From: a virus
IMG/VR virus record: IMGVR_UViG_3300034082_004296
Coordinates: 112,211 to 176,210 of that record
Length of the DNA: 64,000 nucleotides
Reading direction: 5' to 3' (one strand)
Position 1 is the first letter of the stretch; the number at the start of each line of letters is the position of its first letter. Both the position numbers and the translations under genes were made by a program. Of the stretch, positions 1 to 64,000 are shown one piece after another. Below the pieces are notes generated by a model, which was given only the letters and a program-made list of their open reading frames with translations, was not told the DNA's origin and did no database searches.

Positions 1-2
1 CG

Positions 3-803
3 GCTGGTGACACAATACAAATTTCATTGTTTACCCCATATGTTATCCCAGCATTTACTAGCTTAGATAATCTATGCACTATCCTGAATGCCAGCATCGA
101 TCCAGCAATAAGCCTATTTACCTATTCTGTTTTAAACGGAACTGATATTCATGCACAAGCCAAATTCCTAAGTAAAGAATTATACCACACAATATCGTAT
201 AGCGGCGCCACGATAACCGGTGATACTTACACGTATTTTACTCCTAAAAAAGTATTTTCAACCTCTCTTGTAAATCACTTAGTCGCAAACTATCCAGCCT
301 TTGAGGAAGAAAATCTATTTGTTTTTGCCAAGACGAGCGACGTTCTTTCGGGTAACATGCAAAATCCATCATTTTGGGTCGATGATTACTGGTATTTTGA
401 TAACAATCAGCAATATGGGTTCATACCTACAACAATTGACCAAAACGTGTTTAACCTTGGTGATATTAAACTTTTCAAGGACACGTTTACTATTCCTGAA
501 AACGGAATAGTCTTTTTTGTAGTTAATAACTTAGATGGAAAAAATGATTTTATCTGGTCGCTAACTAATACTGTTACTGGAGAAGAGATGATGAGAGTAA
601 AATCAGTTCCTTTCTTTATCTGGAAGTTTAAAGATATTGGAAATTTCTCACTTAGCGTGCGAGTGATAGATAATCGTGAAACAAATTACGAAAACTCAGT
701 ACAAAACTTTATTAGAGTTCTAAATAAGACCCAATATTCCTTTGAGATTGAGGATCGACTCAACGTTAGGAAAAACTACTTAATAAAGAACTCTGTTGCT
801 TAA
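3..803 (+). CDS. Virion structural protein, 5'-truncated, with PKD-like C-terminus
   Basis: The reading frame is open to the left edge of the window (in frame from base 3), so the true start lies upstream; the TTG at 27 is only an internal codon. The visible part is beta-rich. The region around residues 165-235 has the pattern of a PKD/Ig-like domain: a Trp-containing strand (FIWSLTNTVTGEE), then IWKFKDIGNFSLSVRVIDN, matching the usual 'GxYxVxLxVxD' ending. It is the first visible member of a run of large virion-type genes on this strand, so a tail or baseplate role is likely. No enzyme motif is visible and I do not recognise the family. Confidence 0.6.
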   Translation, partial: AGDTIQISLFTPYVIPAFTSLDNLCTILNASIDPAISLFTYSVLNGTDIHAQAKFLSKELYHTISYSGATITGDTYTYFTPKKVFSTSLVNHLVANYPAFEEENLFVFAKTSDVLSGNMQNPSFWVDDYWYFDNNQQYGFIPTTIDQNVFNLGDIKLFKDTFTIPENGIVFFVVNNLDGKNDFIWSLTNTVTGEEMMRVKSVPFFIWKFKDIGNFSLSVRVIDNRETNYENSVQNFIRVLNKTQYSFEIEDRLNVRKNYLIKNSVA

Positions 804-804
804 T

Positions 805-813
805 AATAAATAA
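805..813 (+). promoter_or_regulatory. Late-promoter-like AATAAATAA
   Basis: AATAAATAA lies 19 nt before the ATG at 833. It is one of a set of matching elements in this window that resemble the T4 late promoter TATAAATA. Confidence 0.4.
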
Positions 814-832
814 CTAAAATAATTAATTAATT

Positions 833-1786
833 ATGCCTTTTACGCCGATTTCGTTACCGATTCAGCAGATGCTACTAACTAATTTTGTTACGGACATTGC
901 GACTATAACAAATGCTAATACTCTGCTTCTTCAAGCACAGCTTGAAGACTTAATAAATGACCTTGAAATCGATATTTCGAACAAGACAATAGGCACCGAT
1001 ACCCCAATCAACTATTTAAAATCAGATACTGTTATTCTACAGGATACTGGTCTAATCTATCAGACAGGCTCACCGACTCCGACTATTATTGCAACACTAG
1101 CTAAAAACATAAGTAATGAGTCAGTTCTTACTGTAGATCATCTGGTCAATAATATCACAGCTGGATTTGATGTTGTTACTCTAAACGATTTGACAGTCAA
1201 TACTTCAGCTATTTTTACAGGAACAGCTGATTTTAATGCTCCACTCACAATAAATTCTAGCGTAATCGAATCAAAAGAGAGCATTCAGGAAGATCTTCTT
1301 TGGACTGGGACACCTGCAACTCCAGCGGAAGCAACGATTACATTAAGTAACACTTCTAGACAGAACATATTTCTTACATTAAAGGCAAGCACTGCACCTG
1401 ACCCAACTCCAGTATATGATGGAGTCGGAACAATCAACTCAAACATCAATGAATTTAATGTAATCATTGATTTTGATGCAGTCAACCCACCAGCCCAAAA
1501 CACAAAATTCACCATTTATCTGATTGATATTATTGATTCAGTAGCATTAAACACGATAATTAGTCCAGCGGTCCAGGCAGCTGCAATTCCAATAAAGTTT
1601 CTTGCTGGTACCAACCTAAATACTACAAATGCAATCATATTGCACGATAACACTAGCTCAGTAGGAGTTGCAGATACTACTTTTATTAATCAGTATGGAA
1701 CTAGTGTTACGTTTAACTATATAATTGATGTAAATAATGACGACCGCCTTCTTGCTACAAGCCTAGTTGGAACGTCAGTATTCTAA
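833..1786 (+). CDS. Putative virion structural protein (317 aa)
   Basis: A Thr/Asn/Ile-rich protein without Cys-based or catalytic motifs. The first 60 residues look helical (short leucine-rich stretch LLLQAQLEDLINDLEI), followed by beta-rich sequence to the end. The composition and position between other large virion-type genes suggest a fibre or baseplate-attached component. It starts with ATG after an A/T-rich leader without a Shine-Dalgarno sequence, and is followed after 19 bases by the next gene. Family not recognised. Confidence 0.55.
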   Translation: MPFTPISLPIQQMLLTNFVTDIATITNANTLLLQAQLEDLINDLEIDISNKTIGTDTPINYLKSDTVILQDTGLIYQTGSPTPTIIATLAKNISNESVLTVDHLVNNITAGFDVVTLNDLTVNTSAIFTGTADFNAPLTINSSVIESKESIQEDLLWTGTPATPAEATITLSNTSRQNIFLTLKASTAPDPTPVYDGVGTINSNINEFNVIIDFDAVNPPAQNTKFTIYLIDIIDSVALNTIISPAVQAAAIPIKFLAGTNLNTTNAIILHDNTSSVGVADTTFINQYGTSVTFNYIIDVNNDDRLLATSLVGTSVF

Positions 1787-1805
1787 TAAAAAAAGAAAAA
1801 ATTAA

Positions 1806-3923
1806 ATGGCAGTAACTCCTTTAATTAAGCCAGTTCAGGACAAGAAGGGGATATTTTATAACTTTCAAAGTGCTCTTGAAGACATAAATATCACGCTTGC
1901 AAATAGCGAAAATGCTGTTCGTTTTTCAAAGTTTGCACTACTTAGAATACCAGAGATAGGTACACCAAATACCCTAGCAACTGATAACAAAATACAGTTT
2001 GCCGCAGCTGGTGAGTCTCCGATAATTGAAGGACTTAATCCAGACAATAACGTTAATTTAGCTGAGAGCTTTCAAAACTATGCACTAAACTTAGAATCGT
2101 TATTATTAAGTAGACCAACATATAAAAAGAATGAACGACTAACTGTATCTGAAAGAGTCTTTTGGAAGTGGTTAAAGGAACTAGGATCAATCAGGTTTCA
2201 GGATGCAAATGCTCTTGAAAAAAACACAGCAAACCTACCAGTAGATCCAGTAGATCACACCGAATATCGATTTGTAGAAAAACCCGAAACAAATTCTACC
2301 TATAATCGGGTAGTAAAATATATTGGTGATATCGATGTCGTAAACACTCTTTCTTCTAGCGAAAACTCATACACCGAAGTTTATATTCACGTTCCTACCA
2401 ATGTAGGAACCACTCCACATGTACTATTTAAGTCAGTAAAGGACGATAATTATAAACCTGGAATGACGATTGCAAATACTCTAGCTGCACCGTTAGACAT
2501 TGAATATCTTTCAGGTAGAAAATATAATGAGACCCATCCATTTGGACTTTCACTAAAGGCCTTTTATGACTTAGACGATGCTAGTGTAACTGCCCAAATA
2601 AAAAACACACTGGCTGGTGCATACTCTCCAGGTAACTGGTTTACGGGAACAATAAACAATTCATACTATACTGACAATAATGGTTCTAATCAATATTATG
2701 TTGCATCAGATCAGTTTATCAAAAAGACATTCGGTCCAACCATCGTTGAATATCAGCGATCTACCTTGGATGGAATCTCTATAGATTTTGACTTAGCTAA
2801 CTATAAACTCGCTAGCGAAAACCCGGAAATCAAAGTTTTTTCTCAATTCAATGATTACGTAGCTAATCGTGATTTTGAATTTAATGCGGTCCTAGTATAT
2901 TATGATACGTATGATCCAAACAATTTAGATTCTACTGGAAATCCAATCGATTTTAGAACAAACCTATACGGTGTCCTATTTTTAGACAAAGTTCAACAAA
3001 GCGGTCTAGAATTTGCGATTCCTCCAATAAGTAAGTATAAACCAGATCCAATAAGTAAGACCAACGGTAATGCTTTTTCATTTAAGTTAAACCTTAAGTT
3101 GGATACTTCTATCGAGGACGCAAAAGTTGAAAAATCAATAAACGATTACTCAACCTTTTCTCTAGAGCTATTTACTGATGTTTTAACCAAGTTCACCCAG
3201 CTCCAGACAAGCTTTTCGAATAAATTAATTGAACTAGAGGCTTTACAGCAACAAGTAAATTCAATTAAAGACTTATTAGTTAACTCTATTGACTCTAGCG
3301 AAATCCTAACTAGGGTTTCCAATTTAGAGACTTCTCTTATTGCAAATCAAGCGATTTTTAGCAATACTGGTGAACTTGTTGCAATGATCGATAACACTAA
3401 TTCTAAAATCAATTCAATCATTGCTGGTGATACTAACATCGTCGTATCATACGATTTAGATGGAATCCGACCAGGTGAAGGAATTGTGATCGACCGTAGT
3501 ACACCAAATAGGGTAAGGGTGGTGAACACCAACCAACAATATAACATCGCAAACGGCTCTTTAACAAATATTGTAACGGGAAATACCCTAACCTTAGGTA
3601 CCTTTACTAATTATTTTGTCCATCAAAATGCAAGTACTCCTACCATACTAACTAATGATCTTTCTCTTTACATCAATGATACAGATATCAGATGGAAAAA
3701 AGGTCAAGTTCTTAGATTAGTCATAGAGGATGAAATCATTCCAGGGACATTTGATTTTAAAATATACACAGATGCTCTAAATAGAAATAATACTGGTGTG
3801 TATGGTGTAGTAATCGGATTATTTAATGACCTAGATTTTACTCCATCATTAAACAAACCTATTTTTGACATCATCTGTTTAGACGATGCGACCTTTACAT
3901 TTAGAGTAGACAAAATAAGATAA
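1806..3923 (+). CDS. Putative virion structural protein with coiled coil (705 aa)
   Basis: A mostly beta-rich protein with a helical segment around residues 450-520 (repeated Leu/Ile at heptad-like spacing: FTQLQTSF, LIELEALQQQVNSIKDLL, ILTRVSNLETSL). This suggests a trimeric coiled coil joining two beta parts, as in fibre and baseplate-attached proteins. The C-terminal 150 residues are again beta-type. It is in the same operon-like run as its neighbours (next ATG 10 bases after its stop). No known family recognised; the structural role is inferred from composition and context. Confidence 0.55.
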   Translation: MAVTPLIKPVQDKKGIFYNFQSALEDINITLANSENAVRFSKFALLRIPEIGTPNTLATDNKIQFAAAGESPIIEGLNPDNNVNLAESFQNYALNLESLLLSRPTYKKNERLTVSERVFWKWLKELGSIRFQDANALEKNTANLPVDPVDHTEYRFVEKPETNSTYNRVVKYIGDIDVVNTLSSSENSYTEVYIHVPTNVGTTPHVLFKSVKDDNYKPGMTIANTLAAPLDIEYLSGRKYNETHPFGLSLKAFYDLDDASVTAQIKNTLAGAYSPGNWFTGTINNSYYTDNNGSNQYYVASDQFIKKTFGPTIVEYQRSTLDGISIDFDLANYKLASENPEIKVFSQFNDYVANRDFEFNAVLVYYDTYDPNNLDSTGNPIDFRTNLYGVLFLDKVQQSGLEFAIPPISKYKPDPISKTNGNAFSFKLNLKLDTSIEDAKVEKSINDYSTFSLELFTDVLTKFTQLQTSFSNKLIELEALQQQVNSIKDLLVNSIDSSEILTRVSNLETSLIANQAIFSNTGELVAMIDNTNSKINSIIAGDTNIVVSYDLDGIRPGEGIVIDRSTPNRVRVVNTNQQYNIANGSLTNIVTGNTLTLGTFTNYFVHQNASTPTILTNDLSLYINDTDIRWKKGQVLRLVIEDEIIPGTFDFKIYTDALNRNNTGVYGVVIGLFNDLDFTPSLNKPIFDIICLDDATFTFRVDKIR

Positions 3924-3932
3924 CCTTAATAC

Positions 3933-6900
3933 ATGGAAACAAAACATACGCTATCTGACGTTTTAAAAAGACTTGTTGTTGACATAGACAACATGAATCA
4001 ATTTTTATTCAGCTTACAAAATATTCTAGAGTCAAGCTCAGAGAACGTCACTGTTTCTCAAACAAAGGTTGATGGGACTTCAACCAATATCACGGTTCCT
4101 TCATTTGGATATCTAAAAGGTAAGATCGAAGACATCAACACAAAGTTTGATACCTTAATCTCAGCAAATAGCGATGTGATTGGAATAAAGTCTTCTAGTG
4201 GAGACCTTAGGAAATTTGAATTAAAAAAGACCTCACAACTAGTAAAAGACTTGGAGGCCGTTCAAAACTCAACCTTTACTGTTCCAAGTTCATTTAAAGT
4301 AAAGAATAACTGGTTTTTTGAATCATTCCTAAATCCTTTGCTCTATGTTAGCTTAGATGTATCTGCTATCTTAACTGATGATATTGATCAATTCGTAGTC
4401 AAAAGAATCATAGTCAATTCAGTTAATAACGATGATGTTGCAACATTCTTTGACGATAACTATAAAGGACAGAACAACCTTTCTTATCCTAGCCTAGTTC
4501 AGGAGCTTAACGATAATGGTATTGACTTTTTTGAAGACGATAATATCGTTGACATGGAAGTATCAGTAAATAGATATCAAGGATCCTTTGATGTAGTTAA
4601 GATATTGGAGGAGACTGGAAACCAGACTCTAACAAGCGGAGCAACCGTTTCAACATTACGTCGTCGATATAAGTTAAGTACTCTAGTCTATACTGACATA
4701 TTGTCTGGAATACAAAATAGCAAATCTCTAGCTGAGGGTGACGTTTTACTAACTGCAAACGATACTGAATACCGAGTAATCTCAATAAATTCTACGGATA
4801 CTGAGGTCGTGCTCGAGAGAATATTTGGAAACGATCCTATCACAATAGGTGCAGATATTCTTAAGTTGAAGCCAGTTCCATATCGTCGACCTGAATTACA
4901 AGTAAATGTAGGTTTTAATGAAAGAGAAGTGATCTTTATTAAACCTGTAAGCAAGGCTAAAAACCTAACAATTAATGATTTTTCTAAAGGGCTTGCTCTA
5001 TATACAAATGAGTTGACAATTCCTTTGCAAGACGAGTCCACTACGACCCTCGCCGATTACTATAACAACTTTGTATCTGATTTTGGACTGATTCTCTTGA
5101 ATCTAGCAAAAGAAAAGACATTACCGTCGATCTTAGCTATAACGCCAGATGCGCCAGCCCTAGACGAGACCAGTTTTAAAGTATATCAAATAGATCAGCA
5201 TATCCAAGATGATAATAGCATAACTGAATTAAACAATAACGTAAAGGAAAAAGCCGCTCTTCAGCAAGAGGTTGAGGAACTTAACAAGAAGATTGACTCG
5301 ATTAAATCGAGCATCACAACTATTTCCAAGACACCAAAGGAGGCAAAGCGTTTACAAAACAAGTTGACTGAATCTCTTACTGCTCGGAACGAAAAAACAG
5401 CCGCTCTTTCTTCTATTGTCACTAACATTACAACTCAACTCTCTACGACCCCACAGTTTGTTACCAATAAAAAATATGAAGTTCGAGGATTTTGGCAAAT
5501 ACCTAATCCTAAATTAGATAAGTATGGAACTCAAAACGTAGTCCAGTTTAAATACCGTTATCGATACTTAAGTCTTACTGGAACTCAACCGAACGCTCAA
5601 CAACAATCATTCGTTGATGTTGATGGAGCAACCAAGACGGCGACCTTTTCTCCATGGACTGAGGTGTTAACTAAACCTAGACAAAAGGTATTGGATGAGA
5701 CTACTGGTCTTTATGTTTGGGCCGAAGAGACTCTTACTGATTCAGAAGTAGTAAACACAAATCAATTAAACATAGCGATTAGAAAAGGAGAATTAGTTGA
5801 GATTCAAGTAAAATCTCTCTCTGAAGCAGGCTGGCCAACGAATGCTGCTGAATCAGTATGGTCAAACGTAATTCAAGTAAAATTTCCAGACAATATTCAA
5901 TCTCAAGAAGAGGGTGTAGTCATGTCTCAAAAAGCATTTACCGAAAAGGCTAGGCTTGATTTTGAAAACAGCCTAAACGCTAAGGGACTAGACAATCACC
6001 TAGCTAATCAGTTTACTTCAGGCGATAAGTTCTATGCTCACCTAGCAGAAGACATTTCTAGTGGGTTTTTTACAAATGAAGGAAACGTCATTGACTTATA
6101 TCAAAAATTAAAAAATCTACAGTCTACTCTAGATGCAATCCAACAATCAATTAACCTTGATCGTGGAGTAATCAAAGTAAGCGTCATCGACTCAGAAGGA
6201 AACTCATTAGACGTTGCAAACGGAGACACAATTCAACTTTTTGCTGGATATTATAAGGACCTAATTAAGGATACTACTGGAGGAACTGTGATCTATAATG
6301 AAGGTGCAATAATCACCAAACAGTATGCTATCTCTATTCAAAATACGTCAGCTACAAATCTTGAATTAATTTCCCTATTATTTGGAGGAATAAATGAATT
6401 AGCTGAAGGGGTAGATCCAGTAACAGGTATATCTGTTCCCACTGATCCGTTAGCATATCCTACTTCAGATTATCACGTAAACCGGAGATATGATATTGTT
6501 CCGATTGGTGTCAATTCAAATCCAGTTCCTCTAATTTCTAACTTTAAACAAAAAGCTAGTACACAATCGGCTCAAGTAAAGAGCCAATTTATTCACTCTA
6601 GAGTAAGAGAGTATGGATTGTCTGAAGAGATTTATTCTCCTAGCGTTCCTGCAACAACATACGCTGGAGCTACCTATTATACACAAGCATATGTCTATGA
6701 TGGCAGAACAGTCGGCACTACACAATATGTTCCAGCAAACTGGGGACACTACTTACCGTTCAATCCTCAGTTATTAATTCCTGGAACAGCAACTGATTCT
6801 AGAATTTGGAATGGAACGACTAATGCATCGTCAATCGCGAATGGCTCTGGATACCTTACTGAATTCTGTATCAGTAAAGATCATCCTCATCTTACTACAT

Positions 6901-7559
6901 TGGGTCCATCATTCAATTCAGTCTATTCAGTTACTACATTGGCTGAAGCATTTCGACCAGACTTTAATGCCGTTGCACCAATCACAGCAGCAGACTTTCA
7001 AAAATACTTACCGTTTGCTCACTCACTTCACTTTGAGACTTCTGTCTCAGAAGTAACTAATGCATATAGTATTGAATATTATAAGCAGGCAAGTCGAATC
7101 ACTCCTTTGACTCCATCTAATAACACAACATCGGCTGGTAAGAACGATAGTCACTATCCAATTAAGTTAGGTTTTGTGAAAGATGACGAATATCTAATAG
7201 GAAAATATACATGCGGTTCATACCTTTATCTATATCCTACTACATATGAATCAGTATCTGTCGAAGGAAACTTCCCAGCGCGATCAGTTAAGTCTGTCAC
7301 ATTTGGTCCAGAGAATGCATTAAATATCCCAGTATTGTTTCAGTTCAGAGCATCTGATAGGTTGGGATATATTGGAGGATATCGAAGAACCGGAGACGCT
7401 TTAACTAATATAAAATATTCAAAGAAGCTAGGCATTGATATTATCTTAAAAGATGATGCACCTTTCTCGTTTGATTTACAAGTAAGCGCACAATATGCTA
7501 AAGAGACTACTCTAGATGCACCATTGGTTCAAAGTAAAGGAAAAGTTTCAAGTTTCTAA
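3933..7559 (+). CDS. Large tail/baseplate protein with coiled coil and Fn3-like domain (1208 aa)
   Basis: Residues about 425-500 form a strongly predicted coiled coil (for example LQQEVEELNKKIDSIKSS). Residues about 510-655 look like a fibronectin type III domain: FKYRYRYLS, then PWTEV, then a strand ending in IQVKSLSEAGWPTNAAE and SVWSNVIQVKFP, the typical 'Val-x-Ser-x-Ser-x-Ala-Gly' and 'Ser-x-Trp-Ser' ending. A second helical segment (LKNLQSTLDAIQQSINLDR) follows near residue 735. The C-terminal 450 residues are beta-type and rich in Tyr and Thr. Fn3 domains are common in phage tail proteins. Role at the tail tip or baseplate is inferred. Confidence 0.6.
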   Translation: METKHTLSDVLKRLVVDIDNMNQFLFSLQNILESSSENVTVSQTKVDGTSTNITVPSFGYLKGKIEDINTKFDTLISANSDVIGIKSSSGDLRKFELKKTSQLVKDLEAVQNSTFTVPSSFKVKNNWFFESFLNPLLYVSLDVSAILTDDIDQFVVKRIIVNSVNNDDVATFFDDNYKGQNNLSYPSLVQELNDNGIDFFEDDNIVDMEVSVNRYQGSFDVVKILEETGNQTLTSGATVSTLRRRYKLSTLVYTDILSGIQNSKSLAEGDVLLTANDTEYRVISINSTDTEVVLERIFGNDPITIGADILKLKPVPYRRPELQVNVGFNEREVIFIKPVSKAKNLTINDFSKGLALYTNELTIPLQDESTTTLADYYNNFVSDFGLILLNLAKEKTLPSILAITPDAPALDETSFKVYQIDQHIQDDNSITELNNNVKEKAALQQEVEELNKKIDSIKSSITTISKTPKEAKRLQNKLTESLTARNEKTAALSSIVTNITTQLSTTPQFVTNKKYEVRGFWQIPNPKLDKYGTQNVVQFKYRYRYLSLTGTQPNAQQQSFVDVDGATKTATFSPWTEVLTKPRQKVLDETTGLYVWAEETLTDSEVVNTNQLNIAIRKGELVEIQVKSLSEAGWPTNAAESVWSNVIQVKFPDNIQSQEEGVVMSQKAFTEKARLDFENSLNAKGLDNHLANQFTSGDKFYAHLAEDISSGFFTNEGNVIDLYQKLKNLQSTLDAIQQSINLDRGVIKVSVIDSEGNSLDVANGDTIQLFAGYYKDLIKDTTGGTVIYNEGAIITKQYAISIQNTSATNLELISLLFGGINELAEGVDPVTGISVPTDPLAYPTSDYHVNRRYDIVPIGVNSNPVPLISNFKQKASTQSAQVKSQFIHSRVREYGLSEEIYSPSVPATTYAGATYYTQAYVYDGRTVGTTQYVPANWGHYLPFNPQLLIPGTATDSRIWNGTTNASSIANGSGYLTEFCISKDHPHLTTLGPSFNSVYSVTTLAEAFRPDFNAVAPITAADFQKYLPFAHSLHFETSVSEVTNAYSIEYYKQASRITPLTPSNNTTSAGKNDSHYPIKLGFVKDDEYLIGKYTCGSYLYLYPTTYESVSVEGNFPARSVKSVTFGPENALNIPVLFQFRASDRLGYIGGYRRTGDALTNIKYSKKLGIDIILKDDAPFSFDLQVSAQYAKETTLDAPLVQSKGKVSSF

Positions 7560-7580
7560 AAAAAATGAACGTACATCAAT

Positions 7581-10500
7581 ATGAGTAATCGTGACATAAA
7601 TTATGTTAAGTTATTAACGGAGGACAGTAGTTTTCAATTAGTTAGGACAAATCCTAAATTAACCGGAAACGTTAAGATCACGATAAATGAATCAGGAAAC
7701 CTGTGGTTAGAATCGATAAAAGCGAACCCTGAGCTTTCAAAAGATCTCTATTCTAAAGTTCCGATCAATACTGCTCAATCTCATCCAGCAAACTTACTTA
7801 GATTTTTTAATAATGGATCAACTCCAAACGAGATAATATTTGACCTAAATGAACAGGTGAATGCTACCAAGACTTCTAAGAATTTTAAGGATCAGTATGA
7901 TTTTTCACACTATTTTAGTGGAGCAAAATATTTAGCATCCAATAAGTATACTGAAAGAATGTCGTATTTTGCCCCTCTGTATCTTAAAGAAGAGGTGCCA
8001 GACTATTTTATAATTTTTAAGATAGACGATCCCGCCAATTTTCCACTGGACCAAGTAAAACAAAACTATATCTCTGGGGAGACAAAGACTGATTACTTAA
8101 TCGATCTTTTCACTCGAGCTTCAATCATCAAGACATTCGACATTAGAGCAGAAACTATTCCTGGAAAATACTTGAGAGATTACATAAACAACGTAAATTT
8201 TCCAACAAGTCCATTGACTGTTCTCTATGAAGAGGACGACTTTACTACATGGAATGGCATCTTAATAAATGAAGGAATATTTGGAAGTAGAGGAGAGTTA
8301 ATAAACAGTCTCTATACTTCTTCCCAACCTTTAAAGTTCTTTGAAGAAAACATTACTAATGGATTTTCTAGAAATGGTGTGATCTTTCCAAATATTTTAA
8401 ACCTAGAATTTGTATTTAATGACGATAGCTCAAATAAGTACGATTTTAATAGATATCTAGGAATGTATGTAAATGCCATTGAGTTGACTAAGTTAGACAT
8501 AGATCTTGACCGAGCATACTTAAATAGGGGAACTTGGGAAAACGAACCTCACTTTAGAAAGAGATTCCTAGAGACAGACGAAGCTTTTCTTACTCAATCA
8601 AATCCAGATGGCGTAATCGTTCCTTTTAAAAATTCAGAAGTAAAATTTTCAGACTTTTCAAGAACGTTCGTTGATTCAGACAATCTATTTATAAATTACA
8701 TAAGCGATAAGGATAGCCGGTTATATATGCCGAAACTAACTAATCCATTTAGTATAGAATATGAACCTTTAAAAACAGTCAGTCTTTCTGCAATTGGGGC
8801 TCTAGTAAACGCAAATATTACTTCGCATGGATATGAGACAAACGATCTAATCGTAATTGATTCGATTGACTCTGAGTATTCTGGTGAGTTCCTAATAACT
8901 GTAATAGATCCCAATAACTTTGAGTATACTGTCTCTTCTGCACCAGTCAATCCTACCTCGACTGGAACCTCTAAAAAAGAACTTTCGACTGGCCAGTTTA
9001 GGTTTGCAAATAACAAGATAGACCTTGGATTATTTTTTGGACAGAGTAGAAAAAATTTTTTACAGGACATTGGTACTGCAACTAAGGTTGCCGGTAAATC
9101 ACATGCCGTAATAAAAATAAATTATGCAGGTCGTGTAAGTCAGTTTAACTTGTCTTCAGCCGGCACGAGTTACATTGGATCAACTGGTGTAACTACTACT
9201 GGAGGAAGCGGTACTGGCTTGACACTAGATCTAATCGATAACGGTGCAGGTGGAATACTATCAGCTACGATAGATCAACCTGGTTCAGGTTATCAAGTTG
9301 GCGATGTAATCACGATCGATGGCGGAAACAATAACGCAACAATTACTGTTTCAGCTGTCATAAACGCTTCGCTTGACAATTATGATGAGATTAAAATATA
9401 TCATCCAAATGGCACGCAAATTGACTCAATAGGTAAGTATGATTTAATAGTCTCAACTCAACTTTACCCATTGATTCCCAATCCTGGAGAGTACTATGTC
9501 TATAATGATTATGATAATGTCCTAGGATATGATGAGTTTTACATGAATGGTGGAGGCACTGCAAGTCAGATCGCAAGCGCACTTGCCGGATGTATTAATG
9601 GTATTCGAAGTAGAACATTTACCGCCTATCAATATGATGATCGTGTATTTATTAAAGCCAATTCTCCTGGAGATTTTGATCAGTTACATAAGATCTCTTT
9701 CTTTTCTCCAGTAAATGAATATTCAGTAATCACAATAAATAGCACAAATACTGGATCTGCTCTGATTGGCTCAGTCTTTTCCTTTATGGGAGGATCTAAA
9801 GAAACGGGTAATCGACTAATCATAGATGCTGGTCATCTCAGTAAGATCGAGACAAACTTAGATTCTATTCTTGTAAAATCATCAGATAGCTGGTCAAAGA
9901 TCAGAAAAGTATCACAATGGGTTGATGAGATCACTGAAACTAACTCAACTACTCAAGCTCTAAGATCAAAGGCCGTCTCAGAATATGATGGCAAAATAGC
10001 AATAGTATTGGAAGAAAATGAGACTCCAACAATCTCTAATAAAGAATTCCTAATGAAGCCTAAGTTTAGGCCTTCATTTGGTCTACTCTCTTTTTATCTA
10101 ATTAAGGATCTAGACTTTGATTTTTACTCAAGTACATACACTAATTTTCCAATAATCGATTTATATCAGCACTATTTTATTCCAGAAGGAATGGACCTAT
10201 TGGAACCAGGCATAGACTATATCGTGTATAATGGTTCAATTTTAACAGAAGGTACGACATATCCAGCAAACTCAACATTTACAGTTTCTACGATTACCTC
10301 ATATTCAGTAGTAACAGGTACTCCATTAGTGACGTATGATCCTTCTACTACAAGTTCAGTGATTCCAGTCAATGATGAAAACAAGGAGCTTAAGAGTTTT
10401 GATGGATTCTCAATCCTAAAGGACCCAAGTAAGATCGTTCAGCAGGACACAAGTAATGAATACATATTTAAGACAAAATACTTAAATGGTCTTACTGATA

Positions 10501-13022
10501 CAGAATACGATTACTATAAAGAAAATGAAAGCCTAGATTTTGCTCTACTGTCTAAGGTGATACCATACATCACTAAATGGGGAATTAAGAACGGTAAAGA
10601 CTCTCGAGATAATCCGTATCGATTAAACACTGAATTGATATTTGGTAGAAATAATTTTTCTCCTGACCATGCAGACAGGTCTCAAAATCCTATTAATTTT
10701 ACGCATGAATGGTTTTACATAGAGAGCAAGTTTAATTATGTATATGATGAGAGCACTGCTGCACAAAACACAAGTTATTTTGATGTCCCACTCAATGAAT
10801 CGGCTCTTCTTTCTGATCCTGATTACTTTATCAACTATTTTACCTATACTCCAACCTCGTTAACAGGCAAAGAGATAGCTGATACTCAATTTAGATACTC
10901 ATCACTTTATAAAAATGCTGCAGACCAATATGAGGCTTTCTTTAAAGGCTTTAAGTTAACATTTAAAGACGTCACTGACCCTGCTGTTTTGGGAGCAGAT
11001 GGAAAACCTGTTGCAAAAGATATTACTGCAAGGTTTGATGGATATAGGTTTAGCTGCATCTTAAAACCAGTATTAGAAGACATTAACGATCATACTAAGC
11101 CTCCAATAAGATATAGAGTAGTCGAACATAAAGATTACAAATTCATACTAGTAATCATAGAAATATTCATAGGAAGCCTCTCTGAAATAGACGATTATTG
11201 GAAAGATTCTAGTTTATTTGGTACCACTCAAGTCAGCACATCTAATTTTACAGCCCTGACTCCAAGCTCAGTAGAGTACTTTGACAGTGTTAATGGAGAC
11301 TATCGATTATCATTTAACCAAGTATCTAACTTAACTCACACTCTTCTCTATTCCCTAAAGAATAAGAAATACAATACACTATTGAATTCTTTTTCCAATA
11401 TTAAAATGGGTTCAAAGCTTAACATTACTCCTACTGGATTCAATGGAGCTAACTATACTATTCGCGCATTAGCTAATGCAAACACCCCAAATTATGTAGG
11501 ATCATTGACTGACGATGTCATCAACCCTACCGATTCTACCCTAATCTTTATAAAAGATCTTAGTACTAATTTTGATATCTTTGTGTGTGGACTAGTAAGC
11601 TTTGTTCCAACTGTTCCATTGATTAATCCAATAGATTATTCTCTAGAAAAGTTTGTACACTACGATGGCATAAACTATGGAGTTGGACTAGTACTACCTT
11701 CCCTAGCACTATATGGAATACTTCCAACAAGTACCGTTTCCTTTATCAATCAGAATTTTGCTTTTAAAGTAATGACTGGTGGAGAAAAATACTTTGAAAA
11801 ACTAATTGAAAAGATCTCATTTGCAAAGTTTAAAAAATACATTAATGAGCTAGACAATATCATAGAATATTCTTCGTACTCTCTTAACTCTGCCGGAGTC
11901 TCTGTTCTTAATCCTAATCCTAACTTTTATCTAGAGGTACTTGACGTTAGTTACATTGAAAAACAAAATCAATTAATAACTAACTTTACTGAGAGCATAC
12001 CTATCCAGTTTTCTGGACAAGATGAAATCGGTACAGATTACGAAGTAGCAGATCTTCCAGTAAAATATGAACTAAACAGATATAAGGGAGAATACGAACC
12101 AGTCGTTCGAAACTACTCTATTTACCAATCAAATTATAAGTTTACCAAAAACGCAATAAATGATCTTTCTTTAAGTAACACTAAGATAAATCCAGAAGTT
12201 TCCAATTTTCTGACTATTCAAAACTTTAATCATATTAAAGTAGCAGACACTCAGGTTTTAGTTTTAGAGTCTGACGAATCATACCTACCGATTTATCCTA
12301 AGATAAGCGAAGTTGCAATCGGTCAAGGAGAATATTTCCTACTTCGAGGTAACTGGGATTGGGGATTCCACTACAAGTATTCAAATAAGGAACAGTATTC
12401 TCCGGTGTCTGGTGCACTGCGAATAGAAGAAGATGATTCATTCTTAGCTAAATTGATAAACTTGCCTGAGATAATAGAACTTAACGATTTTAATATCGAG
12501 TTTATTGATCCTGCAATAGAGTTTAAATCAGTAGATATATCCAAAGTAGAGATAGTTGCTAAGGAGACTCCTAATGCAGTAGAGGGAATTATCAACGTAA
12601 ATAATGTTCTTACTCGATTCCTGATTGAGGATGGGATTGATGCAAAATTTAACGAGTATCTAATAAACTCAAACCAGTATATTGGAAACTTTACCAGTAT
12701 TTCTGATCCAGACATAAATGTTTCTTCGTATGTTAGGGAATACATAAAACTTAATATTTTAAAGTTGTATGATATTGATATAAATGCCTTTTATGCAAAA
12801 GAAGATACTACATTAGTGTCAACTAATCAACAGGCTGGCGCAAATCCAAACGCAATAGAATTTGTTTTCCTGGATGATAAGAAACGCTTTACTCAAGGTT
12901 ACAATATATTAAAGTCATTGCAAATAAATAAAAAAGATAAGTTGATACTCCAATTTAGTTTCTTAAAGAAACCAGGTACTGGTCTATTAATAAGTCCAAA
13001 GATAAAAATTAAATTCATCTAA
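7581..13022 (+). CDS. Giant virion/baseplate structural protein (1813 aa)
   Basis: The longest gene in the window. The sequence is Tyr/Asn/Ser-rich and beta-type, with no catalytic motif. Residues about 520-595 contain a module with the landmarks GTGLTLDLI and GSGYQVGDVITIDGG that recurs in the next gene (near base 14000). This short beta module occurs in various phage tail proteins. An SH3/Ig-like patch (SHGYETNDLIVIDSIDSEY) lies near residue 415. The protein is far longer than typical T4 baseplate components, so it probably forms an elaborate baseplate or long-fibre part. The ATG follows a 21-base gap; the next gene begins 1 base after its stop, suggesting translational coupling. Confidence 0.6.
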   Translation: MSNRDINYVKLLTEDSSFQLVRTNPKLTGNVKITINESGNLWLESIKANPELSKDLYSKVPINTAQSHPANLLRFFNNGSTPNEIIFDLNEQVNATKTSKNFKDQYDFSHYFSGAKYLASNKYTERMSYFAPLYLKEEVPDYFIIFKIDDPANFPLDQVKQNYISGETKTDYLIDLFTRASIIKTFDIRAETIPGKYLRDYINNVNFPTSPLTVLYEEDDFTTWNGILINEGIFGSRGELINSLYTSSQPLKFFEENITNGFSRNGVIFPNILNLEFVFNDDSSNKYDFNRYLGMYVNAIELTKLDIDLDRAYLNRGTWENEPHFRKRFLETDEAFLTQSNPDGVIVPFKNSEVKFSDFSRTFVDSDNLFINYISDKDSRLYMPKLTNPFSIEYEPLKTVSLSAIGALVNANITSHGYETNDLIVIDSIDSEYSGEFLITVIDPNNFEYTVSSAPVNPTSTGTSKKELSTGQFRFANNKIDLGLFFGQSRKNFLQDIGTATKVAGKSHAVIKINYAGRVSQFNLSSAGTSYIGSTGVTTTGGSGTGLTLDLIDNGAGGILSATIDQPGSGYQVGDVITIDGGNNNATITVSAVINASLDNYDEIKIYHPNGTQIDSIGKYDLIVSTQLYPLIPNPGEYYVYNDYDNVLGYDEFYMNGGGTASQIASALAGCINGIRSRTFTAYQYDDRVFIKANSPGDFDQLHKISFFSPVNEYSVITINSTNTGSALIGSVFSFMGGSKETGNRLIIDAGHLSKIETNLDSILVKSSDSWSKIRKVSQWVDEITETNSTTQALRSKAVSEYDGKIAIVLEENETPTISNKEFLMKPKFRPSFGLLSFYLIKDLDFDFYSSTYTNFPIIDLYQHYFIPEGMDLLEPGIDYIVYNGSILTEGTTYPANSTFTVSTITSYSVVTGTPLVTYDPSTTSSVIPVNDENKELKSFDGFSILKDPSKIVQQDTSNEYIFKTKYLNGLTDTEYDYYKENESLDFALLSKVIPYITKWGIKNGKDSRDNPYRLNTELIFGRNNFSPDHADRSQNPINFTHEWFYIESKFNYVYDESTAAQNTSYFDVPLNESALLSDPDYFINYFTYTPTSLTGKEIADTQFRYSSLYKNAADQYEAFFKGFKLTFKDVTDPAVLGADGKPVAKDITARFDGYRFSCILKPVLEDINDHTKPPIRYRVVEHKDYKFILVIIEIFIGSLSEIDDYWKDSSLFGTTQVSTSNFTALTPSSVEYFDSVNGDYRLSFNQVSNLTHTLLYSLKNKKYNTLLNSFSNIKMGSKLNITPTGFNGANYTIRALANANTPNYVGSLTDDVINPTDSTLIFIKDLSTNFDIFVCGLVSFVPTVPLINPIDYSLEKFVHYDGINYGVGLVLPSLALYGILPTSTVSFINQNFAFKVMTGGEKYFEKLIEKISFAKFKKYINELDNIIEYSSYSLNSAGVSVLNPNPNFYLEVLDVSYIEKQNQLITNFTESIPIQFSGQDEIGTDYEVADLPVKYELNRYKGEYEPVVRNYSIYQSNYKFTKNAINDLSLSNTKINPEVSNFLTIQNFNHIKVADTQVLVLESDESYLPIYPKISEVAIGQGEYFLLRGNWDWGFHYKYSNKEQYSPVSGALRIEEDDSFLAKLINLPEIIELNDFNIEFIDPAIEFKSVDISKVEIVAKETPNAVEGIINVNNVLTRFLIEDGIDAKFNEYLINSNQYIGNFTSISDPDINVSSYVREYIKLNILKLYDIDINAFYAKEDTTLVSTNQQAGANPNAIEFVFLDDKKRFTQGYNILKSLQINKKDKLILQFSFLKKPGTGLLISPKIKIKFI
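9139..9360 (+). repeat. GSGY-VGD beta module, copy 1
   Basis: Protein-level repeat: two subunits with GTSY...GVTTTGGSGTGLT and then GSGYQVGDVITIDGG. The matching copy is at about 13957-14175 in the next gene. The copies differ at DNA level, so duplication is old or the module was acquired separately. Confidence 0.6.
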
Positions 13023-13023
13023 G

Positions 13024-15750
13024 ATGCCAATTAGAATAAACCTAAAGGAAATATTTTCGTCAGATCCTCAAGAGATATTAGTCGATAAGTTAAACTTTAA
13101 CTATAACAAGTTGCTTGAGCTTGGCGTGGGTACTCCAGGACCAACTGGCTTGACTGGACCACAAGGACCAGCCGGACCGATTGGATTAGTTGGACCTCAA
13201 GGAGATCGTGGAGCTACTTGGTGGGTTGATTCAGGGGATCCAAATACTCTTACTTTTACTGGATTAATTGACGGTGATCTCTATCTTGATCAGACATCCA
13301 ACGTTTTTCAAGTTTGGAAATATGATGATGGAACCAGTACATGGGTAACAGTAGTGAGTATTGCTGCCATTGTGACCTCATATCTAAGTAGCTTATCGAA
13401 CATTCCATTTGAGACAGTCACTACTTTTCAGGCTCCAGGATCGACTGCAGTAAATAAGTTTATCTTATTTGATAAACGAGACGATTATGTAGCTGATACC
13501 ACTCGAGGTACTGCTAACGTTTCCCTTAACAATATGTTATTCCTAAATAACTTTGATGAGACTGATGTTACATATCCGATCTTGGGTCAAGACCAATACA
13601 ATTCTCTACTTTCAATATTTCCTGCGCATGATGATACGCAAGATTCAGGTAGAGCTCAATCTGGTAGATACCATATTGAAATGGGATCCCTTTATATGGA
13701 CAGCGATGTGTTGCCAGTAGGTACCATAAAATACAGTGATCTTAAGCATAACCTAAAAGCTAAGTTTTATAAGCAATATGTGGATCCAATACTTCCACCA
13801 CAGCTTCCAGCAACTAATACATGGATCAATACTGCTAGGTTTTCTCTTTCCTATACTGAGAGTCAGTCTTTGCTAGACATAGATCAAAATGCTGTATTTG
13901 AGTTTCTTTTTCCAAAGTGGAATAGCGAGAATCCATCGATCGGTGGTGTTACTTCATGGACAGCTGACGGTTTAGGTACAGGTTATACTACTGCAACTGG
14001 TGTTGCTACAACAAGTGCAGGTGGAGGTACTGGCTTAACCGTAAACATAACGGCCGTCTTAGGTGCAATCACAGCAGTCATAGTAAATAATCTTGGCTCA
14101 GGATATGAAGTCGGAGATATAGTTACGATTAATGGAGGCTCAACTAGTGAATCATTAACTATCACATCAGTTATTTTACCTGTGCAAGAAGAGTTATCCG
14201 TTGTGCTTAGTTCAGCTGAGGCAATTGTTGAACGTAGCCCAGCTCACACTCATATAGTAGCAGACGGTATTCACGTTTCAACTAAAAGTTCTTCTATAAA
14301 TGCTACTCTAGGTTTAGCTCTAGACTATTCAAGTTTAAATGCTAAGCTTGATGCTAAGAATCACCTAATGTTAGACTCTAATTCTGGAGTAGATGGAGTG
14401 ATTCTTCTAAATAAAGGCACTTTTGTTAATGGCGACGCGAATATTGTCGATGGATTAGCCATTGGTTCAGGATACGAAGATTTAACTGCACCCGCAAATA
14501 GCTTAATTGTTGAAGGTAAGGTAGGAATCGGGATAGCTACTCCAGATGCCAATACTAAGCACCATATATATGAAACAGGTTCAGCTATAATTAAAATAAC
14601 CTCTCTTACTCAACTTGATTCTCTTTCTTTTTCAGGCTTTATTAAATTTCTTGCAGTCGATGCGATATCGATTAATGATATTTCTGGATCACCTACCGTT
14701 GTTTTACAAAACAATTCTTTTACTGGAAATAACGCAATTAGTAGTTTTACAGGAAATAATCTTGATTTTTCTAGTACTCTTTCATCTCATACATTTAGTG
14801 GAACTCAATTTTGTGGAAATAAGATCAGCCTGCTGAATTCTTCAGATTTTACAACATTGTCGAGTGCTCTTGAGATCACCGGTAATCTTTTTACTCTTTC
14901 TCCAGTAATTACCTCATCATCCAATGGTAAAGTTTATGGAAATAAATTTGTTCTTCAACCGGATCTAAGTTCAGCAACTGGTGGCACAATTAGAGGAAAT
15001 CAAATAGAGATTACTAGCTATTCACCGAACTCTACTACTGAAATTAGAGGTACTCAAACAACAATTGAACAACTAATAGCTGATCCTCAAGGTATAACAT
15101 ATGGTAGTGTAACAAACATACAAGTAAACTCAAGCAATTCTTTATCTAGTGATCTTATCGGACAACAAATAAATGTAAATACTACAGGCGTATCTCTTCC
15201 TACTACCTCATATGGTTCCAGAATCATAATGGGAACTAATCTTCCATCACCCGGAACAGCATATGGTTATCATATAGTTGGCGCAACTGATAACTATGCT
15301 GAAGGGGCTTCTAGATTTAAAGGATCAGTCTCAATTAATAATAATGATTCTTATGTACAATACGTTAAAAATACTTGGACAGGTTGGGCAACTTGGGGAT
15401 TTAATGTAAATCTTGTAAACTTCTCATTTGCATTGGACGAGTCCGGTTTACCTACTGGTTTTGGTGGGACATATGCAACCAGTGGTGCACAAACGGCTGG
15501 CGGCACTACCGCAATATGGAGATTTAATCATCCCACGATCGATCCAAATAAAAGTACTTTACTTGCAACACCTAGGTTTGGAGGAGCAGGATCAGCGCCA
15601 TATGTCGGTAAAGTTGAATCAACTGGCTTAACGACCTTTTGTAGAATAACTGCTACTCAGTCATATATCATATTTACTAATATTGGTTCAACTGCTTGGA
15701 CAAATGACTCTCTAATAAGTTTTAGTTTTACATTAACTGAATGGGCATAA
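13024..15750 (+). CDS. Tail fibre protein with collagen-like repeat (908 aa)
   Basis: Residues 36-63 are nine uninterrupted Gly-X-Y triplets rich in Pro (GPTGLTGPQGPAGPIGLVG and onward), a collagen-like trimeric segment common in phage fibres. Residues about 310-385 hold the same GTGLT/GSGY-VGD module as the preceding 1813-aa protein. The later half (around residues 500-760) is Ser/Thr/Asn-rich with repeated 'F-S/T-G-N' strands suggestive of a beta-helix; near residue 500 is a segment (VGIGIATPDANTKHHIYETG) similar to the region preceding fibre tips in many phages. The C-terminus (residues 760-908) may be the tip. Receptor binding is inferred. Confidence 0.7.
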   Translation: MPIRINLKEIFSSDPQEILVDKLNFNYNKLLELGVGTPGPTGLTGPQGPAGPIGLVGPQGDRGATWWVDSGDPNTLTFTGLIDGDLYLDQTSNVFQVWKYDDGTSTWVTVVSIAAIVTSYLSSLSNIPFETVTTFQAPGSTAVNKFILFDKRDDYVADTTRGTANVSLNNMLFLNNFDETDVTYPILGQDQYNSLLSIFPAHDDTQDSGRAQSGRYHIEMGSLYMDSDVLPVGTIKYSDLKHNLKAKFYKQYVDPILPPQLPATNTWINTARFSLSYTESQSLLDIDQNAVFEFLFPKWNSENPSIGGVTSWTADGLGTGYTTATGVATTSAGGGTGLTVNITAVLGAITAVIVNNLGSGYEVGDIVTINGGSTSESLTITSVILPVQEELSVVLSSAEAIVERSPAHTHIVADGIHVSTKSSSINATLGLALDYSSLNAKLDAKNHLMLDSNSGVDGVILLNKGTFVNGDANIVDGLAIGSGYEDLTAPANSLIVEGKVGIGIATPDANTKHHIYETGSAIIKITSLTQLDSLSFSGFIKFLAVDAISINDISGSPTVVLQNNSFTGNNAISSFTGNNLDFSSTLSSHTFSGTQFCGNKISLLNSSDFTTLSSALEITGNLFTLSPVITSSSNGKVYGNKFVLQPDLSSATGGTIRGNQIEITSYSPNSTTEIRGTQTTIEQLIADPQGITYGSVTNIQVNSSNSLSSDLIGQQINVNTTGVSLPTTSYGSRIIMGTNLPSPGTAYGYHIVGATDNYAEGASRFKGSVSINNNDSYVQYVKNTWTGWATWGFNVNLVNFSFALDESGLPTGFGGTYATSGAQTAGGTTAIWRFNHPTIDPNKSTLLATPRFGGAGSAPYVGKVESTGLTTFCRITATQSYIIFTNIGSTAWTNDSLISFSFTLTEWA
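13957..14175 (+). repeat. GSGY-VGD beta module, copy 2
   Basis: Second copy of the module, with GTGYTTATGVATT, GGGTGLTVNI and GSGYEVGDIVTINGG. It aligns with the copy at 9139-9360. Confidence 0.6.
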
Positions 15751-15774
15751 AATATAAAAATAAAAAAATATAAA

Positions 15775-16095
15775 ATGGGACTAACTATAACAGATACTCT
15801 TTATACGAGTGCAGGATCTTCTACCGAAACCTACATAAACATTGAATCGGTCGAGCTTAAGAGAGATCAAGGGCTTTCAGTAAAACTAAACAATTATTTA
15901 GATCGAGCTTCTAGGGACCTTGATCCTAATTCAACTATCGTATGTAATAAGCTTTACTCAAGTGTTTTTATTCCTATTGAAAACGGGTCTCCAGAATTCG
16001 GTGAACTTATCACAACTGCAATACATGCTTTTGCTTACACTAAAATAAAAGATAAGTTAATTGTTGATGGTTTATCAGTAGTTGACGATCTTTAG
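15775..16095 (+). CDS. Hypothetical protein (106 aa)
   Basis: A small acidic protein without recognisable motifs, placed last in the forward run of tail genes. Its leader is A/T-only (AAAAATAAAAAAATATAAA) before the ATG. The stop codon overlaps the stop of the reverse-strand gene that follows by 4 bases, so the two transcription units converge here with no room for a dedicated terminator. A virion or assembly role is only a guess from position. Confidence 0.5.
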   Translation: MGLTITDTLYTSAGSSTETYINIESVELKRDQGLSVKLNNYLDRASRDLDPNSTIVCNKLYSSVFIPIENGSPEFGELITTAIHAFAYTKIKDKLIVDGLSVVDDL

Positions 16096-16925
16096 TCGAT
16101 CCACTGATTTAAAGTAAAAGGCATAAGTCGTTCTTCGACCAGTAATCCATTCATCTCGTTAATGATAGTGGGTTCAAACTTAATACCCTTAGCGATTCCT
16201 TTATTTAAAAGAATCGTGTCTTTAAGCACATGAGCCGCCATCTTTTCAGGAGGTCCCTCTAGGACAGCAAAGCAAACATTCCTATGTTCCTTCATCTTCT
16301 CTAATTCAGGCTCCTGAAGTTTATCCAATGCCTCCCTAAGAGCTTTTTCTTTTACTTCGTGAATCGTAACAGTCTTTATCTTCTTAAAGGAATGGCCCAA
16401 GTCTTTTTTACGGTCAATTGACAGCTTCCAAATAGAATACTTTTTACTTCCGACCTGATTAATCACTAGAAATATCTCAGGCTGTTCATGGATCATCTCA
16501 TTCATATAGAAGAAATCGATATTATCCATCACATCTAACTGTATGTCCATATAATCTAGCATGAGGTTTAGAAAAACATAATTAGCGTTTCTAAAGATCT
16601 CAACTATCTCTGCTTTTTTAGTGAAAACCTGTTTAAGCTCTGCTGTGATCTGTTTGATTCGTTCTCCTCTCAATGCAGGATGCATCTTAAAGTCTCGAAG
16701 GTTGCCCTCAATCGCCAACGTATTTAGATTTAGGCTATGAAAAAAGAGCTCATAAAAGTGTTCTAGATTACCTTCCTCTATGTCGTGTCGATACTTTTGA
16801 CCCGCTGCAAGCAAGACATAATTAAAGTATTCAGGGTCTAAATAAGATCCTTTAGTCAGCCATAATGGGTCTAAGATTCGTTTCTTTTTCAAGATTTTTC
16901 TCTTTTTATTATTTATTTTACTCAA
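16092..16925 (-). CDS. Hypothetical protein (277 aa), reverse strand
   Basis: A lone reverse-strand gene between two forward structural runs. The N-terminus is very basic (SKINNKKRKILKKKR), followed by a mixed alpha/beta protein with Glu/Lys-rich helices, one Cys (residue about 222) and no visible catalytic motif. It ends with LMPFTLNQWID. It overlaps the preceding gene tail-to-tail by 4 bases and is divergent from the 714-aa gene at 16986. The basic N-terminus could bind nucleic acid, but I do not recognise the family. Confidence 0.5.
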   Translation of the reverse strand: MSKINNKKRKILKKKRILDPLWLTKGSYLDPEYFNYVLLAAGQKYRHDIEEGNLEHFYELFFHSLNLNTLAIEGNLRDFKMHPALRGERIKQITAELKQVFTKKAEIVEIFRNANYVFLNLMLDYMDIQLDVMDNIDFFYMNEMIHEQPEIFLVINQVGSKKYSIWKLSIDRKKDLGHSFKKIKTVTIHEVKEKALREALDKLQEPELEKMKEHRNVCFAVLEGPPEKMAAHVLKDTILLNKGIAKGIKFEPTIINEMNGLLVEERLMPFTLNQWID

Positions 16926-16955
16926 AATCCAATACCAGTTTAGGTAAAAAATTAA

Positions 16956-16964
16956 AATAAATAA
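16956..16964 (+). promoter_or_regulatory. Late-promoter-like AATAAATAA
   Basis: AATAAATAA, 21 nt before the ATG at 16986, in the 60-bp divergent region between a reverse and a forward gene. Position and spacing match the other copies. Confidence 0.45.
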
Positions 16965-16985
16965 ACTAAATAAGAACCAGCCTCA

Positions 16986-19130
16986 ATGGTTAAAACTACT
17001 GTAAAACTATTAATCGATCCTCAAAACAGCTCGCTGACCTTTAGTAAGAACTTTAGGATATTCTCGACTACTGAACCCATCACTGGGATAATCGAATTTA
17101 CTGATTTTGTTGAAGATCTAATAATCGATACTCCAAACACGCTAGACCTAAATGACTTGAGTCGAAAGTTTAGATATTCTAGAAACAGACTTGACTGGTC
17201 TCTTTGGTATGAAGTTGAACCAGGAAACCTTGGCGATGCTGCCGGTATACTATTGGATGAACATGATGAGTTTTATTTTGAAGTCAAGTATGAATATGAC
17301 GATGGAACATCAGATTTTATGTCCACTCCAATCCAGATCAACGAGATCAAGTTAAGGTTTAGACAAGCTGCACAAGTGGCAAATACTTACACTCCACAAG
17401 TGATATGCAGCGACGAGCTTTGTACGTCAATCATACAGAACAGGGATCCTAGCTTTAGACCATATAACGTCGATAGTGCGATAGGCATGTTTCAGGAGCT
17501 TTCATTCTTTACTAACCAACTATACGGTCACCAAGTAGTATACTTTAGGACTCTTCCAGAATCAGACAGCGGTGACTTTGTTTTTAAAGAATGGACTCTT
17601 TATAAAAACGTGGACCGCAAGTGTATCAAGGTAATGGTAAAAGACAACGCCTTTCCGGATAACGTGCCCAAGTTTACAGAATTTGGAATCGATTTTCAAT
17701 TACCTTTTGAGGTAGAGATCGATCATAAATATTTTCAGTCCATCTTTGGAGTCAATTCTGAGCCTAGAAAAAGAGACTTTCTCTACTTTCCTCTCTTAAA
17801 TCGAATGTTTGAGATCCAAGGATCTTATCTACATCGTGGTTTCATGATGGCACCGACCTTTTGGAAGATTCAGCTCAAGAAGTACAATCCAAACATCGAT
17901 ATGTTACTCACTGATGAGACTCGGACTTTCCTAGATAACGTGATACTTAGTGCTGAAAATCTATTTGGGGATGAAGTCACTAAAGACATTAAGGACGGAA
18001 CCATGCCAGAACAATATAAAAAGATCACAACGACCTTTGATTCCTCTAGAAAGTCTCTACATCCAGACCTGATTCAGCGTCCTCTCAAGTACACATACAA
18101 TTTTTCTCCTCTGATTGAAAACTACTATGATCTTGGAGCAATCTTGCCGAGCGATCTTACTGTTGAGCTGACTAATGATTCACCAGTCATATCGACAACA
18201 CAACAAATATTCAACTTACCTAACCTTGATAACATTCCTACTTCCCCGAACGAAGTCATCTTGGCATATCAGGACAGCTACTTATATCTTACTTGGAAGA
18301 ATGGAGCCCTAATGACCAATGATAAAAATGTCGGCGGCGTTACTACTCGATATGTTAGAGTACGTGGGCCTTTCGATTCGATCGCAAATCATATCGGTGA
18401 AAACGATGAGGGTAGATACATCCGGATCGAGGCATATCGTGACACAAGCCTTAAGGCTCAGAAAAACATCCTATATAATAATAGCGGACCTGTCCCGACT
18501 GCTCAATTCAAGATCAGAGATACTGCTGTAGTCTATAACGCTCAACCTAAATTCGATGCAGTATCAAATAAGAATCTTTCTTTTACGTGTCTTTTCAACG
18601 TGCCAAGCTCAGCAGACACAATAAACTTTATTGATGGTTACGATAACGTTGATTCAAAAGGAATACGAATAACTTCTGCATTCACTAGATATAATTCTAC
18701 TCAACCTGAGGGAGACCTGGTCATCACAGTATTAGTAAATAACGTGACAAACACGTATACTATAAATAACTTTGTGAGTGATGTATGGCATGCGATGGTC
18801 ATTTCAATGTCAAATGAGTTTTTACAGTGTGGAGCATACGTCTATCGTATCAAAGAGGATCCAAGTGACTTGGTCAACCATAACGATTTTATTAGGATTC
18901 TCTCAACAACCTCTTCTTTTGCTCAACAGACCTTTGACTTGACCCAAAACTATACTCTACCTAGTTCCAAGATCTTGATAACTAACATACGAGTGTTTAA
19001 TACCATGTTGAGGGAGGAGGAGCATGACTTTATATTGAGCCAGCAGTTCCTAAAGGACGAGTCAATGTTGGTCTTGATAGATAACTGCAGACCTCAAACT
19101 AATTTGCCGTATATCGCTAAAAACCGATAA
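16986..19130 (+). CDS. Virion structural protein with LamG/ConA-like C-terminal domain (714 aa)
   Basis: Residues 1-120 form a beta-rich N-terminal domain with an Fn3-like feel (FRYSRNRLDWSLWYEVEPG). The C-terminal part (about residues 525-700) fits a laminin-G/concanavalin-like sandwich: LSFTCLFNVPSS, then GIRITSAF, VWHAMVISMS, and the usual ending ITNIRVFNTMLREEEHDFI. The gene sits directly before the gp15-like tail protein (2-base gap), so a baseplate or tail role is likely. It is expressed from a leader with an A/T-rich late-promoter-like element. Exact T4 equivalent not recognised. Confidence 0.55.
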   Translation: MVKTTVKLLIDPQNSSLTFSKNFRIFSTTEPITGIIEFTDFVEDLIIDTPNTLDLNDLSRKFRYSRNRLDWSLWYEVEPGNLGDAAGILLDEHDEFYFEVKYEYDDGTSDFMSTPIQINEIKLRFRQAAQVANTYTPQVICSDELCTSIIQNRDPSFRPYNVDSAIGMFQELSFFTNQLYGHQVVYFRTLPESDSGDFVFKEWTLYKNVDRKCIKVMVKDNAFPDNVPKFTEFGIDFQLPFEVEIDHKYFQSIFGVNSEPRKRDFLYFPLLNRMFEIQGSYLHRGFMMAPTFWKIQLKKYNPNIDMLLTDETRTFLDNVILSAENLFGDEVTKDIKDGTMPEQYKKITTTFDSSRKSLHPDLIQRPLKYTYNFSPLIENYYDLGAILPSDLTVELTNDSPVISTTQQIFNLPNLDNIPTSPNEVILAYQDSYLYLTWKNGALMTNDKNVGGVTTRYVRVRGPFDSIANHIGENDEGRYIRIEAYRDTSLKAQKNILYNNSGPVPTAQFKIRDTAVVYNAQPKFDAVSNKNLSFTCLFNVPSSADTINFIDGYDNVDSKGIRITSAFTRYNSTQPEGDLVITVLVNNVTNTYTINNFVSDVWHAMVISMSNEFLQCGAYVYRIKEDPSDLVNHNDFIRILSTTSSFAQQTFDLTQNYTLPSSKILITNIRVFNTMLREEEHDFILSQQFLKDESMLVLIDNCRPQTNLPYIAKNR

Positions 19131-19132
19131 TT

Positions 19133-19918
19133 ATGAAAATATCAAATAACGAAAACATCAGAAACGAGAACGTTCAGGATATATTCCTTAGGAACGCTAC
19201 TCTTACTATGCTTGATCTCCTAAACCGTCAGGTGATAATCGATCTAAAAAGAAACGATAAAGTCGAACAGTATGAGATTCCTTTCTTCTATAACTTTGGT
19301 GGGGACGAAGGCTTTATGAAGGACTTTTTTATTGACCTGCCGACTGACTGCAAGTATCCAAACCATGCAGAAGGAAACTATGAACAGATGCCCAGAGGAA
19401 TCGTCACTCTTTCTTCGTTTGCTATCAAACCATCAGATATCACAAATAAGTTTGTTCGAGGTAGTTTTAATCAAGAGATCCGGGATGAAAACGATCAAAA
19501 AATGCTAAAGGCTTTTTCGGCTAGGCTTTTTACTCTACCGATGGCCTTGACCTTCAATATCAAGATAGAGAGCGATAACATCAATAAGACATTCAAGATC
19601 ATGGAAAAGATCTTTGATTTTTATTATAAGAATCAGGTAAGATATTTCCAATTTAGAGGGGTCAGAGTGCCAGCACAAATAACTTTTCCGGAAACTGCAC
19701 AGTTCACCAAGAGTTATAGCTTTGTGTACAGCGATGCAAACATCGTTAGCATCTCGCTTGACCTAAACATGGAGACTTACTTTCCTAGCTTTGACGATCA
19801 CTCTAAGATGTATAAAGGCAACACAATTAAGCAGTTTAATCTTCGTGAAACCACAGGAGGAGATGATAGTGCGATCAGCGATAGTTGGATAGACCAAGAT
19901 TACCCACCGGCTGAATAA
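19133..19918 (+). CDS. T4 gp15-like tail terminator / sheath stabilisation protein (261 aa)
   Basis: The length and order of features match T4 gp15 (272 aa), which caps the tail tube and sheath. An N-terminal helix (IFLRNATLTMLDLLNRQVII) leads to a strand IDLKRNDKVEQYEIPFFY, then FMKDFF, then MPRGIVTLSSFAIKPSDITNK. This is followed by LPMALTFNIKIESDNINKTF and a helix equivalent to the 'I-x-E-Q-I-L-P-Y-F' segment of gp15 (MEKIFDFYYKN). It ends with the strand VSISLDLNMETYFPSF. This is a pattern comparison by eye, not an alignment. It follows the preceding structural gene after 2 bases. Confidence 0.55.
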   Translation: MKISNNENIRNENVQDIFLRNATLTMLDLLNRQVIIDLKRNDKVEQYEIPFFYNFGGDEGFMKDFFIDLPTDCKYPNHAEGNYEQMPRGIVTLSSFAIKPSDITNKFVRGSFNQEIRDENDQKMLKAFSARLFTLPMALTFNIKIESDNINKTFKIMEKIFDFYYKNQVRYFQFRGVRVPAQITFPETAQFTKSYSFVYSDANIVSISLDLNMETYFPSFDDHSKMYKGNTIKQFNLRETTGGDDSAISDSWIDQDYPPAE

Positions 19919-19929
19919 ATAATATTAGC

Positions 19930-20502
19930 ATGGAAGCAAGAATAAAAAGTTTTAGTCAGTTTATTGGAGAGTCTAGGATCTCAGAAAGCCTTCATTATCA
20001 CATCGATAATGGGATAAGCATTGCCGAGTCAGTATTTAGGCCAGGATCGGACTCTCACATTCAACTCCTGACCGAGGCTCGAAAAAGTTTTTATGACGGT
20101 TTACTTATACTTGGAGTGCACGATCGTCGACTATTTGAATCGACTGATCTTGGTCTTACTGGAATATTTAACGGAGTTGTGGTCCCATTAGATCTTCCAT
20201 TGGAAAACATTGACCTTAATGAGGAGAAGTCTCCTCGATTAGGCTATCCTAAGCGGGGAGGAGCCAAGAAATATCACGTTTATGTGAGAAACCCCAAAAC
20301 AAAAAAAATAATTAAGATCGCGTTTGGTGATGTGCATGGAGGACTCACAGCAAAGGTGTCCAATCCAAAAGCCAGAAAGTCATTTGCTGCTCGACACAAC
20401 TGTGCTGAGAAGAAAGACCGAACTAAAGCTGGATATTGGGCATGTCGCATCAATCGCTACGCTCACCTATGGGGCGGAAAAACTTATCCTGGATTTTGGT
20501 AA
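19930..20502 (+). CDS. Capsid-targeted candidate with Cys/Trp basic C-terminal domain (190 aa)
   Basis: The N-terminus MEARIKSFSQFIGES has an aromatic-rich segment and I-G-E ending at residue 14, closely resembling the T4 capsid-targeting propeptide MKTYQEFIAE. The middle is unremarkable. The C-terminal domain (residues about 105-190) is strongly basic and well patterned: KKYHVYVRNPKTKKIIKIAFG, GGLTAKVSNPKARKSFAARH, then NCAEKKDRTKAGYWACRIN, ending in a Trp-Gly-Gly. I have a general memory of such domains in marine T4-like phages but cannot give a function; a head-internal or DNA-binding protein is plausible. Its stop overlaps the next start (TAATG). Confidence 0.55.
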   Translation: MEARIKSFSQFIGESRISESLHYHIDNGISIAESVFRPGSDSHIQLLTEARKSFYDGLLILGVHDRRLFESTDLGLTGIFNGVVVPLDLPLENIDLNEEKSPRLGYPKRGGAKKYHVYVRNPKTKKIIKIAFGDVHGGLTAKVSNPKARKSFAARHNCAEKKDRTKAGYWACRINRYAHLWGGKTYPGFW

Positions 20503-21110
20503 TGAAACATCTATTAACATATCAACAATTATTTGAGGATGCGACTCAAGTAGAGTCTATACCTACAGAAAAAACTAAGATATCTGGCGGAGATATCATA
20601 TTTTCTAAAAACAAGACGGCTCCTTTGCTCATGGTCTACGGTGGAATACCGGTTGGCGGAAAACAAAGTGGTGGAGAAAATGGTTACATGTGGAAATATG
20701 TAGATAAACTAAAAAACAAATACCACATATTCGTTGCATCAAACCATAGAGTAGACGGTGATTCTACATATAAAAGCGTTTTACAACAATTAGAAAAATA
20801 TGGAATAAAACCTTCATCAAAAGTACTATATCTTTTTTCTGGAGGATATCGTCCAGGTATGCCCATTTTAAAAAATAAGGCGGCCGATTTTTCTAAAGTC
20901 TTATTAGTTGATATTTGGATGAAGGGCTCAATTATCTCTGATTTTTATACTAAATTTGCTAAAGATAATTCGTCAAAAGTTAAATATTATTACACTGATT
21001 TTGGTGCAAATAATTCAACCGCTCGAGATCTAATCGTCAAGATTGCAAGTACTTCAAAGAAAAAAACTGGTCACATGGAAACTAATGACGATGCTGTTAG
21101 TTCACTATAG
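20502..21110 (+). CDS. Capsid-targeted candidate, alpha/beta-hydrolase-like (202 aa)
   Basis: I chose the ATG at 20502, which overlaps the preceding TAA, over an upstream in-frame start at 20436 that would overlap the previous gene by 67 bases. The chosen N-terminus MKHLLTYQQLFEDA resembles the T4 capsid-targeting sequence, with L-F-E at 10-12. The body alternates strands and helices: LLMVYGGIPVGG, KYHIFVASNHR, then VLYLFSGGYRPGM, KVLLVDIWM and KVKYYYTDFGANNS. This order resembles a Rossmann or alpha/beta-hydrolase-type fold, but no clear nucleophile elbow (Gly-x-Ser-x-Gly) is present. Function unknown. Confidence 0.5.
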   Translation: MKHLLTYQQLFEDATQVESIPTEKTKISGGDIIFSKNKTAPLLMVYGGIPVGGKQSGGENGYMWKYVDKLKNKYHIFVASNHRVDGDSTYKSVLQQLEKYGIKPSSKVLYLFSGGYRPGMPILKNKAADFSKVLLVDIWMKGSIISDFYTKFAKDNSSKVKYYYTDFGANNSTARDLIVKIASTSKKKTGHMETNDDAVSSL

Positions 21111-21126
21111 TAATAGATAAAGAAAC

Positions 21127-21399
21127 ATGAAACTGCCATTTGAAGAGACTCAAATAACCGACGACACTTATATTCGTGAGTTTTCACAAGAGTCCGATGT
21201 TAATGAATTTACCTGGCATAGGGATGATGAAGATAGAATGATAGTCGCGACTGAACCTACTGATTGGAAGATCCAATTAGAGAACAAGTTACCTCAAGGA
21301 TTAAGTTCAACCGTATTTATAGAACGAGGAGAGTGGCATAGATTAATAAAAGGAACAGGTAAGCTTACCGTAAAAATAACAAAAAGCGATAACTCATGA
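21127..21399 (+). CDS. Small cupin-like protein (90 aa)
   Basis: The sequence FTWHRDDEDRMIVATEPTDW, followed by a helix-breaking loop and VFIERGEWHRLIKGTGKLTV, looks like a small cupin-like barrel with His residues at the two usual positions (WHRD and WHRLIKG). Similar modules are common in phage genomes, alone or fused to other proteins. There is no enzyme assignment. The next gene starts with ATGA overlap, so the two are translationally coupled. Confidence 0.5.
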   Translation: MKLPFEETQITDDTYIREFSQESDVNEFTWHRDDEDRMIVATEPTDWKIQLENKLPQGLSSTVFIERGEWHRLIKGTGKLTVKITKSDNS

Positions 21400-22085
21400 A
21401 AAACCTATTAAAATACAATCAATTTTTGATTCTAGAACAAGGAACAAATTCTTGCCCATTGGCAACTCAAAATCTTGAGTTAAACACTAAAAATAGGAAT
21501 AAGTCAATAGAGGCAGAATATATTCAATATGGCCCATTAAATTTGAATGATGAAGATTATTGGGCAAGGTACGCTAAAAAATGGAATACTGAGCCTGAAG
21601 TCGCAAAGAAATCTAATTGTGGAAACTGTGTAGCCTTTGATATTTCTCCAAGAATGGAAGCGTGCATGCCTGGTGAAGTCAGTGATCCTGAAGGAAGACT
21701 TGGTTACTGTTGGATGCACCATTTTAAGTGTCACTCTGCCCGTACTTGTTATACCTGGGCAGCAGGCGGACCTATTACAGAAGATCAAGTTTCAGCGGAT
21801 TGGCAAAGTAAAAATGGAGGAGAGGTTAACGAAAAGAGAAAAACCAAAAATTCTCCAGACTGGCACGATTCAGATGCACCAGACGCTAATGGAAAATTCA
21901 AAGAACTTGGAGTAAAGGAGCTAGCTAAATGGTTAATTAGAACTAGGGGTGGAGATATGCGTAAGATTACAGGAAGCTTAAATCAACAGATAGTCTTTAA
22001 CCGAAACGATAATCCAAGTTATGCTAAAAAGATGGAAAGCGTTCGTGCAGAAGTCAAACGACAGTTAGCTAAAAGAAAAAAATAA
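21396..22085 (+). CDS. Capsid-targeted candidate with Cys/His metal-binding domain (229 aa)
   Basis: The N-terminus MKNLLKYNQFLILEQ has the T4-like capsid-targeting pattern with I-L-E at residues 12-14. Residues about 70-130 carry a dense set of Cys and His: NCGNCVAFD, MEACMPG, GYCWMHHFKCHSARTCYTW. That is seven Cys after the N-terminal region and two adjacent His, suggesting an Fe-S cluster or zinc site. The C-terminal 60 residues form a separate basic helical domain (LAKWLIRTRGGDMRKITGSL). It starts inside the preceding stop (ATGA). Cargo function unknown; a redox or metal-binding role is inferred only from the cysteines. Confidence 0.55.
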   Translation: MKNLLKYNQFLILEQGTNSCPLATQNLELNTKNRNKSIEAEYIQYGPLNLNDEDYWARYAKKWNTEPEVAKKSNCGNCVAFDISPRMEACMPGEVSDPEGRLGYCWMHHFKCHSARTCYTWAAGGPITEDQVSADWQSKNGGEVNEKRKTKNSPDWHDSDAPDANGKFKELGVKELAKWLIRTRGGDMRKITGSLNQQIVFNRNDNPSYAKKMESVRAEVKRQLAKRKK

Positions 22086-22091
22086 AAAGGG

Positions 22092-22556
22092 ATGATTCTT
22101 ACATTTGAACAATACTGTATTCTTGAGAGCAAAAAACAAAAGGCTCATCCTAGAAAATATAAAGCACCAGAAGGAAGCTCTCGAGATAAGAAACTAGATA
22201 AAGCGCAAGACCTACTTAAATCTGGCAATAAAGAAGAGGCATACCGACTTCGAGACGATATGGAGAAAGCCGAACGAGAAAAGAAGGGCTGGAAAAATAC
22301 TCCACGAAAAGACTCTAAAGTAAATGAAGCTAAATCGAATAACTTAAGTAAAGAAACACTTGCTAAGATTAGAGCAGTTGCAACTAAAAAAGGTTATTCA
22401 TTTGCTGATTTAAAACGTGAATATATCAAAGGATTGGGTGCATTCTATTCTTCAGGTTCTAGACCAGGAATGACTGCTCATCAGTGGGCTATGGCAAGAG
22501 TAAACTCAGCAAGTCCAAGTAAATCTTGGGCAAATGTCAAAAAAGTAAAAAAATAA
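22092..22556 (+). CDS. Capsid-targeted candidate, small basic protein (154 aa)
   Basis: The N-terminus MILTFEQYCILESKKQ fits the shared tag, with I-L-E at residues 10-12 followed by Ser. The rest is highly basic. Residues 20-80 are Lys/Glu/Arg-rich helix (a repeat-like DLLKSGNKEEAYRLRDDMEK). The C-terminal domain (residues 90-154) contains FYSSGSRPGMTAHQWAMARV, a Trp-Ala-Met-Ala-Arg-Val motif that I recall from phage and bacterial small proteins of unknown function. The high charge would suit DNA binding inside the head. Six bases separate it from the preceding gene. Confidence 0.55.
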   Translation: MILTFEQYCILESKKQKAHPRKYKAPEGSSRDKKLDKAQDLLKSGNKEEAYRLRDDMEKAEREKKGWKNTPRKDSKVNEAKSNNLSKETLAKIRAVATKKGYSFADLKREYIKGLGAFYSSGSRPGMTAHQWAMARVNSASPSKSWANVKKVKK

Positions 22557-22559
22557 AAT

Positions 22560-23111
22560 ATGTTACTTAACGTAAGACAAAACGGATTTATCTTTAACTT
22601 TCCACCGGACTTTTTTGCGCCTGAAATCAAGGAAAAATACAAGAAATATTATCAGAGTCTCATATTGCCATATGACACGATTGATGAATTTATGTCAGCC
22701 ACGATTCAGTCTATCGACTTTCCTGGATGGACGATGGATCCTGCAACACAGACTCGACTATTTGGTAAACAACAAGAATACAAGAGTTCAAAGCAAGTGG
22801 TAGACTTGTTCACTCGAGAGTTTACCCTGACCTTTAAGCTTACTGATGCATACTTAAATTACTTTATTTTCTTAGAGAACTCTCTAAAATATCTGGATTT
22901 CAATAATAAGAACCAGCCGACGTTTTCTCCTATGCGACTATCCCTATTAGACAATGAGGGATATTTAGTCTCGTCAATCATTTTTAAGAGACCGGTCCTA
23001 AAAAGCCAAGATGGTTTTAAACTATCATATAGTTCATCCACGCCAGACTTTACCACTTTTACTGCAAAATTTGTCTATTTTGATTTTGATATTGAGTTAG
23101 ATTTTAATTAA
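22560..23111 (+). CDS. Tail-tube-like protein (gp19/gp54 fold, 183 aa)
   Basis: The order of elements resembles T4 gp19 tail-tube protein (163 aa) and the related gp54. There is a strand (GFIFNFP), then a hydrophobic patch (SIDFPGW) where gp19 has its 'A-T-A-L-P' loop. FTREFTLTFKLTDAYLNYFIF follows, as in the gp19 'W-T-V-T-V-M-N-D' strand and helix. The ending, FTAKFVYFDFDIELDFN, matches the gp19 'F-E-V-T-L-A-L-D-Y-W' end. Length is near that of the family. It could be the main tube protein or the tube initiator; the assignment is by eye. It follows the tagged proteins after 3 bases. Confidence 0.45.
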   Translation: MLLNVRQNGFIFNFPPDFFAPEIKEKYKKYYQSLILPYDTIDEFMSATIQSIDFPGWTMDPATQTRLFGKQQEYKSSKQVVDLFTREFTLTFKLTDAYLNYFIFLENSLKYLDFNNKNQPTFSPMRLSLLDNEGYLVSSIIFKRPVLKSQDGFKLSYSSSTPDFTTFTAKFVYFDFDIELDFN

Positions 23112-23140
23112 AACTCTCAGTGTATTTCATAGTATATTTT

Positions 23141-23164
23141 AGTCAAAATAACACTATTTTGACT
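23141..23164 (+). promoter_or_regulatory. Perfect 10-bp hairpin directly before a start codon
   Basis: AGTCAAAATA, loop ACAC, TATTTTGACT: a perfect inverted repeat ending one base before the ATG at 23166. No T-run follows, so it is not a standard terminator. It could be a repressor operator or an RNA hairpin that masks the translation start of the glycosyltransferase operon. Confidence 0.6.
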
Positions 23165-23165
23165 C

Positions 23166-24056
23166 ATGGCAAAGAAACCCGTAAATAAGTTTTCAGTATT
23201 CCACATCGAAGGAGGTTTAGGAAAACACATTGCTGCGACAGCCGTCGCAAAATGTATCAAAAATAATCACCCAGACCGAGAGCTAATAATCGTCTGTGCA
23301 TATCCAGAAATATTTTTAAACCTATCTTTCGTTGATAGAGTTTACCGGATTGGGAACACTCCATACTTCTATAGAGATTTTATTGAAGGAAAGGACAGCT
23401 TAATCTTTAAACATGAGCCTTATTTCACGACAGATCACATTCATCGTGAGTTACCCTTAATTGAAAACTGGTGCAAGTTATACGACTTAAACTTTTCAGG
23501 AGAGTCGCCTGAACTAGTCTTTAACCTTCGACAGAGACAGTTTGGATTTAAAAAGTGGAACAGATCTAAACCTATTGCTGTGATTCAAACAAATGGGGGA
23601 CCTTTACATGACCAACCCTATCTTTATTCTTGGACTAGAGATATCCCTTATGATATATCAAGTTCATTGGTAAATCAATTGAGTCTAAACTATCATGTGA
23701 TTCAAGTATGCAGGTCACAGGAGCAAGTAATACCTGGAACAGAGGTTATCTCTGAACCAATGTCAAATATGGAACTTCTTTCTCTTCTGCTTTTCTCAGA
23801 AAAGAGAGTGCTAATTGATTCTTCTCTACAGCATGCATCAGCAGCCTTAGGTTTAAAATCAACTGTTTTATGGATAGGTACTTCACCCAAGGTGTTTGGT
23901 TACTCCTTACATTCCAATATAGTAGCAGATCTTCCTAATACTGTGAAACTGCCTGATAGTTATCTATTTGACTACAATTTCAATGGATCAAATCACGAGT
24001 GTCCACTAGTTGATGAAAACATCTTTGATGTTTCAGAAATATTGAACTCCCTATAA
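23166..24056 (+). CDS. Glycosyltransferase family 9-like (heptosyltransferase type, 296 aa)
   Basis: The N-terminus FSVFHIEGGLGKHIAATAVA fits the GT9 'G-x-G-D-x-x-x-x-x-P' start region, with Gly-Gly-Leu-Gly for the loop. The following segment (NHPDRELIIVCAYPEIFLN) matches the usual 'P-x-A-x-I-x-V-L' strand. The C-terminal half has AVIQTNGG (donor-domain start), then the Ser-Asp/Ser-x-x-x-H-A-A signature as LIDSSLQHASAALGLKSTVL, where the family has 'D-S-x-x-x-H-x-A-A-A-L-G'. Such enzymes use nucleotide-activated sugars. It is first in a three-gene cassette (stop and next start overlap as TAATG) that includes a GT25 and a sulfotransferase. Target unknown: host surface glycan or virion glycan. 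Confidence 0.65.
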   Translation: MAKKPVNKFSVFHIEGGLGKHIAATAVAKCIKNNHPDRELIIVCAYPEIFLNLSFVDRVYRIGNTPYFYRDFIEGKDSLIFKHEPYFTTDHIHRELPLIENWCKLYDLNFSGESPELVFNLRQRQFGFKKWNRSKPIAVIQTNGGPLHDQPYLYSWTRDIPYDISSSLVNQLSLNYHVIQVCRSQEQVIPGTEVISEPMSNMELLSLLLFSEKRVLIDSSLQHASAALGLKSTVLWIGTSPKVFGYSLHSNIVADLPNTVKLPDSYLFDYNFNGSNHECPLVDENIFDVSEILNSL

Positions 24057-24691
24057 TGGATTTTACTCATCGACCCATAAATATCAATGAGTATTTCGAT
24101 AAGATCTTTTACATCAATCTAGATAAGGATGTTCATCGCAATGAGAACCTACTTCAACAGTTTGAAAAGTTTAACATCACAAACTTTGAAAGAGTCACCG
24201 GAGTCAGAGCCATGCAGATTCCAGAAAGATCACAATATCGTAATTTCATAAAATCTGATTCAAAATACATAATGGGTCAGCTTGGGTGCAGGGCTTCTCA
24301 CATATCGGTTGTACAGCTAGCCAAGGCTAGAGGATATTCAAGGATCCTAATACTAGAGGATGATGTCCTATTTTTAGAGGACCCATCATCACTTCTCATG
24401 GCAAACCAATGGTTACATAATGACTGGGACATGCTATATTTTGGCGGATTAGTCGAACCCTTTTTTAGAAACCAAATAGTGTGTGCACACGCGTACGGAA
24501 TAAATTCAAACCTGTTTGATGATATTCTAGAACTTGGCCCAGTGTCTGGCATGGAGATAGATAATTTTTATGCAAAGATAATTCAACACATGAGTTATAA
24601 TCATACGAATATAGGTAAGTATAGAATTAGAATCATCCAGCCATTTAACAAGATAGTCCAGGATAAAAATCACGAATCTAACATTATATGA
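24056..24691 (+). CDS. Glycosyltransferase family 25-like (LPS-type, 211 aa)
   Basis: Clear GT25 features: the start strand KIFYINLDKDVHRNENLLQQ (family 'V-I-N-L-x-x-x-x-x-R'), then FERVTGVRA and MGQLGCRASHISVVQLAKAR (the 'G-x-x-G-C-x-x-S-H' motif). The acidic metal/donor motif ILILEDDVLF lies around residues 97-106. These enzymes transfer galactose-type sugars in lipopolysaccharide or capsule synthesis. The length is near the family norm. The gene overlaps both neighbours (TAATG before, ATGA after), so it is coupled to GT9 and the sulfotransferase. Confidence 0.7.
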   Translation: MDFTHRPININEYFDKIFYINLDKDVHRNENLLQQFEKFNITNFERVTGVRAMQIPERSQYRNFIKSDSKYIMGQLGCRASHISVVQLAKARGYSRILILEDDVLFLEDPSSLLMANQWLHNDWDMLYFGGLVEPFFRNQIVCAHAYGINSNLFDDILELGPVSGMEIDNFYAKIIQHMSYNHTNIGKYRIRIIQPFNKIVQDKNHESNII

Positions 24692-25503
24692 AAAAACTAT
24701 TCTTTCAGTCATCATTACCTAGAGCAGGTTCTACCCTTTTGCAAAACATAATGGGTCAGAATCCAGAATTCTATGTGACACCCACTTCGGGAGTCCTAGA
24801 GCTAGTGTATGCTGCCAGAAACAATTACACTAATTCGGCTGAGTTTAAGGCACAGGACACATCCCTAATGAAAACTGGATTTACTCAGTTTTGTCACGAT
24901 GGAGTATTGGGATTCTTTAATGGAGTCACAGATAAGCCTTATGTTTTAGATAAGAGCAGAGGCTGGGGAGTACACTATGGGTTTCTAAACTCTTTTTATC
25001 CGGATCCCAAGGTAGTGTGTATGGTGAGAGACTTGCGTGGAATATTTGCCTCAATGGAAAAAAACTTTCGTAAGAATCCTCACCTTGATTCAGGAATAGT
25101 GAATCACGCTACGATGACAGGCACGACCACTGAGAAGAGAATAGATGTTTGGTCATCGGGTCAACCTGTAGGGCTTGCAATAGAAAGATTATATCAGATA
25201 TTTAAGGAGGGCATTGATAAAAAGATGCTCTTTATCAAGTATGAGGATTTAGCCAAGAATCCTGAACCCGAAATGAGGAAGATTTATCAATACTTTGAGC
25301 TTCCTTATTTTAGTCATGATTTTGATAATATTGAGCAGATAACTCAAGAAGACGATTCCGTATATGGAATATATGGCGATCACAAGATTCGTAAAAAGCT
25401 AGAGCCATTGAAATCTGATTATAAAGAAGTATTAGGCCAAGAAGCCTGTAACTGGATCAAGAATAAATATAGATGGTTCTATGATGAATTTAAGTATTAT
25501 TAA
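24688..25503 (+). CDS. P-loop sulfotransferase (271 aa)
   Basis: Residues 8-20 (SSLPRAGSTLLQN) match the 5'-phosphosulfate-binding loop of sulfotransferases ('P-R-S-G-T-T-L'), with Arg-Ala-Gly-Ser-Thr. Residues 109-125 (VVCMVRDLRGIFASMEK) match the 3'-phosphate-binding region (Arg, then Ser). Family members move sulfate from PAPS to hydroxyl groups on glycans or other acceptors. Length fits. The gene is third in the cassette, starting with ATGA overlap, and ends one base before a convergent reverse-strand gene. Sulfotransferases are occasional accessory genes in marine phages; the acceptor here is unknown. Confidence 0.7.
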   Translation: MKKLFFQSSLPRAGSTLLQNIMGQNPEFYVTPTSGVLELVYAARNNYTNSAEFKAQDTSLMKTGFTQFCHDGVLGFFNGVTDKPYVLDKSRGWGVHYGFLNSFYPDPKVVCMVRDLRGIFASMEKNFRKNPHLDSGIVNHATMTGTTTEKRIDVWSSGQPVGLAIERLYQIFKEGIDKKMLFIKYEDLAKNPEPEMRKIYQYFELPYFSHDFDNIEQITQEDDSVYGIYGDHKIRKKLEPLKSDYKEVLGQEACNWIKNKYRWFYDEFKYY

Positions 25504-25504
25504 A

Positions 25505-25981
25505 CTATTCAGTTGGACTCGATGCCAATTGATCGATCGCAATAATTAAACTATCAACATTGCCTTTAATATTTTCTGAAATAGTTAGATATGGAATCCC
25601 AATCTGTTGCTTAATATTTTCTCTAACTGGCAATGTTAAGTTACGTAATATTCTTTCACGTAGTCCTTTTTCTTTATCTGGAATAGTTCTAAATGTCATT
25701 TCATTATTGTAAAATTGAGTAAATATTATTTCTCGAGAATTTCCTATTGGCTCAGGCTTGGGTCCTTCTTTATCAATCTCAAAAGCAGTTCTTGGATTAA
25801 GAGATTTTAAATACTCATTCAAGTCAGCTAGGATAAGTGAATTACTATTACTTAATTCAACATACCTTTCTAGATTTACTGAATAATTGATTGATCTTGA
25901 CTTTACTACATACTTTGCAATCCAGCCTTGACTCTGTTTAATTATCATTAATGAATCGAATGAGGGTACTACTTCTGCCAT
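25505..25981 (-). CDS. Hypothetical protein downstream of adhesins (158 aa)
   Basis: Last gene of the reverse-strand island, tail to tail with the sulfotransferase (1-base gap). It starts 20 bases after the adhesin stop, behind an A/T-rich leader. A mixed alpha/beta protein; the first residues (FDSLMIIKQSQGWIAKYVVK) look like strands, and the C-terminus is helical. No motif recognised. Given its place behind three fibre-type genes it might be a fibre chaperone or attachment factor, but nothing in the sequence proves this. Confidence 0.45.
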   Translation of the reverse strand: MAEVVPSFDSLMIIKQSQGWIAKYVVKSRSINYSVNLERYVELSNSNSLILADLNEYLKSLNPRTAFEIDKEGPKPEPIGNSREIIFTQFYNNEMTFRTIPDKEKGLRERILRNLTLPVRENIKQQIGIPYLTISENIKGNVDSLIIAIDQLASSPTE

Positions 25982-26000
25982 CTAGTTTTTATTTTTTTAA

Positions 26001-27089
26001 TTATGGAACAAAATACAGCCTATTTGAGTCAGTCGAGCAATAATATACTGATTTTGGCGGTAGACCGGCCGACCCGTCTTGTAAGTTCATGATCGAGAGT
26101 TGGTTTACAAATGTTGCACAAGACCTATTTGCAGTGATATTGCTTCCAACGATCATTGCTCGTGGACAGCCACCATCGCTATTTGAGTCTCCTCCAGCAA
26201 TTATTGAATATCCTCCACTTGCAGTGTTGTTAAAACCGCCTGAAATAGTTGAATATCCTCCACTTGCAGTGTTGTTAATACCGCCTGAAATAGTTGAATA
26301 TCCTCCACTTGCAGTGTTACTTGTTCCTCCACCGATCGTTGCTGAATAGTATCCGCTTGCCGTGTTATTTCTACCACCTGCGATGGTTGAATAGTTACCG
26401 CTTGCAGTATTGCTAGAACCGCCTCCTATTGTTTCGTTTCCATAATATGAGCTAGCTGTATTTGAAAATCCTCCGCCGATTGTTGAAAGGCCATAGTATG
26501 AACTAACTGTGTTTCCATATCCTCCGCCTATCGTTGAATAGTAAGAGCTCGCAGTATTAACAACGCCGCCGCCAACGCTAGAACCTATTCCGGATGCAGC
26601 ATTAGAATAACCACCGCTAACAGTCGTTGCGATATTTGCTGCAAAGTTATTATATCCTCCGCTAACAGTAGTATAATCAGAACTAGCAACGTTTAGTGCT
26701 CCGCCGGATACGACTGCGTAATATCCGCTTGCAGTGTTTGTAAATCCTCCACCGACCGTGTTTAAATCATTATTGCCTGCAGTGTTTCCATATCCTCCGC
26801 TAACAGTCGAGGCATATCCGCTTGCAGTATTGTCATATCCGCCGCTAACCGTTGAATAGGTTGAGCTTGCAACATTTGAATTATCTATTCTATACGTTGA
26901 TCCTGCGCCTGCACCTTCACTAACCGCTCCAGCTCCTTCAAGAAGCGTAATCGTACCTGCTGAGTCTATTTTTTTTAGTGCTCCTGCGTCGTCGAGATCA
27001 AAACCTATAAAGTAACTCCCTGCCTCTATTTGAGTGTAGTCAAGTGATGAAAACGAGACTTTAGGCATCTCCATTCCAGATCCGTACAT
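26001..27089 (-). CDS. Repeat-built adhesin/fibre, YadA-head-like (362 aa)
   Basis: After an N-terminal module (SYFIGFDLDDAGALKKIDSA), residues about 65-320 consist of about fifteen 14-17-residue repeats of the type GGxxNTASGYYSTIS, which match the left-handed beta-roll repeats of trimeric adhesin heads such as YadA. The C-terminus (LPPKSVYYCSTDSNRLYFVP) is a short non-repeat cap. The repeats contain no cysteines, unlike the two upstream paralogues. The N-terminal module is nearly shared with the next gene on the strand (27119-28300). Likely a short tail fibre or capsid-attached adhesin that binds host glycan. DNA-level tandem units are annotated separately. Confidence 0.6.
   Translation of the reverse strand: MYGSGMEMPKVSFSSLDYTQIEAGSYFIGFDLDDAGALKKIDSAGTITLLEGAGAVSEGAGAGSTYRIDNSNVASSTYSTVSGGYDNTASGYASTVSGGYGNTAGNNDLNTVGGGFTNTASGYYAVVSGGALNVASSDYTTVSGGYNNFAANIATTVSGGYSNAASGIGSSVGGGVVNTASSYYSTIGGGYGNTVSSYYGLSTIGGGFSNTASSYYGNETIGGGSSNTASGNYSTIAGGRNNTASGYYSATIGGGTSNTASGGYSTISGGINNTASGGYSTISGGFNNTASGGYSIIAGGDSNSDGGCPRAMIVGSNITANRSCATFVNQLSIMNLQDGSAGLPPKSVYYCSTDSNRLYFVP
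26204..26338. repeat. 45-bp tandem repeats inside adhesin gene
   Basis: Units begin at 26204, 26249 and 26294 (period 45 bp = 15 residues). Units 1 and 2 differ at one base; unit 3 matches for about the first 25 bases. This high identity means recent duplication and possible slip or recombination-driven length change. Confidence 0.7.
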
Positions 27090-27104
27090 GTTAGTCCTTT
27101 TATT

Positions 27105-27113
27105 TTATTTATC
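27105..27113 (-). promoter_or_regulatory. GATAAATAA late-promoter-like, reverse strand
   Basis: Reverse complement reads GATAAATAA, ending 15 nt before the start codon at 27089 in the transcription direction. Same motif as on the forward strand. Confidence 0.5.
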
Positions 27114-27118
27114 TTGAT

Positions 27119-28300
27119 TTATAATCGAACTCCTTCTATCGCAAAGGTTGTTTGATTATAATAGAAATATGTGTTTCCAGTGACTCCACCGGTGCCTATT
27201 GTGATTGCTGCAGTTGCTGCGGCTCTATCTACATAACTTGGTAAATTTAAGTTACTAAGTATAGTTGATCCAGATATAGCATTACATGATCCAGCACACG
27301 TTCCTAAAGCAATCACATCGCTACCTGTATTGCAATAAGCAGATCGATATCCTGATGCAGTCACAGTATCTCCGGAATTTCCATATGCGGAACGATAACC
27401 CGATGCAGTTACATAGTTTCCAATATTATTACTTGCTGAAAGAAATCCAACTGCCGTGATAAGACTTCCAGTATTGCAATATGCTGAATTGCTTCCAACT
27501 GCCGTTACTTGATTGCCACTATTGAAGTATGATGAAAAGCTTCCTATTGCAGTAAGAACATCTCCAGTATTACAGTAACCAGAGTGAGTTCCAACAGTTA
27601 CAACATTATTTCCTGTATTACAGTATGCTGAGTATGTTCCAACTGCTGCAATGTTGGATCCAGTGTTATGATATGCTGAGTATGTTCCAGACGCAGTCGT
27701 ATAATTTCCAGTATTACAGTATGCTGATCCTCTTCCTAGTGCAGATACACCGCTTCCAGTATTACACTGTGCAGAAAAGTAACCTGAAGCCGTCACATTA
27801 TTCCCTGTGTTGCAATATGCTGAAAATGCACCAGTAGAAGTTACCTGACTTCCAGTATTTTGATAAGCTGCACTTTCTCCAAAAGCGGTTAACTTATTTC
27901 CAGTATTAAAGAATGCTGATTGATAGCCTGATGAGGTAACTCCCATCCCAGTGTTACAAAAAGATGAAGTTGCACCAATTGCGACCACTCCGTTTCCAGT
28001 ATTGCATCGAGCTGCGTCTGTACCCAATGCAATTATGCTAGATCCAGTGTTTCCATCACCTGCACACGTACCTTGAAAGTTATTTCCATTTACAAGGTCA
28101 TGGTTGAAATCTAAAACTTGTTGTAGTGTCGGAATTCCACCGCCTCCTTCAACAGTTGTGATATTTCCAAGATGATCCATCTTAGAAAGGACACCAGAGT
28201 TATCTAGATCAAAACCTACAAAGTAGCTCCCGACAGGTATGTTTGAATAGGTGAGTGTTGCAAACGAGACTTTAGGTAATTCTATTCCAGACTTATACAT
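27119..28300 (-). CDS. Repeat-built adhesin with cysteine-rich 16-residue repeats (393 aa)
   Basis: The N-terminus (IELPKVSFATLTYSNIPVG and SYFVGFDLDNSGVLSKM) is closely similar to the 26001-27089 protein. Residues about 75-365 consist of 16-residue repeats of the type SAYCNTGxxVTAxGxx, about 18 units, most with Cys at the same position. This fits a regular beta-roll or beta-helix in which the Cys residues would stack in a ladder. The C-terminus is a short cap. It lies between two other adhesins on the strand (stop-to-start distances of 29 and 14 bases). Likely a virion fibre or spike; ligand unknown. Confidence 0.6.
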   Translation of the reverse strand: MYKSGIELPKVSFATLTYSNIPVGSYFVGFDLDNSGVLSKMDHLGNITTVEGGGGIPTLQQVLDFNHDLVNGNNFQGTCAGDGNTGSSIIALGTDAARCNTGNGVVAIGATSSFCNTGMGVTSSGYQSAFFNTGNKLTAFGESAAYQNTGSQVTSTGAFSAYCNTGNNVTASGYFSAQCNTGSGVSALGRGSAYCNTGNYTTASGTYSAYHNTGSNIAAVGTYSAYCNTGNNVVTVGTHSGYCNTGDVLTAIGSFSSYFNSGNQVTAVGSNSAYCNTGSLITAVGFLSASNNIGNYVTASGYRSAYGNSGDTVTASGYRSAYCNTGSDVIALGTCAGSCNAISGSTILSNLNLPSYVDRAAATAAITIGTGGVTGNTYFYYNQTTFAIEGVRL

Positions 28301-28314
28301 AATTTTCTTATTTT

Positions 28315-30189
28315 TTAATATATCTTATTTAAAACAAATATTTCAGTAAAAATAAAATTCGCTGCGTTTGTTGAGTTAAATTGTGCAGTGACATCCAGCT
28401 GATTAGGAATCGTTGTATCAAAAGTAGTTTGATTTAAAGTACTAAAATTATCACCTTCAAAGCTGCTACCTGCATTTTGAGTAAATGTAAAATAGCCCGA
28501 AGATAATAAACTAGCTGTTCCTGCAGTACCTAGCGATCTAACAGTAAAGGTTACATCAAAGGAAAAGTGTGAAGATGTAACATTTGGCATATTGATTGGA
28601 CCGACTACCCCAAATTCAGCTGAACCTGACTTAACTCTCAATGTTAAGGTATCGCCATTGTTAGCACCTAAATCTCCAGATATTCTTACAGCAAATGAAT
28701 CGCCTACGCTAAACCCATTTGAAGGTACAGATAATGAACCTATTCCGCTACCGATTAGACTCAATTCTGAGAGCGTGCCTGATATTGTTGTGCTATTGCT
28801 AGTTTGTGCAAATAGACCATAAACAGTTGGTCCAGGAATAGTCTTGTACTTAACTATCCCACTGACTGCGTCCCTTACTAGATAATTAGTAGCAGCCTGA
28901 TCCTGAGTAGGGGTGTTGACTATTGCTAAGTTATTTACGTGAAAGGTGTTTGCCTGTATAGCATTTATGTTACAGCCAAATATTCCAGAAAAACTGCAGC
29001 TTGCCGTGTTTCCGCAACCTCCAAGTATAGCCGAATAGCAACCTGAAGCGACATTGCATTTGCCTACTAAGACAGCTGAATAGTGTGCACTCGCAGTATT
29101 GCGACATCCTCCAAGTATTGATGAGTTACAACCTGATGAAGTATTGCAATATCCTCCACTAACGGTAGATGACCAGGCAGTCGCTCGGTTTTGTGAACCT
29201 CCACTAACTGTTGCATAAGTATTCGAAGATGTGTTAGCAAAACCTCCACCAACTGTTGATGTTGCGCCAGATGCAGCATTATTATATCCTCCGCTAATAG
29301 CTGAGTCATAACCAGAAGCCGTGTTAGATCGTCCGCCTCCAATTGTTGAACATCTTGCACTTGCAGTATTATTACAGCCACCAGCAATTGTCGAAGCTAA
29401 TCCACTTGCAGTATTACCGCGCCCTCCTCCAAGTGAAGACCATGCACCAGTAGCACAAGCTGTGTTACACTCTCCACCACTGACTATTGATCCAGCTGAA
29501 TATACTGCATTCAATCGACCTCCTCCAATTGTTGAATAAGATGAGCTTGCTGTATTGCAATATCCTCCGCTGATTACTGAACCGTTTCCACAAGTTTGAT
29601 TTGCTTTATTGCAACATCCGCCACCAACGGTCGAACCAGTTCCACCTGCAATATTACTACATCCTCCGCCAATTGTAGAATAGCTAAATGACGCAGTATT
29701 ACACATTCCCCCACTGACAATTGAACTCTGCCCACTTGCAGTATTGCCGCGTCCTCCTGAGACGGTTGTAAAAACGTTACTTGCACAGTTTATCGCTCCT
29801 CCGCCTATTGTTGAATTTCCGCTAGTTGTGACGTTATTACATCCTCCACTAATAGTCGCTGCGTATCCACTTGCGGTGTTACATATTCCTCCGCTAAGCG
29901 TTGAATAATTACTGCTAGCAATATTACATTTACCGCCAGAAACAGTTGAGCCTGCACCGCTTGCTGTGTTACATGTATCTATTCTATAGGTTGAACATAG
30001 TCCTGCACCAACATCTATTACTCCACCACTGCTTCCAACTACGCTCTCTATTCCAGTGTCATCCAGACAATACCAACAACCATCTGATTTAGCGTAAATC
30101 TTACTGTATCCCAGTTCTGGTGGCACAGGAGTCGATGCGACTTTTTTATGTTGAGGGATGCTATGATTTTTCTTTCCTTGGTATGGCAT
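28315..30189 (-). CDS. Repeat-built adhesin with cysteine ladder and beta-sandwich tip (624 aa)
   Basis: Residues 1-60 are a basic N-terminus (KKNHSIPQHKKVAS) then a Cys/Trp segment (YAKSDGCWYCLDDTGIES). Residues about 70-410 are about 22 YadA-head-like repeats of 15 residues (GGxCNTASGxxSTIS), with Cys in most at one position. Residues about 450-624 are a beta-sandwich-like domain (GDSFAVRISGDLG, FSFDVTFTVRSLG, ending in FIFTEIFVLNKIY), probably the receptor-binding tip. The three paralogues probably form a set of spikes with different tips. The promoter region on this strand was not obvious for this gene; it starts 6 bases downstream of the 297-aa gene's stop. Confidence 0.6.
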   Translation of the reverse strand: MPYQGKKNHSIPQHKKVASTPVPPELGYSKIYAKSDGCWYCLDDTGIESVVGSSGGVIDVGAGLCSTYRIDTCNTASGAGSTVSGGKCNIASSNYSTLSGGICNTASGYAATISGGCNNVTTSGNSTIGGGAINCASNVFTTVSGGRGNTASGQSSIVSGGMCNTASFSYSTIGGGCSNIAGGTGSTVGGGCCNKANQTCGNGSVISGGYCNTASSSYSTIGGGRLNAVYSAGSIVSGGECNTACATGAWSSLGGGRGNTASGLASTIAGGCNNTASARCSTIGGGRSNTASGYDSAISGGYNNAASGATSTVGGGFANTSSNTYATVSGGSQNRATAWSSTVSGGYCNTSSGCNSSILGGCRNTASAHYSAVLVGKCNVASGCYSAILGGCGNTASCSFSGIFGCNINAIQANTFHVNNLAIVNTPTQDQAATNYLVRDAVSGIVKYKTIPGPTVYGLFAQTSNSTTISGTLSELSLIGSGIGSLSVPSNGFSVGDSFAVRISGDLGANNGDTLTLRVKSGSAEFGVVGPINMPNVTSSHFSFDVTFTVRSLGTAGTASLLSSGYFTFTQNAGSSFEGDNFSTLNQTTFDTTIPNQLDVTAQFNSTNAANFIFTEIFVLNKIY

Positions 30190-30195
30190 GGCTCA

Positions 30196-31089
30196 TTATA
30201 TTTTTGCTTGGAGCACAATCACTCCACTTGTTATGTTTCCAGTAGAGATTAAATCAAACGAGTTATCGTCTATGTGAGTGACATCGACATCAACTAGAGT
30301 ATTTCCATCTCTAACACTATATACAAAATCTTTAGTACCCAATCCGTGCGTTATTGTAAGAGGCAATAGAGCAGTGGCTGTAAAGTTTTGAACTACTACC
30401 TGAACACTGGTACCAGTCGCTAGGTTCACAATTTTAATTATTCCTGAGCCAAGGTTATTGACCTGTCCTCCAGGAAGAAGTATTAGGGTACCGTTTGCGA
30501 TCACCAATTCTCCATAGTTATCGACGATTCCCTCCACTGTAAAGTTTCCATAAATCCAATACTGATAGTCTGCATCAATCTTTAATGCCTCGTTTGCTGC
30601 GATAACCTTTTTATGTCCTCCGTTTCCTCCAGAAGAACCATATCCGCCAGTAAGACTAACCCATCCTCTATCTTGAAAATATCCAATTAGGTCTTCTCCA
30701 TATATTGGATCTAATCCTGATACTCCAGTATAGACTATTTCTCCTGGTACGCCTACTGCTGGATATGCTGGAAAATCTGTGAATCTTTGTCTCTGTGTCT
30801 CAGCAACATCAACTAATAGTGACTTACCAACGGCATTACCAGCTGAGTTAATCGTAAAAGTCGGAATACTGCTTTGGGAGATCGTGAGTTGATTTGTAAT
30901 CTCTACAAGTTCAAACGTGCCCGAATAGAGTGAAAACGAATTAGTCGTCTCATTATAACTAATGTTATTTAAAAATTCTAGGTTTGCATCTGATATACTC
31001 TTAAAATTCAAGTTAGTTACATCGATGAGCGAAGTTAAGCTTGAATTAGTTAAGCGGCGAATCTTCTCTAAATTGTTATAGATGGCCAT
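30196..31089 (-). CDS. Fibre protein with tip-like C-terminal domain (297 aa)
   Basis: The N-terminal third is helical and Asn/Ser-rich (IRRLTNSSLTSLIDVTNLNF), suited to a trimeric stem. A short Gly-rich linker (GGYGSSGGNGGHKK, residues about 150-163) leads to a beta-rich part with VNNLGSGIIKIVNLATG. The C-terminal 60 residues (LPLTITHGLGTKDFVYSVRD, VDVDVTHIDDNSFDLIS) match the common phage fibre-tip pattern 'h-x-L-G-t-k-d-v' with 'd-x-n-s-v'. It stands upstream of the adhesins in the reverse-strand operon, so a fibre complex is likely. Promoter-like GATAAATAA lies before its start. Confidence 0.55.
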   Translation of the reverse strand: MAIYNNLEKIRRLTNSSLTSLIDVTNLNFKSISDANLEFLNNISYNETTNSFSLYSGTFELVEITNQLTISQSSIPTFTINSAGNAVGKSLLVDVAETQRQRFTDFPAYPAVGVPGEIVYTGVSGLDPIYGEDLIGYFQDRGWVSLTGGYGSSGGNGGHKKVIAANEALKIDADYQYWIYGNFTVEGIVDNYGELVIANGTLILLPGGQVNNLGSGIIKIVNLATGTSVQVVVQNFTATALLPLTITHGLGTKDFVYSVRDGNTLVDVDVTHIDDNSFDLISTGNITSGVIVLQAKI

Positions 31090-31110
31090 TCGATAAATAG
31101 TTTATTTTTG

Positions 31111-31119
31111 TTATTTATC
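31111..31119 (-). promoter_or_regulatory. GATAAATAA late-promoter-like, reverse strand
   Basis: Reverse complement reads GATAAATAA, 21 nt before the start at 31089. Perfect match to the shared motif. Confidence 0.55.
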
Positions 31120-31162
31120 TTTTTAAATAAATAAGAAGATCTATCTTTAGGTATCGTATGTG

Positions 31163-32482
31163 TTAGTGTTTGATAATCTTAGTAGATTGATCTATTTCTG
31201 AATTTAGGGTAAATCTTCCTCGATTTACTAGACATTCAGTAACATTTGCATGTATTGGCTTTGTGTCTGGATTATCTAGAAAGCTTGAACGAATCTCGTT
31301 TGTTACTCCCAAATAATCACAGTCAATGAGTTTAGAAAACTTGATTGAATTATTTGAAAAGATCGAGCACCCTTCTAATTTAGAGTTTCTAATAGTGCAG
31401 TTATCAAAGAGGCAGTCCTTGACGTCTCCCTCGATTTCACAGCCAAAAAATTCAACTCCCTCCAAGAGAATACTTCTCTTGATATTTGCATCCTTTATTT
31501 GAAGTCTTGCTCGACGAGTATCGTAATTCACAATAGCTTCACTGATTCCTCCTCCAATTATTACTCTAAACAGTTTTTCCCTAATTTGAGGGTATACTGA
31601 TTCAAGTAGTCTCTCGTTCGTATTTAAGTCAACATGTAGGTCTATTTCCGGAAATGCTGACCTAAAACCCAATAGTGATTTAGTAGAGTCGATTGCAAAC
31701 CTAAACTCTTTTACCATTTCCGAGATCTTAACCTTTTCCTGATTAGAATAAGTATGGTTTTCAGTTAACGTCTGATAAAGATGTTCGATCACAATGTTTA
31801 ATGTTTCGACAGCTTCCTTCTTTTTTCGAGTATATTCCTTGCCTGAAATATAATTAACGTTAAGTTTGCCGCTAGCTAGTTGAGAAAAATCAGTGGCAAA
31901 AAAATCAGATTCTGGAAATTTTAGCTCGATCGCGTCTCCTCTTTCAACGATCGATTCAGTCAAGATCATGTCATATAGCCGTTTTGGCTGTACGTATTGA
32001 AAGTGATTCTGATAAATTAGCCTATTTTCATTTTCAGGCTGTGGCCATAATTCAAAAAGTCGCTTTTCATCCAGACTTATTAAATATTTAAGGCGATTGA
32101 GCTTTTCCACCCTATTTGGAAGCGCTAATGCCCTTTCATTGAGTTTAATCGTGGTCCTTACTCTACACCGCTCTGTAGTAAAACCTATTGCTTCAATTAT
32201 GTTTGAGACCTTTAGATACATGTGCATGGCTTCCTGATATGGCATGAGGCCGGTGCTGAGTTGCATTTCCTTGTACCCATTAGAATATGTGGGTGCAAGC
32301 TTAAATGTCTCGTTAGTAGCTTTAAAATCACTCTTTATTTCAGTAAACCATTTTACCTTTTTTCCCAATGCTCTAGCAATCTTTGCGGCTGCATCCATTT
32401 TTCTCATAGGAGAAAAGAATTCAAAACAGAATGAGATTTGGGTGTTATCGTATATGTTCTTCTTATCTAAAGATTTAAACAT
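31163..32482 (-). CDS. Amidoligase-like protein fused to pentapeptide/beta-helix C-terminus (439 aa)
   Basis: The N-terminal half resembles phage-type amidoligase (COOH-NH2 ligase) proteins: an early FCFEFFSPMRKM strand, then the region MQLSTGLMPYQEAMHMYLKV, similar to the family's 'T-G-P-L-P-Y-x-E-A' segment, and CRVRTTIKLN where those proteins have 'C-x-x-H-x-N-x-S'. The catalytic-type His there appears replaced. The C-terminal part (residues about 305-400) shows pentapeptide-like beta-helix: IKDANIKRSILLEGVEFFG, CLFDNCTIRNSKLEGCSIF. Amidoligases make peptide bonds on cell-wall or protein targets. Both assignments are by eye. It leads the reverse-strand island from a divergent promoter region. 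Confidence 0.4.
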   Translation of the reverse strand: MFKSLDKKNIYDNTQISFCFEFFSPMRKMDAAAKIARALGKKVKWFTEIKSDFKATNETFKLAPTYSNGYKEMQLSTGLMPYQEAMHMYLKVSNIIEAIGFTTERCRVRTTIKLNERALALPNRVEKLNRLKYLISLDEKRLFELWPQPENENRLIYQNHFQYVQPKRLYDMILTESIVERGDAIELKFPESDFFATDFSQLASGKLNVNYISGKEYTRKKKEAVETLNIVIEHLYQTLTENHTYSNQEKVKISEMVKEFRFAIDSTKSLLGFRSAFPEIDLHVDLNTNERLLESVYPQIREKLFRVIIGGGISEAIVNYDTRRARLQIKDANIKRSILLEGVEFFGCEIEGDVKDCLFDNCTIRNSKLEGCSIFSNNSIKFSKLIDCDYLGVTNEIRSSFLDNPDTKPIHANVTECLVNRGRFTLNSEIDQSTKIIKH

Positions 32483-32501
32483 TATTAAGTGTTTCTTTAT
32501 T

Positions 32502-32510
32502 CTATTTATC
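32502..32510 (-). promoter_or_regulatory. GATAAATAG late-promoter-like, reverse strand
   Basis: Reverse complement reads GATAAATAG, 19 nt before the start at 32482; one change from the shared motif. Shares a 116-bp divergent region with the forward element at 32572. Confidence 0.45.
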
Positions 32511-32571
32511 TTATGAGATCCTTTTAGGAAATGAAAGTATTAAATTAATAGGCTGAGATTAAAGATATGTG

Positions 32572-32589
32572 AATAAATAAAATAAATAA
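32572..32589 (+). promoter_or_regulatory. Double AATAAATAA element before baseplate gene
   Basis: Two adjacent AATAAATAA copies (32572-32580 and 32581-32589) lie 9-18 nt before the ATG at 32599, on the forward side of the divergent region. Confidence 0.4.
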
Positions 32590-32598
32590 AGTTGCTAC

Positions 32599-34263
32599 AT
32601 GGCAAAAGTCACAGACAATTTTAAGGTTTTCAATAGGCTCAGCATATATGTTGAGGACCTTTTATCTCAGACCATCAACTACTTGACGTCTAAGTTTAAT
32701 CAGAGTAGGGCAGTATTTACATCAGCCTCACCGTTTGGACAGTTATTATTGGTTGTTGAGAACCTTACACAATTAGTATTCTACTATATAGAAGACTCGA
32801 TCACCGAGTTAAACATTAATGAGGCGACTAGACTAACGTCAGTCTATTCACTAGCCACACTGGCTGGACACAATCCAAGCAGAGCAGTATCTGCGTCTGG
32901 TGAAATCAGCCTGTCAACTAAGGCTGGAGCCGGAGAGCCACCTACTGACTTTGTAATTATACCAAACCTTTCTAGAATAAGGTGTAAGAACAACGGTCTA
33001 ACCTATGTGCTTGACCTTTCACAGGATGAGATCAAGTTTTCATTTAACGGCACAACAAACGGTCTTAAGCTGGGGATCCGTCAGGGAATAATCGAATCCC
33101 AAACAGTCTCAGCTAAGGGCGAACCCATCGAAAGCTTTGCGATAGGTAGCCCACAAAACTACTATATCGATAATTTTATAGTTAACGTTCATGTAAATGG
33201 AGAGCGATGGAGAAAGTACGATTCAATCATTGACATGCCTAGAGGAGACAAGGCATACATGATTAAAACCGGAATGACGAGCGGAGTTGATCTTTTCTTC
33301 GGCAACGGTAATTATGGACTGATTCCGACCAGGGGATCAGATATCTTAGTTGAATACTTGGTGACTGAGGGATCAAACGGAAATATCAGAAGTAACGATT
33401 TGGCCAGTATTAAGTTTGAATTCGTGGACACCGGATTTAGCATATTAGGAGACGAGATAGACTTAAATCAATATATTGAGATCACCACAACAAACGCACC
33501 CTTCTTTGGAACAAATGCTGAGGACTCTAAATTAACCCGTCTTCTTGCACCAAGACAGTCTAAAAGTTTTGCGTTAGTGAATGTTGACCATTATGAGAGC
33601 GTGTTAAGAAAGCTGAAACTTTTCTCCATCATCAATGTTTCAATTGATGAAGTTGATTCTAGGATGTTAAACCTATTTCTTATACCTGATATCCGAAAAA
33701 CATTTAGTGTAGCCCAAGACTATTTTAGCGCCAGTCTTAATAGATTTGTGATGAATGACTATCAAAAGAATCAGCTACTACAATATCTTGAAAAATCAGG
33801 TAGTAAAATGATTTCGACCGATGTTCAGATAATTGATCCGATTCCTAGCGAATACGTCATAAACACCTCTATCATTGTGTTTGATGACGTTTCATCCGAG
33901 ATAATCAAGAGGGACATTCTTAATAATTTAGGTGAATACTTTATTCAAAACACCAGGTTCACCAGGATACCTAAGAGTGACCTGATAAAGATAATTGAGG
34001 AGGTCAATGGAGTAGATTCTGTCTCAATAAATATAGTGTGCAAAAAGAACGAGATCTTAAAGGTGCAGAATCCATCAGCTTCCGATATTGGTCTTGATGA
34101 GTTTAATGATATTATTGTTTCATATCAGGAACTCCCAATAATCCGAGGAGGTTTTACTGATCGATATGGTAATGTTTACTCTGCTGGCATCACGCCAGAC
34201 TCGCTTGGGCCAGTTAACATTCAGATTAAGGAAATAGTTCCTCGACCAAAAAAGGTAAATTAA
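32599..34263 (+). CDS. Baseplate wedge protein, T4 gp6 / J-like (554 aa)
   Basis: The helical N-terminus (LSQTINYLTSKFNQSRAVFT) with the segment ENLTQLVFYYIEDSITELNI, then RLTSVYSLATLAGHNPSRAV, matches the N-terminal 'A-x-x-x-G-x-x-x-x-x-A' region of gp6/baseplate J-like proteins. The middle beta domain has the conserved signature VDLFFGNGNYGLIPTRGSDI ('f-G-d-G-x-x-G-x-x-P-x-x-G') at residues about 230-250, which is diagnostic of the J/gp6 family. Helix-strand repeats follow at the C-terminus. T4 gp6 is 660 aa, so this is a shorter member. In T4, gp6 forms the wedge ring of the baseplate. A divergent late-promoter region precedes it. Confidence 0.7.
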   Translation: MAKVTDNFKVFNRLSIYVEDLLSQTINYLTSKFNQSRAVFTSASPFGQLLLVVENLTQLVFYYIEDSITELNINEATRLTSVYSLATLAGHNPSRAVSASGEISLSTKAGAGEPPTDFVIIPNLSRIRCKNNGLTYVLDLSQDEIKFSFNGTTNGLKLGIRQGIIESQTVSAKGEPIESFAIGSPQNYYIDNFIVNVHVNGERWRKYDSIIDMPRGDKAYMIKTGMTSGVDLFFGNGNYGLIPTRGSDILVEYLVTEGSNGNIRSNDLASIKFEFVDTGFSILGDEIDLNQYIEITTTNAPFFGTNAEDSKLTRLLAPRQSKSFALVNVDHYESVLRKLKLFSIINVSIDEVDSRMLNLFLIPDIRKTFSVAQDYFSASLNRFVMNDYQKNQLLQYLEKSGSKMISTDVQIIDPIPSEYVINTSIIVFDDVSSEIIKRDILNNLGEYFIQNTRFTRIPKSDLIKIIEEVNGVDSVSINIVCKKNEILKVQNPSASDIGLDEFNDIIVSYQELPIIRGGFTDRYGNVYSAGITPDSLGPVNIQIKEIVPRPKKVN

Positions 34264-34264
34264 C

Positions 34265-34510
34265 ATGGTAAAAAATAGCATATATCGTCCAATCTTTGAA
34301 CGTAGGGAAAAGAGGACAAATGTAGGTTTTGATTATAAGGGTCAGATCCTAAAAAAGACGCTTTCAACTCAAATGTTTGGAGCACATCCTCTTCTTGATT
34401 ATTTACTTCAGCAGGTAGAGAGTATAGTATATGAGTGGGTAGAGGCAGTAAAGCAGATAAAGATCACAGCAAATCCAGCATTGGACAAATACGAAAATAA
34501 AATCAGATAA
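34265..34510 (+). CDS. Hypothetical protein (81 aa)
   Basis: A small protein between the gp6-like gene (1-base gap) and the putative small terminase (4-base gap). Basic N-terminus (MVKNSIYRPIFERREKRTN), then a helix (LLDYLLQQVESIVYEWVEAV). No motif recognised; too short and different in pattern to be a complete gp25. Tight packing implies co-expression with the baseplate and terminase genes. Confidence 0.5.
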   Translation: MVKNSIYRPIFERREKRTNVGFDYKGQILKKTLSTQMFGAHPLLDYLLQQVESIVYEWVEAVKQIKITANPALDKYENKIR

Positions 34511-34514
34511 GTTA

Positions 34515-35249
34515 ATGGGTAGCAACAAATCAGGAATGAGCCGAGAAAATCGTGCTCACCTCAGGGACGAGATACAATCCCTATTGGGATCGATCGGTAC
34601 TGAGTCACATGGAGACATGGTGATTGATAACGAGATCTCTGAAAAGACTAGACCTGAAAGTCCATACGATTTTGAGGAGATGAGTAATCAGTTTACAGTC
34701 AAAGCTAGGGAAATCACTGATTCCCTATTTAAAAACTTTGTGGATATTGGAATTTTTGAAAAAAATGATTATGCTCGACATAAAAAGGAACTAGATACAA
34801 TCAACATCTCAAACCTTTTCTTTCAATTAAAGACAATAAAGATTACAATTATTAAGGTGATGGAGGAAATAACTTCAGGTAACACTCACCCTAGACTAAT
34901 TGAGGTAATGGGTCAGTTACAAGATAAGATGGCCTCGATTACCAAGATGCAGGCAAATTATGTGCTCTTTCTTGAGGACACATATCGTCAGTTAAACTCC
35001 GCTGCTCCAGTAAATCCAGATTCAGAATTTGTAGATTCAAGTTCTACTGAAGGTCAGTTCTTTATTACAGTAGGAACAAAAAATCTAATCAATATCTTAC
35101 CTGGAGAATCAGCGGACGACTCGATTAAAGTACCTACTGGGAGTTTATTGGACCCATCTAATAAATCCGAACTGATGCGGGAAAGAAACATAGAGCTTAA
35201 GAGCGATGAAGCAGACGATGACTTTATGGACATCAGTGAAATAATTTAA
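34515..35249 (+). CDS. Putative small terminase subunit (gp16-like, by position; 244 aa)
   Basis: Helix-rich in the middle: ITDSLFKNFVDIGIFEKN, LKTIKITIIKVMEEITSG, LIEVMGQLQDKMASITKMQA suggest a coiled-coil oligomer, as in T4 gp16 (164 aa). Flanks are acidic and flexible (the C-terminus ends ELKSDEADDDFMDISEII). It lies 4 bases before the large terminase gene, the usual gp16 place. No helix-turn-helix DNA-binding motif was clear, so the assignment rests mainly on gene order. An alternative is an unrelated head or tail assembly factor. Confidence 0.4.
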   Translation: MGSNKSGMSRENRAHLRDEIQSLLGSIGTESHGDMVIDNEISEKTRPESPYDFEEMSNQFTVKAREITDSLFKNFVDIGIFEKNDYARHKKELDTINISNLFFQLKTIKITIIKVMEEITSGNTHPRLIEVMGQLQDKMASITKMQANYVLFLEDTYRQLNSAAPVNPDSEFVDSSSTEGQFFITVGTKNLINILPGESADDSIKVPTGSLLDPSNKSELMRERNIELKSDEADDDFMDISEII

Positions 35250-35253
35250 CTTA

Positions 35254-37233
35254 ATGAAAGACGTCATGACCAATGGTGGCGCTTTTAGCCATCGAAAACT
35301 ATCAAATCTTTCGGGTTCGCCTGAAGATACTAACACTTCACTTTGGACAACTGCTCGTATCAATAAGCTTCTCGATGCGATTGAAAATGACGGATTCGAT
35401 ATTAAAGGTCTGCATAATTCTCCATTTAAAGACAATGATGTTAACTTAAAAAGAGGAAACCTTCCATTTGAATATACGCCAGAAGAAGTAGAAGAACTTA
35501 AAAAGTGTAAAGCTGATGTTCTCTATTTTGCCACTAATTATTGTAAGATTCAAACTGGTGATGGTGTTAAATACATAAAGGATACTGAAGGTCTTCGAGA
35601 TTTTCAAGAACAAATCCTGCAATCTTTTAGAGGAAACAAGTGGAATATCCTAATGGCAAGTCGACAGACCGGTAAATCAGTTACATCAGCTATTTTTATC
35701 TTATGGTTTCTTCTATTCAAATCTGATAAGACTGCCCTAATTGTTGCAGATAATTTTACTACAACTCGAGAGTTAATGGATAAGTTTAGAATCTGTCTTG
35801 ATGGGCTGCCTTTCTTTATGAAGCCTGGAATCAAACATATCAATTCAGGAAACATTAAGTTTGATAACGATAGTCGTATTGTTGGTAGAACGACTACTAA
35901 AAAATCAGGTATCGGTCTTACTGTAAATATCCTATATATTGATGAGTTCGCGCATATCGATGAAGCAAAATTAGATGAATTCTATCGAGCAATCGTTCCT
36001 ACAATCACGGCCGATCCGAATGCAAAAGTAATTATTACTTCTACACCAAACGGTAAAAATAAATTCTATGAGATCTGGGTAGATGCTATTGCTGGAAAAA
36101 GTGACTATGTTCCTCTTAGGGTTGATTGGTGGCAAGTTAAAGGTAGAGACGAGGCATGGAAGCAATCAGTTATCGCAAACCTTGGATCAGTTGAAGACTT
36201 TAACCAGGAATATGGACTCCAATTTTTCTCATCAGACCAATTACTCCTAAACTCTAATGAATTAAAGAGACTCTATAATATCAAGTCAGACTATATAAAT
36301 ACAACATTTGCATTGCCTGAAGAAAAGCAATGGATTAATGACTGTTTTACTGTACACCCAAATTATGCTAAACGTCTCTATCATGATTATAAGAGTGATA
36401 ATGCAAAGTATGTTTTTTCGATCGATACTGCGGATGGAACAGGTGGGGATTATTCAGTCTTAAACATATATAAGATAGTATGCTTACCGATCAATGAGCT
36501 CTTAAAAAAGAAGGAGGCTATTCGAAGCGAGACAGATACTACCTCATTGGTACAGATTGCAACATTTAGAACAAACGAACGGGATATTAACGATTTTGCA
36601 GCAGGCGTAGAGTTTATTACATATGAGCTCTTTAGTTCTGAAAACGTCAGAATAGTGCTTGAGATGAATCACAAAGGGGAGATAATAAAAAATAGGTTAG
36701 AGGACAATGATGCATACTGGCCATCCCAGTTAGTGCACACTAAACACACAGAGATGGCAGTTAACATCAAGCCAGGAATTAGATTAGGTCCGACAAATAA
36801 GATTAAGTATTGTGAAAAGTTTAAATATTTTGTTGAGGTCAAAAAGATCATACCTAATGATTTTCTAACTGTTATGGAACTTATGGCTTTCGGTAAGAGC
36901 AAGGGAGGAACATATCGTGGACAGAATGGCAATGACGATCTTGCGATGACCTGTGTCAATCTTGCACCGGCTCTGGACTCAAACCAGCTTTGGGAACTCT
37001 CTATCGAGACGTATGAAGCTGCCTCTACTGAATATCGAAAGGAGGTTGAGGAAAAGATATTTAGTCTATTTAGATCTGGAGGGAATCGCCCAGCCTTTGA
37101 TTATGATACTCTGCGTGATATTAATTCTCCTCTAAATAACTCAGAAAAAGGAAATAACGATAGGAAACACGTATTTGATCTTCAATCCCTAGAAAAAATG
37201 CAAAAAATTAAGGACAAATTTTTTAAAAGTTAA
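35254..37233 (+). CDS. terL: Terminase large subunit (gp17-like, 659 aa)
   Basis: The packaging motor protein. The ATPase domain has Walker A at residues about 135-142 (ASRQTGKS), Walker B at about 226-233 (LYIDEFAH) and the coupling segment TSTPNGKN near residue 270. The C-terminal nuclease domain has FSIDTADGTGGDYSVLN near residue 388, with catalytic Asp, and LEMNHKGEIIKN and NDDLAMT further on. The length (659) is close to T4 gp17 (610). It translocates DNA into the prohead and cuts concatemers. It follows the putative small subunit after 4 bases. Family membership is secure. Confidence 0.9.
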   Translation: MKDVMTNGGAFSHRKLSNLSGSPEDTNTSLWTTARINKLLDAIENDGFDIKGLHNSPFKDNDVNLKRGNLPFEYTPEEVEELKKCKADVLYFATNYCKIQTGDGVKYIKDTEGLRDFQEQILQSFRGNKWNILMASRQTGKSVTSAIFILWFLLFKSDKTALIVADNFTTTRELMDKFRICLDGLPFFMKPGIKHINSGNIKFDNDSRIVGRTTTKKSGIGLTVNILYIDEFAHIDEAKLDEFYRAIVPTITADPNAKVIITSTPNGKNKFYEIWVDAIAGKSDYVPLRVDWWQVKGRDEAWKQSVIANLGSVEDFNQEYGLQFFSSDQLLLNSNELKRLYNIKSDYINTTFALPEEKQWINDCFTVHPNYAKRLYHDYKSDNAKYVFSIDTADGTGGDYSVLNIYKIVCLPINELLKKKEAIRSETDTTSLVQIATFRTNERDINDFAAGVEFITYELFSSENVRIVLEMNHKGEIIKNRLEDNDAYWPSQLVHTKHTEMAVNIKPGIRLGPTNKIKYCEKFKYFVEVKKIIPNDFLTVMELMAFGKSKGGTYRGQNGNDDLAMTCVNLAPALDSNQLWELSIETYEAASTEYRKEVEEKIFSLFRSGGNRPAFDYDTLRDINSPLNNSEKGNNDRKHVFDLQSLEKMQKIKDKFFKS

Positions 37234-37244
37234 ATTTTTTTTAG

Positions 37245-37250
37245 TATAAT
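37245..37250 (+). promoter_or_regulatory. TATAAT -10-like in TAGTATAATAG
   Basis: TAGTATAATAG before the ATG at 37283 (32 nt spacing). The same core recurs before 49431. A different class from the GATAAATAA elements, possibly early or middle. Confidence 0.35.
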
Positions 37251-37282
37251 AGTACTGAAACCGTTGTATAAACATTAAAACT

Positions 37283-37591
37283 ATGAAGATTCTTAAATTT
37301 CAAGGCGACATCGGGCTTGATGATGTATTCAACCGCCATAAGATAGAGATCTACGACAATCTCTTACAATCTATCAAGAACCATTATCAGGACAATACTT
37401 ATCTTGAGGTGGAGGTGATTAAGATCTCAATCAATGAATCTGAATACACAATAAACTTATCACGGGATAAATTCATAAGTGGGTTGGAGGGAGCAATAAC
37501 TTTTTATGAATCGTGTGAAGAATACGAAAAATGCGCAGATTGTCTAACAATCATTAACACTCTTAAAAAAAATAAAATCATGGAGGCATAA
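37283..37591 (+). CDS. Hypothetical protein (102 aa)
   Basis: A small acidic protein with the start MKILKFQGDIGLDDVFNRHK. It has a beta strand pair (TYLEVEVIKISINESEYTIN) and a C-terminal helix with two cysteines (CEEYEKCADC). First gene after the terminase, with its own TATAAT-type upstream element, and 3 bases before the sigma-factor gene. Function unknown; its place suggests it could modulate or accompany the sigma factor. Confidence 0.5.
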   Translation: MKILKFQGDIGLDDVFNRHKIEIYDNLLQSIKNHYQDNTYLEVEVIKISINESEYTINLSRDKFISGLEGAITFYESCEEYEKCADCLTIINTLKKNKIMEA

Positions 37592-37594
37592 AAT

Positions 37595-38221
37595 ATGGGG
37601 TATGAACTAAACAACACAAAAATCAATGAAAGAATTCAAGAAATATCTGAAAAACTACTTAAAAAGCAAAATACCGATCGAGAAAAAAATGAGTTAGCTC
37701 GACTCATCTATCCAAAACTTAAATATTATATTTGGAAGTTTTGTAAAAACGAGTTCGATACTGAAGAGGCCCTACAATTTACTCTAAAAAAGATCTTTAA
37801 AAACATTGCCCAGTTTGACTTTGAGAAAGGCAGGTTTACTACCTGGATTTACACAATAGCTCGAAATGAGACTCTACTCTATCTACATCACCTAAAGAAA
37901 AATTCACATTATGATATAGAGACAGTATATACTAAGATCGATAGGCCCGATGAGATAGATGATGGCATAGAGTCATTTACAGATATTGATGATATTTATC
38001 AAACAACGGTTGATGAGATTCTACTTATAGAGGATCCTCTACTCAAGAACATCGCTATCGATAAGATGATTAAGAACAAAAAGGTAAAACAGATAGCAAT
38101 TGACTATGAAATAAACGAAAACACAGTAAAGACCAAATTGCGTAAGATCAGGTCAGACATTAAATTTTCTGTCCTACTTAAAAATCCCCAATTTGAAGAA
38201 AAAATAAAACTAATCCTATGA
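37595..38221 (+). CDS. Sigma-70-family sigma factor (ECF-like, 208 aa)
   Basis: Region 2-type segment at residues about 30-95: [19 protein letters not shown], then [19 protein letters not shown] and [19 protein letters not shown], the typical 'F-x-x-W-l-y-x-i-a-r-N' sigma pattern. Region 4-type helix-turn-helix near the C-terminus: [20 protein letters not shown]. Family members direct RNA polymerase to specific promoters. In T4 the late sigma gp55 reads TATAAATA; the GATAAATAA elements across this window make a late sigma role plausible, though gp55 identity is not shown. Next gene overlaps by ATGA. Confidence 0.75.
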
Positions 38222-38679
38222 TACTTGATTATATTTCACCAGGTAGAGTATACAAAAAGCTCTCAATATGTTTAGAAGAGCTTGCCAATTATCGAACATT
38301 TAAAAAGATTGTGGTCGAGCTTAATGATGCTGGAAAATTAGACGAGGTCGGGCTAAAGGCTGACTCTAATTCAAACATGTATATTGGAATAAATCTTAAT
38401 CCTGAGCTTCTTCTATATTCAGAGACCTCGCAAGAATCAGTTGAGCTCAAGTTGGTCTCAGAAAAAATGAACAAATACAATGATTTCTTAACTAAGGAAG
38501 GCATACTCGATTCAATTAAAGTCGATTTTGAAAGAGTACAAGACGATTCTTTCTATGGTTACATATTACAAATCAGTTTTAACTTTAAAAAGTATAAAAA
38601 GTCTGACTTAATATATGCAATATCATATTTTTCAACTATTGCACTTTCAATATTGGCTAGCTTATTCTTGCTCCTTTAA
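38218..38679 (+). CDS. Tail-anchored membrane protein (153 aa)
   Basis: Starts inside the sigma-gene stop (ATGA), so it is coupled to it. The body is soluble and mixed alpha/beta, with acidic patches; the last 20 residues ([20 protein letters not shown]) are a single hydrophobic segment at the C-terminus, giving a tail-anchored topology with the body in the cytoplasm. Family unknown. The coupling to a sigma factor recalls anti-sigma pairs, but no anti-sigma motif is visible; this is only a suggestion. Confidence 0.5.
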
Positions 38680-38685
38680 TAAATT

Positions 38686-38694
38686 AATAAATAA
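38686..38694 (+). promoter_or_regulatory. AATAAATAA late-promoter-like
   Basis: AATAAATAA, 13 nt before the ATG at 38708 in a very A-rich leader. Confidence 0.35.
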
Positions 38695-38707
38695 AAAAAT
38701 AAATCTC

Positions 38708-38998
38708 ATGAAAAAATTAAACTCTTTTATAACAAATCACTATCCTAAAATAGTAATATGTTTAATAATTCTTATTTTCTTTAATACTTGTGGAAATCCT
38801 ACCAAGTCTCTAAATAAGAGAGTCGATGCTCTTTCCCAAAAGATTGATTCTCTAGAAAAAGTCACGGTGACTAAAAAAGATCTTAAGATCGAAGGACTTA
38901 AATCTGAAAAAAGAATGATTCAGTCAACTGATCGCAAGATACTTGATGTAAACCGTCAAGCTGAGATTGACAAAGAGATTTCTTCTCTAGAAAAATAA
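38708..38998 (+). CDS. Small lipoprotein or membrane protein with coiled coil (96 aa)
   Basis: I use the ATG at 38708 (after A/T-rich leader), not the earlier in-frame ATG at 38615, which would read into the preceding gene. The N-terminus KIVICLIILIFFNTCGNP is a hydrophobic signal ending in Thr-Cys-Gly, resembling a lipobox (I-x-x-F-x-x-C form). The rest (RVDALSQKIDSLEK and on) is a charged coiled coil. Exported to the envelope as a lipoprotein; possible role in lysis (spanin-like) or superinfection exclusion. Not proved from sequence. Confidence 0.5.
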   Translation: MKKLNSFITNHYPKIVICLIILIFFNTCGNPTKSLNKRVDALSQKIDSLEKVTVTKKDLKIEGLKSEKRMIQSTDRKILDVNRQAEIDKEISSLEK

Positions 38999-39004
38999 TC
39001 CAAA

Positions 39005-39835
39005 ATGATGATAAAATGGATAAACCAAAACAAGGAGTCAATAATAAGGGCTGCCTTTCTTATACCTATCTTGTCAGTTGCGATCATCTCAATCTCTCAC
39101 GTAGTTGGATGGTATGACCTAGGTAACCCAATAAACTGGGCTATATACTTATCGATAGCCGTTGAAGTTGCTGCGTTATCTTCAATTGCGGCATCATCAG
39201 TTAGAGTAAAGGGTTTTTCAGTATGGCTTGTATTCATAATAGTTACCCTAATTCAATTCATAGGAAATATCTATTATAGTTATACTGAAATCGACGTTGC
39301 GTCCAAAGAATTTAAGGATTGGGCCGAATTGACTCTACCTCTTTTTGATTCTTTTAGTGATACATCGGACTTAGTCGCTCAACGTCGACTTCTTGCAGTC
39401 CTTGAAGGAGGTCTATTACCGCTAATCTCACTAACCTGCCTACACTTCTTTATTAAATATGGTGATCGAGATCTAGAGCAACCTGTCGTGTATTCAGAAC
39501 AAGATAACCTAGAAGATTCTAAAGAACCTGTTGAGGAATATGAAAAATCTGATTTACAAGAAGAAGCTGATCGAGTTTGGGAAAAGGTTAAAGAACTGAG
39601 AGAAGAAGGTAAGTTACCTATCCTCACTGAAGAGGATCTTGCTGATGAACCAAGCGCTCTAGCTAACTCTCAATATAGATTAGAAGAAGAAAGTCCGTCA
39701 ATTGAAGAAACTGTTAAGTTTGTATCTGATTCAAAAGAATCTCCCAAAAGGTCACAAATGAAGCCCGTAAAGTCTGGAGTATCTTTAACTACTAATAAAT
39801 CGAATACCTACGACAACAACTTGCCTCGTTTTTAA
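39005..39835 (+). CDS. Multi-pass membrane protein with acidic tail (276 aa)
   Basis: Hydrophobic segments near residues 14-34 (AAFLIPILSVAIISISHVVG), 45-63 (WAIYLSIAVEVAALSSIAA), 72-92 (VWLVFIIVTLIQFIGNIYYS) and a weaker one near 135-150. The tail from about residue 155 to 276 is acidic and Ser/Glu-rich, likely disordered. Three or four membrane passes place the tail in the cytoplasm or periplasm. The family is unknown. The gene lies 6 bases after the lipoprotein gene, and both could act on the host envelope. Confidence 0.5.
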   Translation: MMIKWINQNKESIIRAAFLIPILSVAIISISHVVGWYDLGNPINWAIYLSIAVEVAALSSIAASSVRVKGFSVWLVFIIVTLIQFIGNIYYSYTEIDVASKEFKDWAELTLPLFDSFSDTSDLVAQRRLLAVLEGGLLPLISLTCLHFFIKYGDRDLEQPVVYSEQDNLEDSKEPVEEYEKSDLQEEADRVWEKVKELREEGKLPILTEEDLADEPSALANSQYRLEEESPSIEETVKFVSDSKESPKRSQMKPVKSGVSLTTNKSNTYDNNLPRF

Positions 39836-39837
39836 AA

Positions 39838-39848
39838 AATAAATAATA
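39838..39848 (+). promoter_or_regulatory. AATAAATAATA late-promoter-like
   Basis: AATAAATAATA, 14 nt before the ATG at 39863. The stretch CAAGGAC next to the ATG also holds a partial Shine-Dalgarno. Confidence 0.4.
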
Positions 39849-39862
39849 AAAAACAAGGACAA

Positions 39863-40399
39863 ATGGTACCTAATTTAAACGAGATATGCGAATGCTGTGG
39901 CGGTTATGAAAACCAGCCAATACTTCAATTATTTGATAATAAATGTTTTGGTATCGTTGATGGAAAGGAGATATCTGAAGACTTTTGCTTAAAGGACTTT
40001 GCATTTCCGACTGATGGTTATTCCTGTATTGGCATAACAGTTAAAGAAGGAGGAATAAGTTCAGAAGACATCACACTATTTGACAATGACTTACCTGTCC
40101 CATTGGCAATATTGGAAAGCGGCAAGCCCTATGTTAGAGGAATTTTAGTAAAAGTAACTTATCCAACAAATGATCTAAACTCAGAAGAGATACCAATTTC
40201 TGATAAGAATGTAACGTTAGAAATTACAAGATATAATGGAGACATGACATTCTATCCAATGTATAATTTCTTTTCTATCTTTACTAATCCTAAATCAAAC
40301 GATCCCAGCCAAATAATAAATAAAATAGTACTAAGTAACTCAAATACTAACTATCAAATTAGAGTGTCTGCGTTGATTTTATTTGGAAATGCTCTATAA
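39863..40399 (+). CDS. Hypothetical protein, virion-like (178 aa)
   Basis: The N-terminus has a short Cys cluster (ICECCGGYEN). The rest is beta-rich with FDNDLPVPLAILESG and a C-terminal strand region (YQIRVSALILFGNAL). Precedes two similar-sized beta-rich proteins (40414 and 40821) in one operon, which suggests small virion components. The start at 39863 follows a short A-rich leader. Family not recognised. Confidence 0.5.
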   Translation: MVPNLNEICECCGGYENQPILQLFDNKCFGIVDGKEISEDFCLKDFAFPTDGYSCIGITVKEGGISSEDITLFDNDLPVPLAILESGKPYVRGILVKVTYPTNDLNSEEIPISDKNVTLEITRYNGDMTFYPMYNFFSIFTNPKSNDPSQIINKIVLSNSNTNYQIRVSALILFGNAL

Positions 40400-40413
40400 A
40401 AAACTTTAAAGAA

Positions 40414-40821
40414 ATGACTAATTATGCGACTGAAATAATTGAAATTAATGCTGGTGTAAACTACGAGCCTACTTTTATTAGAACAGATAAAAGACTACCT
40501 AGTAATGTACCAACTTCATTAGGCTATTATCAAATTGGTGAGTTTGGTCCTTATGGAAATGCAAAGGGTCCAATCTTTAGAGTTGAATTTGCAGATACTT
40601 CTTCTATTGCTACTGCTTCACATGTTAAGATCTGGGGCTTAGATAACGATGATACGAACGCTCCTCTATATCCAATTGCATACCTTCAAACATGGAGACC
40701 AATCCTAGACATATATGTAAAGAAATTTATCTTTTGTGACTCTGCTGGAGTAGAAGTCGATGAGGAAGGTAATTATACAGTTATTGGATATAAACGAAAA
40801 ACAATTCCTACTGTATTCTAA
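40414..40821 (+). CDS. Hypothetical protein, virion-like (135 aa)
   Basis: A beta-rich protein (FGPYGNAKGPIFRVEFADTS, HVKIWGLDNDDTNA) with no catalytic motif. It follows the 178-aa gene after 14 bases and shares a base with the next start (stop TAA / ATG overlap). Possibly a head-tail or decoration component; not recognised. Confidence 0.45.
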   Translation: MTNYATEIIEINAGVNYEPTFIRTDKRLPSNVPTSLGYYQIGEFGPYGNAKGPIFRVEFADTSSIATASHVKIWGLDNDDTNAPLYPIAYLQTWRPILDIYVKKFIFCDSAGVEVDEEGNYTVIGYKRKTIPTVF

Positions 40822-41288
40822 TGGAAAGAATAGACGAGTTTTATAATGGGGCAGGAATGCCTTCAAAGGACTTTGCAAGAGGCCTGCCTTTCTATGGAAC
40901 CAAGGGTGACTTTAACTTTACAACAGGCAAGAGCCAATTTACACCAGGAGTATCAATCAAGCAGTCTCCATTAACCGACATGTCAGTCAAAGGGGATCCA
41001 GGAGTATCCCCATTCGATTCACAAATAAGTAAACTAAGATTTTATTTCAAACCTGGAGATAGGGTCAGAGGTATTGTAATTAACTCTCAAATTAATTCAG
41101 AAAATGGTAAAGTTATAGTAGGGAAATTAGATAAGATCGTTCCTAACTATTCTACCAATACTATCCGAGCATGGATAAAAAATCCATCCACTCTTGAGTC
41201 TACTGAGATTTATATTGACACCATTGAAAGAATCTATGAGAGCACATCCGCTCGAGCTCTAAGTTTTTCTCAATTCATTAATTCATAA
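40821..41288 (+). CDS. Hypothetical protein with tag-like C-terminus (155 aa)
   Basis: Basic/Gly-rich N-terminal half (GLPFYGTKGDFNFTTGK), then a beta-barrel-like region: LRFYFKPGDRVRGIVINSQ, GKVIVGKLDKIV, NTIRAWIKNP. The C-terminus ends in RALSFSQFINS, which closely resembles the core of the capsid-targeting-like N-terminal tag (SFSQFIGES in the 19930 gene) but at the wrong end. The start overlaps the previous stop. Function unknown; a virion or assembly role is inferred from context. Confidence 0.5.
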   Translation: MERIDEFYNGAGMPSKDFARGLPFYGTKGDFNFTTGKSQFTPGVSIKQSPLTDMSVKGDPGVSPFDSQISKLRFYFKPGDRVRGIVINSQINSENGKVIVGKLDKIVPNYSTNTIRAWIKNPSTLESTEIYIDTIERIYESTSARALSFSQFINS

Positions 41289-41351
41289 GCAAGTAATCAC
41301 CAGTTAGAACCAACTGTCGTTTTTTGTATATAAGATAAAAAACCATTTTTT

Positions 41352-42344
41352 ATGCAATTAAACGGAATCGATGATGAAGAAGCAGCTCGCTTTCTAGATG
41401 AACAGGATAGGATACACGGTGTAAACACAATTAAGGTTGAGGAAACTACTGTGGAACCCGCGCCAAAGGCATTAGGTCAGATTAGGGGATATTCTGAAAC
41501 CCCCGAGCTCTCTGCTGCAGGCGAGTCTTCATGGAAGCTATTGGACCTGCGATCATTACCTTCATTGGGATTATTCTACCCTGAAGGAACTGAACTCCTA
41601 TTAAGATCAGCCAAGACCAAGGAAATTCGCCATTGGTCCACTATTGATGAAAATGACCCATTAGACGTTAGGGAAAAAATCAATTTTGTGCTAAATGCAT
41701 GTACCAAGATCAAGGTTCCTGGAGGAAGACCTCTAAACTTTAATGATTTCTTGGAGGTAGACAGATATCATATTCTATTTAGAGTCTATGAACTCACCTT
41801 TCCAAACCAAGAGAATAAACTTTGGGCAAATATCCAATGTGAAAAAGATTCATTTGTTACTCGAACTCAAGTATTGAGTGCCAACCTAAAGGGTTTCCAG
41901 TATCCTGAAGAGCTAATGAAGTGGTACTCTGATGAGGATCGATGCTTTAAAATAGTTTCTGAAAGACTGAATGAAACTTTCTATATCTACTTGCCTACTA
42001 TCGGAGTTGAAAATAAGTTTAGGCTTAAAAAGCAGGAGGACCTCAGTAAAGGAGTAGAAATAGACGAAGCCTTCTATGAGACCGGTCCATATTTGATTAG
42101 AGATTGGCGACAGCTCAGTAGTTCAGTTCTAACTGAATTAAAGTTTAATTCGACTAGCTGGCCCGAAAACAAATTTGTTTTTATTCATAAGTTTACTAAA
42201 CAGTTAAAGGACGCAAGCCTAAACAAAGTAATCAGCATATGCGATAAATGTAAAGACACGACGGAGAGCCACATTTTTTTGGAAGGAAGCTTCACTGTCA
42301 AAGATATTTTCATTATTTCAGCTGGACTTGATGAACTTATTTAA
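41352..42344 (+). CDS. Baseplate protein of T4 gp26 family (330 aa)
   Basis: The order LRSLPSLGLFYPEG, ELLLRSAKTKEIRHWSTIDE and REKINFVLNACTKIKV, followed by NFNDFLEVDRYHILFRVYEL, fits the gp26/baseplate-hub family found in T4-like phages, in which 'L-P-S-x-G-x-x-Y' precedes a 'L-x-x-C' helix and a 'D-R-x-x-L-l' segment. Later IYLPTIGVENKFRL matches the family's second half. The C-terminus has a CxxC pair (ISICDKCKDT). In T4 gp26 is in the baseplate hub. Assignment by eye; longer than T4 gp26 (208 aa). Confidence 0.5.
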   Translation: MQLNGIDDEEAARFLDEQDRIHGVNTIKVEETTVEPAPKALGQIRGYSETPELSAAGESSWKLLDLRSLPSLGLFYPEGTELLLRSAKTKEIRHWSTIDENDPLDVREKINFVLNACTKIKVPGGRPLNFNDFLEVDRYHILFRVYELTFPNQENKLWANIQCEKDSFVTRTQVLSANLKGFQYPEELMKWYSDEDRCFKIVSERLNETFYIYLPTIGVENKFRLKKQEDLSKGVEIDEAFYETGPYLIRDWRQLSSSVLTELKFNSTSWPENKFVFIHKFTKQLKDASLNKVISICDKCKDTTESHIFLEGSFTVKDIFIISAGLDELI

Positions 42345-42546
42345 GCTTAATAAAGACTTGGCAGTGAAGCTTAACCAATCGTTTGATACTCTATATGAGA
42401 TGGAATACATGGAGTATTCCATACTCCTAAACATAGTCAATGAGGAGATCGATAAAAGGAACAATCCAGATGACGTATTCTCTAATCTAATGAATTCAAA
42501 TCAACCAGTAAAGGTCAATCTTCCGGATGGTTTGAAACTTAAATAA
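42331..42546 (+). CDS. Small helical protein overlapping gp26-like gene (71 aa)
   Basis: The ATG at 42331 is preferred over the TTG one codon earlier. It overlaps the end of the gp26-like gene by 14 bases in another frame, so translation is probably coupled. Helical throughout (KLNKDLAVKLNQSFDTLYE). The place between a hub gene and a tape-measure-sized gene is typical for small hub-assembly chaperones (gp51/gp28 place in T4), but there is no recognisable similarity. Confidence 0.5.
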   Translation: MNLFKLNKDLAVKLNQSFDTLYEMEYMEYSILLNIVNEEIDKRNNPDDVFSNLMNSNQPVKVNLPDGLKLK

Positions 42547-42552
42547 ATAATA
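42542..42552 (+). promoter_or_regulatory. AATAAATAATA late-promoter-like
   Basis: AATAAATAATA, 14 nt before the TTG start at 42567. Confidence 0.4.
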
Positions 42553-42566
42553 AAAAATTCTACATT

Positions 42567-44333
42567 TTGAGTGTTGCTGCATATGTACGGGAAGCTAATC
42601 TAGGGATCCAAAAAGAGATACAGAAAAAACTTGATTATGCTAAAGCTCATCCTTATCCAACAGATGAGCTGAAGGAAGCAATCAAAAACAAAAAGAAATA
42701 TAAAGGATATCAGCTAGCGATCGCAGATCTTTTTGGAATATACTCACCAACTGGTCAAATAGGGGATGATCCAAATACTCTCGATCCTGAAAAGCTTAAT
42801 GCTATCAAGGAAGGGGCCGAGAAAATAAGCCCAGGTCTATGGATCAGGTTACAAGAAGGTCAAATCGGTCTAAACAAAAAGGCCGAGATCGAAGAGTACT
42901 TAAATAATATCAATCCGGAGGCCGAAATCACTGAGGAGTTTGATAAGTTCTATTCGGCAATCCTAAAAAAACAAAAAGAGGATCCAAAAATAACTTTTGA
43001 TCAGGTCTTTGCTTCAGGAGTAGACGATATTTTTGTAGACAAGTTGGGGATTTTATATAGGATCTACATCAATCTAAATTCATTTGGCGCAGATGGATTA
43101 GTAAAGGCGGCATTTAAGGAATTATACGATAAAAAGAAATCTCCAATCAAGGAATCTACTATTGAAAAACCAAAGCCACTTACAAGTTCAGCGATAAATG
43201 AAAAATCAAATGAGAATACTGTTCAGGAAAAACCAAAGAATCAGTCTACTTCAACGATTAATGAAAAACCTAAAACTGAGAATACTGAGATAAAATCAAC
43301 AACCCAAATTAAATCAGGCGGTGCAATCAATGAAAAGACTTCTTCAACCAAGGAACCTACTTCTATCACTAGCTCAGAAGGGTCACTTACCTCAAAAAAG
43401 GTGGAGGTTGCCGAGGAAAAACCAAAAGTTGAGGAAAAAGAGAGCACGGCAATCAATATAAACATTGAGAACAAAAAACCAATAGTTTCAGCTGAATCAA
43501 ATAAGGAGAAAGAAGGAAGCTTTTTTAACATATCAGGCGGGTCAACCATAAACAATATTGAATCAAACACAAATACGACTAGTAGTAATCCATCAACCTC
43601 CGAGTTAATAAAGCTAGGCGATAATAAAACTGATAATACTACAAACAATGAGATTAACTACTCAAGATATGAAGGTAAAGAAGGTAAAAAGAAGGGAGGA
43701 TTTTTATCAAAGTTAGGAAAGTTTGCAGGTCAAGCTGGTGATTTCCTAAATTTGCCATCAACTGGCGAGCTTGGAAAACAAGCTAAAGAATTGTTTGGAG
43801 TGACCACTTCTAATTTTGAGTCTAGGGTTTCTGAGATCAAGGAATCTTTTGCTAAAAATACAGTAAACTCTGAAGATAAGTATGGCACTAAACCTGAACA
43901 GAGAAGAAATAAAGACGGCACTTTTATAAACACTTCTAGTAATTCTAATGAAAGTAACGTAAATAACAAGACTTCGTCTAATGTTGAAAAGTCTGAGAGT
44001 TTTTTCAATGTTGGTACTGAAAATAAGAGCATGATAAATGTAGAACAAAACAAACCGGCGATCGTCAAAGAAAAAATAGCTTCTAATAATGAGCCTGCCG
44101 CATCAACATCTAGTTCAATGTCATCGTCTACTAACACTACGAATACTGCTTCAAATACTGTGATCGCCAAACCCTCTAATACAAATCAGCCTCTATCAAA
44201 TAGCACAGAATCGCAATCCAATTCTTCTTCGAACCAGCCAGTTGTCGTTGATTTAAACCAATTATCTCAATCAATCAATAGATTAGAAAGAATATTAATG
44301 AGCGGCATTGAAGTAACAATAAAAGAAACATAA
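42567..44333 (+). CDS. Low-complexity protein of tape-measure size (588 aa; gp29-like place)
   Basis: Starts with TTG. Residues 1-190 are an ordered helical domain (YVREANLGIQKEIQKKLDYA). Residues about 200-545 are low complexity, rich in Ser, Asn, Thr, Glu, Lys, with repeated 'INEKxx' and 'NNxxS' units and one basic Gly-rich patch (KEGKKKGGFLSKLGKFAGQA). The last 30 residues (VVVDLNQLSQSINRLERILM) resemble tape-measure C-termini. Length is close to T4 gp29 (590 aa), and it follows a gp26-like gene as in T4. But gp29 is largely helical, and this is not, so the role is uncertain. Confidence 0.45.
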   Translation: MSVAAYVREANLGIQKEIQKKLDYAKAHPYPTDELKEAIKNKKKYKGYQLAIADLFGIYSPTGQIGDDPNTLDPEKLNAIKEGAEKISPGLWIRLQEGQIGLNKKAEIEEYLNNINPEAEITEEFDKFYSAILKKQKEDPKITFDQVFASGVDDIFVDKLGILYRIYINLNSFGADGLVKAAFKELYDKKKSPIKESTIEKPKPLTSSAINEKSNENTVQEKPKNQSTSTINEKPKTENTEIKSTTQIKSGGAINEKTSSTKEPTSITSSEGSLTSKKVEVAEEKPKVEEKESTAININIENKKPIVSAESNKEKEGSFFNISGGSTINNIESNTNTTSSNPSTSELIKLGDNKTDNTTNNEINYSRYEGKEGKKKGGFLSKLGKFAGQAGDFLNLPSTGELGKQAKELFGVTTSNFESRVSEIKESFAKNTVNSEDKYGTKPEQRRNKDGTFINTSSNSNESNVNNKTSSNVEKSESFFNVGTENKSMINVEQNKPAIVKEKIASNNEPAASTSSSMSSSTNTTNTASNTVIAKPSNTNQPLSNSTESQSNSSSNQPVVVDLNQLSQSINRLERILMSGIEVTIKET

Positions 44334-44334
44334 T

Positions 44335-44574
44335 ATGGAAAAAATTTTAAAAGATCAGTTACATAGTTTGTATCTAACTTATTCTGCAATAACTTCGCAG
44401 TTTAAAAGAATAGAACAGGAAGCAGTTAGGCTTGAAGAGGAGAGAAAGACAGTTAGTGAGATACTTCATACTGCTCGAGAACAGGAGAAGGATGTAATAA
44501 ATAAACTAGAAAAAGAACTAGATAAAACGTTAACTCCAAACGATATTCTTGAAATAATTAAACAGTATGAATAA
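44335..44574 (+). CDS. Small coiled-coil protein (79 aa)
   Basis: Helical from end to end with heptad-like Leu/Ile/Val spacing (FKRIEQEAVRLEEERKTVSE, then DVINKLEKELDK). Acidic and basic residues alternate. Overlaps the next start by 8 bases. May act as a partner of the following membrane-anchored coiled-coil protein. Function unknown. Confidence 0.5.
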   Translation: MEKILKDQLHSLYLTYSAITSQFKRIEQEAVRLEEERKTVSEILHTAREQEKDVINKLEKELDKTLTPNDILEIIKQYE

Positions 44575-45355
44575 AGACACGATATATCGAATCCTTGGTA
44601 CTATCATGTCAGGCGTGATCGTTGTTCTTCTCATGAAGAACTGCGAGCTTCAAAAGGGATACGATCGTGAGATTGATCAGCTTAAAAAATCGATTATTGC
44701 CTCTGACAAGCTTACAAAGGAAGCAGACGGTCGATACGCAAAATTAGTAGATTACTATGCTAGTGAAAAAGATCTATTAAACGATCTAAAAAAGAATAAT
44801 CGAGAGCTTTATCAAGAGATCAAAAAACAGGACGAGAAGTTGTTAAGCATAACTAGTTCAATAATATCCCTAGATGAAAAAGTCGTTCAGGGATTTGGTC
44901 AGACTGATCCTGTCGATACTAATCGATTGAATCTTTCCCTAAGATATCCTGATGAAAAGGATCCCTTTGTTTTTTGGGACGGATGGATAAACAAAAATAC
45001 CGCTGCATATCGAGGAACGTTTTCCTTTGGTAAACTTCCAATAAAAGTGGTTCTTACTGAAGAGTCTAGAGGCTTATGGAAGAGTCGAATCATTGGACCC
45101 GAATGGTTGAAAGTAGATTCATTATCAATATTAAGCATTCCACCAGAAGAATATGTTGTTGCAAAACCTAAAAAAGTACAATGGCTAGTTGGCGGCTCCT
45201 ATATGTATACTATGAATACTAACCTCCAAGGAGTGGGAGTAGATATTGGCCTAAGTCTTTTTGATCGACATAACCTAATGCTAGGAGCAACTACATTAAA
45301 CCAAGTAAGCGTTAGATATGTATATAAGATTAAGACACTTAAAAGAAAAAAGTAA
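44567..45355 (+). CDS. Membrane-anchored coiled-coil protein, possible spanin (262 aa)
   Basis: The N-terminus YRILGTIMSGVIVVLLMKNC is one hydrophobic segment (signal anchor). Residues about 30-110 are a charged coiled coil (YDREIDQLKKSIIASDKLTK, LLNDLKKNNRELYQEIKKQD). The C-terminal half is beta-type; the last 50 residues alternate polar and hydrophobic (VGGSYMYTMNTNLQGVGVDI, LMLGATTLNQVSVRYVYKI) like outer-membrane strands. An inner-membrane anchor, periplasm-spanning coil and outer-membrane-type end fit a spanin bridging both membranes. Also consistent with a tail or host-envelope protein. No assigned family. Confidence 0.45.
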   Translation: MNKDTIYRILGTIMSGVIVVLLMKNCELQKGYDREIDQLKKSIIASDKLTKEADGRYAKLVDYYASEKDLLNDLKKNNRELYQEIKKQDEKLLSITSSIISLDEKVVQGFGQTDPVDTNRLNLSLRYPDEKDPFVFWDGWINKNTAAYRGTFSFGKLPIKVVLTEESRGLWKSRIIGPEWLKVDSLSILSIPPEEYVVAKPKKVQWLVGGSYMYTMNTNLQGVGVDIGLSLFDRHNLMLGATTLNQVSVRYVYKIKTLKRKK

Positions 45356-45357
45356 GA

Positions 45358-47346
45358 ATGGCACAAAGTAGATTCATAAACATATCGTCTTACTGTATTG
45401 CAGAATACCAGTTTGAACAAATAGGCTCTCTTAATTTCTACAATGAGGATTTTATCTTTGTTGAAAATGCGATTACAGGAGGTCATCAAATATTTAATAC
45501 TGACGCTTCATATAATACTTTGAAGAATATTAGAGACTTGTCAGTCGTTCCTATCGAAAACAACACTTATGTGTATCTAGATAGCGAAAAGGTTCCAAAT
45601 TACCTTAATTATAATCCTCAGTTTACATCATCGACTCTATCCGGATATAATGTGGTAATGGATAGAGTGAGGTTTCACTTTGTATCAGGTTTTGACTTCG
45701 ATAACTTTAAAGCTCTAATCTTATCTGTAAGTAATCCTGAGAATAACGGAACAATCAATATTTTTGCAAACATACTTGTTGCGCCTGAAACTATTTCTGA
45801 ACTCATAATATTCAATCCCAAACCTCTTTTTCTCTCAAACGCAGTATACGATAGATACATCGACGTTTACATACCTTCTATAAAGAACATAAATGAGGAT
45901 TTTGTGACTGCACCAGTACCAGCCTTGACTTTTGCTGCGGCAATTACGCCAAGCCCAAGTGGACCTTCTGGTCTAGTCTATAACAATCCCATAACTTTAT
46001 CTCTACTTGAGTGCGGAACCAAAAAACCAATCTTTACTAATACTTCAATGATCTATGATTCATATGAAGTTTCGGAAGTATACACGGCAACTGTTTCGCA
46101 GACTAATGAGTTTAATAACGTTGGAGCCTATGTGAATCAAGCTGTGCTTGGAGATTATCTAGAATTTTATCTTACTTTTAATTCAGCCTTTCCTGGAGAG
46201 TTAATATCTATATTAAACCGAAGAAATCCAGTTGACGATTGGATCATAGTTCACCAGTTAAGTGTATTTGAACAAGTAGGAACTGCTTTTATCAATACTG
46301 CAAGGCTAGTGTTTTTCCAAGAAGACTCATATGATGAACCAAATGTTTTTAGACCTGTCCTTAAATATGCTCATGAAGCAATCAGCATGTCAGTCGACTA
46401 TATCGCGCGATTGACTAATCGAAGAAATGGCGAACAGATAATTAGGGAAGCTTCATTTAACCTAGTTTCTCCGAAAAAATATGGAAGAAGCCTGATAAAC
46501 TTACCTCTACTTGATAAACCACAATCCCAAAAAATATACAATAAGATCGTTAAGAATAACTTTGAAGCGACTTCACTTTTTATTGAGCCGACTCCCATTA
46601 GTAAGCAAAGTGTCATTACTCCATCAGTACCAACGCAAGTTACTGAAGTTGTTCGTACAGAATTTGTGCCAATCTTTTTTAATAACAATAACATTTCAAT
46701 ATCTAACGTTAATTCAATGATTAAGTCAACTGATTCTTCTGAGGAAGTTGTGTTTGGTCCTGGAAAGTTACGATTTATCTTGTCGCCGTTTGATAATATT
46801 CTTAAATTAAAAGTATTTACTGAGGCTGCTTTGGCAAATGCTGAAAATCCACTAGTTCCTTTAGATCTAAACGTGAATGCCGCAAAATACCGACTAGTTT
46901 TTGAGACATCGTCAGGTAAAGTATCAATCGATAACGTAAACGACTCTAGTCAGGAAAACCTATCGACTGGCCAAATAACATTCAATATAGCTAAAAAAGA
47001 GAGCGAGTCTGTGACCAACTCAAAAAATAAGACAGTGTATATAGTGTCGGTTTCCCAAGACGGCCGTGAGACATTAATGTATACTGGAGAGTGGAGAAAG
47101 CCTAGCGAACAGTCAGATGTTGATGCTGCAATTGCTCAAGCAAAAGCAGATGCCGCTGCTAAAAAGGACCTAACTAAGATACTTGGTGGAATCAAGGACA
47201 GACTATCATTGATTACTAAATTGGATCTTGCAAATAAAGTTGATGCTAGTTCTACAGTGAAGAGCAAAGGAGAAGCTCCTATCGTGAACAGGTTCGGTGT
47301 AGCCGGATCAAAATCGATACGGACAAACGGTTCTAACTCTAAGTAA
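45358..47346 (+). CDS. Putative virion structural protein (662 aa)
   Basis: A beta-rich protein with acidic and Asn-rich loops (IGSLNFYNEDFIFVENAITG), a central part with FYLTFNSAFPGELISI and a C-terminus with an Ala-rich helix (VDAAIAQAKADAAAKKDLTK) followed by a basic tail. The tail end (VNRFGVAGSKSIRTNGSNSK) is disordered. The start is 2 bases after the previous stop. Composition and neighbours suggest a baseplate or tail component; family not recognised. Confidence 0.5.
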   Translation: MAQSRFINISSYCIAEYQFEQIGSLNFYNEDFIFVENAITGGHQIFNTDASYNTLKNIRDLSVVPIENNTYVYLDSEKVPNYLNYNPQFTSSTLSGYNVVMDRVRFHFVSGFDFDNFKALILSVSNPENNGTINIFANILVAPETISELIIFNPKPLFLSNAVYDRYIDVYIPSIKNINEDFVTAPVPALTFAAAITPSPSGPSGLVYNNPITLSLLECGTKKPIFTNTSMIYDSYEVSEVYTATVSQTNEFNNVGAYVNQAVLGDYLEFYLTFNSAFPGELISILNRRNPVDDWIIVHQLSVFEQVGTAFINTARLVFFQEDSYDEPNVFRPVLKYAHEAISMSVDYIARLTNRRNGEQIIREASFNLVSPKKYGRSLINLPLLDKPQSQKIYNKIVKNNFEATSLFIEPTPISKQSVITPSVPTQVTEVVRTEFVPIFFNNNNISISNVNSMIKSTDSSEEVVFGPGKLRFILSPFDNILKLKVFTEAALANAENPLVPLDLNVNAAKYRLVFETSSGKVSIDNVNDSSQENLSTGQITFNIAKKESESVTNSKNKTVYIVSVSQDGRETLMYTGEWRKPSEQSDVDAAIAQAKADAAAKKDLTKILGGIKDRLSLITKLDLANKVDASSTVKSKGEAPIVNRFGVAGSKSIRTNGSNSK

Positions 47347-47387
47347 TCAAATATAGAAACACCACCGAATAATTAACGATTTATTGA

Positions 47388-47396
47388 GATAAATAA
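47388..47396 (+). promoter_or_regulatory. GATAAATAA late-promoter-like
   Basis: GATAAATAA, 21 nt before the ATG at 47418. The gap holds A-rich sequence only. Confidence 0.5.
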
Positions 47397-47417
47397 AAAA
47401 AAATAATAATTCACGAA

Positions 47418-49010
47418 ATGAAAGGCTTCGTAGACAAAATATTAACTGAACTTAAGACTAATACTACTCTTAAATCAGAACCACTAGTAAAACTTTTAAC
47501 TGAATCGATTGATAAATCGATATCATTGGGTGAACCGACTCCAGTAATCTATAATAATATAAAGAGCGGGTTAACTTCAATTAATGCTAAAGTTAAGAGC
47601 AAAAAATTAACTACTATTCTAGAGCAGTTTAAAAAAATTGAAACTACTCCTGAATCACAAACTGCGATCATTGCTAAAAAAGCAAAACTTTCTGAGAAAT
47701 TAAAAGCTATTCGTGAATCTAAGTCTGGTACAAACCCTATCGTACTTAATCAAGTAGAATTATTTGAATCTTACCTAAATAACGGTACTCCTGATTTTGC
47801 ACTATGTGAAGGATTTATCCAAGCATTCTCAAAGCATAAATACGATTCAGCAATTAAGACGCAAATTGCCAAAGTTGAAAAATATCTAAATGAAAACAGA
47901 TCAGAGGTATTGTTTTTAAATACGATATACTCAATGGATTCGATGCAAAGCCAACAGTATTCTACTGTAAGTTCAGACCTTAAGCAAATGTTGCTTTCTG
48001 AATCTTATACATCAGACATACTTAAGCTTAAATATGGAACGTCTGTTCCTCTAGTAAATCAATTAGTTAATGACTTACGATTGATTGAGTCTCAAACGTT
48101 GGGATACTTTACTTTGGGTGAGGGAGATTCTTTCACGAACGTGACGAACCTGATCACACCTGCAACTAAAGCTAAGGACGGGATGATTATTTATATGGAT
48201 AATCGATTTGTTTCAATCCGTGAATCCAGAGGATTAACTGGTAAGGAGACAAAGGTACACGTAGATGGTCAATTCAAGATTGCAGAAGTTGATCCTAACT
48301 ATATTAAAGAAAAATTTCCAAGATTCTATAAAGTTTCTGAGTCATTTGCCACACTAGGATTTAAAAAGAACTTAGATGGAACAAGTGTAGATTCTTCAGC
48401 AATCAGAAACTTTAATATTAGCTTCAAGACAAATGAAGAAAAAGAACTTGATCTTTATTTGAATGAATCTAAGGTTTCTAACCTAGATGAGATTAATCTA
48501 ATGGAAGCCCTTTCTTTAGAGAGCGGTGAAATTAAGAACAAGGTTGTGACCTTGTTTGAGAACTCAAATAATCTTTTTAACTTTGATTTCATCAAGGAAT
48601 TAACTAATGACCGAACATTAAGTGAAGCATTTGTTCTTAAGTTGAACAGTGAGTTTTATATCTGTGAAAAATTAAATGCTGCCGAAAGAGAATGGAAAAA
48701 AGTAGATGAGTACGAATTATACGAGTTTTGTATGACTAAATTCAACTATGATATTAGTCCAATATTTAAGACTAAGATCGATGAAAAGATTGAGTCATTT
48801 AAAAAGATTGAGGATCGTAAAAATGCCATCTCAATTGATATTACTAAGCTTGAAGAGACAATGGAAAAACTTCAAAAAGCAATCTCTAATCCTGATCTTG
48901 ATTCAGAAGCAGTTAAGAAACTTACTGGAATTAGAGAATCTATTGAAACTTCCATCGTTTCTCTTAAGAATGATTATGTTGGACTAGATTTATTTAAAAG
49001 AGACATATAA
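47418..49010 (+). CDS. Head-internal/scaffold candidate with protease-site-like N-terminus (530 aa)
   Basis: The N-terminus MKGFVDKILTELKTN has I-x-x-E and L-T-E at residues 8-11, resembling the cleavage site of T4 prohead proteins; a similar LLTES occurs near residue 30. The first 100 residues are helical and Lys/Glu-rich; the middle is mixed and the C-terminus is a coiled coil (LEETMEKLQKAISNPDLDSE). A scaffold or internal head protein is plausible, but the family is not recognised. Its stop overlaps by one base the start of a very small lipoprotein gene. Carries its own late-promoter-like element. Confidence 0.45.
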   Translation: MKGFVDKILTELKTNTTLKSEPLVKLLTESIDKSISLGEPTPVIYNNIKSGLTSINAKVKSKKLTTILEQFKKIETTPESQTAIIAKKAKLSEKLKAIRESKSGTNPIVLNQVELFESYLNNGTPDFALCEGFIQAFSKHKYDSAIKTQIAKVEKYLNENRSEVLFLNTIYSMDSMQSQQYSTVSSDLKQMLLSESYTSDILKLKYGTSVPLVNQLVNDLRLIESQTLGYFTLGEGDSFTNVTNLITPATKAKDGMIIYMDNRFVSIRESRGLTGKETKVHVDGQFKIAEVDPNYIKEKFPRFYKVSESFATLGFKKNLDGTSVDSSAIRNFNISFKTNEEKELDLYLNESKVSNLDEINLMEALSLESGEIKNKVVTLFENSNNLFNFDFIKELTNDRTLSEAFVLKLNSEFYICEKLNAAEREWKKVDEYELYEFCMTKFNYDISPIFKTKIDEKIESFKKIEDRKNAISIDITKLEETMEKLQKAISNPDLDSEAVKKLTGIRESIETSIVSLKNDYVGLDLFKRDI

Positions 49011-49111
49011 TGAGATTAATCATAATAATTTTGACCGTTTTGATCTTAGTATCATGCACAGGCTCTAAGAAAGCAACATGTGATGCCTATTCAATGAACT
49101 CGGAAAAATAA
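49010..49111 (+). CDS. Tiny lipoprotein (33 aa)
   Basis: Found by reading the gap: ATG at 49010 overlaps the last A of the preceding TAA (TAATG). It encodes a hydrophobic signal ending in a lipobox (TVLILVSC: Leu-Val-Ser-Cys at residues 13-16) and a 17-residue mature part (CTGSKKATCDAYSMNSEK, with a second Cys). The lipid-modified Cys would be residue 16. Such phage lipoproteins often act in superinfection exclusion, blocking of DNA entry, or lysis; nothing here selects between these. The ribosome would reach it by coupling to the gene before it. Confidence 0.6.
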   Translation: MRLIIIILTVLILVSCTGSKKATCDAYSMNSEK

Positions 49112-49121
49112 AAGACCCTTC

Positions 49122-49379
49122 TTGAAAAAAATACTTTCTTATTCAGAATATTTAAGCGACTCTCTAAAGGAGTCGCTTGATCCATTTGTAGAAAAAAGAT
49201 CAAAGTTTAGAATAGGTGACCAAGTAAAAGTTAAGGATCGAGTAGGTAAGGTGACAGCAATCGATAAAAAGCACTATCTTGTCCTAATTCAAGGCAAGAA
49301 TGAAAGAGTCGCTGAAGACCAAATCGAAGAGATGGGTCCAATAAAGAAAAAGAAACAGCCGACTAAAAATAAAAGATAA
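49122..49379 (+). CDS. Capsid-targeted candidate with KOW/SH3-like domain (85 aa)
   Basis: Starts with TTG. The N-terminus MKKILSYSEYLSDSLKES fits the shared tag, with L-K-E at residues 15-17 followed by Ser. The body (KFRIGDQVKVKDRVGKVTAI, then YLVLIQGKNERVAEDQIEEM) is a small SH3-like barrel similar to KOW-type domains. The C-terminus is strongly basic (KKKKQPTKNKR), suited to binding DNA in the head. A short basic, tagged protein recalls T4 internal proteins I-III. Ten bases after the tiny lipoprotein stop. Confidence 0.6.
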   Translation: MKKILSYSEYLSDSLKESLDPFVEKRSKFRIGDQVKVKDRVGKVTAIDKKHYLVLIQGKNERVAEDQIEEMGPIKKKKQPTKNKR

Positions 49380-49405
49380 AAGTTTTATTTTTGAGTTTTT
49401 CATAG

Positions 49406-49411
49406 TATAAT
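49406..49411 (+). promoter_or_regulatory. TATAAT -10-like in TAGTATAATAG
   Basis: CATAGTATAATAGC, 19 nt before the ATG at 49431; TAGTATAATAG is identical to the element at 37242-37252. Confidence 0.4.
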
Positions 49412-49430
49412 AGCTAAAAATTATATTATT

Positions 49431-49706
49431 ATGAAAAATTCAGTTGTAATCGGCCCGATCCAAAAGGCCAAGCCAGTAACAGAGCGTGCATCTATCCTAG
49501 ACCAGCGCTTGTCTAAGATGAAAGTAGGAAACTTTTTTGAAGTTTCAGGTCTCGCTACTAAAAAAGATATTCTTAATTTTAGAGCATCAATCAGTTATTT
49601 TTCCAAAAAGAACAATGTTCAGGTCTCAACTATGGTGACCAATGGAGTTCTTAAGGTACAAAGAGTAAAATCTATCAAAACTAAAGAAGTATCCAGAGTA
49701 AAATAA
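49431..49706 (+). CDS. Small phage protein of unknown function (91 aa)
   Basis: Composed of a basic N-terminal tail (IGPIQKAKPVTERASIL), a helix and KMKVGNFFEVSGLATKKDIL, then IRASISYFSKKNNVQVSTM-type sequence (here FRASISYFSKKNNVQVSTM) and a basic C-terminus. The segment 'V-G-x-F-F-E-V-S-G' with 'R-A-S-I-S-Y' is a pattern I recall in T4-like cyanophage hypothetical proteins, but no function follows from it. It has its own TATAAT-type element, unlike most neighbours. Confidence 0.5.
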   Translation: MKNSVVIGPIQKAKPVTERASILDQRLSKMKVGNFFEVSGLATKKDILNFRASISYFSKKNNVQVSTMVTNGVLKVQRVKSIKTKEVSRVK

Positions 49707-49723
49707 TCAATAAATACTTTTAA

Positions 49724-50524
49724 ATGGATACTCGAATAGATTTTAACACAGCTAAAAAGTTTGATCAACTTGAACTGATCGATTGGAAAACAAAATACGG
49801 AGATTTTCAGTTCTATATTCGTAAGGGACTAAATGAGATTAAGTATAATGTTGGCACAAACGTATCAAAAAGCCCAAAGAGCGGAGAATACATCAAGCCT
49901 CTTACCTCAGCTGCATACGGTCCTGAAATGGATGTAAATGCAGTTTTTAACCAGGAAGATACTTGGTTGGATATTGGCGGACATATCGGACTTTTTGCTA
50001 TACGAATGGCTCGACAGTTTCCAAAAATCAAAGAAGTCGTGGCATACGAGGCACTACCTCACAATGCATCATTTGCCTTGGAAAACATCAAGATAAATGG
50101 TGTAGATTCAGAGTGTAAAGTAATCCAAAAGGCAATCGTTCCAGGAGAGGAAGAGACAATTGATTTCTTTATCTCTAACGATTCTGGAAAGCACTCAATA
50201 CTTCCTATTCGAGGTAGAGATATTCTACATGTACCTGCAATTAACATCAATGATGCTATTTCCACTCATGGAGCAACTGCAATCAAGATGGATGTTGAGG
50301 GAGCCGAGTATGAATTGCTAAAGGCTGTCACAGATTGGTCTAATATTAGGGTGCTTATCATTGAATACCATTTTATGTATAAGCCACTTAAGACAAACCG
50401 AGTTCAAAAGTTTCAGGAAATAGTTTCAATCCTTGAAAATAATTTTGATGTTGTTCGTAAGATCGAGGCAGTTGAGTACGGTAAGAATTTTATCACTCAC
50501 ATTGTTGCTCTTAAAAATGATTAA
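49724..50524 (+). CDS. FkbM-family methyltransferase (266 aa)
   Basis: The SAM-binding motif I is TWLDIGGHIGLFAIRMARQF at about residue 81 (Asp-Ile-Gly-Gly-His-x-Gly). It is followed by acidic VVAYEALPHNASFALENIKI (motif II/III), and the diagnostic FkbM ending IKMDVEGAEYELLKAV near residue 190. Such enzymes O-methylate sugars or natural products. The place, two genes from a GT-B-like glycosyltransferase and in a window with three more glycan enzymes, suggests modification of a glycan on the virion, host or DNA. A strong terminator follows its stop. Confidence 0.75.
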   Translation: MDTRIDFNTAKKFDQLELIDWKTKYGDFQFYIRKGLNEIKYNVGTNVSKSPKSGEYIKPLTSAAYGPEMDVNAVFNQEDTWLDIGGHIGLFAIRMARQFPKIKEVVAYEALPHNASFALENIKINGVDSECKVIQKAIVPGEEETIDFFISNDSGKHSILPIRGRDILHVPAININDAISTHGATAIKMDVEGAEYELLKAVTDWSNIRVLIIEYHFMYKPLKTNRVQKFQEIVSILENNFDVVRKIEAVEYGKNFITHIVALKND

Positions 50525-50543
50525 GATCAAATAATTTAAAAAA

Positions 50544-50570
50544 GGGCATCTAACTAGGTGCCCTTTTTTT
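50544..50570 (+). terminator. Intrinsic terminator after FkbM gene
   Basis: Hairpin GGGCATCT, loop AACT, AGGTGCCC (one G-T pair), followed by seven T and preceded by six A, giving a possible bidirectional terminator. It separates the FkbM unit from the glycosyltransferase-like gene. Confidence 0.85.
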
Positions 50571-50607
50571 ATTTAAAACCTCACAAACGACTTTAAGTAA
50601 ATATTAT

Positions 50608-51672
50608 ATGAAAAGTTTATATGCATATTTTGGTCTACTTGACCTACATGATATTGATTCTCCAGGACATTCTCTATATCAAATAGGATTAGTTGATTCC
50701 TTAAGAGAATCATTTGGTGAAGAAAAATTTGATTTTTATTCGTATTATCCAGAAGAAGTAATTAAGTCGGCTTCTCTCAATAGCTTTCCAGAAACCGAGT
50801 TAGGGAAGCTTTTTTATAAGTACCGAATCGAACTATTTGACCATCCTATTCATAACATAGATGAAGTATTGGGATTAATTTCTCAAAAAGCTTATTCTAA
50901 ACTTTATTTAAAGGCTAGATTTAGAAACCTTTCGACTCTTTCTAAAAAATGGAAGGATGCTCGAGATTTTGATAAGATTATTGAATGTGCAATCGTTTCA
51001 GGTTACTCAAAGGACAGCATAATTATCTTAGATACAGATCTTTCTCTTTCTGATAAGTTTGTCGAGCAGAATAAAGACTTTGTGACCATCTTAATTCCAT
51101 CTATTGATTTTCCAGGAATATCTAACATGTTTCTTGTAGACTGCGTTAACTTGAACCTTTCACAACATAAAAAAGGAATATCTAGTGTATTTTATGGAAA
51201 TATTGATACTTCTAAATACAAGAGTGGAAACTCAAAAAGTGAAATCTTGCCGGACGCCCTTAAATGGATTGCTCGTAATCACTGGTCAAAGGATGAAGAT
51301 TTTCATCTAATCTGTAAGCGGAATGATTTTGATTCCCTTTCAAATAAGCTATCATCTACTCATCATGTAGATAGAAAAAATAGAGTTAAGATTTGGGAAA
51401 CGCTAGAATCTTCAAGAATAATGGTAAATATTACTAAAGAAAAATATAACGATCGACGATTTATTCCGGCTCGCATATTTGAGGCAATGATATTTGGCAT
51501 GATTCCAGTTTCATACAAGTTTGACTTTATGTGTCCAGCATTTTCATTTGATACTCTTGAAGATCTATTTGAAATCTATGCATATTTAGGTGAATGTGAC
51601 GAATTTGGACTAGAGCAAGCATATAAGCATTTTATAAACAGTTACCTAGACTACATGACATCTCCCCAATAA
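50608..51672 (+). CDS. GT-B-like glycosyltransferase (354 aa)
   Basis: The N-terminal half (SLYAYFGLLDLHDIDSPGHS, LLYQIGLVDSLRESF type sequence) is alpha/beta. The C-terminal half has the clearest sign: ESSRIMVNITKEKYND, then IPARIFEAMIFGMIPVSYKF, the 'R-x-x-E-a-x-x-x-G-x-x-P-v' donor-binding motif of GT-B (GT1/GT4/CgeB-like) enzymes. T4-like phages use GT-B enzymes to glucosylate DNA (alpha- and beta-GT), so modified DNA is an alternative to surface glycans. Isolated behind a terminator, with start ATG after an A/T-rich leader. Confidence 0.55.
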   Translation: MKSLYAYFGLLDLHDIDSPGHSLYQIGLVDSLRESFGEEKFDFYSYYPEEVIKSASLNSFPETELGKLFYKYRIELFDHPIHNIDEVLGLISQKAYSKLYLKARFRNLSTLSKKWKDARDFDKIIECAIVSGYSKDSIIILDTDLSLSDKFVEQNKDFVTILIPSIDFPGISNMFLVDCVNLNLSQHKKGISSVFYGNIDTSKYKSGNSKSEILPDALKWIARNHWSKDEDFHLICKRNDFDSLSNKLSSTHHVDRKNRVKIWETLESSRIMVNITKEKYNDRRFIPARIFEAMIFGMIPVSYKFDFMCPAFSFDTLEDLFEIYAYLGECDEFGLEQAYKHFINSYLDYMTSPQ

Positions 51673-51701
51673 GTTACACTAGATTAAAATAAGGTCGGTC
51701 T

Positions 51702-51712
51702 TATAAATAATA
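51702..51712 (+). promoter_or_regulatory. TATAAATAATA, exact T4 late promoter core
   Basis: TATAAATA, identical to the T4 late promoter core, followed by ATA, 18 nt before the ATG at 51731. Confidence 0.55.
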
Positions 51713-51730
51713 AAAAAAGCTGGCCCTTTT

Positions 51731-53029
51731 ATGAAACTTTTATTTTTAATCGTATTCCTACTTGGAATTTCAAGCATTGTTAACTCGCAATGTAACCAAT
51801 ATCAAATCTACGAAAGTTTTACAGGTACCTTACCGACACAAGGTGGAACTTGGACTGCTAATTCAATGATAGCAGTAACCTCTCCAGTACGTACTGGAAC
51901 CCATGCAATTGGATTTAATGGTTCAGGCGATTGGATCAGAACTCCACAAATGGCTAGTCCAGGAATATTAAATTTTTGGTACAGAAGAAGCTCTAATTCT
52001 ACTGCATGGACGCTAAATGTTCAGACTTCACCAAATGGAACCACTTGGACTACTAGAGGTTCAATTACCACAGTCACTACTACGTATCAACAGTATACCC
52101 TAAATATTGGAGCCCTTAGTCTAACTAATATTTTTATTAGGTTAATTGATGCTAGGTCCTCTGGTGCACATGAAAGATATGTTGAAGACTTATCAATAAC
52201 TTCAACAGCTGCATCGTCTAACATTTTACTTCCTATCCTAGGATCATGTACTCAGACTCTCAACTCAAGTCTAACATATAACTTAGCTGATGACGGTGGC
52301 CCAGCCGGGCCTATATCGACTGGGTATAGTAACAATGTTGATCGTACCCTAACTCTCACTCCATCCGACAATACACTAAAACTACAGTTATCATTTACCC
52401 AAATGGATCTAGAGACCAGTTATGATTATCTATATGTTTATGATGGACCAACTACTTCTGCTACTCTTTTGGCAACACTAAACGGAACAGTCATACCTTC
52501 TGACATAACTGCGACGAATTCGACAGGTCAACTCACGATCCGATGGACTAGCGATGTCTCTAACATAGGAGCTTGGGGAGGATTTATGGCTAGTGTAAAG
52601 TCAATATCTGTTGTGCCGTTACCTGTTGAATTACTCTATTTTGAAGGTGATGTATATCCCTCTTTTAATAGCTTGAAATGGGCGACAGCATCAGAGCAAA
52701 ACTCTTCACATTTTATCATTGAGCGTTCAACTGACGGATATTATTGGAGAGAGATAGTAAAAAAGCCAGCCGCTGAAAATTCTAATCAGCTCATAAATTA
52801 CTATTACTTGGATAATATCGAAGATTTTGTTTTGCATTATTATCGATTAATTCAATGTGATATTGATGGAACGAATATGATATATGGACCGATCGCTATA
52901 GATAACCGTGAAAAATCAAAAAAGGTGGTCAAGTGGATTAATATGTTTGGTCAAGAGGTTAGCGAATACGAAAACGGAGTGATCTTTATAGTATATGAAG
53001 ACGGATCAACTAAAAAAGTGATCCGATAA
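51731..53029 (+). CDS. Secreted CUB-domain protein with type IX-secretion-like C-terminus (432 aa)
   Basis: Residues 1-19 (KLLFLIVFLLGISSIVNSQ) form a clear signal peptide. Residues about 25-155 form a jelly-roll-like domain (YESFTG, LNFWYRRSSNSTAWTLNVQ). Residues about 175-290 are a CUB domain (YDYLYVYDGPTTSATLLATL, LTIRWTSDVSNIGAWGGF). Residues about 293-340 match the linker typical of Bacteroidota exoproteins (VPLPVELLYFEG, FIIERSTDGYYW). The end (VVKWINMFGQEVSEYENG and VYEDGSTKKVIR) matches the type IX secretion sorting domain. Probably acquired from a host. Exported through the host system; acts on the outside or is a virion adhesin. Confidence 0.75.
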   Translation: MKLLFLIVFLLGISSIVNSQCNQYQIYESFTGTLPTQGGTWTANSMIAVTSPVRTGTHAIGFNGSGDWIRTPQMASPGILNFWYRRSSNSTAWTLNVQTSPNGTTWTTRGSITTVTTTYQQYTLNIGALSLTNIFIRLIDARSSGAHERYVEDLSITSTAASSNILLPILGSCTQTLNSSLTYNLADDGGPAGPISTGYSNNVDRTLTLTPSDNTLKLQLSFTQMDLETSYDYLYVYDGPTTSATLLATLNGTVIPSDITATNSTGQLTIRWTSDVSNIGAWGGFMASVKSISVVPLPVELLYFEGDVYPSFNSLKWATASEQNSSHFIIERSTDGYYWREIVKKPAAENSNQLINYYYLDNIEDFVLHYYRLIQCDIDGTNMIYGPIAIDNREKSKKVVKWINMFGQEVSEYENGVIFIVYEDGSTKKVIR

Positions 53030-53040
53030 GATAAATAATA
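53030..53040 (+). promoter_or_regulatory. GATAAATAATA late-promoter-like
   Basis: GATAAATAATA, 14 nt before the ATG at 53055; starts at the last base of the preceding stop codon region. Confidence 0.5.
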
Positions 53041-53054
53041 AGAAAGATCTATTT

Positions 53055-54887
53055 ATGTCAAATATAACTCTAACTGAGAGTCAAGCTCAACAGTTCAGAA
53101 TGTTTAATTCAGTAATTGAATCAGCTGAACCTAGACTTTCAAGCATTCTTACTTTTGATAACCTAGTAAACGAAGCACATGCTTTGAGAGTAATTGAATC
53201 AAATATTCCAGAAAGCTTAAAATTTGATCTTCACCTTGATATGATTTTAAGAGACGGCAGCCGAAACGTTGCTGATTACTATAAATCAATGTCAAACGGA
53301 ACTAATTACATATTGGAAGCTGCTAGAAAAGTATTTCCAAATGACTCAAAGATAACTGAATCTATCGAAAGTTTCAAGGAATATATGGTCTCCATGTTAA
53401 ATGAAGACGCATTATCATTAGGCAATCCTATTATGTCTGCTGGTGGAATTGATACTGCTCTAGCCGGTGGACCTCTTCAACCAAGAGCAGGTAGCGGTTT
53501 TTGGTCAGTTCTCAAAGGCTTATGGAATGCAGTTACTGAAGGCGGATCTCTTATAGGAGTCGTCCATTTTATCATTGATATTGTTGGACTCTTTGGTGAT
53601 TTTATTTTTCCTGGAGTCGGAGTATGTGCTGACCTTATTAATGCTGCAATATATGCTATTCGTGGAGAGTGGATGCTATGTGCAATCTCAGTAATTGCAG
53701 CTGTTGTGATAGGTTTTGGTGACGCTCTTAAATTAGTTAAATTTGCAGCCAAACCTGCTGAAAAAGTAATGGTCGCTTGCGCTAAGGGTCAAACTAAAGA
53801 GGCTGCTGAGATGATGGCAAAAATGAGTGCTAAGGAGAGTGGAGGAGTCATAAAAATTCTTACACAAATCTTTGGAAATATTGGAGGTGCTCTAGGAAAA
53901 GCAACCTCACTTATTGGAAAACTGACACAAGGTATTGGTAAAGTAGTAGATTATATTCCAGGACTAGGTGCGCTTTTGAGACCAATATTCGATGGGATAG
54001 GAAAAGTCCTTACTAAGTTTGGGGAAAAAATGTCACTAGGTAGTGCCACCTTTAAACTAGCAACAACTTCAGCAAAAGAGGCTGCTGCCGTTACTATTCA
54101 TCAAGCTTTAAAAGGAGGCGGTGACATTATATTTGATGGTTCATGGGTAAAGGTAGTCAATAAGGAAGGCAAGCAAGTAGGAAAGTACCCATTCAAACAG
54201 TTTGAGAAGATAAGCGCTGATGAATTCATGGAAGCTGCAGTAAAAAAGGCTGGCGATCGAGCAAGTGCTCGAATCTTATATAAGAATGGTAAAGATTATG
54301 CTAAGGTCACCAAGACTCTTGAAAAAGACGCAGTTCAAGATTCTATGAGAAAAAGAGCATTTGAATATTTCGGTACTACTGCTTTTTGGAAGGGATCAAA
54401 GAGAATGTATAAAGACTTTATGTTTTTTGTCGGTAAGCAGATCTATAAGATAATATTTAAGACTGATTGGGTTGACGGTGCAAATAATAAATGGTCAGAA
54501 AGAGAAGTCGGGGGCCATGGCAACGGTGCATTCAACCATTGGATTGACAATCGGATAAAGGATGAGATGGATGAGAAAGGAGCAGTATACTTGCCTGCAT
54601 TGGACTTAGACTCAGAAGATCAAGAGGTTGTCGACAAGGTCACTGAATACCAAAACCATTATGCTAAACTTTACGGTCAACCTACAATCATGAATGTTGT
54701 TACCAAGACATATGATAAGGAAGGGGCCACCAAAGAATATGCAGCCTTTTTTGATGATATCGCATCTGGAAAAGTTAAGAGGGGCGGGACTGGTGATAAA
54801 GTTGACCACTCAATATCTGATACTCTTACTGAGGGTCGTGCGCCAATTGTAAAAAAGATAATGAATTTTTCAGATTTTAACCGATGA
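53055..54887 (+). CDS. Pre-toxin-like membrane-active protein, possible ejection protein (610 aa)
   Basis: The N-terminus has L-T-E at 6-8 and VIES at 21-24, possible prohead-protease sites. Residues about 160-240 are strongly hydrophobic and Gly-rich, with FGDFIFPGVGVCADLINAAI and IRGEWMLCAISVIAAVVIGF, closely resembling the pre-toxin domain of polymorphic toxins ('F-I-P-G-V-G-x-x-A-D-x-I-N-A-x-I-y'). A Gly/Ile-rich region (LIGKLTQGIGKVVDYIPGLG) follows. The C-terminus is basic then charged and ends MNFSDFNR. It may form a membrane pore for DNA entry or carry a toxin. Coupled to the next gene (ATGA). Confidence 0.55.
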   Translation: MSNITLTESQAQQFRMFNSVIESAEPRLSSILTFDNLVNEAHALRVIESNIPESLKFDLHLDMILRDGSRNVADYYKSMSNGTNYILEAARKVFPNDSKITESIESFKEYMVSMLNEDALSLGNPIMSAGGIDTALAGGPLQPRAGSGFWSVLKGLWNAVTEGGSLIGVVHFIIDIVGLFGDFIFPGVGVCADLINAAIYAIRGEWMLCAISVIAAVVIGFGDALKLVKFAAKPAEKVMVACAKGQTKEAAEMMAKMSAKESGGVIKILTQIFGNIGGALGKATSLIGKLTQGIGKVVDYIPGLGALLRPIFDGIGKVLTKFGEKMSLGSATFKLATTSAKEAAAVTIHQALKGGGDIIFDGSWVKVVNKEGKQVGKYPFKQFEKISADEFMEAAVKKAGDRASARILYKNGKDYAKVTKTLEKDAVQDSMRKRAFEYFGTTAFWKGSKRMYKDFMFFVGKQIYKIIFKTDWVDGANNKWSEREVGGHGNGAFNHWIDNRIKDEMDEKGAVYLPALDLDSEDQEVVDKVTEYQNHYAKLYGQPTIMNVVTKTYDKEGATKEYAAFFDDIASGKVKRGGTGDKVDHSISDTLTEGRAPIVKKIMNFSDFNR

Positions 54888-55732
54888 AATTAAAAAACTT
54901 TAAGAGTTACTCTGAATACTATTCAAAGGATCCAAATAACTTTGAAAAAAAGATAGCCCTAGCATCATCTGGTAGCCAGCACCCTCTATTTGAAAACTTT
55001 TCCACGTTTGATGACGCAATAACTGCTACAAAGTCCGTGCCCGTAATAATTTGGGGAAACTTTAGGTTTTCAAGCATGAACGAAAATTTTTGTAGTGTTG
55101 TCTATAATCAGGGAAATATTCCTTCAAAAAAGGAGATATCGACTGTCTTCAAGGAAGAGGATTTTGTACCAAAGGTAGTAAAGGATAGGTCTTTAATAAA
55201 AAAGATGAGCTTTCCGATCACTGGAGTTTTTGGAGAAGAGGAAGAAGACTTTAAAACATATGGACAGTTTAAAAAGTCCGAGAGATTTTTTGATCACTTT
55301 AAGGAGAAACTTGTACCTACGTCTAAATTTGAGGTGCTAGCAGTCGACGGTAAACCCGTACATGCACATAAGAAGATAATTAATAACTCATTCGATATTG
55401 ATCTTACTCGATGGAAACATTTAGGGGAGGCAGAATCAATCTGTAAAAAGATCCATTCTAAGTATTCTCCCGATTTTTATGTGGTCTCTCTGCTTGAAGC
55501 AAATGGCCAACTTTACCTAGATTCGATAACTAGAAACATTGACCTCACCCCAGTACAGAGTGTAAGGTTATACGAGGCAGCCTATCGAAAATATTATGAG
55601 ACTGATTTGCCTTACTGGTTTAGAAAAAAGGTTTTTGAGGATCACGTAAAGCCATATTATATCAAGAAGTACTATGATTCTCTGCTAATTAAGCCGACTG
55701 GTACAATCGACTATGAAAAATACTTAAACTAA
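54884..55732 (+). CDS. ATP-grasp-like protein with tag-like N-terminus (282 aa)
   Basis: The N-terminus MKLKNFKSYSEYYSKD has the aromatic spacing of the tag (F-x-x-Y-x-x-Y) but no clear L-x-E. The body follows the ATP-grasp order: VPVIIWGNFRFSS, VPKVVKDRSLIKKMSFPITG, then FEVLAVDGKPVHAHKKI (the usual 'R-v-l-v-i-g-g-k-v-v-a-a-x-k-R'). SICKKIHSKYSPDFYVVSLL and ANGQLYLDSITRNIDLTPV follow in place of 'l-g-l-d-f-x-g-V-D' and 'y-v-l-E-x-N'. Metal-binding Glu and Asn may be changed (LDSITRN). Family assignment is by eye. Stop and next start overlap (TAATG). Confidence 0.4.
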   Translation: MKLKNFKSYSEYYSKDPNNFEKKIALASSGSQHPLFENFSTFDDAITATKSVPVIIWGNFRFSSMNENFCSVVYNQGNIPSKKEISTVFKEEDFVPKVVKDRSLIKKMSFPITGVFGEEEEDFKTYGQFKKSERFFDHFKEKLVPTSKFEVLAVDGKPVHAHKKIINNSFDIDLTRWKHLGEAESICKKIHSKYSPDFYVVSLLEANGQLYLDSITRNIDLTPVQSVRLYEAAYRKYYETDLPYWFRKKVFEDHVKPYYIKKYYDSLLIKPTGTIDYEKYLN

Positions 55733-55920
55733 TGCTGATCATTAATTGTAAGGGTAAAAAGATAGAGTGGGTTCTTAAGAAATACAGACAACGAGTAGAC
55801 TCTACTGGACAGTTGGATGAGCTTAGACAGAGAAAGGAGTTTGAAAAACCAAGTGTCAAAAAGAGAAAAATAAAGCAGAGAGCGCAATATAAATCTAAAA
55901 ATAACGATGCTAAGATTTAA
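55732..55920 (+). CDS. rpsU: Ribosomal protein bS21
   Basis: 62 residues, full family length. IEWVLKKYRQRVDSTGQLDE fits the bS21 N-terminal helix, and LRQRKEFEKPSVKKRKIKQR matches the diagnostic 'L-R-x-R-x-x-x-E-K-P-S-x-x-R-K' segment. bS21 joins the small subunit next to the anti-Shine-Dalgarno end of 16S rRNA. In Bacteroidota bS21 is involved in hiding that sequence, so a phage copy could retune start-site choice. Phage-encoded bS21 is known from cultivated and metagenomic phages. The start overlaps the previous stop (TAATG); the next gene begins inside it (14-base overlap). Confidence 0.9.
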   Translation: MLIINCKGKKIEWVLKKYRQRVDSTGQLDELRQRKEFEKPSVKKRKIKQRAQYKSKNNDAKI

Positions 55921-56401
55921 AGACTTTTTAAACGAGCGATGGGGCAAAGACATGTTACCTAAAGATAGAAGAGCGGCTGGCGTAGCAATCGTTTGGGAAA
56001 ACCGAATACTTTTGGTCCATCCAACAAATTCTTCCTGGAAAAAAGCAACATGTGGAATACCCAAGGGAAAGCTTGAACCTGGTGAGGATCCAGTGTCTGG
56101 TGCTCTTCGTGAGCTTGAGGAAGAGACAGGAATAGTATTGGACGAGAGCCAGCTTGACCCGGAATCGAATAGCGTTGATTTCTATAATGCAAAGGGAGAG
56201 CCTGATGGGTCCTTAATCTATTTTGTATGTACAATATCTGATCTTGCTGAAATAGGTCTGGATTCAGATCGTGTGCCTAAGGGCCAACTCCAGCTAGAAG
56301 AGGTGGATTGGGGAAAGTTTGTTAGTGCTGAAGAAGCATATCCAATATGTACTAGAAACCAGCTAATCATCCTAGATCGGCACATTACTTTGAATAAATA
56401 A
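55907..56401 (+). CDS. NUDIX hydrolase with capsid-targeting-like N-terminus (164 aa)
   Basis: Residues 54-76 are a perfect Nudix box (GKLEPGEDPVSGAL then RELEEETGI: G-x5-E-x7-R-E-U-x-E-E-x-G-U). The body strand VAIVWENRILLVHPTNSSW precedes it. The enzyme class hydrolyses nucleoside diphosphates linked to another group (NTPs, ADP-ribose, capped RNA, dinucleotide polyphosphates); substrate not evident. The N-terminus MLRFKDFLNERWGK has the tag layout, with L-N-E at 8-10. This would make it a packaged enzyme delivered with the DNA. Overlaps bS21 by 14 bases. Confidence 0.85.
   Translation: MLRFKDFLNERWGKDMLPKDRRAAGVAIVWENRILLVHPTNSSWKKATCGIPKGKLEPGEDPVSGALRELEEETGIVLDESQLDPESNSVDFYNAKGEPDGSLIYFVCTISDLAEIGLDSDRVPKGQLQLEEVDWGKFVSAEEAYPICTRNQLIILDRHITLNK
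56393..56401 (+). promoter_or_regulatory. AATAAATAA late-promoter-like
   Basis: AATAAATAA at the end of the NUDIX gene, 20 nt before the GTG at 56422. Confidence 0.45.
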
Positions 56402-56421
56402 CTAAAACATCCGATATTTTC

Positions 56422-57765
56422 GTGAGACCTTTAAACTTTAATACCTGGAATTCTTTAAATGAGACTGTTGCATTCGATCCCAGTGCAAACTATCCAGACA
56501 AGACATTTGGTTATGCTTCCGGTTCAGTCGATGCAGCTAAAGTAGTTGCCGGCGGCGCTGGAGGAAATTGGGGCGGGTCCATGTCAAGAGCACTATGGTT
56601 TGCTCGAGTAGCCGATGATTGGGCCAAGGCCAATGGAAAAACCGGATCACTAATTACTTCTCAAAAAAGATCTAGACAAAAGACTGATTCAGGCAATACA
56701 TCAGACCATTATGAGGGCAATTCGGATGCATATGCAGTCGATATCGCAGCTGCTGGTGCTGAAGGAGACGAGATACTTGCGTATATTATGCAAAAGTTTG
56801 GATACCCAGAATATAAAGGAGGTTCATGGTTTAACATAACAATCAATGGTTATCGATACCAGGTAGGCTGGAGAGTCAAAAACCATTTTGATCACATCCA
56901 TGTAGGGGTAAAAAGAGTAGTTGGCGGAAAGGATACCCCGACTGGAAAAAAGGGAACATTTGGTGAAAAGATGGCGAGTAACTCAGAAGTAGTTGCATGG
57001 TTTGCTAAGCATGCTTCGAATGTCACACTGAGTGGCGCTTTCATTGATAACCTAATAAAGGATGATCCTGAAAAGCCTAAGAAACTAGAATGGTTTAAGA
57101 AAAAATTCAATGTCACTGATTTAGGTGATCCAGTTAAACCTAAATCATCTAATGATATTGTAATAACTGCACCTGATTGGTGGATATCAATGACTAAAAA
57201 AGTAATAGATAATTTTGAAGGCGGTTATTGGAATCATTGGGAGTGTAAAAATCATCCATATTCAGCAATGTATGCAAATTCTGGAGAGACCTTATTTGGC
57301 TTAGACCGGAAGGCTGGCCAAATAGAGAAGATTTGCCCTGCCGGTAAAAAATTCTTTGCAATTATTGATGGAGAAAAAGCAACACTAAAGGATAAGTTTT
57401 GTGAAGTATGGAAATATAACTATCGTGGCGGAAAGTTAGAGGACGAATTAAAGCTTCTTGCTGCAGAAACGATGTGGTTCTCATACAATGCAAATATGGA
57501 AGCTTTTTCAAAACATCCGGAAACTAAGAATAGGATTGAAAAAAATAAGGGCTTGGTTTTACACATGTCATATGCTTGCTGGAATGGTCCAGGATTCTTC
57601 CAAAAGTTTGTCAAAGCTCTTGAAAAAGGGGTAAAAGAGGGAAAATCAGACAAACAACTCATTGAGATTGCTAAGACTACTAGAGCAGCCGCTCTGTCAG
57701 GTTACTGGGCAAAAGGATCAGCTACTGTAAATAAGTTAATTGATAAAGAGGCAGGGCTCGCATAA
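56422..57765 (+). CDS. Two-domain peptidoglycan hydrolase with tag-like N-terminus (447 aa)
   Basis: Starts with GTG. The N-terminus RPLNFNTWNSLNETVAF has L-N-E at 12-14, as in the shared tag. Residues about 90-170 resemble M15/LAS zinc peptidases (D-Ala-D-Ala carboxypeptidase type): SDHYEGNSDAYAVDIA, then HFDHIHVGVK with the second His pair. Residues about 245-440 contain an EGGYWNHWECKNHPYSAMYA segment and SGETLFGLDRK, like the Glu of GH108/lysozyme-type muramidases ('E-G-G-Y'). Together they would cut both peptide and glycan. It could be the endolysin, but the tag points to a virion enzyme that eases DNA entry. Confidence 0.65.
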   Translation: MRPLNFNTWNSLNETVAFDPSANYPDKTFGYASGSVDAAKVVAGGAGGNWGGSMSRALWFARVADDWAKANGKTGSLITSQKRSRQKTDSGNTSDHYEGNSDAYAVDIAAAGAEGDEILAYIMQKFGYPEYKGGSWFNITINGYRYQVGWRVKNHFDHIHVGVKRVVGGKDTPTGKKGTFGEKMASNSEVVAWFAKHASNVTLSGAFIDNLIKDDPEKPKKLEWFKKKFNVTDLGDPVKPKSSNDIVITAPDWWISMTKKVIDNFEGGYWNHWECKNHPYSAMYANSGETLFGLDRKAGQIEKICPAGKKFFAIIDGEKATLKDKFCEVWKYNYRGGKLEDELKLLAAETMWFSYNANMEAFSKHPETKNRIEKNKGLVLHMSYACWNGPGFFQKFVKALEKGVKEGKSDKQLIEIAKTTRAAALSGYWAKGSATVNKLIDKEAGLA

Positions 57766-57826
57766 TTTCAAACTATTTTAAAACTTTATCCAAGACATTG
57801 AGTTTAATATTCTAAAATTAAACATT

Positions 57827-58315
57827 ATGTCTGAAGAAAAAACAACAACCGAAGAACAAGAAGTATTGATTGAAGAGACTCAAGATGCCATGCCAGAAGG
57901 AGTACATTTCTTAGAGGAACCTCAAGCAGAACTTAGTGAATTAGATGCTGCCATTCAAGCTAGAATGGGACATTTTCCAATTGAGATCTCGCCAGCAGAT
58001 CTAAAATACATTAAGAACCTACTAAACAATAAGATCGAGTGGAAAGGGCCAAACGAAGCATACTTGATGCTAATGTCACTTCTTTCTATCTCTAGCGAGC
58101 TTAAAGAAAGAGATTCTCAATCAAACGAAAGAGTGTCAATACACCTTCCTTCTACTACTCTTGAGTCAATCAACTTTTTCTTAAATCGAGTTACTGGTAA
58201 GGGTGAAGAATCTGCACATAGATTATTTGCAGTATCTATGTTGCTTCGTCCTGCAATGGAGCAAATTAAAAAACTTGACGAAGTTATTGAAAAATTACAA
58301 TCTGAGGAAAAATAA
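57827..58315 (+). CDS. Hypothetical acidic protein (162 aa)
   Basis: The first 55 residues are acidic and mostly disordered (MSEEKTTTEEQEVLIEETQD). The rest is helical (YIKNLLNNKIEWKGPNEAYL, LMSLLSISSELKERD), followed by another helix, FFLNRVTGKGEESAHRLF. Highly acidic proteins in this place recall T4 prohead core components, but there is no recognisable match. Leader is A/T-rich (TAAAATTAAACATT) before the ATG. Confidence 0.45.
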   Translation: MSEEKTTTEEQEVLIEETQDAMPEGVHFLEEPQAELSELDAAIQARMGHFPIEISPADLKYIKNLLNNKIEWKGPNEAYLMLMSLLSISSELKERDSQSNERVSIHLPSTTLESINFFLNRVTGKGEESAHRLFAVSMLLRPAMEQIKKLDEVIEKLQSEEK

Positions 58316-58326
58316 ATCATTACTTA

Positions 58327-58337
58327 GATAAATAATA
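58327..58337 (+). promoter_or_regulatory. GATAAATAATA late-promoter-like
   Basis: GATAAATAATA, 16 nt before the ATG at 58354. Confidence 0.55.
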
Positions 58338-58353
58338 AAAAAGTTTATTAAAG

Positions 58354-58719
58354 ATGAAAGTAAAAAACTTTGCAGGGTTTATGAAAACTCGCAGAATGAA
58401 CGAAAGCGACGGCATGGAAGGTGCTGAAGACACTGGATACGGAACTAATCCTGAAGAAGAAATGAACATGGGATATTATGGGTATGGCGCCAATCCTGAA
58501 GAAGAGGAAGAGCCTGCTGAAGGTGAAGAGGGAGAAGGTGAAGAAGGAGCAGAAGAGGAATTAACTCTTGAAGACCTTAAAGCCATGATCGATGACCTAA
58601 CTGAGAGAGTTAAGAAACTTGAACCAGAAGAGGAAGGTGAAGAGGGAGAAGAAGGTGAGGAAGGTGAGGAGCCTGCTGAAGGAGAAGCTAAACCTGCAGA
58701 AAAGGAAGCCAACATTTAA
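58354..58719 (+). CDS. Acidic prohead-core-like protein (121 aa)
   Basis: The N-terminus MKVKNFAGFMKTRRMNES resembles the shared tag (M-N-E at 15-17, then Ser). After Gly/Tyr-rich residues (GYGTNPEEEMNMGYYGYGAN) the protein is one of the most acidic here: long Glu/Gly runs flanking the helix LEDLKAMIDDLTERVKKLEP, which also appears in the 59045 gene. The pattern (tag, acidic, short coiled coil) resembles T4 prohead core proteins such as gp67, which are cut by the gp21 protease. A strong terminator follows its stop. Confidence 0.6.
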   Translation: MKVKNFAGFMKTRRMNESDGMEGAEDTGYGTNPEEEMNMGYYGYGANPEEEEEPAEGEEGEGEEGAEEELTLEDLKAMIDDLTERVKKLEPEEEGEEGEEGEEGEEPAEGEAKPAEKEANI

Positions 58720-58740
58720 TTAAAAGCGTATCATACACTT

Positions 58741-58768
58741 AAAGCGAATGGAAACATTCGCTTTTTTT
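58741..58768 (+). terminator. Intrinsic terminator with GAAA loop
   Basis: Perfect 10-bp stem AAAGCGAATG / CATTCGCTTT with loop GAAA, followed by T-run. It lies 22 bases after the stop at 58719. Confidence 0.9.
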
Positions 58769-58773
58769 GTCAA

Positions 58774-58782
58774 GATAAATAA
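58774..58782 (+). promoter_or_regulatory. GATAAATAA late-promoter-like
   Basis: GATAAATAA, 18 nt before the ATG at 58801, directly after the terminator. Confidence 0.55.
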
Positions 58783-58800
58783 CAAAAAATAAAATATATT

Positions 58801-59064
58801 ATGTCTGCAAAAAAATTTAATAATTTTATGAAAATCGGCCGTTTAATTGAATCTCAAGATGGAATGGAAATAGGATATTTTCCAAAACCAGAAGACTGGT
58901 CTAAGGAAATGAGCAGATCTGCCAGTATTTATGGAGCAATGGATGAACCTGAAGAGTTAACCTTAAATAGTCTTAATTCAAAGATTAATGATTTAGAATC
59001 AGAAATAGCTAGGCTATCATCAAGACTTGAACAATTAGAATCTAATGGGAATAACGATTATTAA
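58801..59064 (+). CDS. Small tagged coiled-coil protein (87 aa)
   Basis: The N-terminus MSAKKFNNFMKIGRLIES fits the tag with L-I-E at 15-17 then Ser. The middle has a Gly/Tyr-rich segment (YGAMDEPEELT), then a coiled coil (LNSKINDLESEIARLSSRLE). Layout matches the 58354 and 59045 proteins: tag, acidic/Tyr linker, C-terminal coiled coil. Probable head core component. Overlaps the next gene by 20 bases. Confidence 0.55.
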   Translation: MSAKKFNNFMKIGRLIESQDGMEIGYFPKPEDWSKEMSRSASIYGAMDEPEELTLNSLNSKINDLESEIARLSSRLEQLESNGNNDY

Positions 59065-59374
59065 TTTTGATCAATTCGTAACTTCCATTAAAACTAACGA
59101 AAATTCAGACCTTGACTGGAGCGATAAGAATTGGGACGAAGCGGGCATGGATGCCGAAAATCCACCTAACTCTGGTCTGGAAGGAACTAGCGCAGAAACA
59201 ATGGATTATACTGCAGGTGACTATGGAGAAACCAGTGATGAAGTAGAAATTGAGGAAGATGAGACTGAGGTTGATCGTACAGCCAAATCTAAGGAGGAGA
59301 CCGATATGATAAAAGCCTTAATTGACGACCTTACTGATCGTGTATCAAACCTTGAAAAAATAAAACAAACGTAA
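59045..59374 (+). CDS. Small acidic tagged coiled-coil protein (109 aa)
   Basis: The N-terminus MGITIINFDQFVTSIKTNE resembles the tag (N-F-x-x-F), but the site is I-x-x-x-E rather than L-x-E. An acidic Gly/Tyr-rich middle (YTAGDYGETSDEVEIEEDE) leads to a C-terminal helix IKALIDDLTDRVSNLEKI, which closely matches the helix of the 58354 protein (IDDLTERVKKLE). A likely paralogue in a head-core set. It begins inside the preceding gene. Confidence 0.55.
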   Translation: MGITIINFDQFVTSIKTNENSDLDWSDKNWDEAGMDAENPPNSGLEGTSAETMDYTAGDYGETSDEVEIEEDETEVDRTAKSKEETDMIKALIDDLTDRVSNLEKIKQT

Positions 59375-59382
59375 TTTCTTAA

Positions 59383-59820
59383 ATGTGTCAGTTAATAAGA
59401 GTAAAGAGCATTCCTCTTTTTGAGGAATATTGTAGAAAAAACGATATCGATGGTAAAGAGATAGAAGCGATTGTATCTGACATCCCATTAAAATTAAAAG
59501 TTGCTTCAACTCAACAGAGCCAAATTAAGGGTTATAGTGGAGCCATGGACGAACCTTCTGAAAATACTGGGATGCTTTTTATATATGATGACGATCAGCC
59601 TCTTTCTTTTTGGATGAAGGACGTCAAGTTTCCTCTAGACATCATCTTTTTTGACAGCTATATGCGATACATTGACCACCATACAATGGATCCAGGAAAT
59701 GACGTAGACGAGAAAGACCTTCCGCAATACCATTCTAAAGAACCTGCAAGATTTGCAGTAGAACTTCCTGGCGGTTGGTGCGAAAAAAACATGACACCAG
59801 ATTGTAAACTTTCCTTTTAA
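59383..59820 (+). CDS. DUF192-family protein (145 aa)
   Basis: The core pattern ENTGMLFIYDDDQPLSFWMK followed by DVKFPLDIIFFDSYMRYI is the DUF192 signature ('G-M-L-F', 'F-W-M-k-n-t', 'P-L-D-i-i-F-i-d'). The end AVELPGGWCEKN matches 'v-l-E-l-p-a-G'. Function of the family is not known. There is no signal peptide, unlike most bacterial members. A phage copy is unusual; it may have come from a host. It follows the acidic tagged set after 8 bases and could be co-expressed late. Confidence 0.75.
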   Translation: MCQLIRVKSIPLFEEYCRKNDIDGKEIEAIVSDIPLKLKVASTQQSQIKGYSGAMDEPSENTGMLFIYDDDQPLSFWMKDVKFPLDIIFFDSYMRYIDHHTMDPGNDVDEKDLPQYHSKEPARFAVELPGGWCEKNMTPDCKLSF

Positions 59821-59828
59821 TTTAGTAC

Positions 59829-59834
59829 TATAAC
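59829..59834 (+). promoter_or_regulatory. TATAAC -10-like before ligase
   Basis: TTAGTACTATAACTAAAAGGAAAA before the ATG at 59849; the motif is followed by an AAAAGGA stretch that can serve as a Shine-Dalgarno, rare in this window. Marks the start of an early-type unit. Confidence 0.35.
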
Positions 59835-59848
59835 TAAAAGGAAAAACT

Positions 59849-61150
59849 ATGCACCATACCCAAGATTTTAAAGAACTTCGAGAATTCGTCAATGAGATGA
59901 ATTCGTCAAACTCTACAAATCACAAAGTTGATATTTTAACCAAATATCAATATCATCCATTCATTAAGAGGATCCTATTTTATACATATCATCCATATTG
60001 GAACTTTGGTGTGACTTCAGATAATCTTAAAAAACGCGAAGATCTTATTGCTCCAATGGAAGTATATGATGACTTTTTTATGATGCTTGACGATTTTAAT
60101 AAGCGCAACTTGACGGGTCACTCTGCGATTGAAGCAATAAATCGTTTTATTAAGGATTATGAAGAGTGGGCAGATCTAATCTACCAAATAATCGATCGTA
60201 ACCTTGAGACCCGAGCGACAGTCACTCTAATTAATCGAGTAAATCCTAAATTTATTCCAACTTTTGAGGTTGCCTTGGCTCATGACGCGGCTAAAGTAAA
60301 GGGCGTAGATATCTTCGACGGTACCTGGTTCGTTTCTAGAAAACTAGACGGAGTCCGATGTATCTGCTTTATTCAAGATGGCAAAGCACGATTCTTTTCA
60401 CGTAACGGCAAGGAGTTCCTAACTCTTGGAAAAGTTGCAAAGGAAATCAAACGCTTAGGGATCACTGATCTTGTTTTAGATGGTGAACTATGTCTTATGA
60501 ATGAAGATGGCTCAGATGACTTCCAGGGAATCCTGAAACAGATACAACGTAAGGACCATACTATCGAGAACCCAAGATACCAAATTTTTGATATCCTACT
60601 GCCTGAAGAATTTGCTGGTGACCTTGATTCTTACCTATTTTCTTCTAGAATAGAAGGCCGAACTCAATGGCTAAATCTAGACGATTCAAATATTTTGGAA
60701 ATGTTACCTCAAGTTAGAATCACTGATGAAGATGCACTTGAGGAGCTAAAGGCCCAATCTAAGGATTCTAATTGGGAAGGACTTATCGCTAGGCGAGATA
60801 CTCGATACAAATCGGGTCGATCTAAAGACATGTTAAAAATCAAAGAGTTTTTTGATGCGGAATATGTGGTGACTGGCCTGATCATGGGACCGCAACGAGT
60901 AATCGTAAACGGTAAAGAGATTGAAGAGGAGATGTTAAGCGCTGTCACAATAGATCATGAAGGATCTCAAGTTCAAGTAGGAAGCGGCTTCACAATAGAA
61001 CAACGTCGTCACTATTATCAAAATATGGGAGAGATTATGGGAGCTACTATTACTGTGCAGTATTTTGAAACTACGACCGACCAGCATGGAAACCATTCTT
61101 TAAGATTTCCAGTATTTAAAGGGAACCATGGAAAAACTCGCAGTATATAA
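59849..61150 (+). CDS. ATP-dependent DNA ligase (433 aa)
   Basis: Motif I is KLDGVR at residues 165-170, with K165 the likely adenylated Lys. Motif III-type FFSRNGKEFLTLGK and motif IV-type LVLDGELCLMNEDG follow. Then WEGLIARRDTRYKSGRSKDM and LKIKEFFDAEYVVTG give the 'E-G-x-x-x-R' and 'K-x-K' endings of nucleotidyltransferase ligases. It seals nicks during phage DNA replication and repair. An N-terminal domain of about 140 residues precedes the core, and its length is close to T4 gp30 (487 aa). Begins an early-type operon. Confidence 0.85.
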   Translation: MHHTQDFKELREFVNEMNSSNSTNHKVDILTKYQYHPFIKRILFYTYHPYWNFGVTSDNLKKREDLIAPMEVYDDFFMMLDDFNKRNLTGHSAIEAINRFIKDYEEWADLIYQIIDRNLETRATVTLINRVNPKFIPTFEVALAHDAAKVKGVDIFDGTWFVSRKLDGVRCICFIQDGKARFFSRNGKEFLTLGKVAKEIKRLGITDLVLDGELCLMNEDGSDDFQGILKQIQRKDHTIENPRYQIFDILLPEEFAGDLDSYLFSSRIEGRTQWLNLDDSNILEMLPQVRITDEDALEELKAQSKDSNWEGLIARRDTRYKSGRSKDMLKIKEFFDAEYVVTGLIMGPQRVIVNGKEIEEEMLSAVTIDHEGSQVQVGSGFTIEQRRHYYQNMGEIMGATITVQYFETTTDQHGNHSLRFPVFKGNHGKTRSI

Positions 61151-61457
61151 TAGCATGTCATTCAATAAGAAAAGAGTACCCGAATTAAGTGAACTAAAGA
61201 GAAAACATGCAGAACTTGGAGATGCTTATCTAGAGCAGTTCCTATCTGGTGACGCAATAATTGGTCCAATTGATTCTGGTAAATATTTAGATGATTATAT
61301 CAAATCAAAGGATCCAAATAAACTTGAACCAATACCTCAAGTACTCTCTCTTCTTATCGAAGCCAAGGAATTGCTCCTAAATAGAGGCAGTTCAAAATAC
61401 ATGGAAGATTTTAATGATCTACAAAAAGTAATTAATTCAATAACAAATAAACAGTAA
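61128..61457 (+). CDS. Hypothetical protein (109 aa)
   Basis: The ATG at 61128 overlaps the ligase end by 23 bases; the ATG at 61155 (MSFNKKRVPELSEL) is an alternative start 4 bases after the ligase stop. Helical, with KKRVPELSELKRKHAELGDA and an ordered end. No motif recognised. Packed in the ligase operon, so probably a DNA-metabolism-timed gene. Confidence 0.45.
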   Translation: MEKLAVYNSMSFNKKRVPELSELKRKHAELGDAYLEQFLSGDAIIGPIDSGKYLDDYIKSKDPNKLEPIPQVLSLLIEAKELLLNRGSSKYMEDFNDLQKVINSITNKQ

Positions 61458-61460
61458 ATT

Positions 61461-61661
61461 ATGTATTACATCGCAAAAGTAAAGTTTGAGACAATTGATG
61501 ATCAAACAGGCCGACCTAAAAAGATTTATGAACAGTATCTAGTTGATGCTGGATCAATCTCTGAAGCAGAAGAGCTGCTAAAAGAGAGATTTAAAGATTC
61601 AATTGCTGAGTTTTCAGTAGTGAGTGTAGTTGAGTCTAAAATCATGGGAGTAGTTAAGTAA
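61461..61661 (+). CDS. Small hypothetical protein (66 aa)
   Basis: The pattern YYIAKVKFETIDDQTGRPKK, then EQYLVDAGSISEAEELLKER and IAEFSVVSVVESKIMGVV, is a compact alpha/beta protein with 'E-A-E-x-L-l' helix, as in small phage proteins that recur near replication genes. No function known. Begins 3 bases after the previous stop and 2 bases before the next start. Confidence 0.5.
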   Translation: MYYIAKVKFETIDDQTGRPKKIYEQYLVDAGSISEAEELLKERFKDSIAEFSVVSVVESKIMGVVK

Positions 61662-61663
61662 TT

Positions 61664-61966
61664 ATGAAAAGGATGCCTACCCGAACCTCTGAAAAAGTAT
61701 ATGATGTGCTTTGTAAGTTTGCAGAAGCAAGTCCAAACCATTATGAAAAGGAGACATTTGTCTTTCATTTTGGAGTATTAAGCACCACCTCTTCCAAATA
61801 TAAGTTAAACTGTATGGATGATGCACAACGCTCATTTATATGTAATGATGAAGGAAAGATGTGGGTTGATGGAAGCAATGCAGGTAGAGTCAATTCGATC
61901 CTACGTAAGATCTCAGAAGAAATGGTTTCCCAAAGAGTCAGCGATGAAGTTCAACGTTCCAATTGA
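61664..61966 (+). CDS. Hypothetical protein (100 aa)
   Basis: The sequence (RTSEKVYDVLCKFAEASPNH, then YEKETFVFHFGV) has no motif I recognise. The end (ILRKISEEMVSQRVSDEV) is helical. It overlaps the next gene by 23 bases in another frame, so its last residues share DNA with that start. Part of the ligase operon. Confidence 0.45.
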   Translation: MKRMPTRTSEKVYDVLCKFAEASPNHYEKETFVFHFGVLSTTSSKYKLNCMDDAQRSFICNDEGKMWVDGSNAGRVNSILRKISEEMVSQRVSDEVQRSN

Positions 61967-62372
61967 GAAAGATACCCTTTTTGCACAGGAGCTTTTTGCT
62001 CTCATTTCAGAACACGTATCTGACCTTGCTGATGAGCATGAGAAACTTCCAAACAAGATCATTTTTAGTGGAGCTCTTGGCAAAGAGCTCCATGATTTTA
62101 TCCTAGACAAAGAGTGGAATTTTAAAGGCTTTGGTCTTGATCGGGTGAATGGAATAGTAGATTCAGTCACCTTCAAGTACGATAAACCCTTTACTCAGAC
62201 TGAGAATAGGTTCGGTACAACATTTGAAGGAGGAACCTTACACGACAAGACAATAAACGGGATTCCTGGACCGGTGACGGCACAAAAGATAATCTCATCA
62301 TATTCTCAACCTAGTTTCTTAATAGAGAGAACAGTTAGACCCGAAAAACGAATATTATTAAGTAGACCATGA
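61944..62372 (+). CDS. Hypothetical protein (142 aa)
   Basis: I chose the ATG at 61944 (MKFNVPIEKDTLFAQELFAL) because the longer in-frame start at 61818 would bury most of the preceding gene. The protein has helical segments at the N-terminus, then FSGALGKELHDFIL and KGFGLDRVNGIVDSVTFKYD, with a basic C-terminus (IERTVRPEKRILLSRP). No motif recognised. Stop overlaps the next start (ATGA). Confidence 0.5.
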   Translation: MKFNVPIEKDTLFAQELFALISEHVSDLADEHEKLPNKIIFSGALGKELHDFILDKEWNFKGFGLDRVNGIVDSVTFKYDKPFTQTENRFGTTFEGGTLHDKTINGIPGPVTAQKIISSYSQPSFLIERTVRPEKRILLSRP

Positions 62373-62890
62373 GCACAGTTCGATTTATCGCTGATCTTCA
62401 TCTTGGCCACGCTAACATGGCCAAACATCGAGGTTTTTCTTCAGTCGAGGAGCACGATGAGTACCTAATAAAAAAGTGGAACTCTATTGTGGTGAAGAGA
62501 GACTTGACATATATCCTAGGCGACGTGACAATGGAATCCAAAAAAGAGTATCCAGTATTGGATCGTCTACATGGTCGAAAGATAGTGGTTGGTGGCAATC
62601 ATGATAAACCAAATCACACTAAGGAATTACTAAATCATGTAGAATCGATAGTCGGCATGGTGCAGTACAAAGGAATCTTTTTGACCCACTGCCCTGTGCA
62701 TCCAAGGGAAATGGAATACCGAATCAAACATAACATTCACGGCCACATCCATGAAAACAGGATAGAGCATAAGTTTCGTCTTTTTGGAGTAGCCCTATTT
62801 GCAATACCCGATCGACGATATCACTGTGTCTCGTGTGAGCATATTGATTATACTCCAGTGACCTTAAAAGAATTAGGAATATTACGATGA
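62369..62890 (+). CDS. Calcineurin-like metallophosphoesterase (173 aa)
   Basis: All metal-site motifs are present: ADLHLGH (residues 8-14), GDVT (51-54), GGNHDK (75-80), LTHCP (105-109) and IHGHIHE (123-129). The fold binds two metal ions and hydrolyses phosphoester bonds. Small single-domain members like this are common in phages and act on nucleotides, nucleic acid ends or proteins; the substrate here is unknown. Coupled by ATGA overlap to both neighbours, in the ligase operon. Confidence 0.85.
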   Translation: MSTVRFIADLHLGHANMAKHRGFSSVEEHDEYLIKKWNSIVVKRDLTYILGDVTMESKKEYPVLDRLHGRKIVVGGNHDKPNHTKELLNHVESIVGMVQYKGIFLTHCPVHPREMEYRIKHNIHGHIHENRIEHKFRLFGVALFAIPDRRYHCVSCEHIDYTPVTLKELGILR

Positions 62891-63297
62891 TTAAGAAGAT
62901 ACTTTCAATACTTGATTGGGATCTTTGGCACCGCATTAAGGGTGGAAGTCGACCGTTAGATACTGACTATAAATTTAAAAAAGAAGAAAAGATGAAAACT
63001 AAAATAATCGAAGTATGTGTGGGAATAGGCGCAAACCAATTCTTTCCAGAATACGTTAGGGTAGCCGTTCCCGTCTTGACAAAAAAGGAGAGAGAAAAAC
63101 TTTTAGCTAATATGATGAAGGGCGATGTAGAACTAGGGCTTTATTCAGATCAGGCTCCATGCAAGTTTGACCATAATGGAGAGTGTCTTATTTGTGATGC
63201 TTGGCCTGACGCTTGTGCACATCAGAGGTATTTAAAGGGAGACTATTCAATTGAGTCAAAGGAGGAACTTGAAAAAATGTTTAACGGTAAAGTATGA
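62887..63297 (+). CDS. Hypothetical protein with Cys/His cluster (136 aa)
   Basis: Starts inside the previous stop (ATGA). A second ATG at 62992 (MKTKIIEVCVGIGANQFFPE), after a purine-rich stretch, is also possible and would give 101 residues. The C-terminal part has CKFDHNGECLICDAW and DACAHQ: four Cys and two His in a short span, suggesting a zinc site. Basic to neutral otherwise. No family recognised. Confidence 0.45.
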   Translation: MIKKILSILDWDLWHRIKGGSRPLDTDYKFKKEEKMKTKIIEVCVGIGANQFFPEYVRVAVPVLTKKEREKLLANMMKGDVELGLYSDQAPCKFDHNGECLICDAWPDACAHQRYLKGDYSIESKEELEKMFNGKV

Positions 63298-63872
63298 ATA
63301 AAGAAACAAAATTTAAGGTAGGTGAAAAGGCTCACAAAACAAAGGGATATAAATTTCCTTGCACCATTGTAGGTGTGTTTGAAACAATTAAAGGAGACAT
63401 CAGAGTTGTTGGTGAAATGGATGAGTATGGATTACTACACATCTTCAACGAGGATCAGTTGGAACACGTTGAACAAAAAGTTATGAATAAAGAACAGATT
63501 ATTAATGAGGCATATGAGAATTATGTTAGAAATACACCAGAACAACATGTTGTAGGTTCAGATTCCGACCCTATGAGACAGTGTATGGTTTGGAAAAGAA
63601 AAACAGATTCATCAAGTGGTTATCCAATACTAGAAAGACTTTTACAAGAACAATTCATCAACAAATGTAAAACCGATCCTGAGTTCTCCGAAAAGTGGGG
63701 ATTGAAAATTGAGGAACGGGAGTTGAGTGAAAGTGAAAGATTATTAATATTTTTGAACGAGGCAGAAAGTTTAACTATACCAACTACAACTGAAGAATTA
63801 GACAATTACGAAATCCCAACCAAACTAATCACACTAACATACAAAGATACTATAATAGAAAGTTATGAATAA
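63294..63872 (+). CDS. Fused two-part hypothetical protein (192 aa)
   Basis: Residues 1-62 (KFKVGEKAHKTKGYKFPCTI, then VVGEMDEYGLLHIFNEDQL) look like a small SH3/KOW-type domain often found alone in phages. At residue 64 an internal Met begins MNKEQIINEAYENYV, which also opens the next gene. The rest (residues 64-192) is acidic and helical, with ERLLQEQFINKCKTDPEFSE. This layout suggests an in-frame fusion of two genes, or a second start at 63483. Overlaps the previous gene by ATGA. Confidence 0.5.
   Translation: MNKETKFKVGEKAHKTKGYKFPCTIVGVFETIKGDIRVVGEMDEYGLLHIFNEDQLEHVEQKVMNKEQIINEAYENYVRNTPEQHVVGSDSDPMRQCMVWKRKTDSSSGYPILERLLQEQFINKCKTDPEFSEKWGLKIEERELSESERLLIFLNEAESLTIPTTTEELDNYEIPTKLITLTYKDTIIESYE
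63477..63521 (+). repeat. Direct repeat of a start region, copy 1
   Basis: AAAGTTATGAATAAAGAACA and following bases repeat at 63859-63903 with a few changes. Both contain ATG with the same reading frame and codons (MNKEQII). Copy spacing 382 bp. Confidence 0.75.
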
Positions 63873-63903
63873 AGAACAGATTATTGATGAGGTGTATGAG
63901 AAT
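63859..63903 (+). repeat. Direct repeat of a start region, copy 2
   Basis: Second copy; covers the start codon of the last gene in the window (63865). Confidence 0.75.
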
Positions 63904-64000
63904 TTTATTGATAAAACCAAAGGATTAAATCTTAATTTAGAAATCAATAAAGACATTATAGTTGTAGAAGGACCTATTTACCATGCAACCCCTAGATTAT
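63865..64000 (+). CDS. Hypothetical protein, 3'-truncated by window end
   Basis: ATG at 63865 overlaps the preceding stop by 8 bases. The first 15 residues (MNKEQIIDEVYENFI) match the internal start of the previous gene. The reading frame runs to the window end without a stop (45 codons seen: then DKTKGLNLNLEINKDIIVVE). Function cannot be judged. Confidence 0.5.
   Translation, partial: MNKEQIIDEVYENFIDKTKGLNLNLEINKDIIVVEGPIYHATPRL

Follow-up and report, generated by a model that had tools for sequence, protein, structure and literature searches.

Phage-encoded cargo of the type IX secretion system (T9SS) has been described in Cryophage, where it was called 'a unique occurrence' (PMC7468147). 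For the sorting signal itself, the closest described counterparts are the short CTDs of Prevotella intermedia. These are 40–55 aa long and fold into one three-stranded sheet, whose strands correspond to numbers 3, 6 and 7 of the long CTDs. Gly is invariant in motifs B and D, motif E is basic, and motifs B and D lie 1–6 aa apart, as against 10–17 aa in long CTDs; such short CTDs have been proven as cargo signals in one species only (PMC11969387). P. gingivalis refuses some foreign CTDs, so that a signal must suit its host, and for RgpB an intact seven-stranded fold matters (PMC11285876). At the other end of exported proteins, the Q-rule states that cleavage by signal peptidase I leaves most substrates with an N-terminal Gln, later turned into pyroglutamate by cyclisation, and the rule holds in Bacteroidota and not in related phyla (PMC5837995, PMC10653852). 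Phage proteins that obey this rule have been noted in Porphyromonas phages (PMC10367356).

A predicted cargo gene in a phage genome

The window analysed here is a stretch of 64,000 nt covering positions 112211-176210 of a linear IMG/VR record of 176,210 bp. On its + strand, an ORF with an ATG start (51731-53029) encodes a protein of 432 aa that we consider likely to be a phage cargo protein for the type IX secretion system of the host. The features of the locus are as follows.

51703-51710, + strand: promoter-like ATAAATAA element, inside TATAAATAATAAAA, about 20 nt 5' of the adhesin start codon
51731-53029, + strand: CUB adhesin gene, product predicted to be secreted, with short type IX tail, 432 aa
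51731-51787, + strand: predicted signal peptide, aa 1-19, cleavage NS/QC, Q-rule Gln
51788-52225, + strand: jelly-roll-like (MAM / galactose-binding-like) domain, aa 20-165, with weak sequence support
52238-52606, + strand: CUB domain, aa 170-292
52619-52903, + strand: FnIII-like domain, 'LPVEL..F..LKWATASE..S..F.IERS', aa 297-391
52910-53026, + strand: candidate short type IX-like C-terminal signal, aa 394-432, EKSKKVVKWINMFGQEVSEYENGVIFIVYEDGSTKKVIR, 39 residues

The gene belongs to a phage, as a sequence-only reading of this DNA had assumed. Also present in the window are genes for a large terminase (phrog_5989, E 1.5e-53), for a baseplate wedge protein (phrog_219, E 1.2e-27) and for a DNA ligase, and the 13,890 bp from 49137 to 63026, which include the adhesin gene, recur as a 100% identical copy on a second IMG/VR contig (L002). 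Gene order flanking the adhesin is preserved on both sides in two further phages, L027 and L030; these syntenic phage flanks, together with the second, identical contig, ruled out bacterial contamination. PADLOC assigned no defence family to the adhesin gene.

Just 5' of the adhesin, also on the + strand, lie genes for an FkbM-type methyltransferase (49724-50524) and for a protein of glycosyltransferase-like look (50608-51672). Both are kept in L027 and L030, the FkbM proteins being 91-92% identical. Elsewhere in the window, a minus-strand cassette (26001-32482) with partly raised G+C (about 41% vs 36%) shows UspA1-type adhesin head repeats in one or two of its proteins and probably encodes receptor-binding fibres.

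The N-terminus, MKLLFLIVFLLGISSIVNS/QCNQ, agrees with the signal peptide proposed earlier. It ends in a Q-rule site, and in a simple scan the adhesin is the sole ORF of the window in which a hydrophobic N-terminus is followed by such a site. Q20 is invariant in an alignment of 30 sequences. When adhesins and other tail-bearing phage proteins are pooled, 70 of 72 distinct N-termini show an [ASGTC]/Q site; an internal start and a broken frame account for the remaining two. A Sec signal peptide with the Q-rule, one of the marks by which T9SS cargo is recognized, is seen both in the sequence and in the family tally. A lipoprotein signal was ruled out: the residue preceding the Cys is Gln, and there is no lipobox.

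The CUB-type domain of the earlier reading holds up, since PF00431 matches above the Pfam cut-off (29.3 bits vs 21.4; E 1.1e-6) and the predicted fold matches as well, with TM-scores of 0.82 to the neuropilin-2 CUB domain 6gh8 and 0.80 to 2wno. A profile of the family matches cubilin at E 6.6e-19. Three residues of this domain, E228, D232 and D275, are invariant among relatives and, to judge from cCUB domains, might make up a Ca2+ site. For the jelly-roll-like domain, the PF22633 match falls below threshold, Foldseek matches are multi-domain proteins with such folds, and the first 40 residues of the region were modelled poorly. AlphaFold with 30 family members gave a mean pLDDT of 78, and 89.6 for the C-terminal part alone. 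In Bacteroidota proteins, the LPVEL FnIII-like linker domain stands ahead of canonical T9SS signals, and bacterial proteins matching this region frequently carry the annotation 'T9SS type A sorting domain-containing protein'. No enzyme domain came up in Pfam and PHROG searches with the window protein. It may plausibly be adhesive, given its CUB and jelly-roll folds and the GEVED, Ig-like and galactose-binding-like modules of other tail-bearing proteins.

A probable miniature C-terminal signal

The C-terminus had been called typical of T9SS substrates, a description that did not survive. The window protein is matched neither by TIGR04183 (E up to 10) nor by PF18962 (E up to 1), and PF18962 also has no match in the whole phage record at E≤10. 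The seven-stranded 3+4 beta-sandwich is absent; instead, AlphaFold gives three strands after the FnIII-like domain (aa 399-404, 417-422 and 427-431; pLDDT about 90), forming a 39-aa variant with motifs B (WINMFGQEV), D (GVIFIVYE) and E (KKVIR). Tails of the family measure about 39-45 aa, and the modelled one is a single three-stranded sheet. The Gly of motifs B and D is invariant across 36 aligned tails, motif D mostly reads Gx[FILV] in place of the usual GxY, and the B-D distance is 5-6 aa in 56 of 59 phage tails, as counted with a pattern written after the alignment had been viewed.

When the phage-tail profile was compared with one built from 28 canonical CTDs, the two aligned in register at motif B with a probability of 32% (E 4.8e-4), reversed-sequence controls reaching 0.2%; the E-values refer to single templates, and taken alone this similarity would be weak, below the usual confidence level. 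The tail profile gave nothing against the FnIII-like domain or against reversed profiles. Foldseek with a model of the FnIII-like domain and tail returned FnIII-like matches only, with no T9SS CTD among them, and the C-terminal profile found nothing significant among the sequences of solved structures. In most of the pairs that could be counted, dN is well under dS in the FnIII-like domain and tail, indicating that this part of the protein is under purifying selection.

Whole short tails were not found in 296 Bacteroidota genomes at E≤1e-4; PF18962 proteins are present in 48 of 61 Bacteroidota genomes. A tail-only profile searched against 395 Bacteroidota genomes yielded weak matches only (best 24 bits). 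Half of the 30 matches inspected (15/30) lie in C-terminal ends: 3 belong to short tails, and the other 12 fall within canonical PNP-type CTDs, where they align in register at motif B. For example, a bacterial GH16 + CBM48-like enzyme (L196:376-1629) ends in a short type IX-like tail, ...KKELIGVFDVNGRKVESVENQLLFYIYSDGSVEKKLIFEY, which indicates that short signals are not restricted to Prevotella or phages. A guessed Prevotella-type short-CTD consensus, used without a positive control, retrieved nothing from the 296 genomes. How seldom the short tail turns up in bacteria is thus a sample result, for about 300-400 Bacteroidota species and with a first-pass filter that limits the number of candidates.

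Exchange of short and long C-termini

At one viral locus, L038, the same adhesin carries a canonical PNP-type CTD, with scores that fall short of the cut-offs of both models (PF18962 20 bits, E 8.6e-4; TIGR04183 15.2 bits). The subtilisin adjoining it also has a canonical CTD, which matches the full PF18962 profile at E 1.5e-4 with 22.4 bits, below the cut-off of 27. Orthologous subtilisins next to short-tail adhesins have short ends, such as NIVVIDVNGKTTNLDNALPGMYFIVDNNIIVKRIYKN, and in the alignment the short form is without the PNP region and the B-D loop. Subtilisin genes (PF00082, E 1.9e-31) lie 99-530 bp from the adhesin at 15 loci, from which 9 distinct proteins were aligned; one of the loci is the following.

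L007:8356-9786: subtilisin-like (S8) protease directly beside the adhesin

The same protease occurs in L006, L013, L033, L034, L037, L038, L039, L051, L052, L055, L056, L059, L062 and L063. These partner proteins share a Q-rule signal peptide and conserved S8 blocks, including G[TS]SFA[AT]P, and end in a short or, in L038, a long CTD.

We read the tail as a reduced type IX signal because of its profile similarity to canonical CTDs, the bacterial matches and its short-CTD anatomy, and also because of the swap on the L038 adhesin, the swap on the subtilisin and the T9SS-annotated relatives of the FnIII-like domain. Judged on such comparisons, Sec export followed by recognition of the tail by the host type IX machinery is highly probable. 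The proposal that the phage borrows host secretion is thus well supported by anatomy and comparison, with the amendment that a miniature variant takes the place of the usual signal.

In the mechanism that we propose, the gene would be transcribed during infection from a promoter element common to virion genes. The product would, with good reason, be expected to leave the cytoplasm by Sec, to be cut by signal peptidase I and to have its exposed Gln converted to pyroglutamate. The tail very probably acts as a CTD reduced to the counterparts of strands 3, 6 and 7, with motifs B, D and E; the host translocon or the PorV shuttle would recognize it, and the protein would cross the outer membrane to be anchored or released. 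Outside the cell, the jelly-roll and CUB domains might conceivably bind a glycan or a protein.

Spread and exchange among phages

A protein search of IMG/VR placed the adhesin at 56 viral loci, which fall into single-linkage groups of 30, 17 and 6 plus three alone; the 17-locus group is loosely chained and may contain several lineages. The adhesin lineages have few or no other genes in common. The tail alone occurs in at least 124 viral stretches, 80 of which were retrieved for comparison. Across these 80 stretches and the adhesin set, several N-terminal modules precede the LPVEL domain and tail, among them a long 'SSYTFGTSTGTYTP' beta protein, MAM-like short proteins and Ig_7-bearing proteins, and GEVED is found in long adhesins (PF20009, E 8.4e-15). 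Two putative cargo genes of L058 (5669-6826 and 10001-11299) differ in their N-modules and share the LPVEL domain and short tail.

Matches among 50,697 phage records came only from four metagenomic huge phages and not from isolated phages. These genomes of 462-642 kb (L015, L016, L017 and L018, which are LR745206, LR756504, LR756502 and LR756500) encode LPVEL-type C-termini. TIGR04183 is matched above its cut-off in L018 (32.7 bits), and L015 has a short tail, with a possible frameshift between 4688-5962 and 5929-6366. The T9SS-type cargo of the four huge phages carries no annotation.

Most neighbour genes in L027 and L030 are 56-92% identical to those of the window, but their adhesins only 57% and 53%. 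The nearest relatives of the adhesin lie in other phage lineages (L008 and L003, 76% over the N-module), and a tree joining the adhesins of the window, L027 and L030 is rejected (AU p 1.5e-106, log-likelihood 113 lower). Because identity is low in the syntenic phages, nearer relatives lie elsewhere and the joint tree fails, the adhesin allele at the window site was probably replaced via recombination with other phages. More broadly, we lean towards the view that unrelated Bacteroidota phages trade a secretion cassette composed of a Q-rule signal peptide, a swappable binding or protease module, the LPVEL linker and a miniature tag. Such a cassette would give them a common secretome delivered via the host type IX system in lytic infection, with the tag as a phage-favoured minimal signal.

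Expression and possible role

The sequence-only reading had put the gene under an exact late promoter core, TATAAATA, which is the T4 late consensus and overlaps ATAAATAA. This 8-mer has 6 copies in the window and the adhesin is the only gene with a copy upstream, which is no enrichment: 8-mers of the same composition average 1.1 within 60 nt upstream. The exact core, being no more frequent than chance, was dropped and replaced by ATAAATAA, which is enriched and has one copy at the adhesin gene. Of its 23 copies in the window, 16 lie 8-70 nt upstream of genes, the baseplate gene included, against a mean of 4.8 for permutations of the element. The sites precede (+) genes starting at 833, 16986, 19930, 32599, 39863, 42567, 47418, 51731, 53055, 56422, 58354 and 58801 and (-) genes starting at 27089 and 31089. 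They are frequently located within GATAAATAA, followed by A-rich sequence, and TATAAATAA also precedes the syntenic counterparts of the adhesin gene in L027 and L030. The element is apparently a T4-late-like promoter of the window phage, and because it is common to virion genes, we infer that the adhesin would be expressed late. At other loci, a ATATTTATTA-like sequence is located 20-60 nt 5' of the adhesin start codon (L007, L008, L011, L013, L022 and L028) and recurs likewise upstream of the adhesin in L029, L044, L052, L053 and L058; it is possibly the promoter of other phage lineages.

Protein export from a cell that is being killed is, to our knowledge, not something usually ascribed to phages. 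As possible purposes, the sequence-only reading had suggested blocked re-infection, action on neighbours or a coat on released particles. The likeliest target of the exported adhesin would be the surfaces of infected and neighbouring cells, where receptors would be masked or altered and progeny and rivals would not re-adsorb; in related phages, the secreted subtilisin encoded alongside would also cut surface proteins. Superinfection exclusion or progeny release, with the adhesin (elsewhere the protease) masking or cutting receptors, is the purpose that we favour, as a tentative choice among several. It would accord with the promoter element common to virion genes, the predicted surface delivery, the binding domains and, at 15 related loci, the adjoining secreted subtilisin with conserved S8 motifs, whereas the record of the window phage, which may be incomplete, contains no subtilisin. 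That the purpose is modification of the host surface by masking, cross-linking or protease cutting, with lowered re-adsorption as the result, is accordingly a suggestion on which we would not insist.

Somewhat more doubtful is an auxiliary secretome, in which the T9SS cargo feeds or equips the infected cell or attacks its neighbours, as proposed for Cryophage. The Cryophage cargo consists of glycoside hydrolases and a PA14 protein (PMC7468147), and the GEVED, Ig-like and galactose-binding-like modules of other tail-bearing proteins could serve similar ends, but the window protein has no enzyme domain, and feeding is of less use when a lytically infected cell has so little time left. Surface modification is preferred over feeding or attack because the element common to virion genes suggests late expression and because the window protein has binding folds only.

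Export might also stop at the periplasm or at the inner face of the outer membrane, with the tail as a fold stabiliser and not a T9SS signal. The tail has no PNP strand and fails both curated T9SS models, and the proof that short CTDs direct cargo comes from a single species (PMC11969387). This reading is nonetheless improbable: the tail is always C-terminal with a basic end, keeps motifs B, D and E, is common to unrelated N-modules and stands in for the canonical signal in two protein families.

Very unlikely is a virion protein, that is, a head or tail decoration or adhesin in which the tail would serve for assembly or as an anchor on the virion. Phage particles commonly display Ig-like and FnIII folds, the promoter element is shared with virion genes, and in one adhesin group (L007) the major head protein, phrog_138, is encoded two genes upstream. 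Against this, essentially every member has a cleavable Sec signal that follows the Q-rule, whereas virions assemble in the cytoplasm, and the tail is exchanged for a canonical T9SS signal in L038 and on the protease. A PHROG search with the window protein gave no match at E≤0.01, hence no structural PHROG, and gene neighbourhoods of the adhesin vary between lineages. A gene phylogeny nested among phage tail proteins, with bacterial relatives lacking, had been named as a finding that would tell against secretion; the relatives found are predicted secreted proteins and include L019 and T9SS-annotated plasmid proteins, and no virion kinship was seen.

L019, from a Chitinophagaceae MAG, is the only bacterial match to span nearly all of the protein (aa 1-415, at 36% identity). 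The match lies in a 2,852-aa protein with another C-terminus and without the short tail, and a wider bacterial profile search returned chiefly single CUB domains. Recent accidental capture of a bacterial cargo gene with no phage-adapted function would account for domains having bacterial relatives such as L019, but is scarcely credible given 56 viral loci against that single relative, itself without the short tail, purifying selection, and presence across lineages with exchange between phages.

If secretion through the host type IX system is correct, a family so widely exchanged would mean that lytic infection of Bacteroidota remodels the cell exterior, and the phage set of adhesin and protease offers an effect on adsorption that can be measured. 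The tail, as a type IX signal of about 40 residues that occurs in nature, would also show how little the machine needs, a point at issue between PMC3120885, PMC11285876 and PMC11969387; such miniature signals may not be functional in every T9SS.

Comparison with described systems

In the open-access papers searched, we found no report of short-tag phage cargo, of this adhesin family or of its protease partner. The CUB fold is that of animal CUB proteins (PF00431; neuropilin, cubilin), including acidic residues at the possible Ca2+ site, but the phage domain is without the paired cysteines of its animal counterparts. One database entry, A0A6J5NMN5 (uncultured Caudovirales, 'CUB domain', 658 aa), is 46% identical over the structural match and evidently a family member; it was deposited with a domain name and without a stated function.

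The canonical type A domain (TIGR04183 / PF18962) and the phage tail are both C-terminal and share GxxV in motif B, the G of motif D and a basic end, whereas the about 75 aa, the seven strands and the PNP strand of the canonical domain are missing from the phage tail. By published description, the tails resemble the short CTDs of P. intermedia in their three strands, motifs B, D and E and short B-D distance. They differ in having a [VI]Y[DE]DG[ST] turn and in following an LPVEL FnIII-like domain; furthermore, the P. intermedia signals are found on bacterial cargo, and in the phage tails a cleavage site is not identifiable.

Among phages, crAss-like cluster 2 members, likewise Bacteroidota phages, have sorting-domain ORFs near head genes; the proteins in question are BACON proteins, and neither a short tail nor a function is described there (PMC6949934). 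Closest is Cryophage, also a case of Bacteroidota phage genes with type IX sorting signals, presumed use of the host T9SS and variability between phages (PMC7468147). Its cargo comprises an endoglucanase, GH39 and PA14 proteins with type A domains in one 76-kb phage (PMC7468147), whereas here several phage lineages carry a CUB/jelly-roll adhesin that ends in a miniature signal. The principle of phage T9SS cargo is thus already known, and the miniature tag, the breadth of the family, its exchange and the protease partner appear to be new.

Follow-up and report, generated by a model that had tools for sequence, protein, structure and literature searches.

A tagged, probable two-domain peptidoglycan hydrolase as candidate head cargo of a T4-type phage

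The gene at 56422-57765 on the plus strand of the window raises the question of why a predicted cell-wall hydrolase should begin with a short sequence that resembles a phage head-targeting signal, and of where such an enzyme would act. The window is the whole 64,000-base stretch analysed here, which occupies positions 112211-176210 of G000, a virus record 176,210 bases long. ORF calling and comparison with relatives show an uninterrupted reading frame with a GTG start and a product of 447 residues. Just before the start codon, a conserved AACTAAAATAC...ATTTT is found in the window and in the relatives L004-L014, perhaps representing a promoter or an A-rich ribosome site.

The surrounding genome encodes a T4-type S77 prohead protease domain (G000 55503-55952; PF03420, 1.2e-12, above cut-off), the gp23 capsid protein (G000 57826-59079; PF07068, 3.8e-36, above cut-off) and a T4-type portal, together with a T4-type terminase encoded in the window, and on these grounds the virus is regarded as a T4-type tailed phage. 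Directly upstream of the hydrolase lies a tagged NUDIX hydrolase (55907-56401, plus strand; MLRFKDFLNER; Pfam NUDIX, 3e-14), and the same pair is adjacent in the relative G002. Elsewhere in the window, a secreted-looking protein (51731-53029) has a C-terminal part that resembles the secretion tails of Bacteroidota, which suggests that the host may belong to this phylum, and long genes with short repeats on the minus strand (26001-30189) may encode fibres or adhesins; two window proteins, presumed to be among the products of these genes, have matches to the UspA1 adhesin repeat.

Neither the whole hydrolase, in profile searches against Pfam, PHROGs and the PDB, nor its two halves, searched as families against sequence libraries, gave a usable match, and the GenBank phage collection holds neither a relative of the protein nor similar DNA. 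Relatives were obtained from IMG/VR, where the whole protein, the N-terminal half and the C-terminal half retrieved 26, 61 and 56 sequences, respectively.

The N-terminal half (56491-56925, plus strand; residues ~24-168) is predicted to be an M15/Hedgehog-like metallopeptidase domain from its invariant columns, VIA structural matches and the register of its motifs with an M15_3 endolysin. The M15-like motifs on which the original prediction was built are present as SDHYEGNSDAYAVDIA (residues 94-109) and HFDHIHVG (residues 155-162), and W50, G52, R83, S94-D95-H96, D107, R145, H155, H158 and H160 are among the positions invariant in 40 sequences. H96, D107 and H160 are proposed as zinc ligands, with H158 invariant as well, and the H-x10-D spacing is longer than usual. 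The AlphaFold model is confident over residues ~25-168, and its best VIA matches, all with low Z, are Sonic hedgehog (Z 5.1) and the C-terminal domain of VldE (Z 5.0; two zinc ions, 23% identity), tied with a designed protein; Sonic hedgehog and VldE are presumably both of the Hedgehog/DD-peptidase zinc fold. When profiles were compared with the M15_3 endolysin of the phage itself, the similarity was weak (E 0.083 for one pair), but SSQKRSR, SDH...VDI and HIHV fell on the corresponding M15 motifs. An M15 Pfam match at 0.1 was obtained for none of the 40 family members.

A small helical region modelled by AlphaFold (56944-57156, plus strand; residues ~175-245) links this domain to the C-terminal half (57172-57762, plus strand), which is predicted to be a lysozyme-superfamily-like glycosidase from its AlphaFold model, its VIA matches and its replacement by GH19 in relatives. 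The EGGY motif noted earlier lies at residues 266-269, and E266, E289 and T290 (E22, E45 and T46 in domain numbering) are invariant in 32 sequences. The model is very confident (pLDDT 95.6), with a GH24 muramidase, VgrG3, two phage endolysins, SagA and a chitosanase as its top VIA matches (Z 8.3-8.7). Lysozyme-like Z values of this size can arise by chance among helical folds, and comparative evidence therefore weighs more. The catalytic glutamate of lysozymes sits at the end of the first helix, and the invariant E266 lies just past the first helix of the model (model residues 8-21); the alignments with T4 lysozyme begin with model residue 12 opposite residue 1, so that E22 of the model would correspond to E11 if the alignment is ungapped. 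E266 is the proposed catalytic residue of the lysozyme-like domain.

The fold scores obtained for both halves are modest (Z 5 and 8.7). The structural comparison that had been suggested for the two halves yielded weak-to-moderate matches of the AlphaFold models to the expected folds, whereas the GH108 assignment of the second half found no counterpart at the level of sequence profiles, as neither the window protein nor any of the 32 C-terminal family members matches PF05838; 'lysozyme-like' is therefore the safe name. Cellular genomes searched with the EGGY profile yielded no relative, and there was no direct profile link to the weakly GH108-like protein of the same phage (G000 6955-8367).

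Domain partners in the relatives add a further line of evidence. L010-L014, L021 and L022 share the tag and the M15-like half and carry another second domain, which matches GH19 in all six aligned members with the swap (best E 6e-9), and the helical linker spans the junction at which this exchange takes place. In other relatives the M15-like half stands beside Amidase_2, glucosaminidase or VanY, beside an SLT domain in a 1440-aa protein, or beside an OB-fold baseplate-hub-like protein, and in L018 a PG_binding_1 domain is added to it. Annotated partners are nearly all wall-related, the exceptions being a DHH domain that accompanies the EGGY domain in L088 and a nucleotidyltransferase-like part in L023. 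From these partners and the folds, the gene product is very probably a peptidoglycan hydrolase. Among the unusual architectures, L023 / L120 (678 aa) resembles a polyprotein, combining a nucleotidyltransferase-like protein, an internal FFLNE site, an M15-like domain and VanY, and part of it is similar to the product of a separate tagged, nucleotidyltransferase-like gene at G000 19964-20719; in L088 (938 aa), whose match to DHH phosphoesterases is weak, the EGGY domain is C-terminal, and L057, L067 and L093 start alike.

The tag itself, MRPLNFNTWNSLNE (56422-56463, plus strand), is predicted to be cut by the prohead protease after E14, and the sequence directly following the cut, TVAFDPSANYPDK, would start at T15. 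Residues 1-15 have pLDDT below 50 in the AlphaFold model. The L-N-E emphasised in the original prediction occupies residues 12-14, E14 is invariant in the 13 closest N-terminal halves, and motifs of this kind are more frequent than chance at N-termini across the genome. With the strict motif set as [YFL]xx[YFW]x0-4[LIFV][NAYSFG]E and applied to 211 mechanically picked G000 ORFs, 22 N-termini match; the corresponding figure is 2.7 +/- 1.5 for internal windows, and shuffling of the N-termini gives 1.8 +/- 1.4, with 9 as the highest value in 1000. At least two of the strict matches are probably false, among them the DNA ligase, whose family match already starts at residue 8, and the protein at G000 10129. 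A looser pattern gave 43 matches against a background of ~19 and was discarded because of this high background.

Two forms of the tag can be distinguished. The long form, [YFL]xxWxx[LIVF]xE, to which the hydrolase belongs (FNTWNSLNE), occurs at seven G000 N-termini against 0.41 expected, and the short form at 15 against 1.41 expected; the hydrolase's neighbours carry the exact short T4 form, while the hydrolase itself has the longer W-form, a point against a T4-type head signal. Even so, the two forms look like one tag, since the paralogues G000 16122 and G000 17304 both begin with MSNILNFKNWL and then continue, one in the short form and the other in the long. Portability is illustrated by the proteins at G000 68205 and G000 70866, which are otherwise dissimilar and have only the tag YLLNYxxWRALYES in common (12/14 residues, E 7e-5). 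The relative G002 has the motif at 18 of its 159 N-termini, and its W-form on a protein that appears P-loop-like by sequence led us to drop the idea that this form marks wall-acting proteins only. Judged from these counts, the tag is a real, portable feature of the encoded proteins.

A scan of the window also located a tagged protein with no function assigned, MEARIKSFSQFIGES (19930-20502, plus strand). Possible C-terminal tags number 11 in G000 against 4.3 +/- 2.0 in shuffles, an enrichment that is only suggestive. Tag-like ends lacking the glutamate were seen at window 53055-54887 (IMNFSDFNR) and 40821-41288 (ALSFSQFINS) and at G000 44797-46755 (VSSFKDFLKGDD) and 8858-10075 (VLSFSEWSRFNLR), and three consecutive small acidic proteins at window 58354-59374 have looser tag-like starts (VKNFAGFMKTRRMNES, AKKFNNFMKIGRLIES, IINFDQFVTSIKTNE).

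In T4, a capsid targeting sequence (CTS) brings internal proteins into the prohead core and is then cut off by gp21 (PMC5694885, PMC9958956). As a control, T4 proteins taken from GenBank were scanned with the short motif, which matches the internal proteins IPII and IPIII at residue 4 (MKTYQEFIAE) and gp23 at residues 59-65 (FGSFLTE), at the maturation site that removes a 65-residue propeptide (PMC5694885). It is not found in e, nudE, gp5, gp21, gp22, gp24, gp67, gp68 or IPI, and is thus specific but incomplete.

A second connection to the head comes from the 658-aa protein that contains the S77 domain (G000 55509-57485; L032:17509-19485). Its residues 296-442 hold a 14-residue repeat, aromatic-x-x-aromatic-[LIV]-x-E, with 8-10 motif copies (8 strict), compared with 7 in 50,846 aa of other proteins outside N-termini. 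The tag therefore resembles one unit of what is presumed to be a core protein. In this protein the prohead protease is fused to the region of tag-like YxxY[LIV]xE repeats, which may act as a scaffold to which tagged cargo docks.

Other phages appear to use different tags for similar proteins. Their EGGY proteins mostly start with a helical tag of another type that also ends in [LI]xE (e.g., MSKKFIITEEERNEIKSLYKINE), and tags of this type are also seen on a handful of further proteins encoded in these genomes, against an internal background near zero. In the M15-like relatives L124, L126, L132, L143, L144 and L146, and likewise in L137 and L153, a targeting-like helix of the LNEEINRIKKLM type is found at the C-terminus. 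Some of these proteins begin with a bare M-x-LNE, which gives the impression of trimming at both ends. Of the contigs of at least 75 kb that carry such hydrolases, 14 of 19 encode an S77 protease, as against none of the five contigs bearing an M15-like protein without a recognised tag, a comparison that is unfair because these five are only 18-68 kb long.

The wall enzymes encoded elsewhere in the phage bear directly on the role of the hydrolase. By sequence, two more of the tagged proteins resemble wall hydrolases, one firmly (G000 11511-12128; tag MKHILNLQNWRKLNE; Phage_lysozyme2, 4e-22) and one weakly (G000 6955-8367; tag MSRLLKFNEWNRLNE; sub-threshold GH108 match only), and the tags of both persist in several relatives. 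An untagged 155-aa M15_3 protein (G000 91926-92393) matches the endolysin family phrog_894 at 1e-39. The gp5-like tail hub (52091-52771, 226 aa) matches the tail-lysozyme family only over its OB part (residues 16-97), and its C-terminal ~130 aa match only a baseplate family, and a divergent lysozyme may possibly reside there. Pfam scans of nearly all ORFs revealed no further peptidoglycan hydrolase among the matches listed (the best 25 families in two of the three ORF sets), except for one PG_binding_1 domain.

Altogether, the computational backing is good for the original proposal that the gene specifies a peptidoglycan hydrolase of two domains that carries a tag for the head. It comes from the domain partners and the weak-to-moderate matches of fold, from the tag counts, the scan of T4 proteins and the repeats of the protease, and from an endolysin that is encoded separately and untagged and a hub in which no lysozyme can be recognised. 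Packaging in the head is the best reading because the tag is real and T4-like, the endolysin lacks it and no lysozyme domain is seen in the hub, and the enzyme is probably packaged there. The first 14 residues of this combined M15/Hedgehog-type zinc peptidase and lysozyme-type glycosidase would act like a T4 capsid targeting sequence and allow co-assembly with the prohead core, whereupon the S77 protease would remove the tag after L-N-E. The mature enzyme, as one of ~20 tagged cargo proteins of which two others are also wall-hydrolase-like, would remain in the head with the DNA and exit through the tail at infection. Once in the periplasm, it would most likely cut the wall locally, letting the tube or DNA pass, since the gp5-like hub seems to lack a lysozyme. 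On balance, a head-tagged bifunctional hydrolase that is cleaved, ejected and active at entry appears to be the best explanation of the locus.

The main rival to head packaging is an ordinary late endolysin acting from within, with a tag that is incidental or was placed by a recombination accident. Two catalytic domains, and the PG-binding domain of one relative, would suit such an enzyme, and the tagged NUDIX gene directly upstream recalls T4, where according to GenBank the untagged cytoplasmic endolysin gene e adjoins nudE and the IP genes, an analogy that hints at an endolysin origin. However, T4 e and nudE are both without a tag, the phage already has its separate M15_3 endolysin gene, and the tag is kept across relatives despite the swap of the second domain and is elsewhere exchanged for other tags ending in [LI]xE, so that an endolysin seems unlikely. 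If the tag were instead a signal for incorporation into the tail or baseplate, the enzyme would be a tail lysin, as could be suggested by M15-like relatives in a baseplate-hub-like protein and in a long SLT protein that is probably a tape measure, and by the name tail lysozyme borne by PF18013, which is found on another tagged protein. Yet what the tag resembles are sites of the T4 head core and repeats in the phage's own head protease, not tail proteins, and the tail fusions are without a recognised tag and lie on S77-less contigs, short as these are; we consider a tail location decidedly unlikely.

Within head packaging itself, the original prediction had also raised the possibility that the head mainly keeps the enzyme out of the cytoplasm, for action at lysis or on neighbouring cells after the burst. 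Present evidence fits this as well as it fits a role at entry, but head contents go out at infection and an untagged endolysin is already encoded by the phage, which leaves such a function very unlikely. Entry is considered the most likely role of a packaged enzyme. Beyond the single gene, it can be put forward tentatively that a group of T4-type phages loads ~20 tagged proteins, including up to three wall hydrolases, by means of a tag copying the protease-scaffold repeat, that related phages place the tag at either end, and that cutting of the wall has been handed over to ejected head cargo by the tip of the contractile tail.

If true, the head-packaging model would extend to a contractile-tailed phage a head-delivered wall-hydrolase route so far known in podoviruses. 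It would also allow the head cargo of uncultured T4-type phages, whose tagged proteins mostly lack known function, to be predicted by a sequence rule, and would provide a set of natural targeting tags, N-terminal and perhaps C-terminal, to join the T4 and P1 ones that already carry foreign proteins. The parts are known separately, in the T4 targeting sequence and in T7 gp16; their combination in a contractile-tailed phage, and any wall hydrolase with a T4-type CTS, was not found described in the open-licence literature.

The premise that virion hydrolases usually sit on the tail is correct, but a review article on such lysins names head-internal examples from podoviruses, including T7 gp16 and phi29 gp3, and gives the baseplate as the site of T4 gp5 and phiKZ gp181 (PMC5380687). 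T7 gp16, SP6 gp36, phiKMV gp36 and phi29 gp3 are peptidoglycan hydrolases of the capsid that are ejected at infection (PMC5380687, PMC6116005). A capsid-internal wall hydrolase is likewise predicted here from sequence, although those phages are podoviruses and gp16 is a large core protein, whereas the present case concerns a small cargo enzyme of a T4-type phage. To our knowledge, T7 gp16 has no removable T4-type tag.

Compared with the T4 tail lysozyme gp5, the enzyme would meet the same need for local wall opening at entry, but gp5 is located in the baseplate, and the hub of this phage matches the tail-lysozyme family over the OB part only. Phage P1 offers a parallel in that its gp5 is without lysozyme and its DarB capsid cargo has an N-terminal signal (PMC9024508). 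A tail needle without lysozyme, combined with a head cargo signal, is thus known from P1 and predicted for the present phage; P1, however, presumably degrades the wall with an SLT domain of its tape measure rather than with head cargo. For the tag, a counterpart is offered by T4 IPII and IPIII, where a short N-terminal aromatic-x-x-aromatic...[LI]xE tag likewise stands before an unrelated mature protein, and both phages possess an S77 protease and gp23. The differences are that the hydrolase tag has two extra residues before L-N-E, that only a handful of T4 proteins are tagged as against ~20 here, and that the predicted cargo of the present phage includes wall hydrolases.
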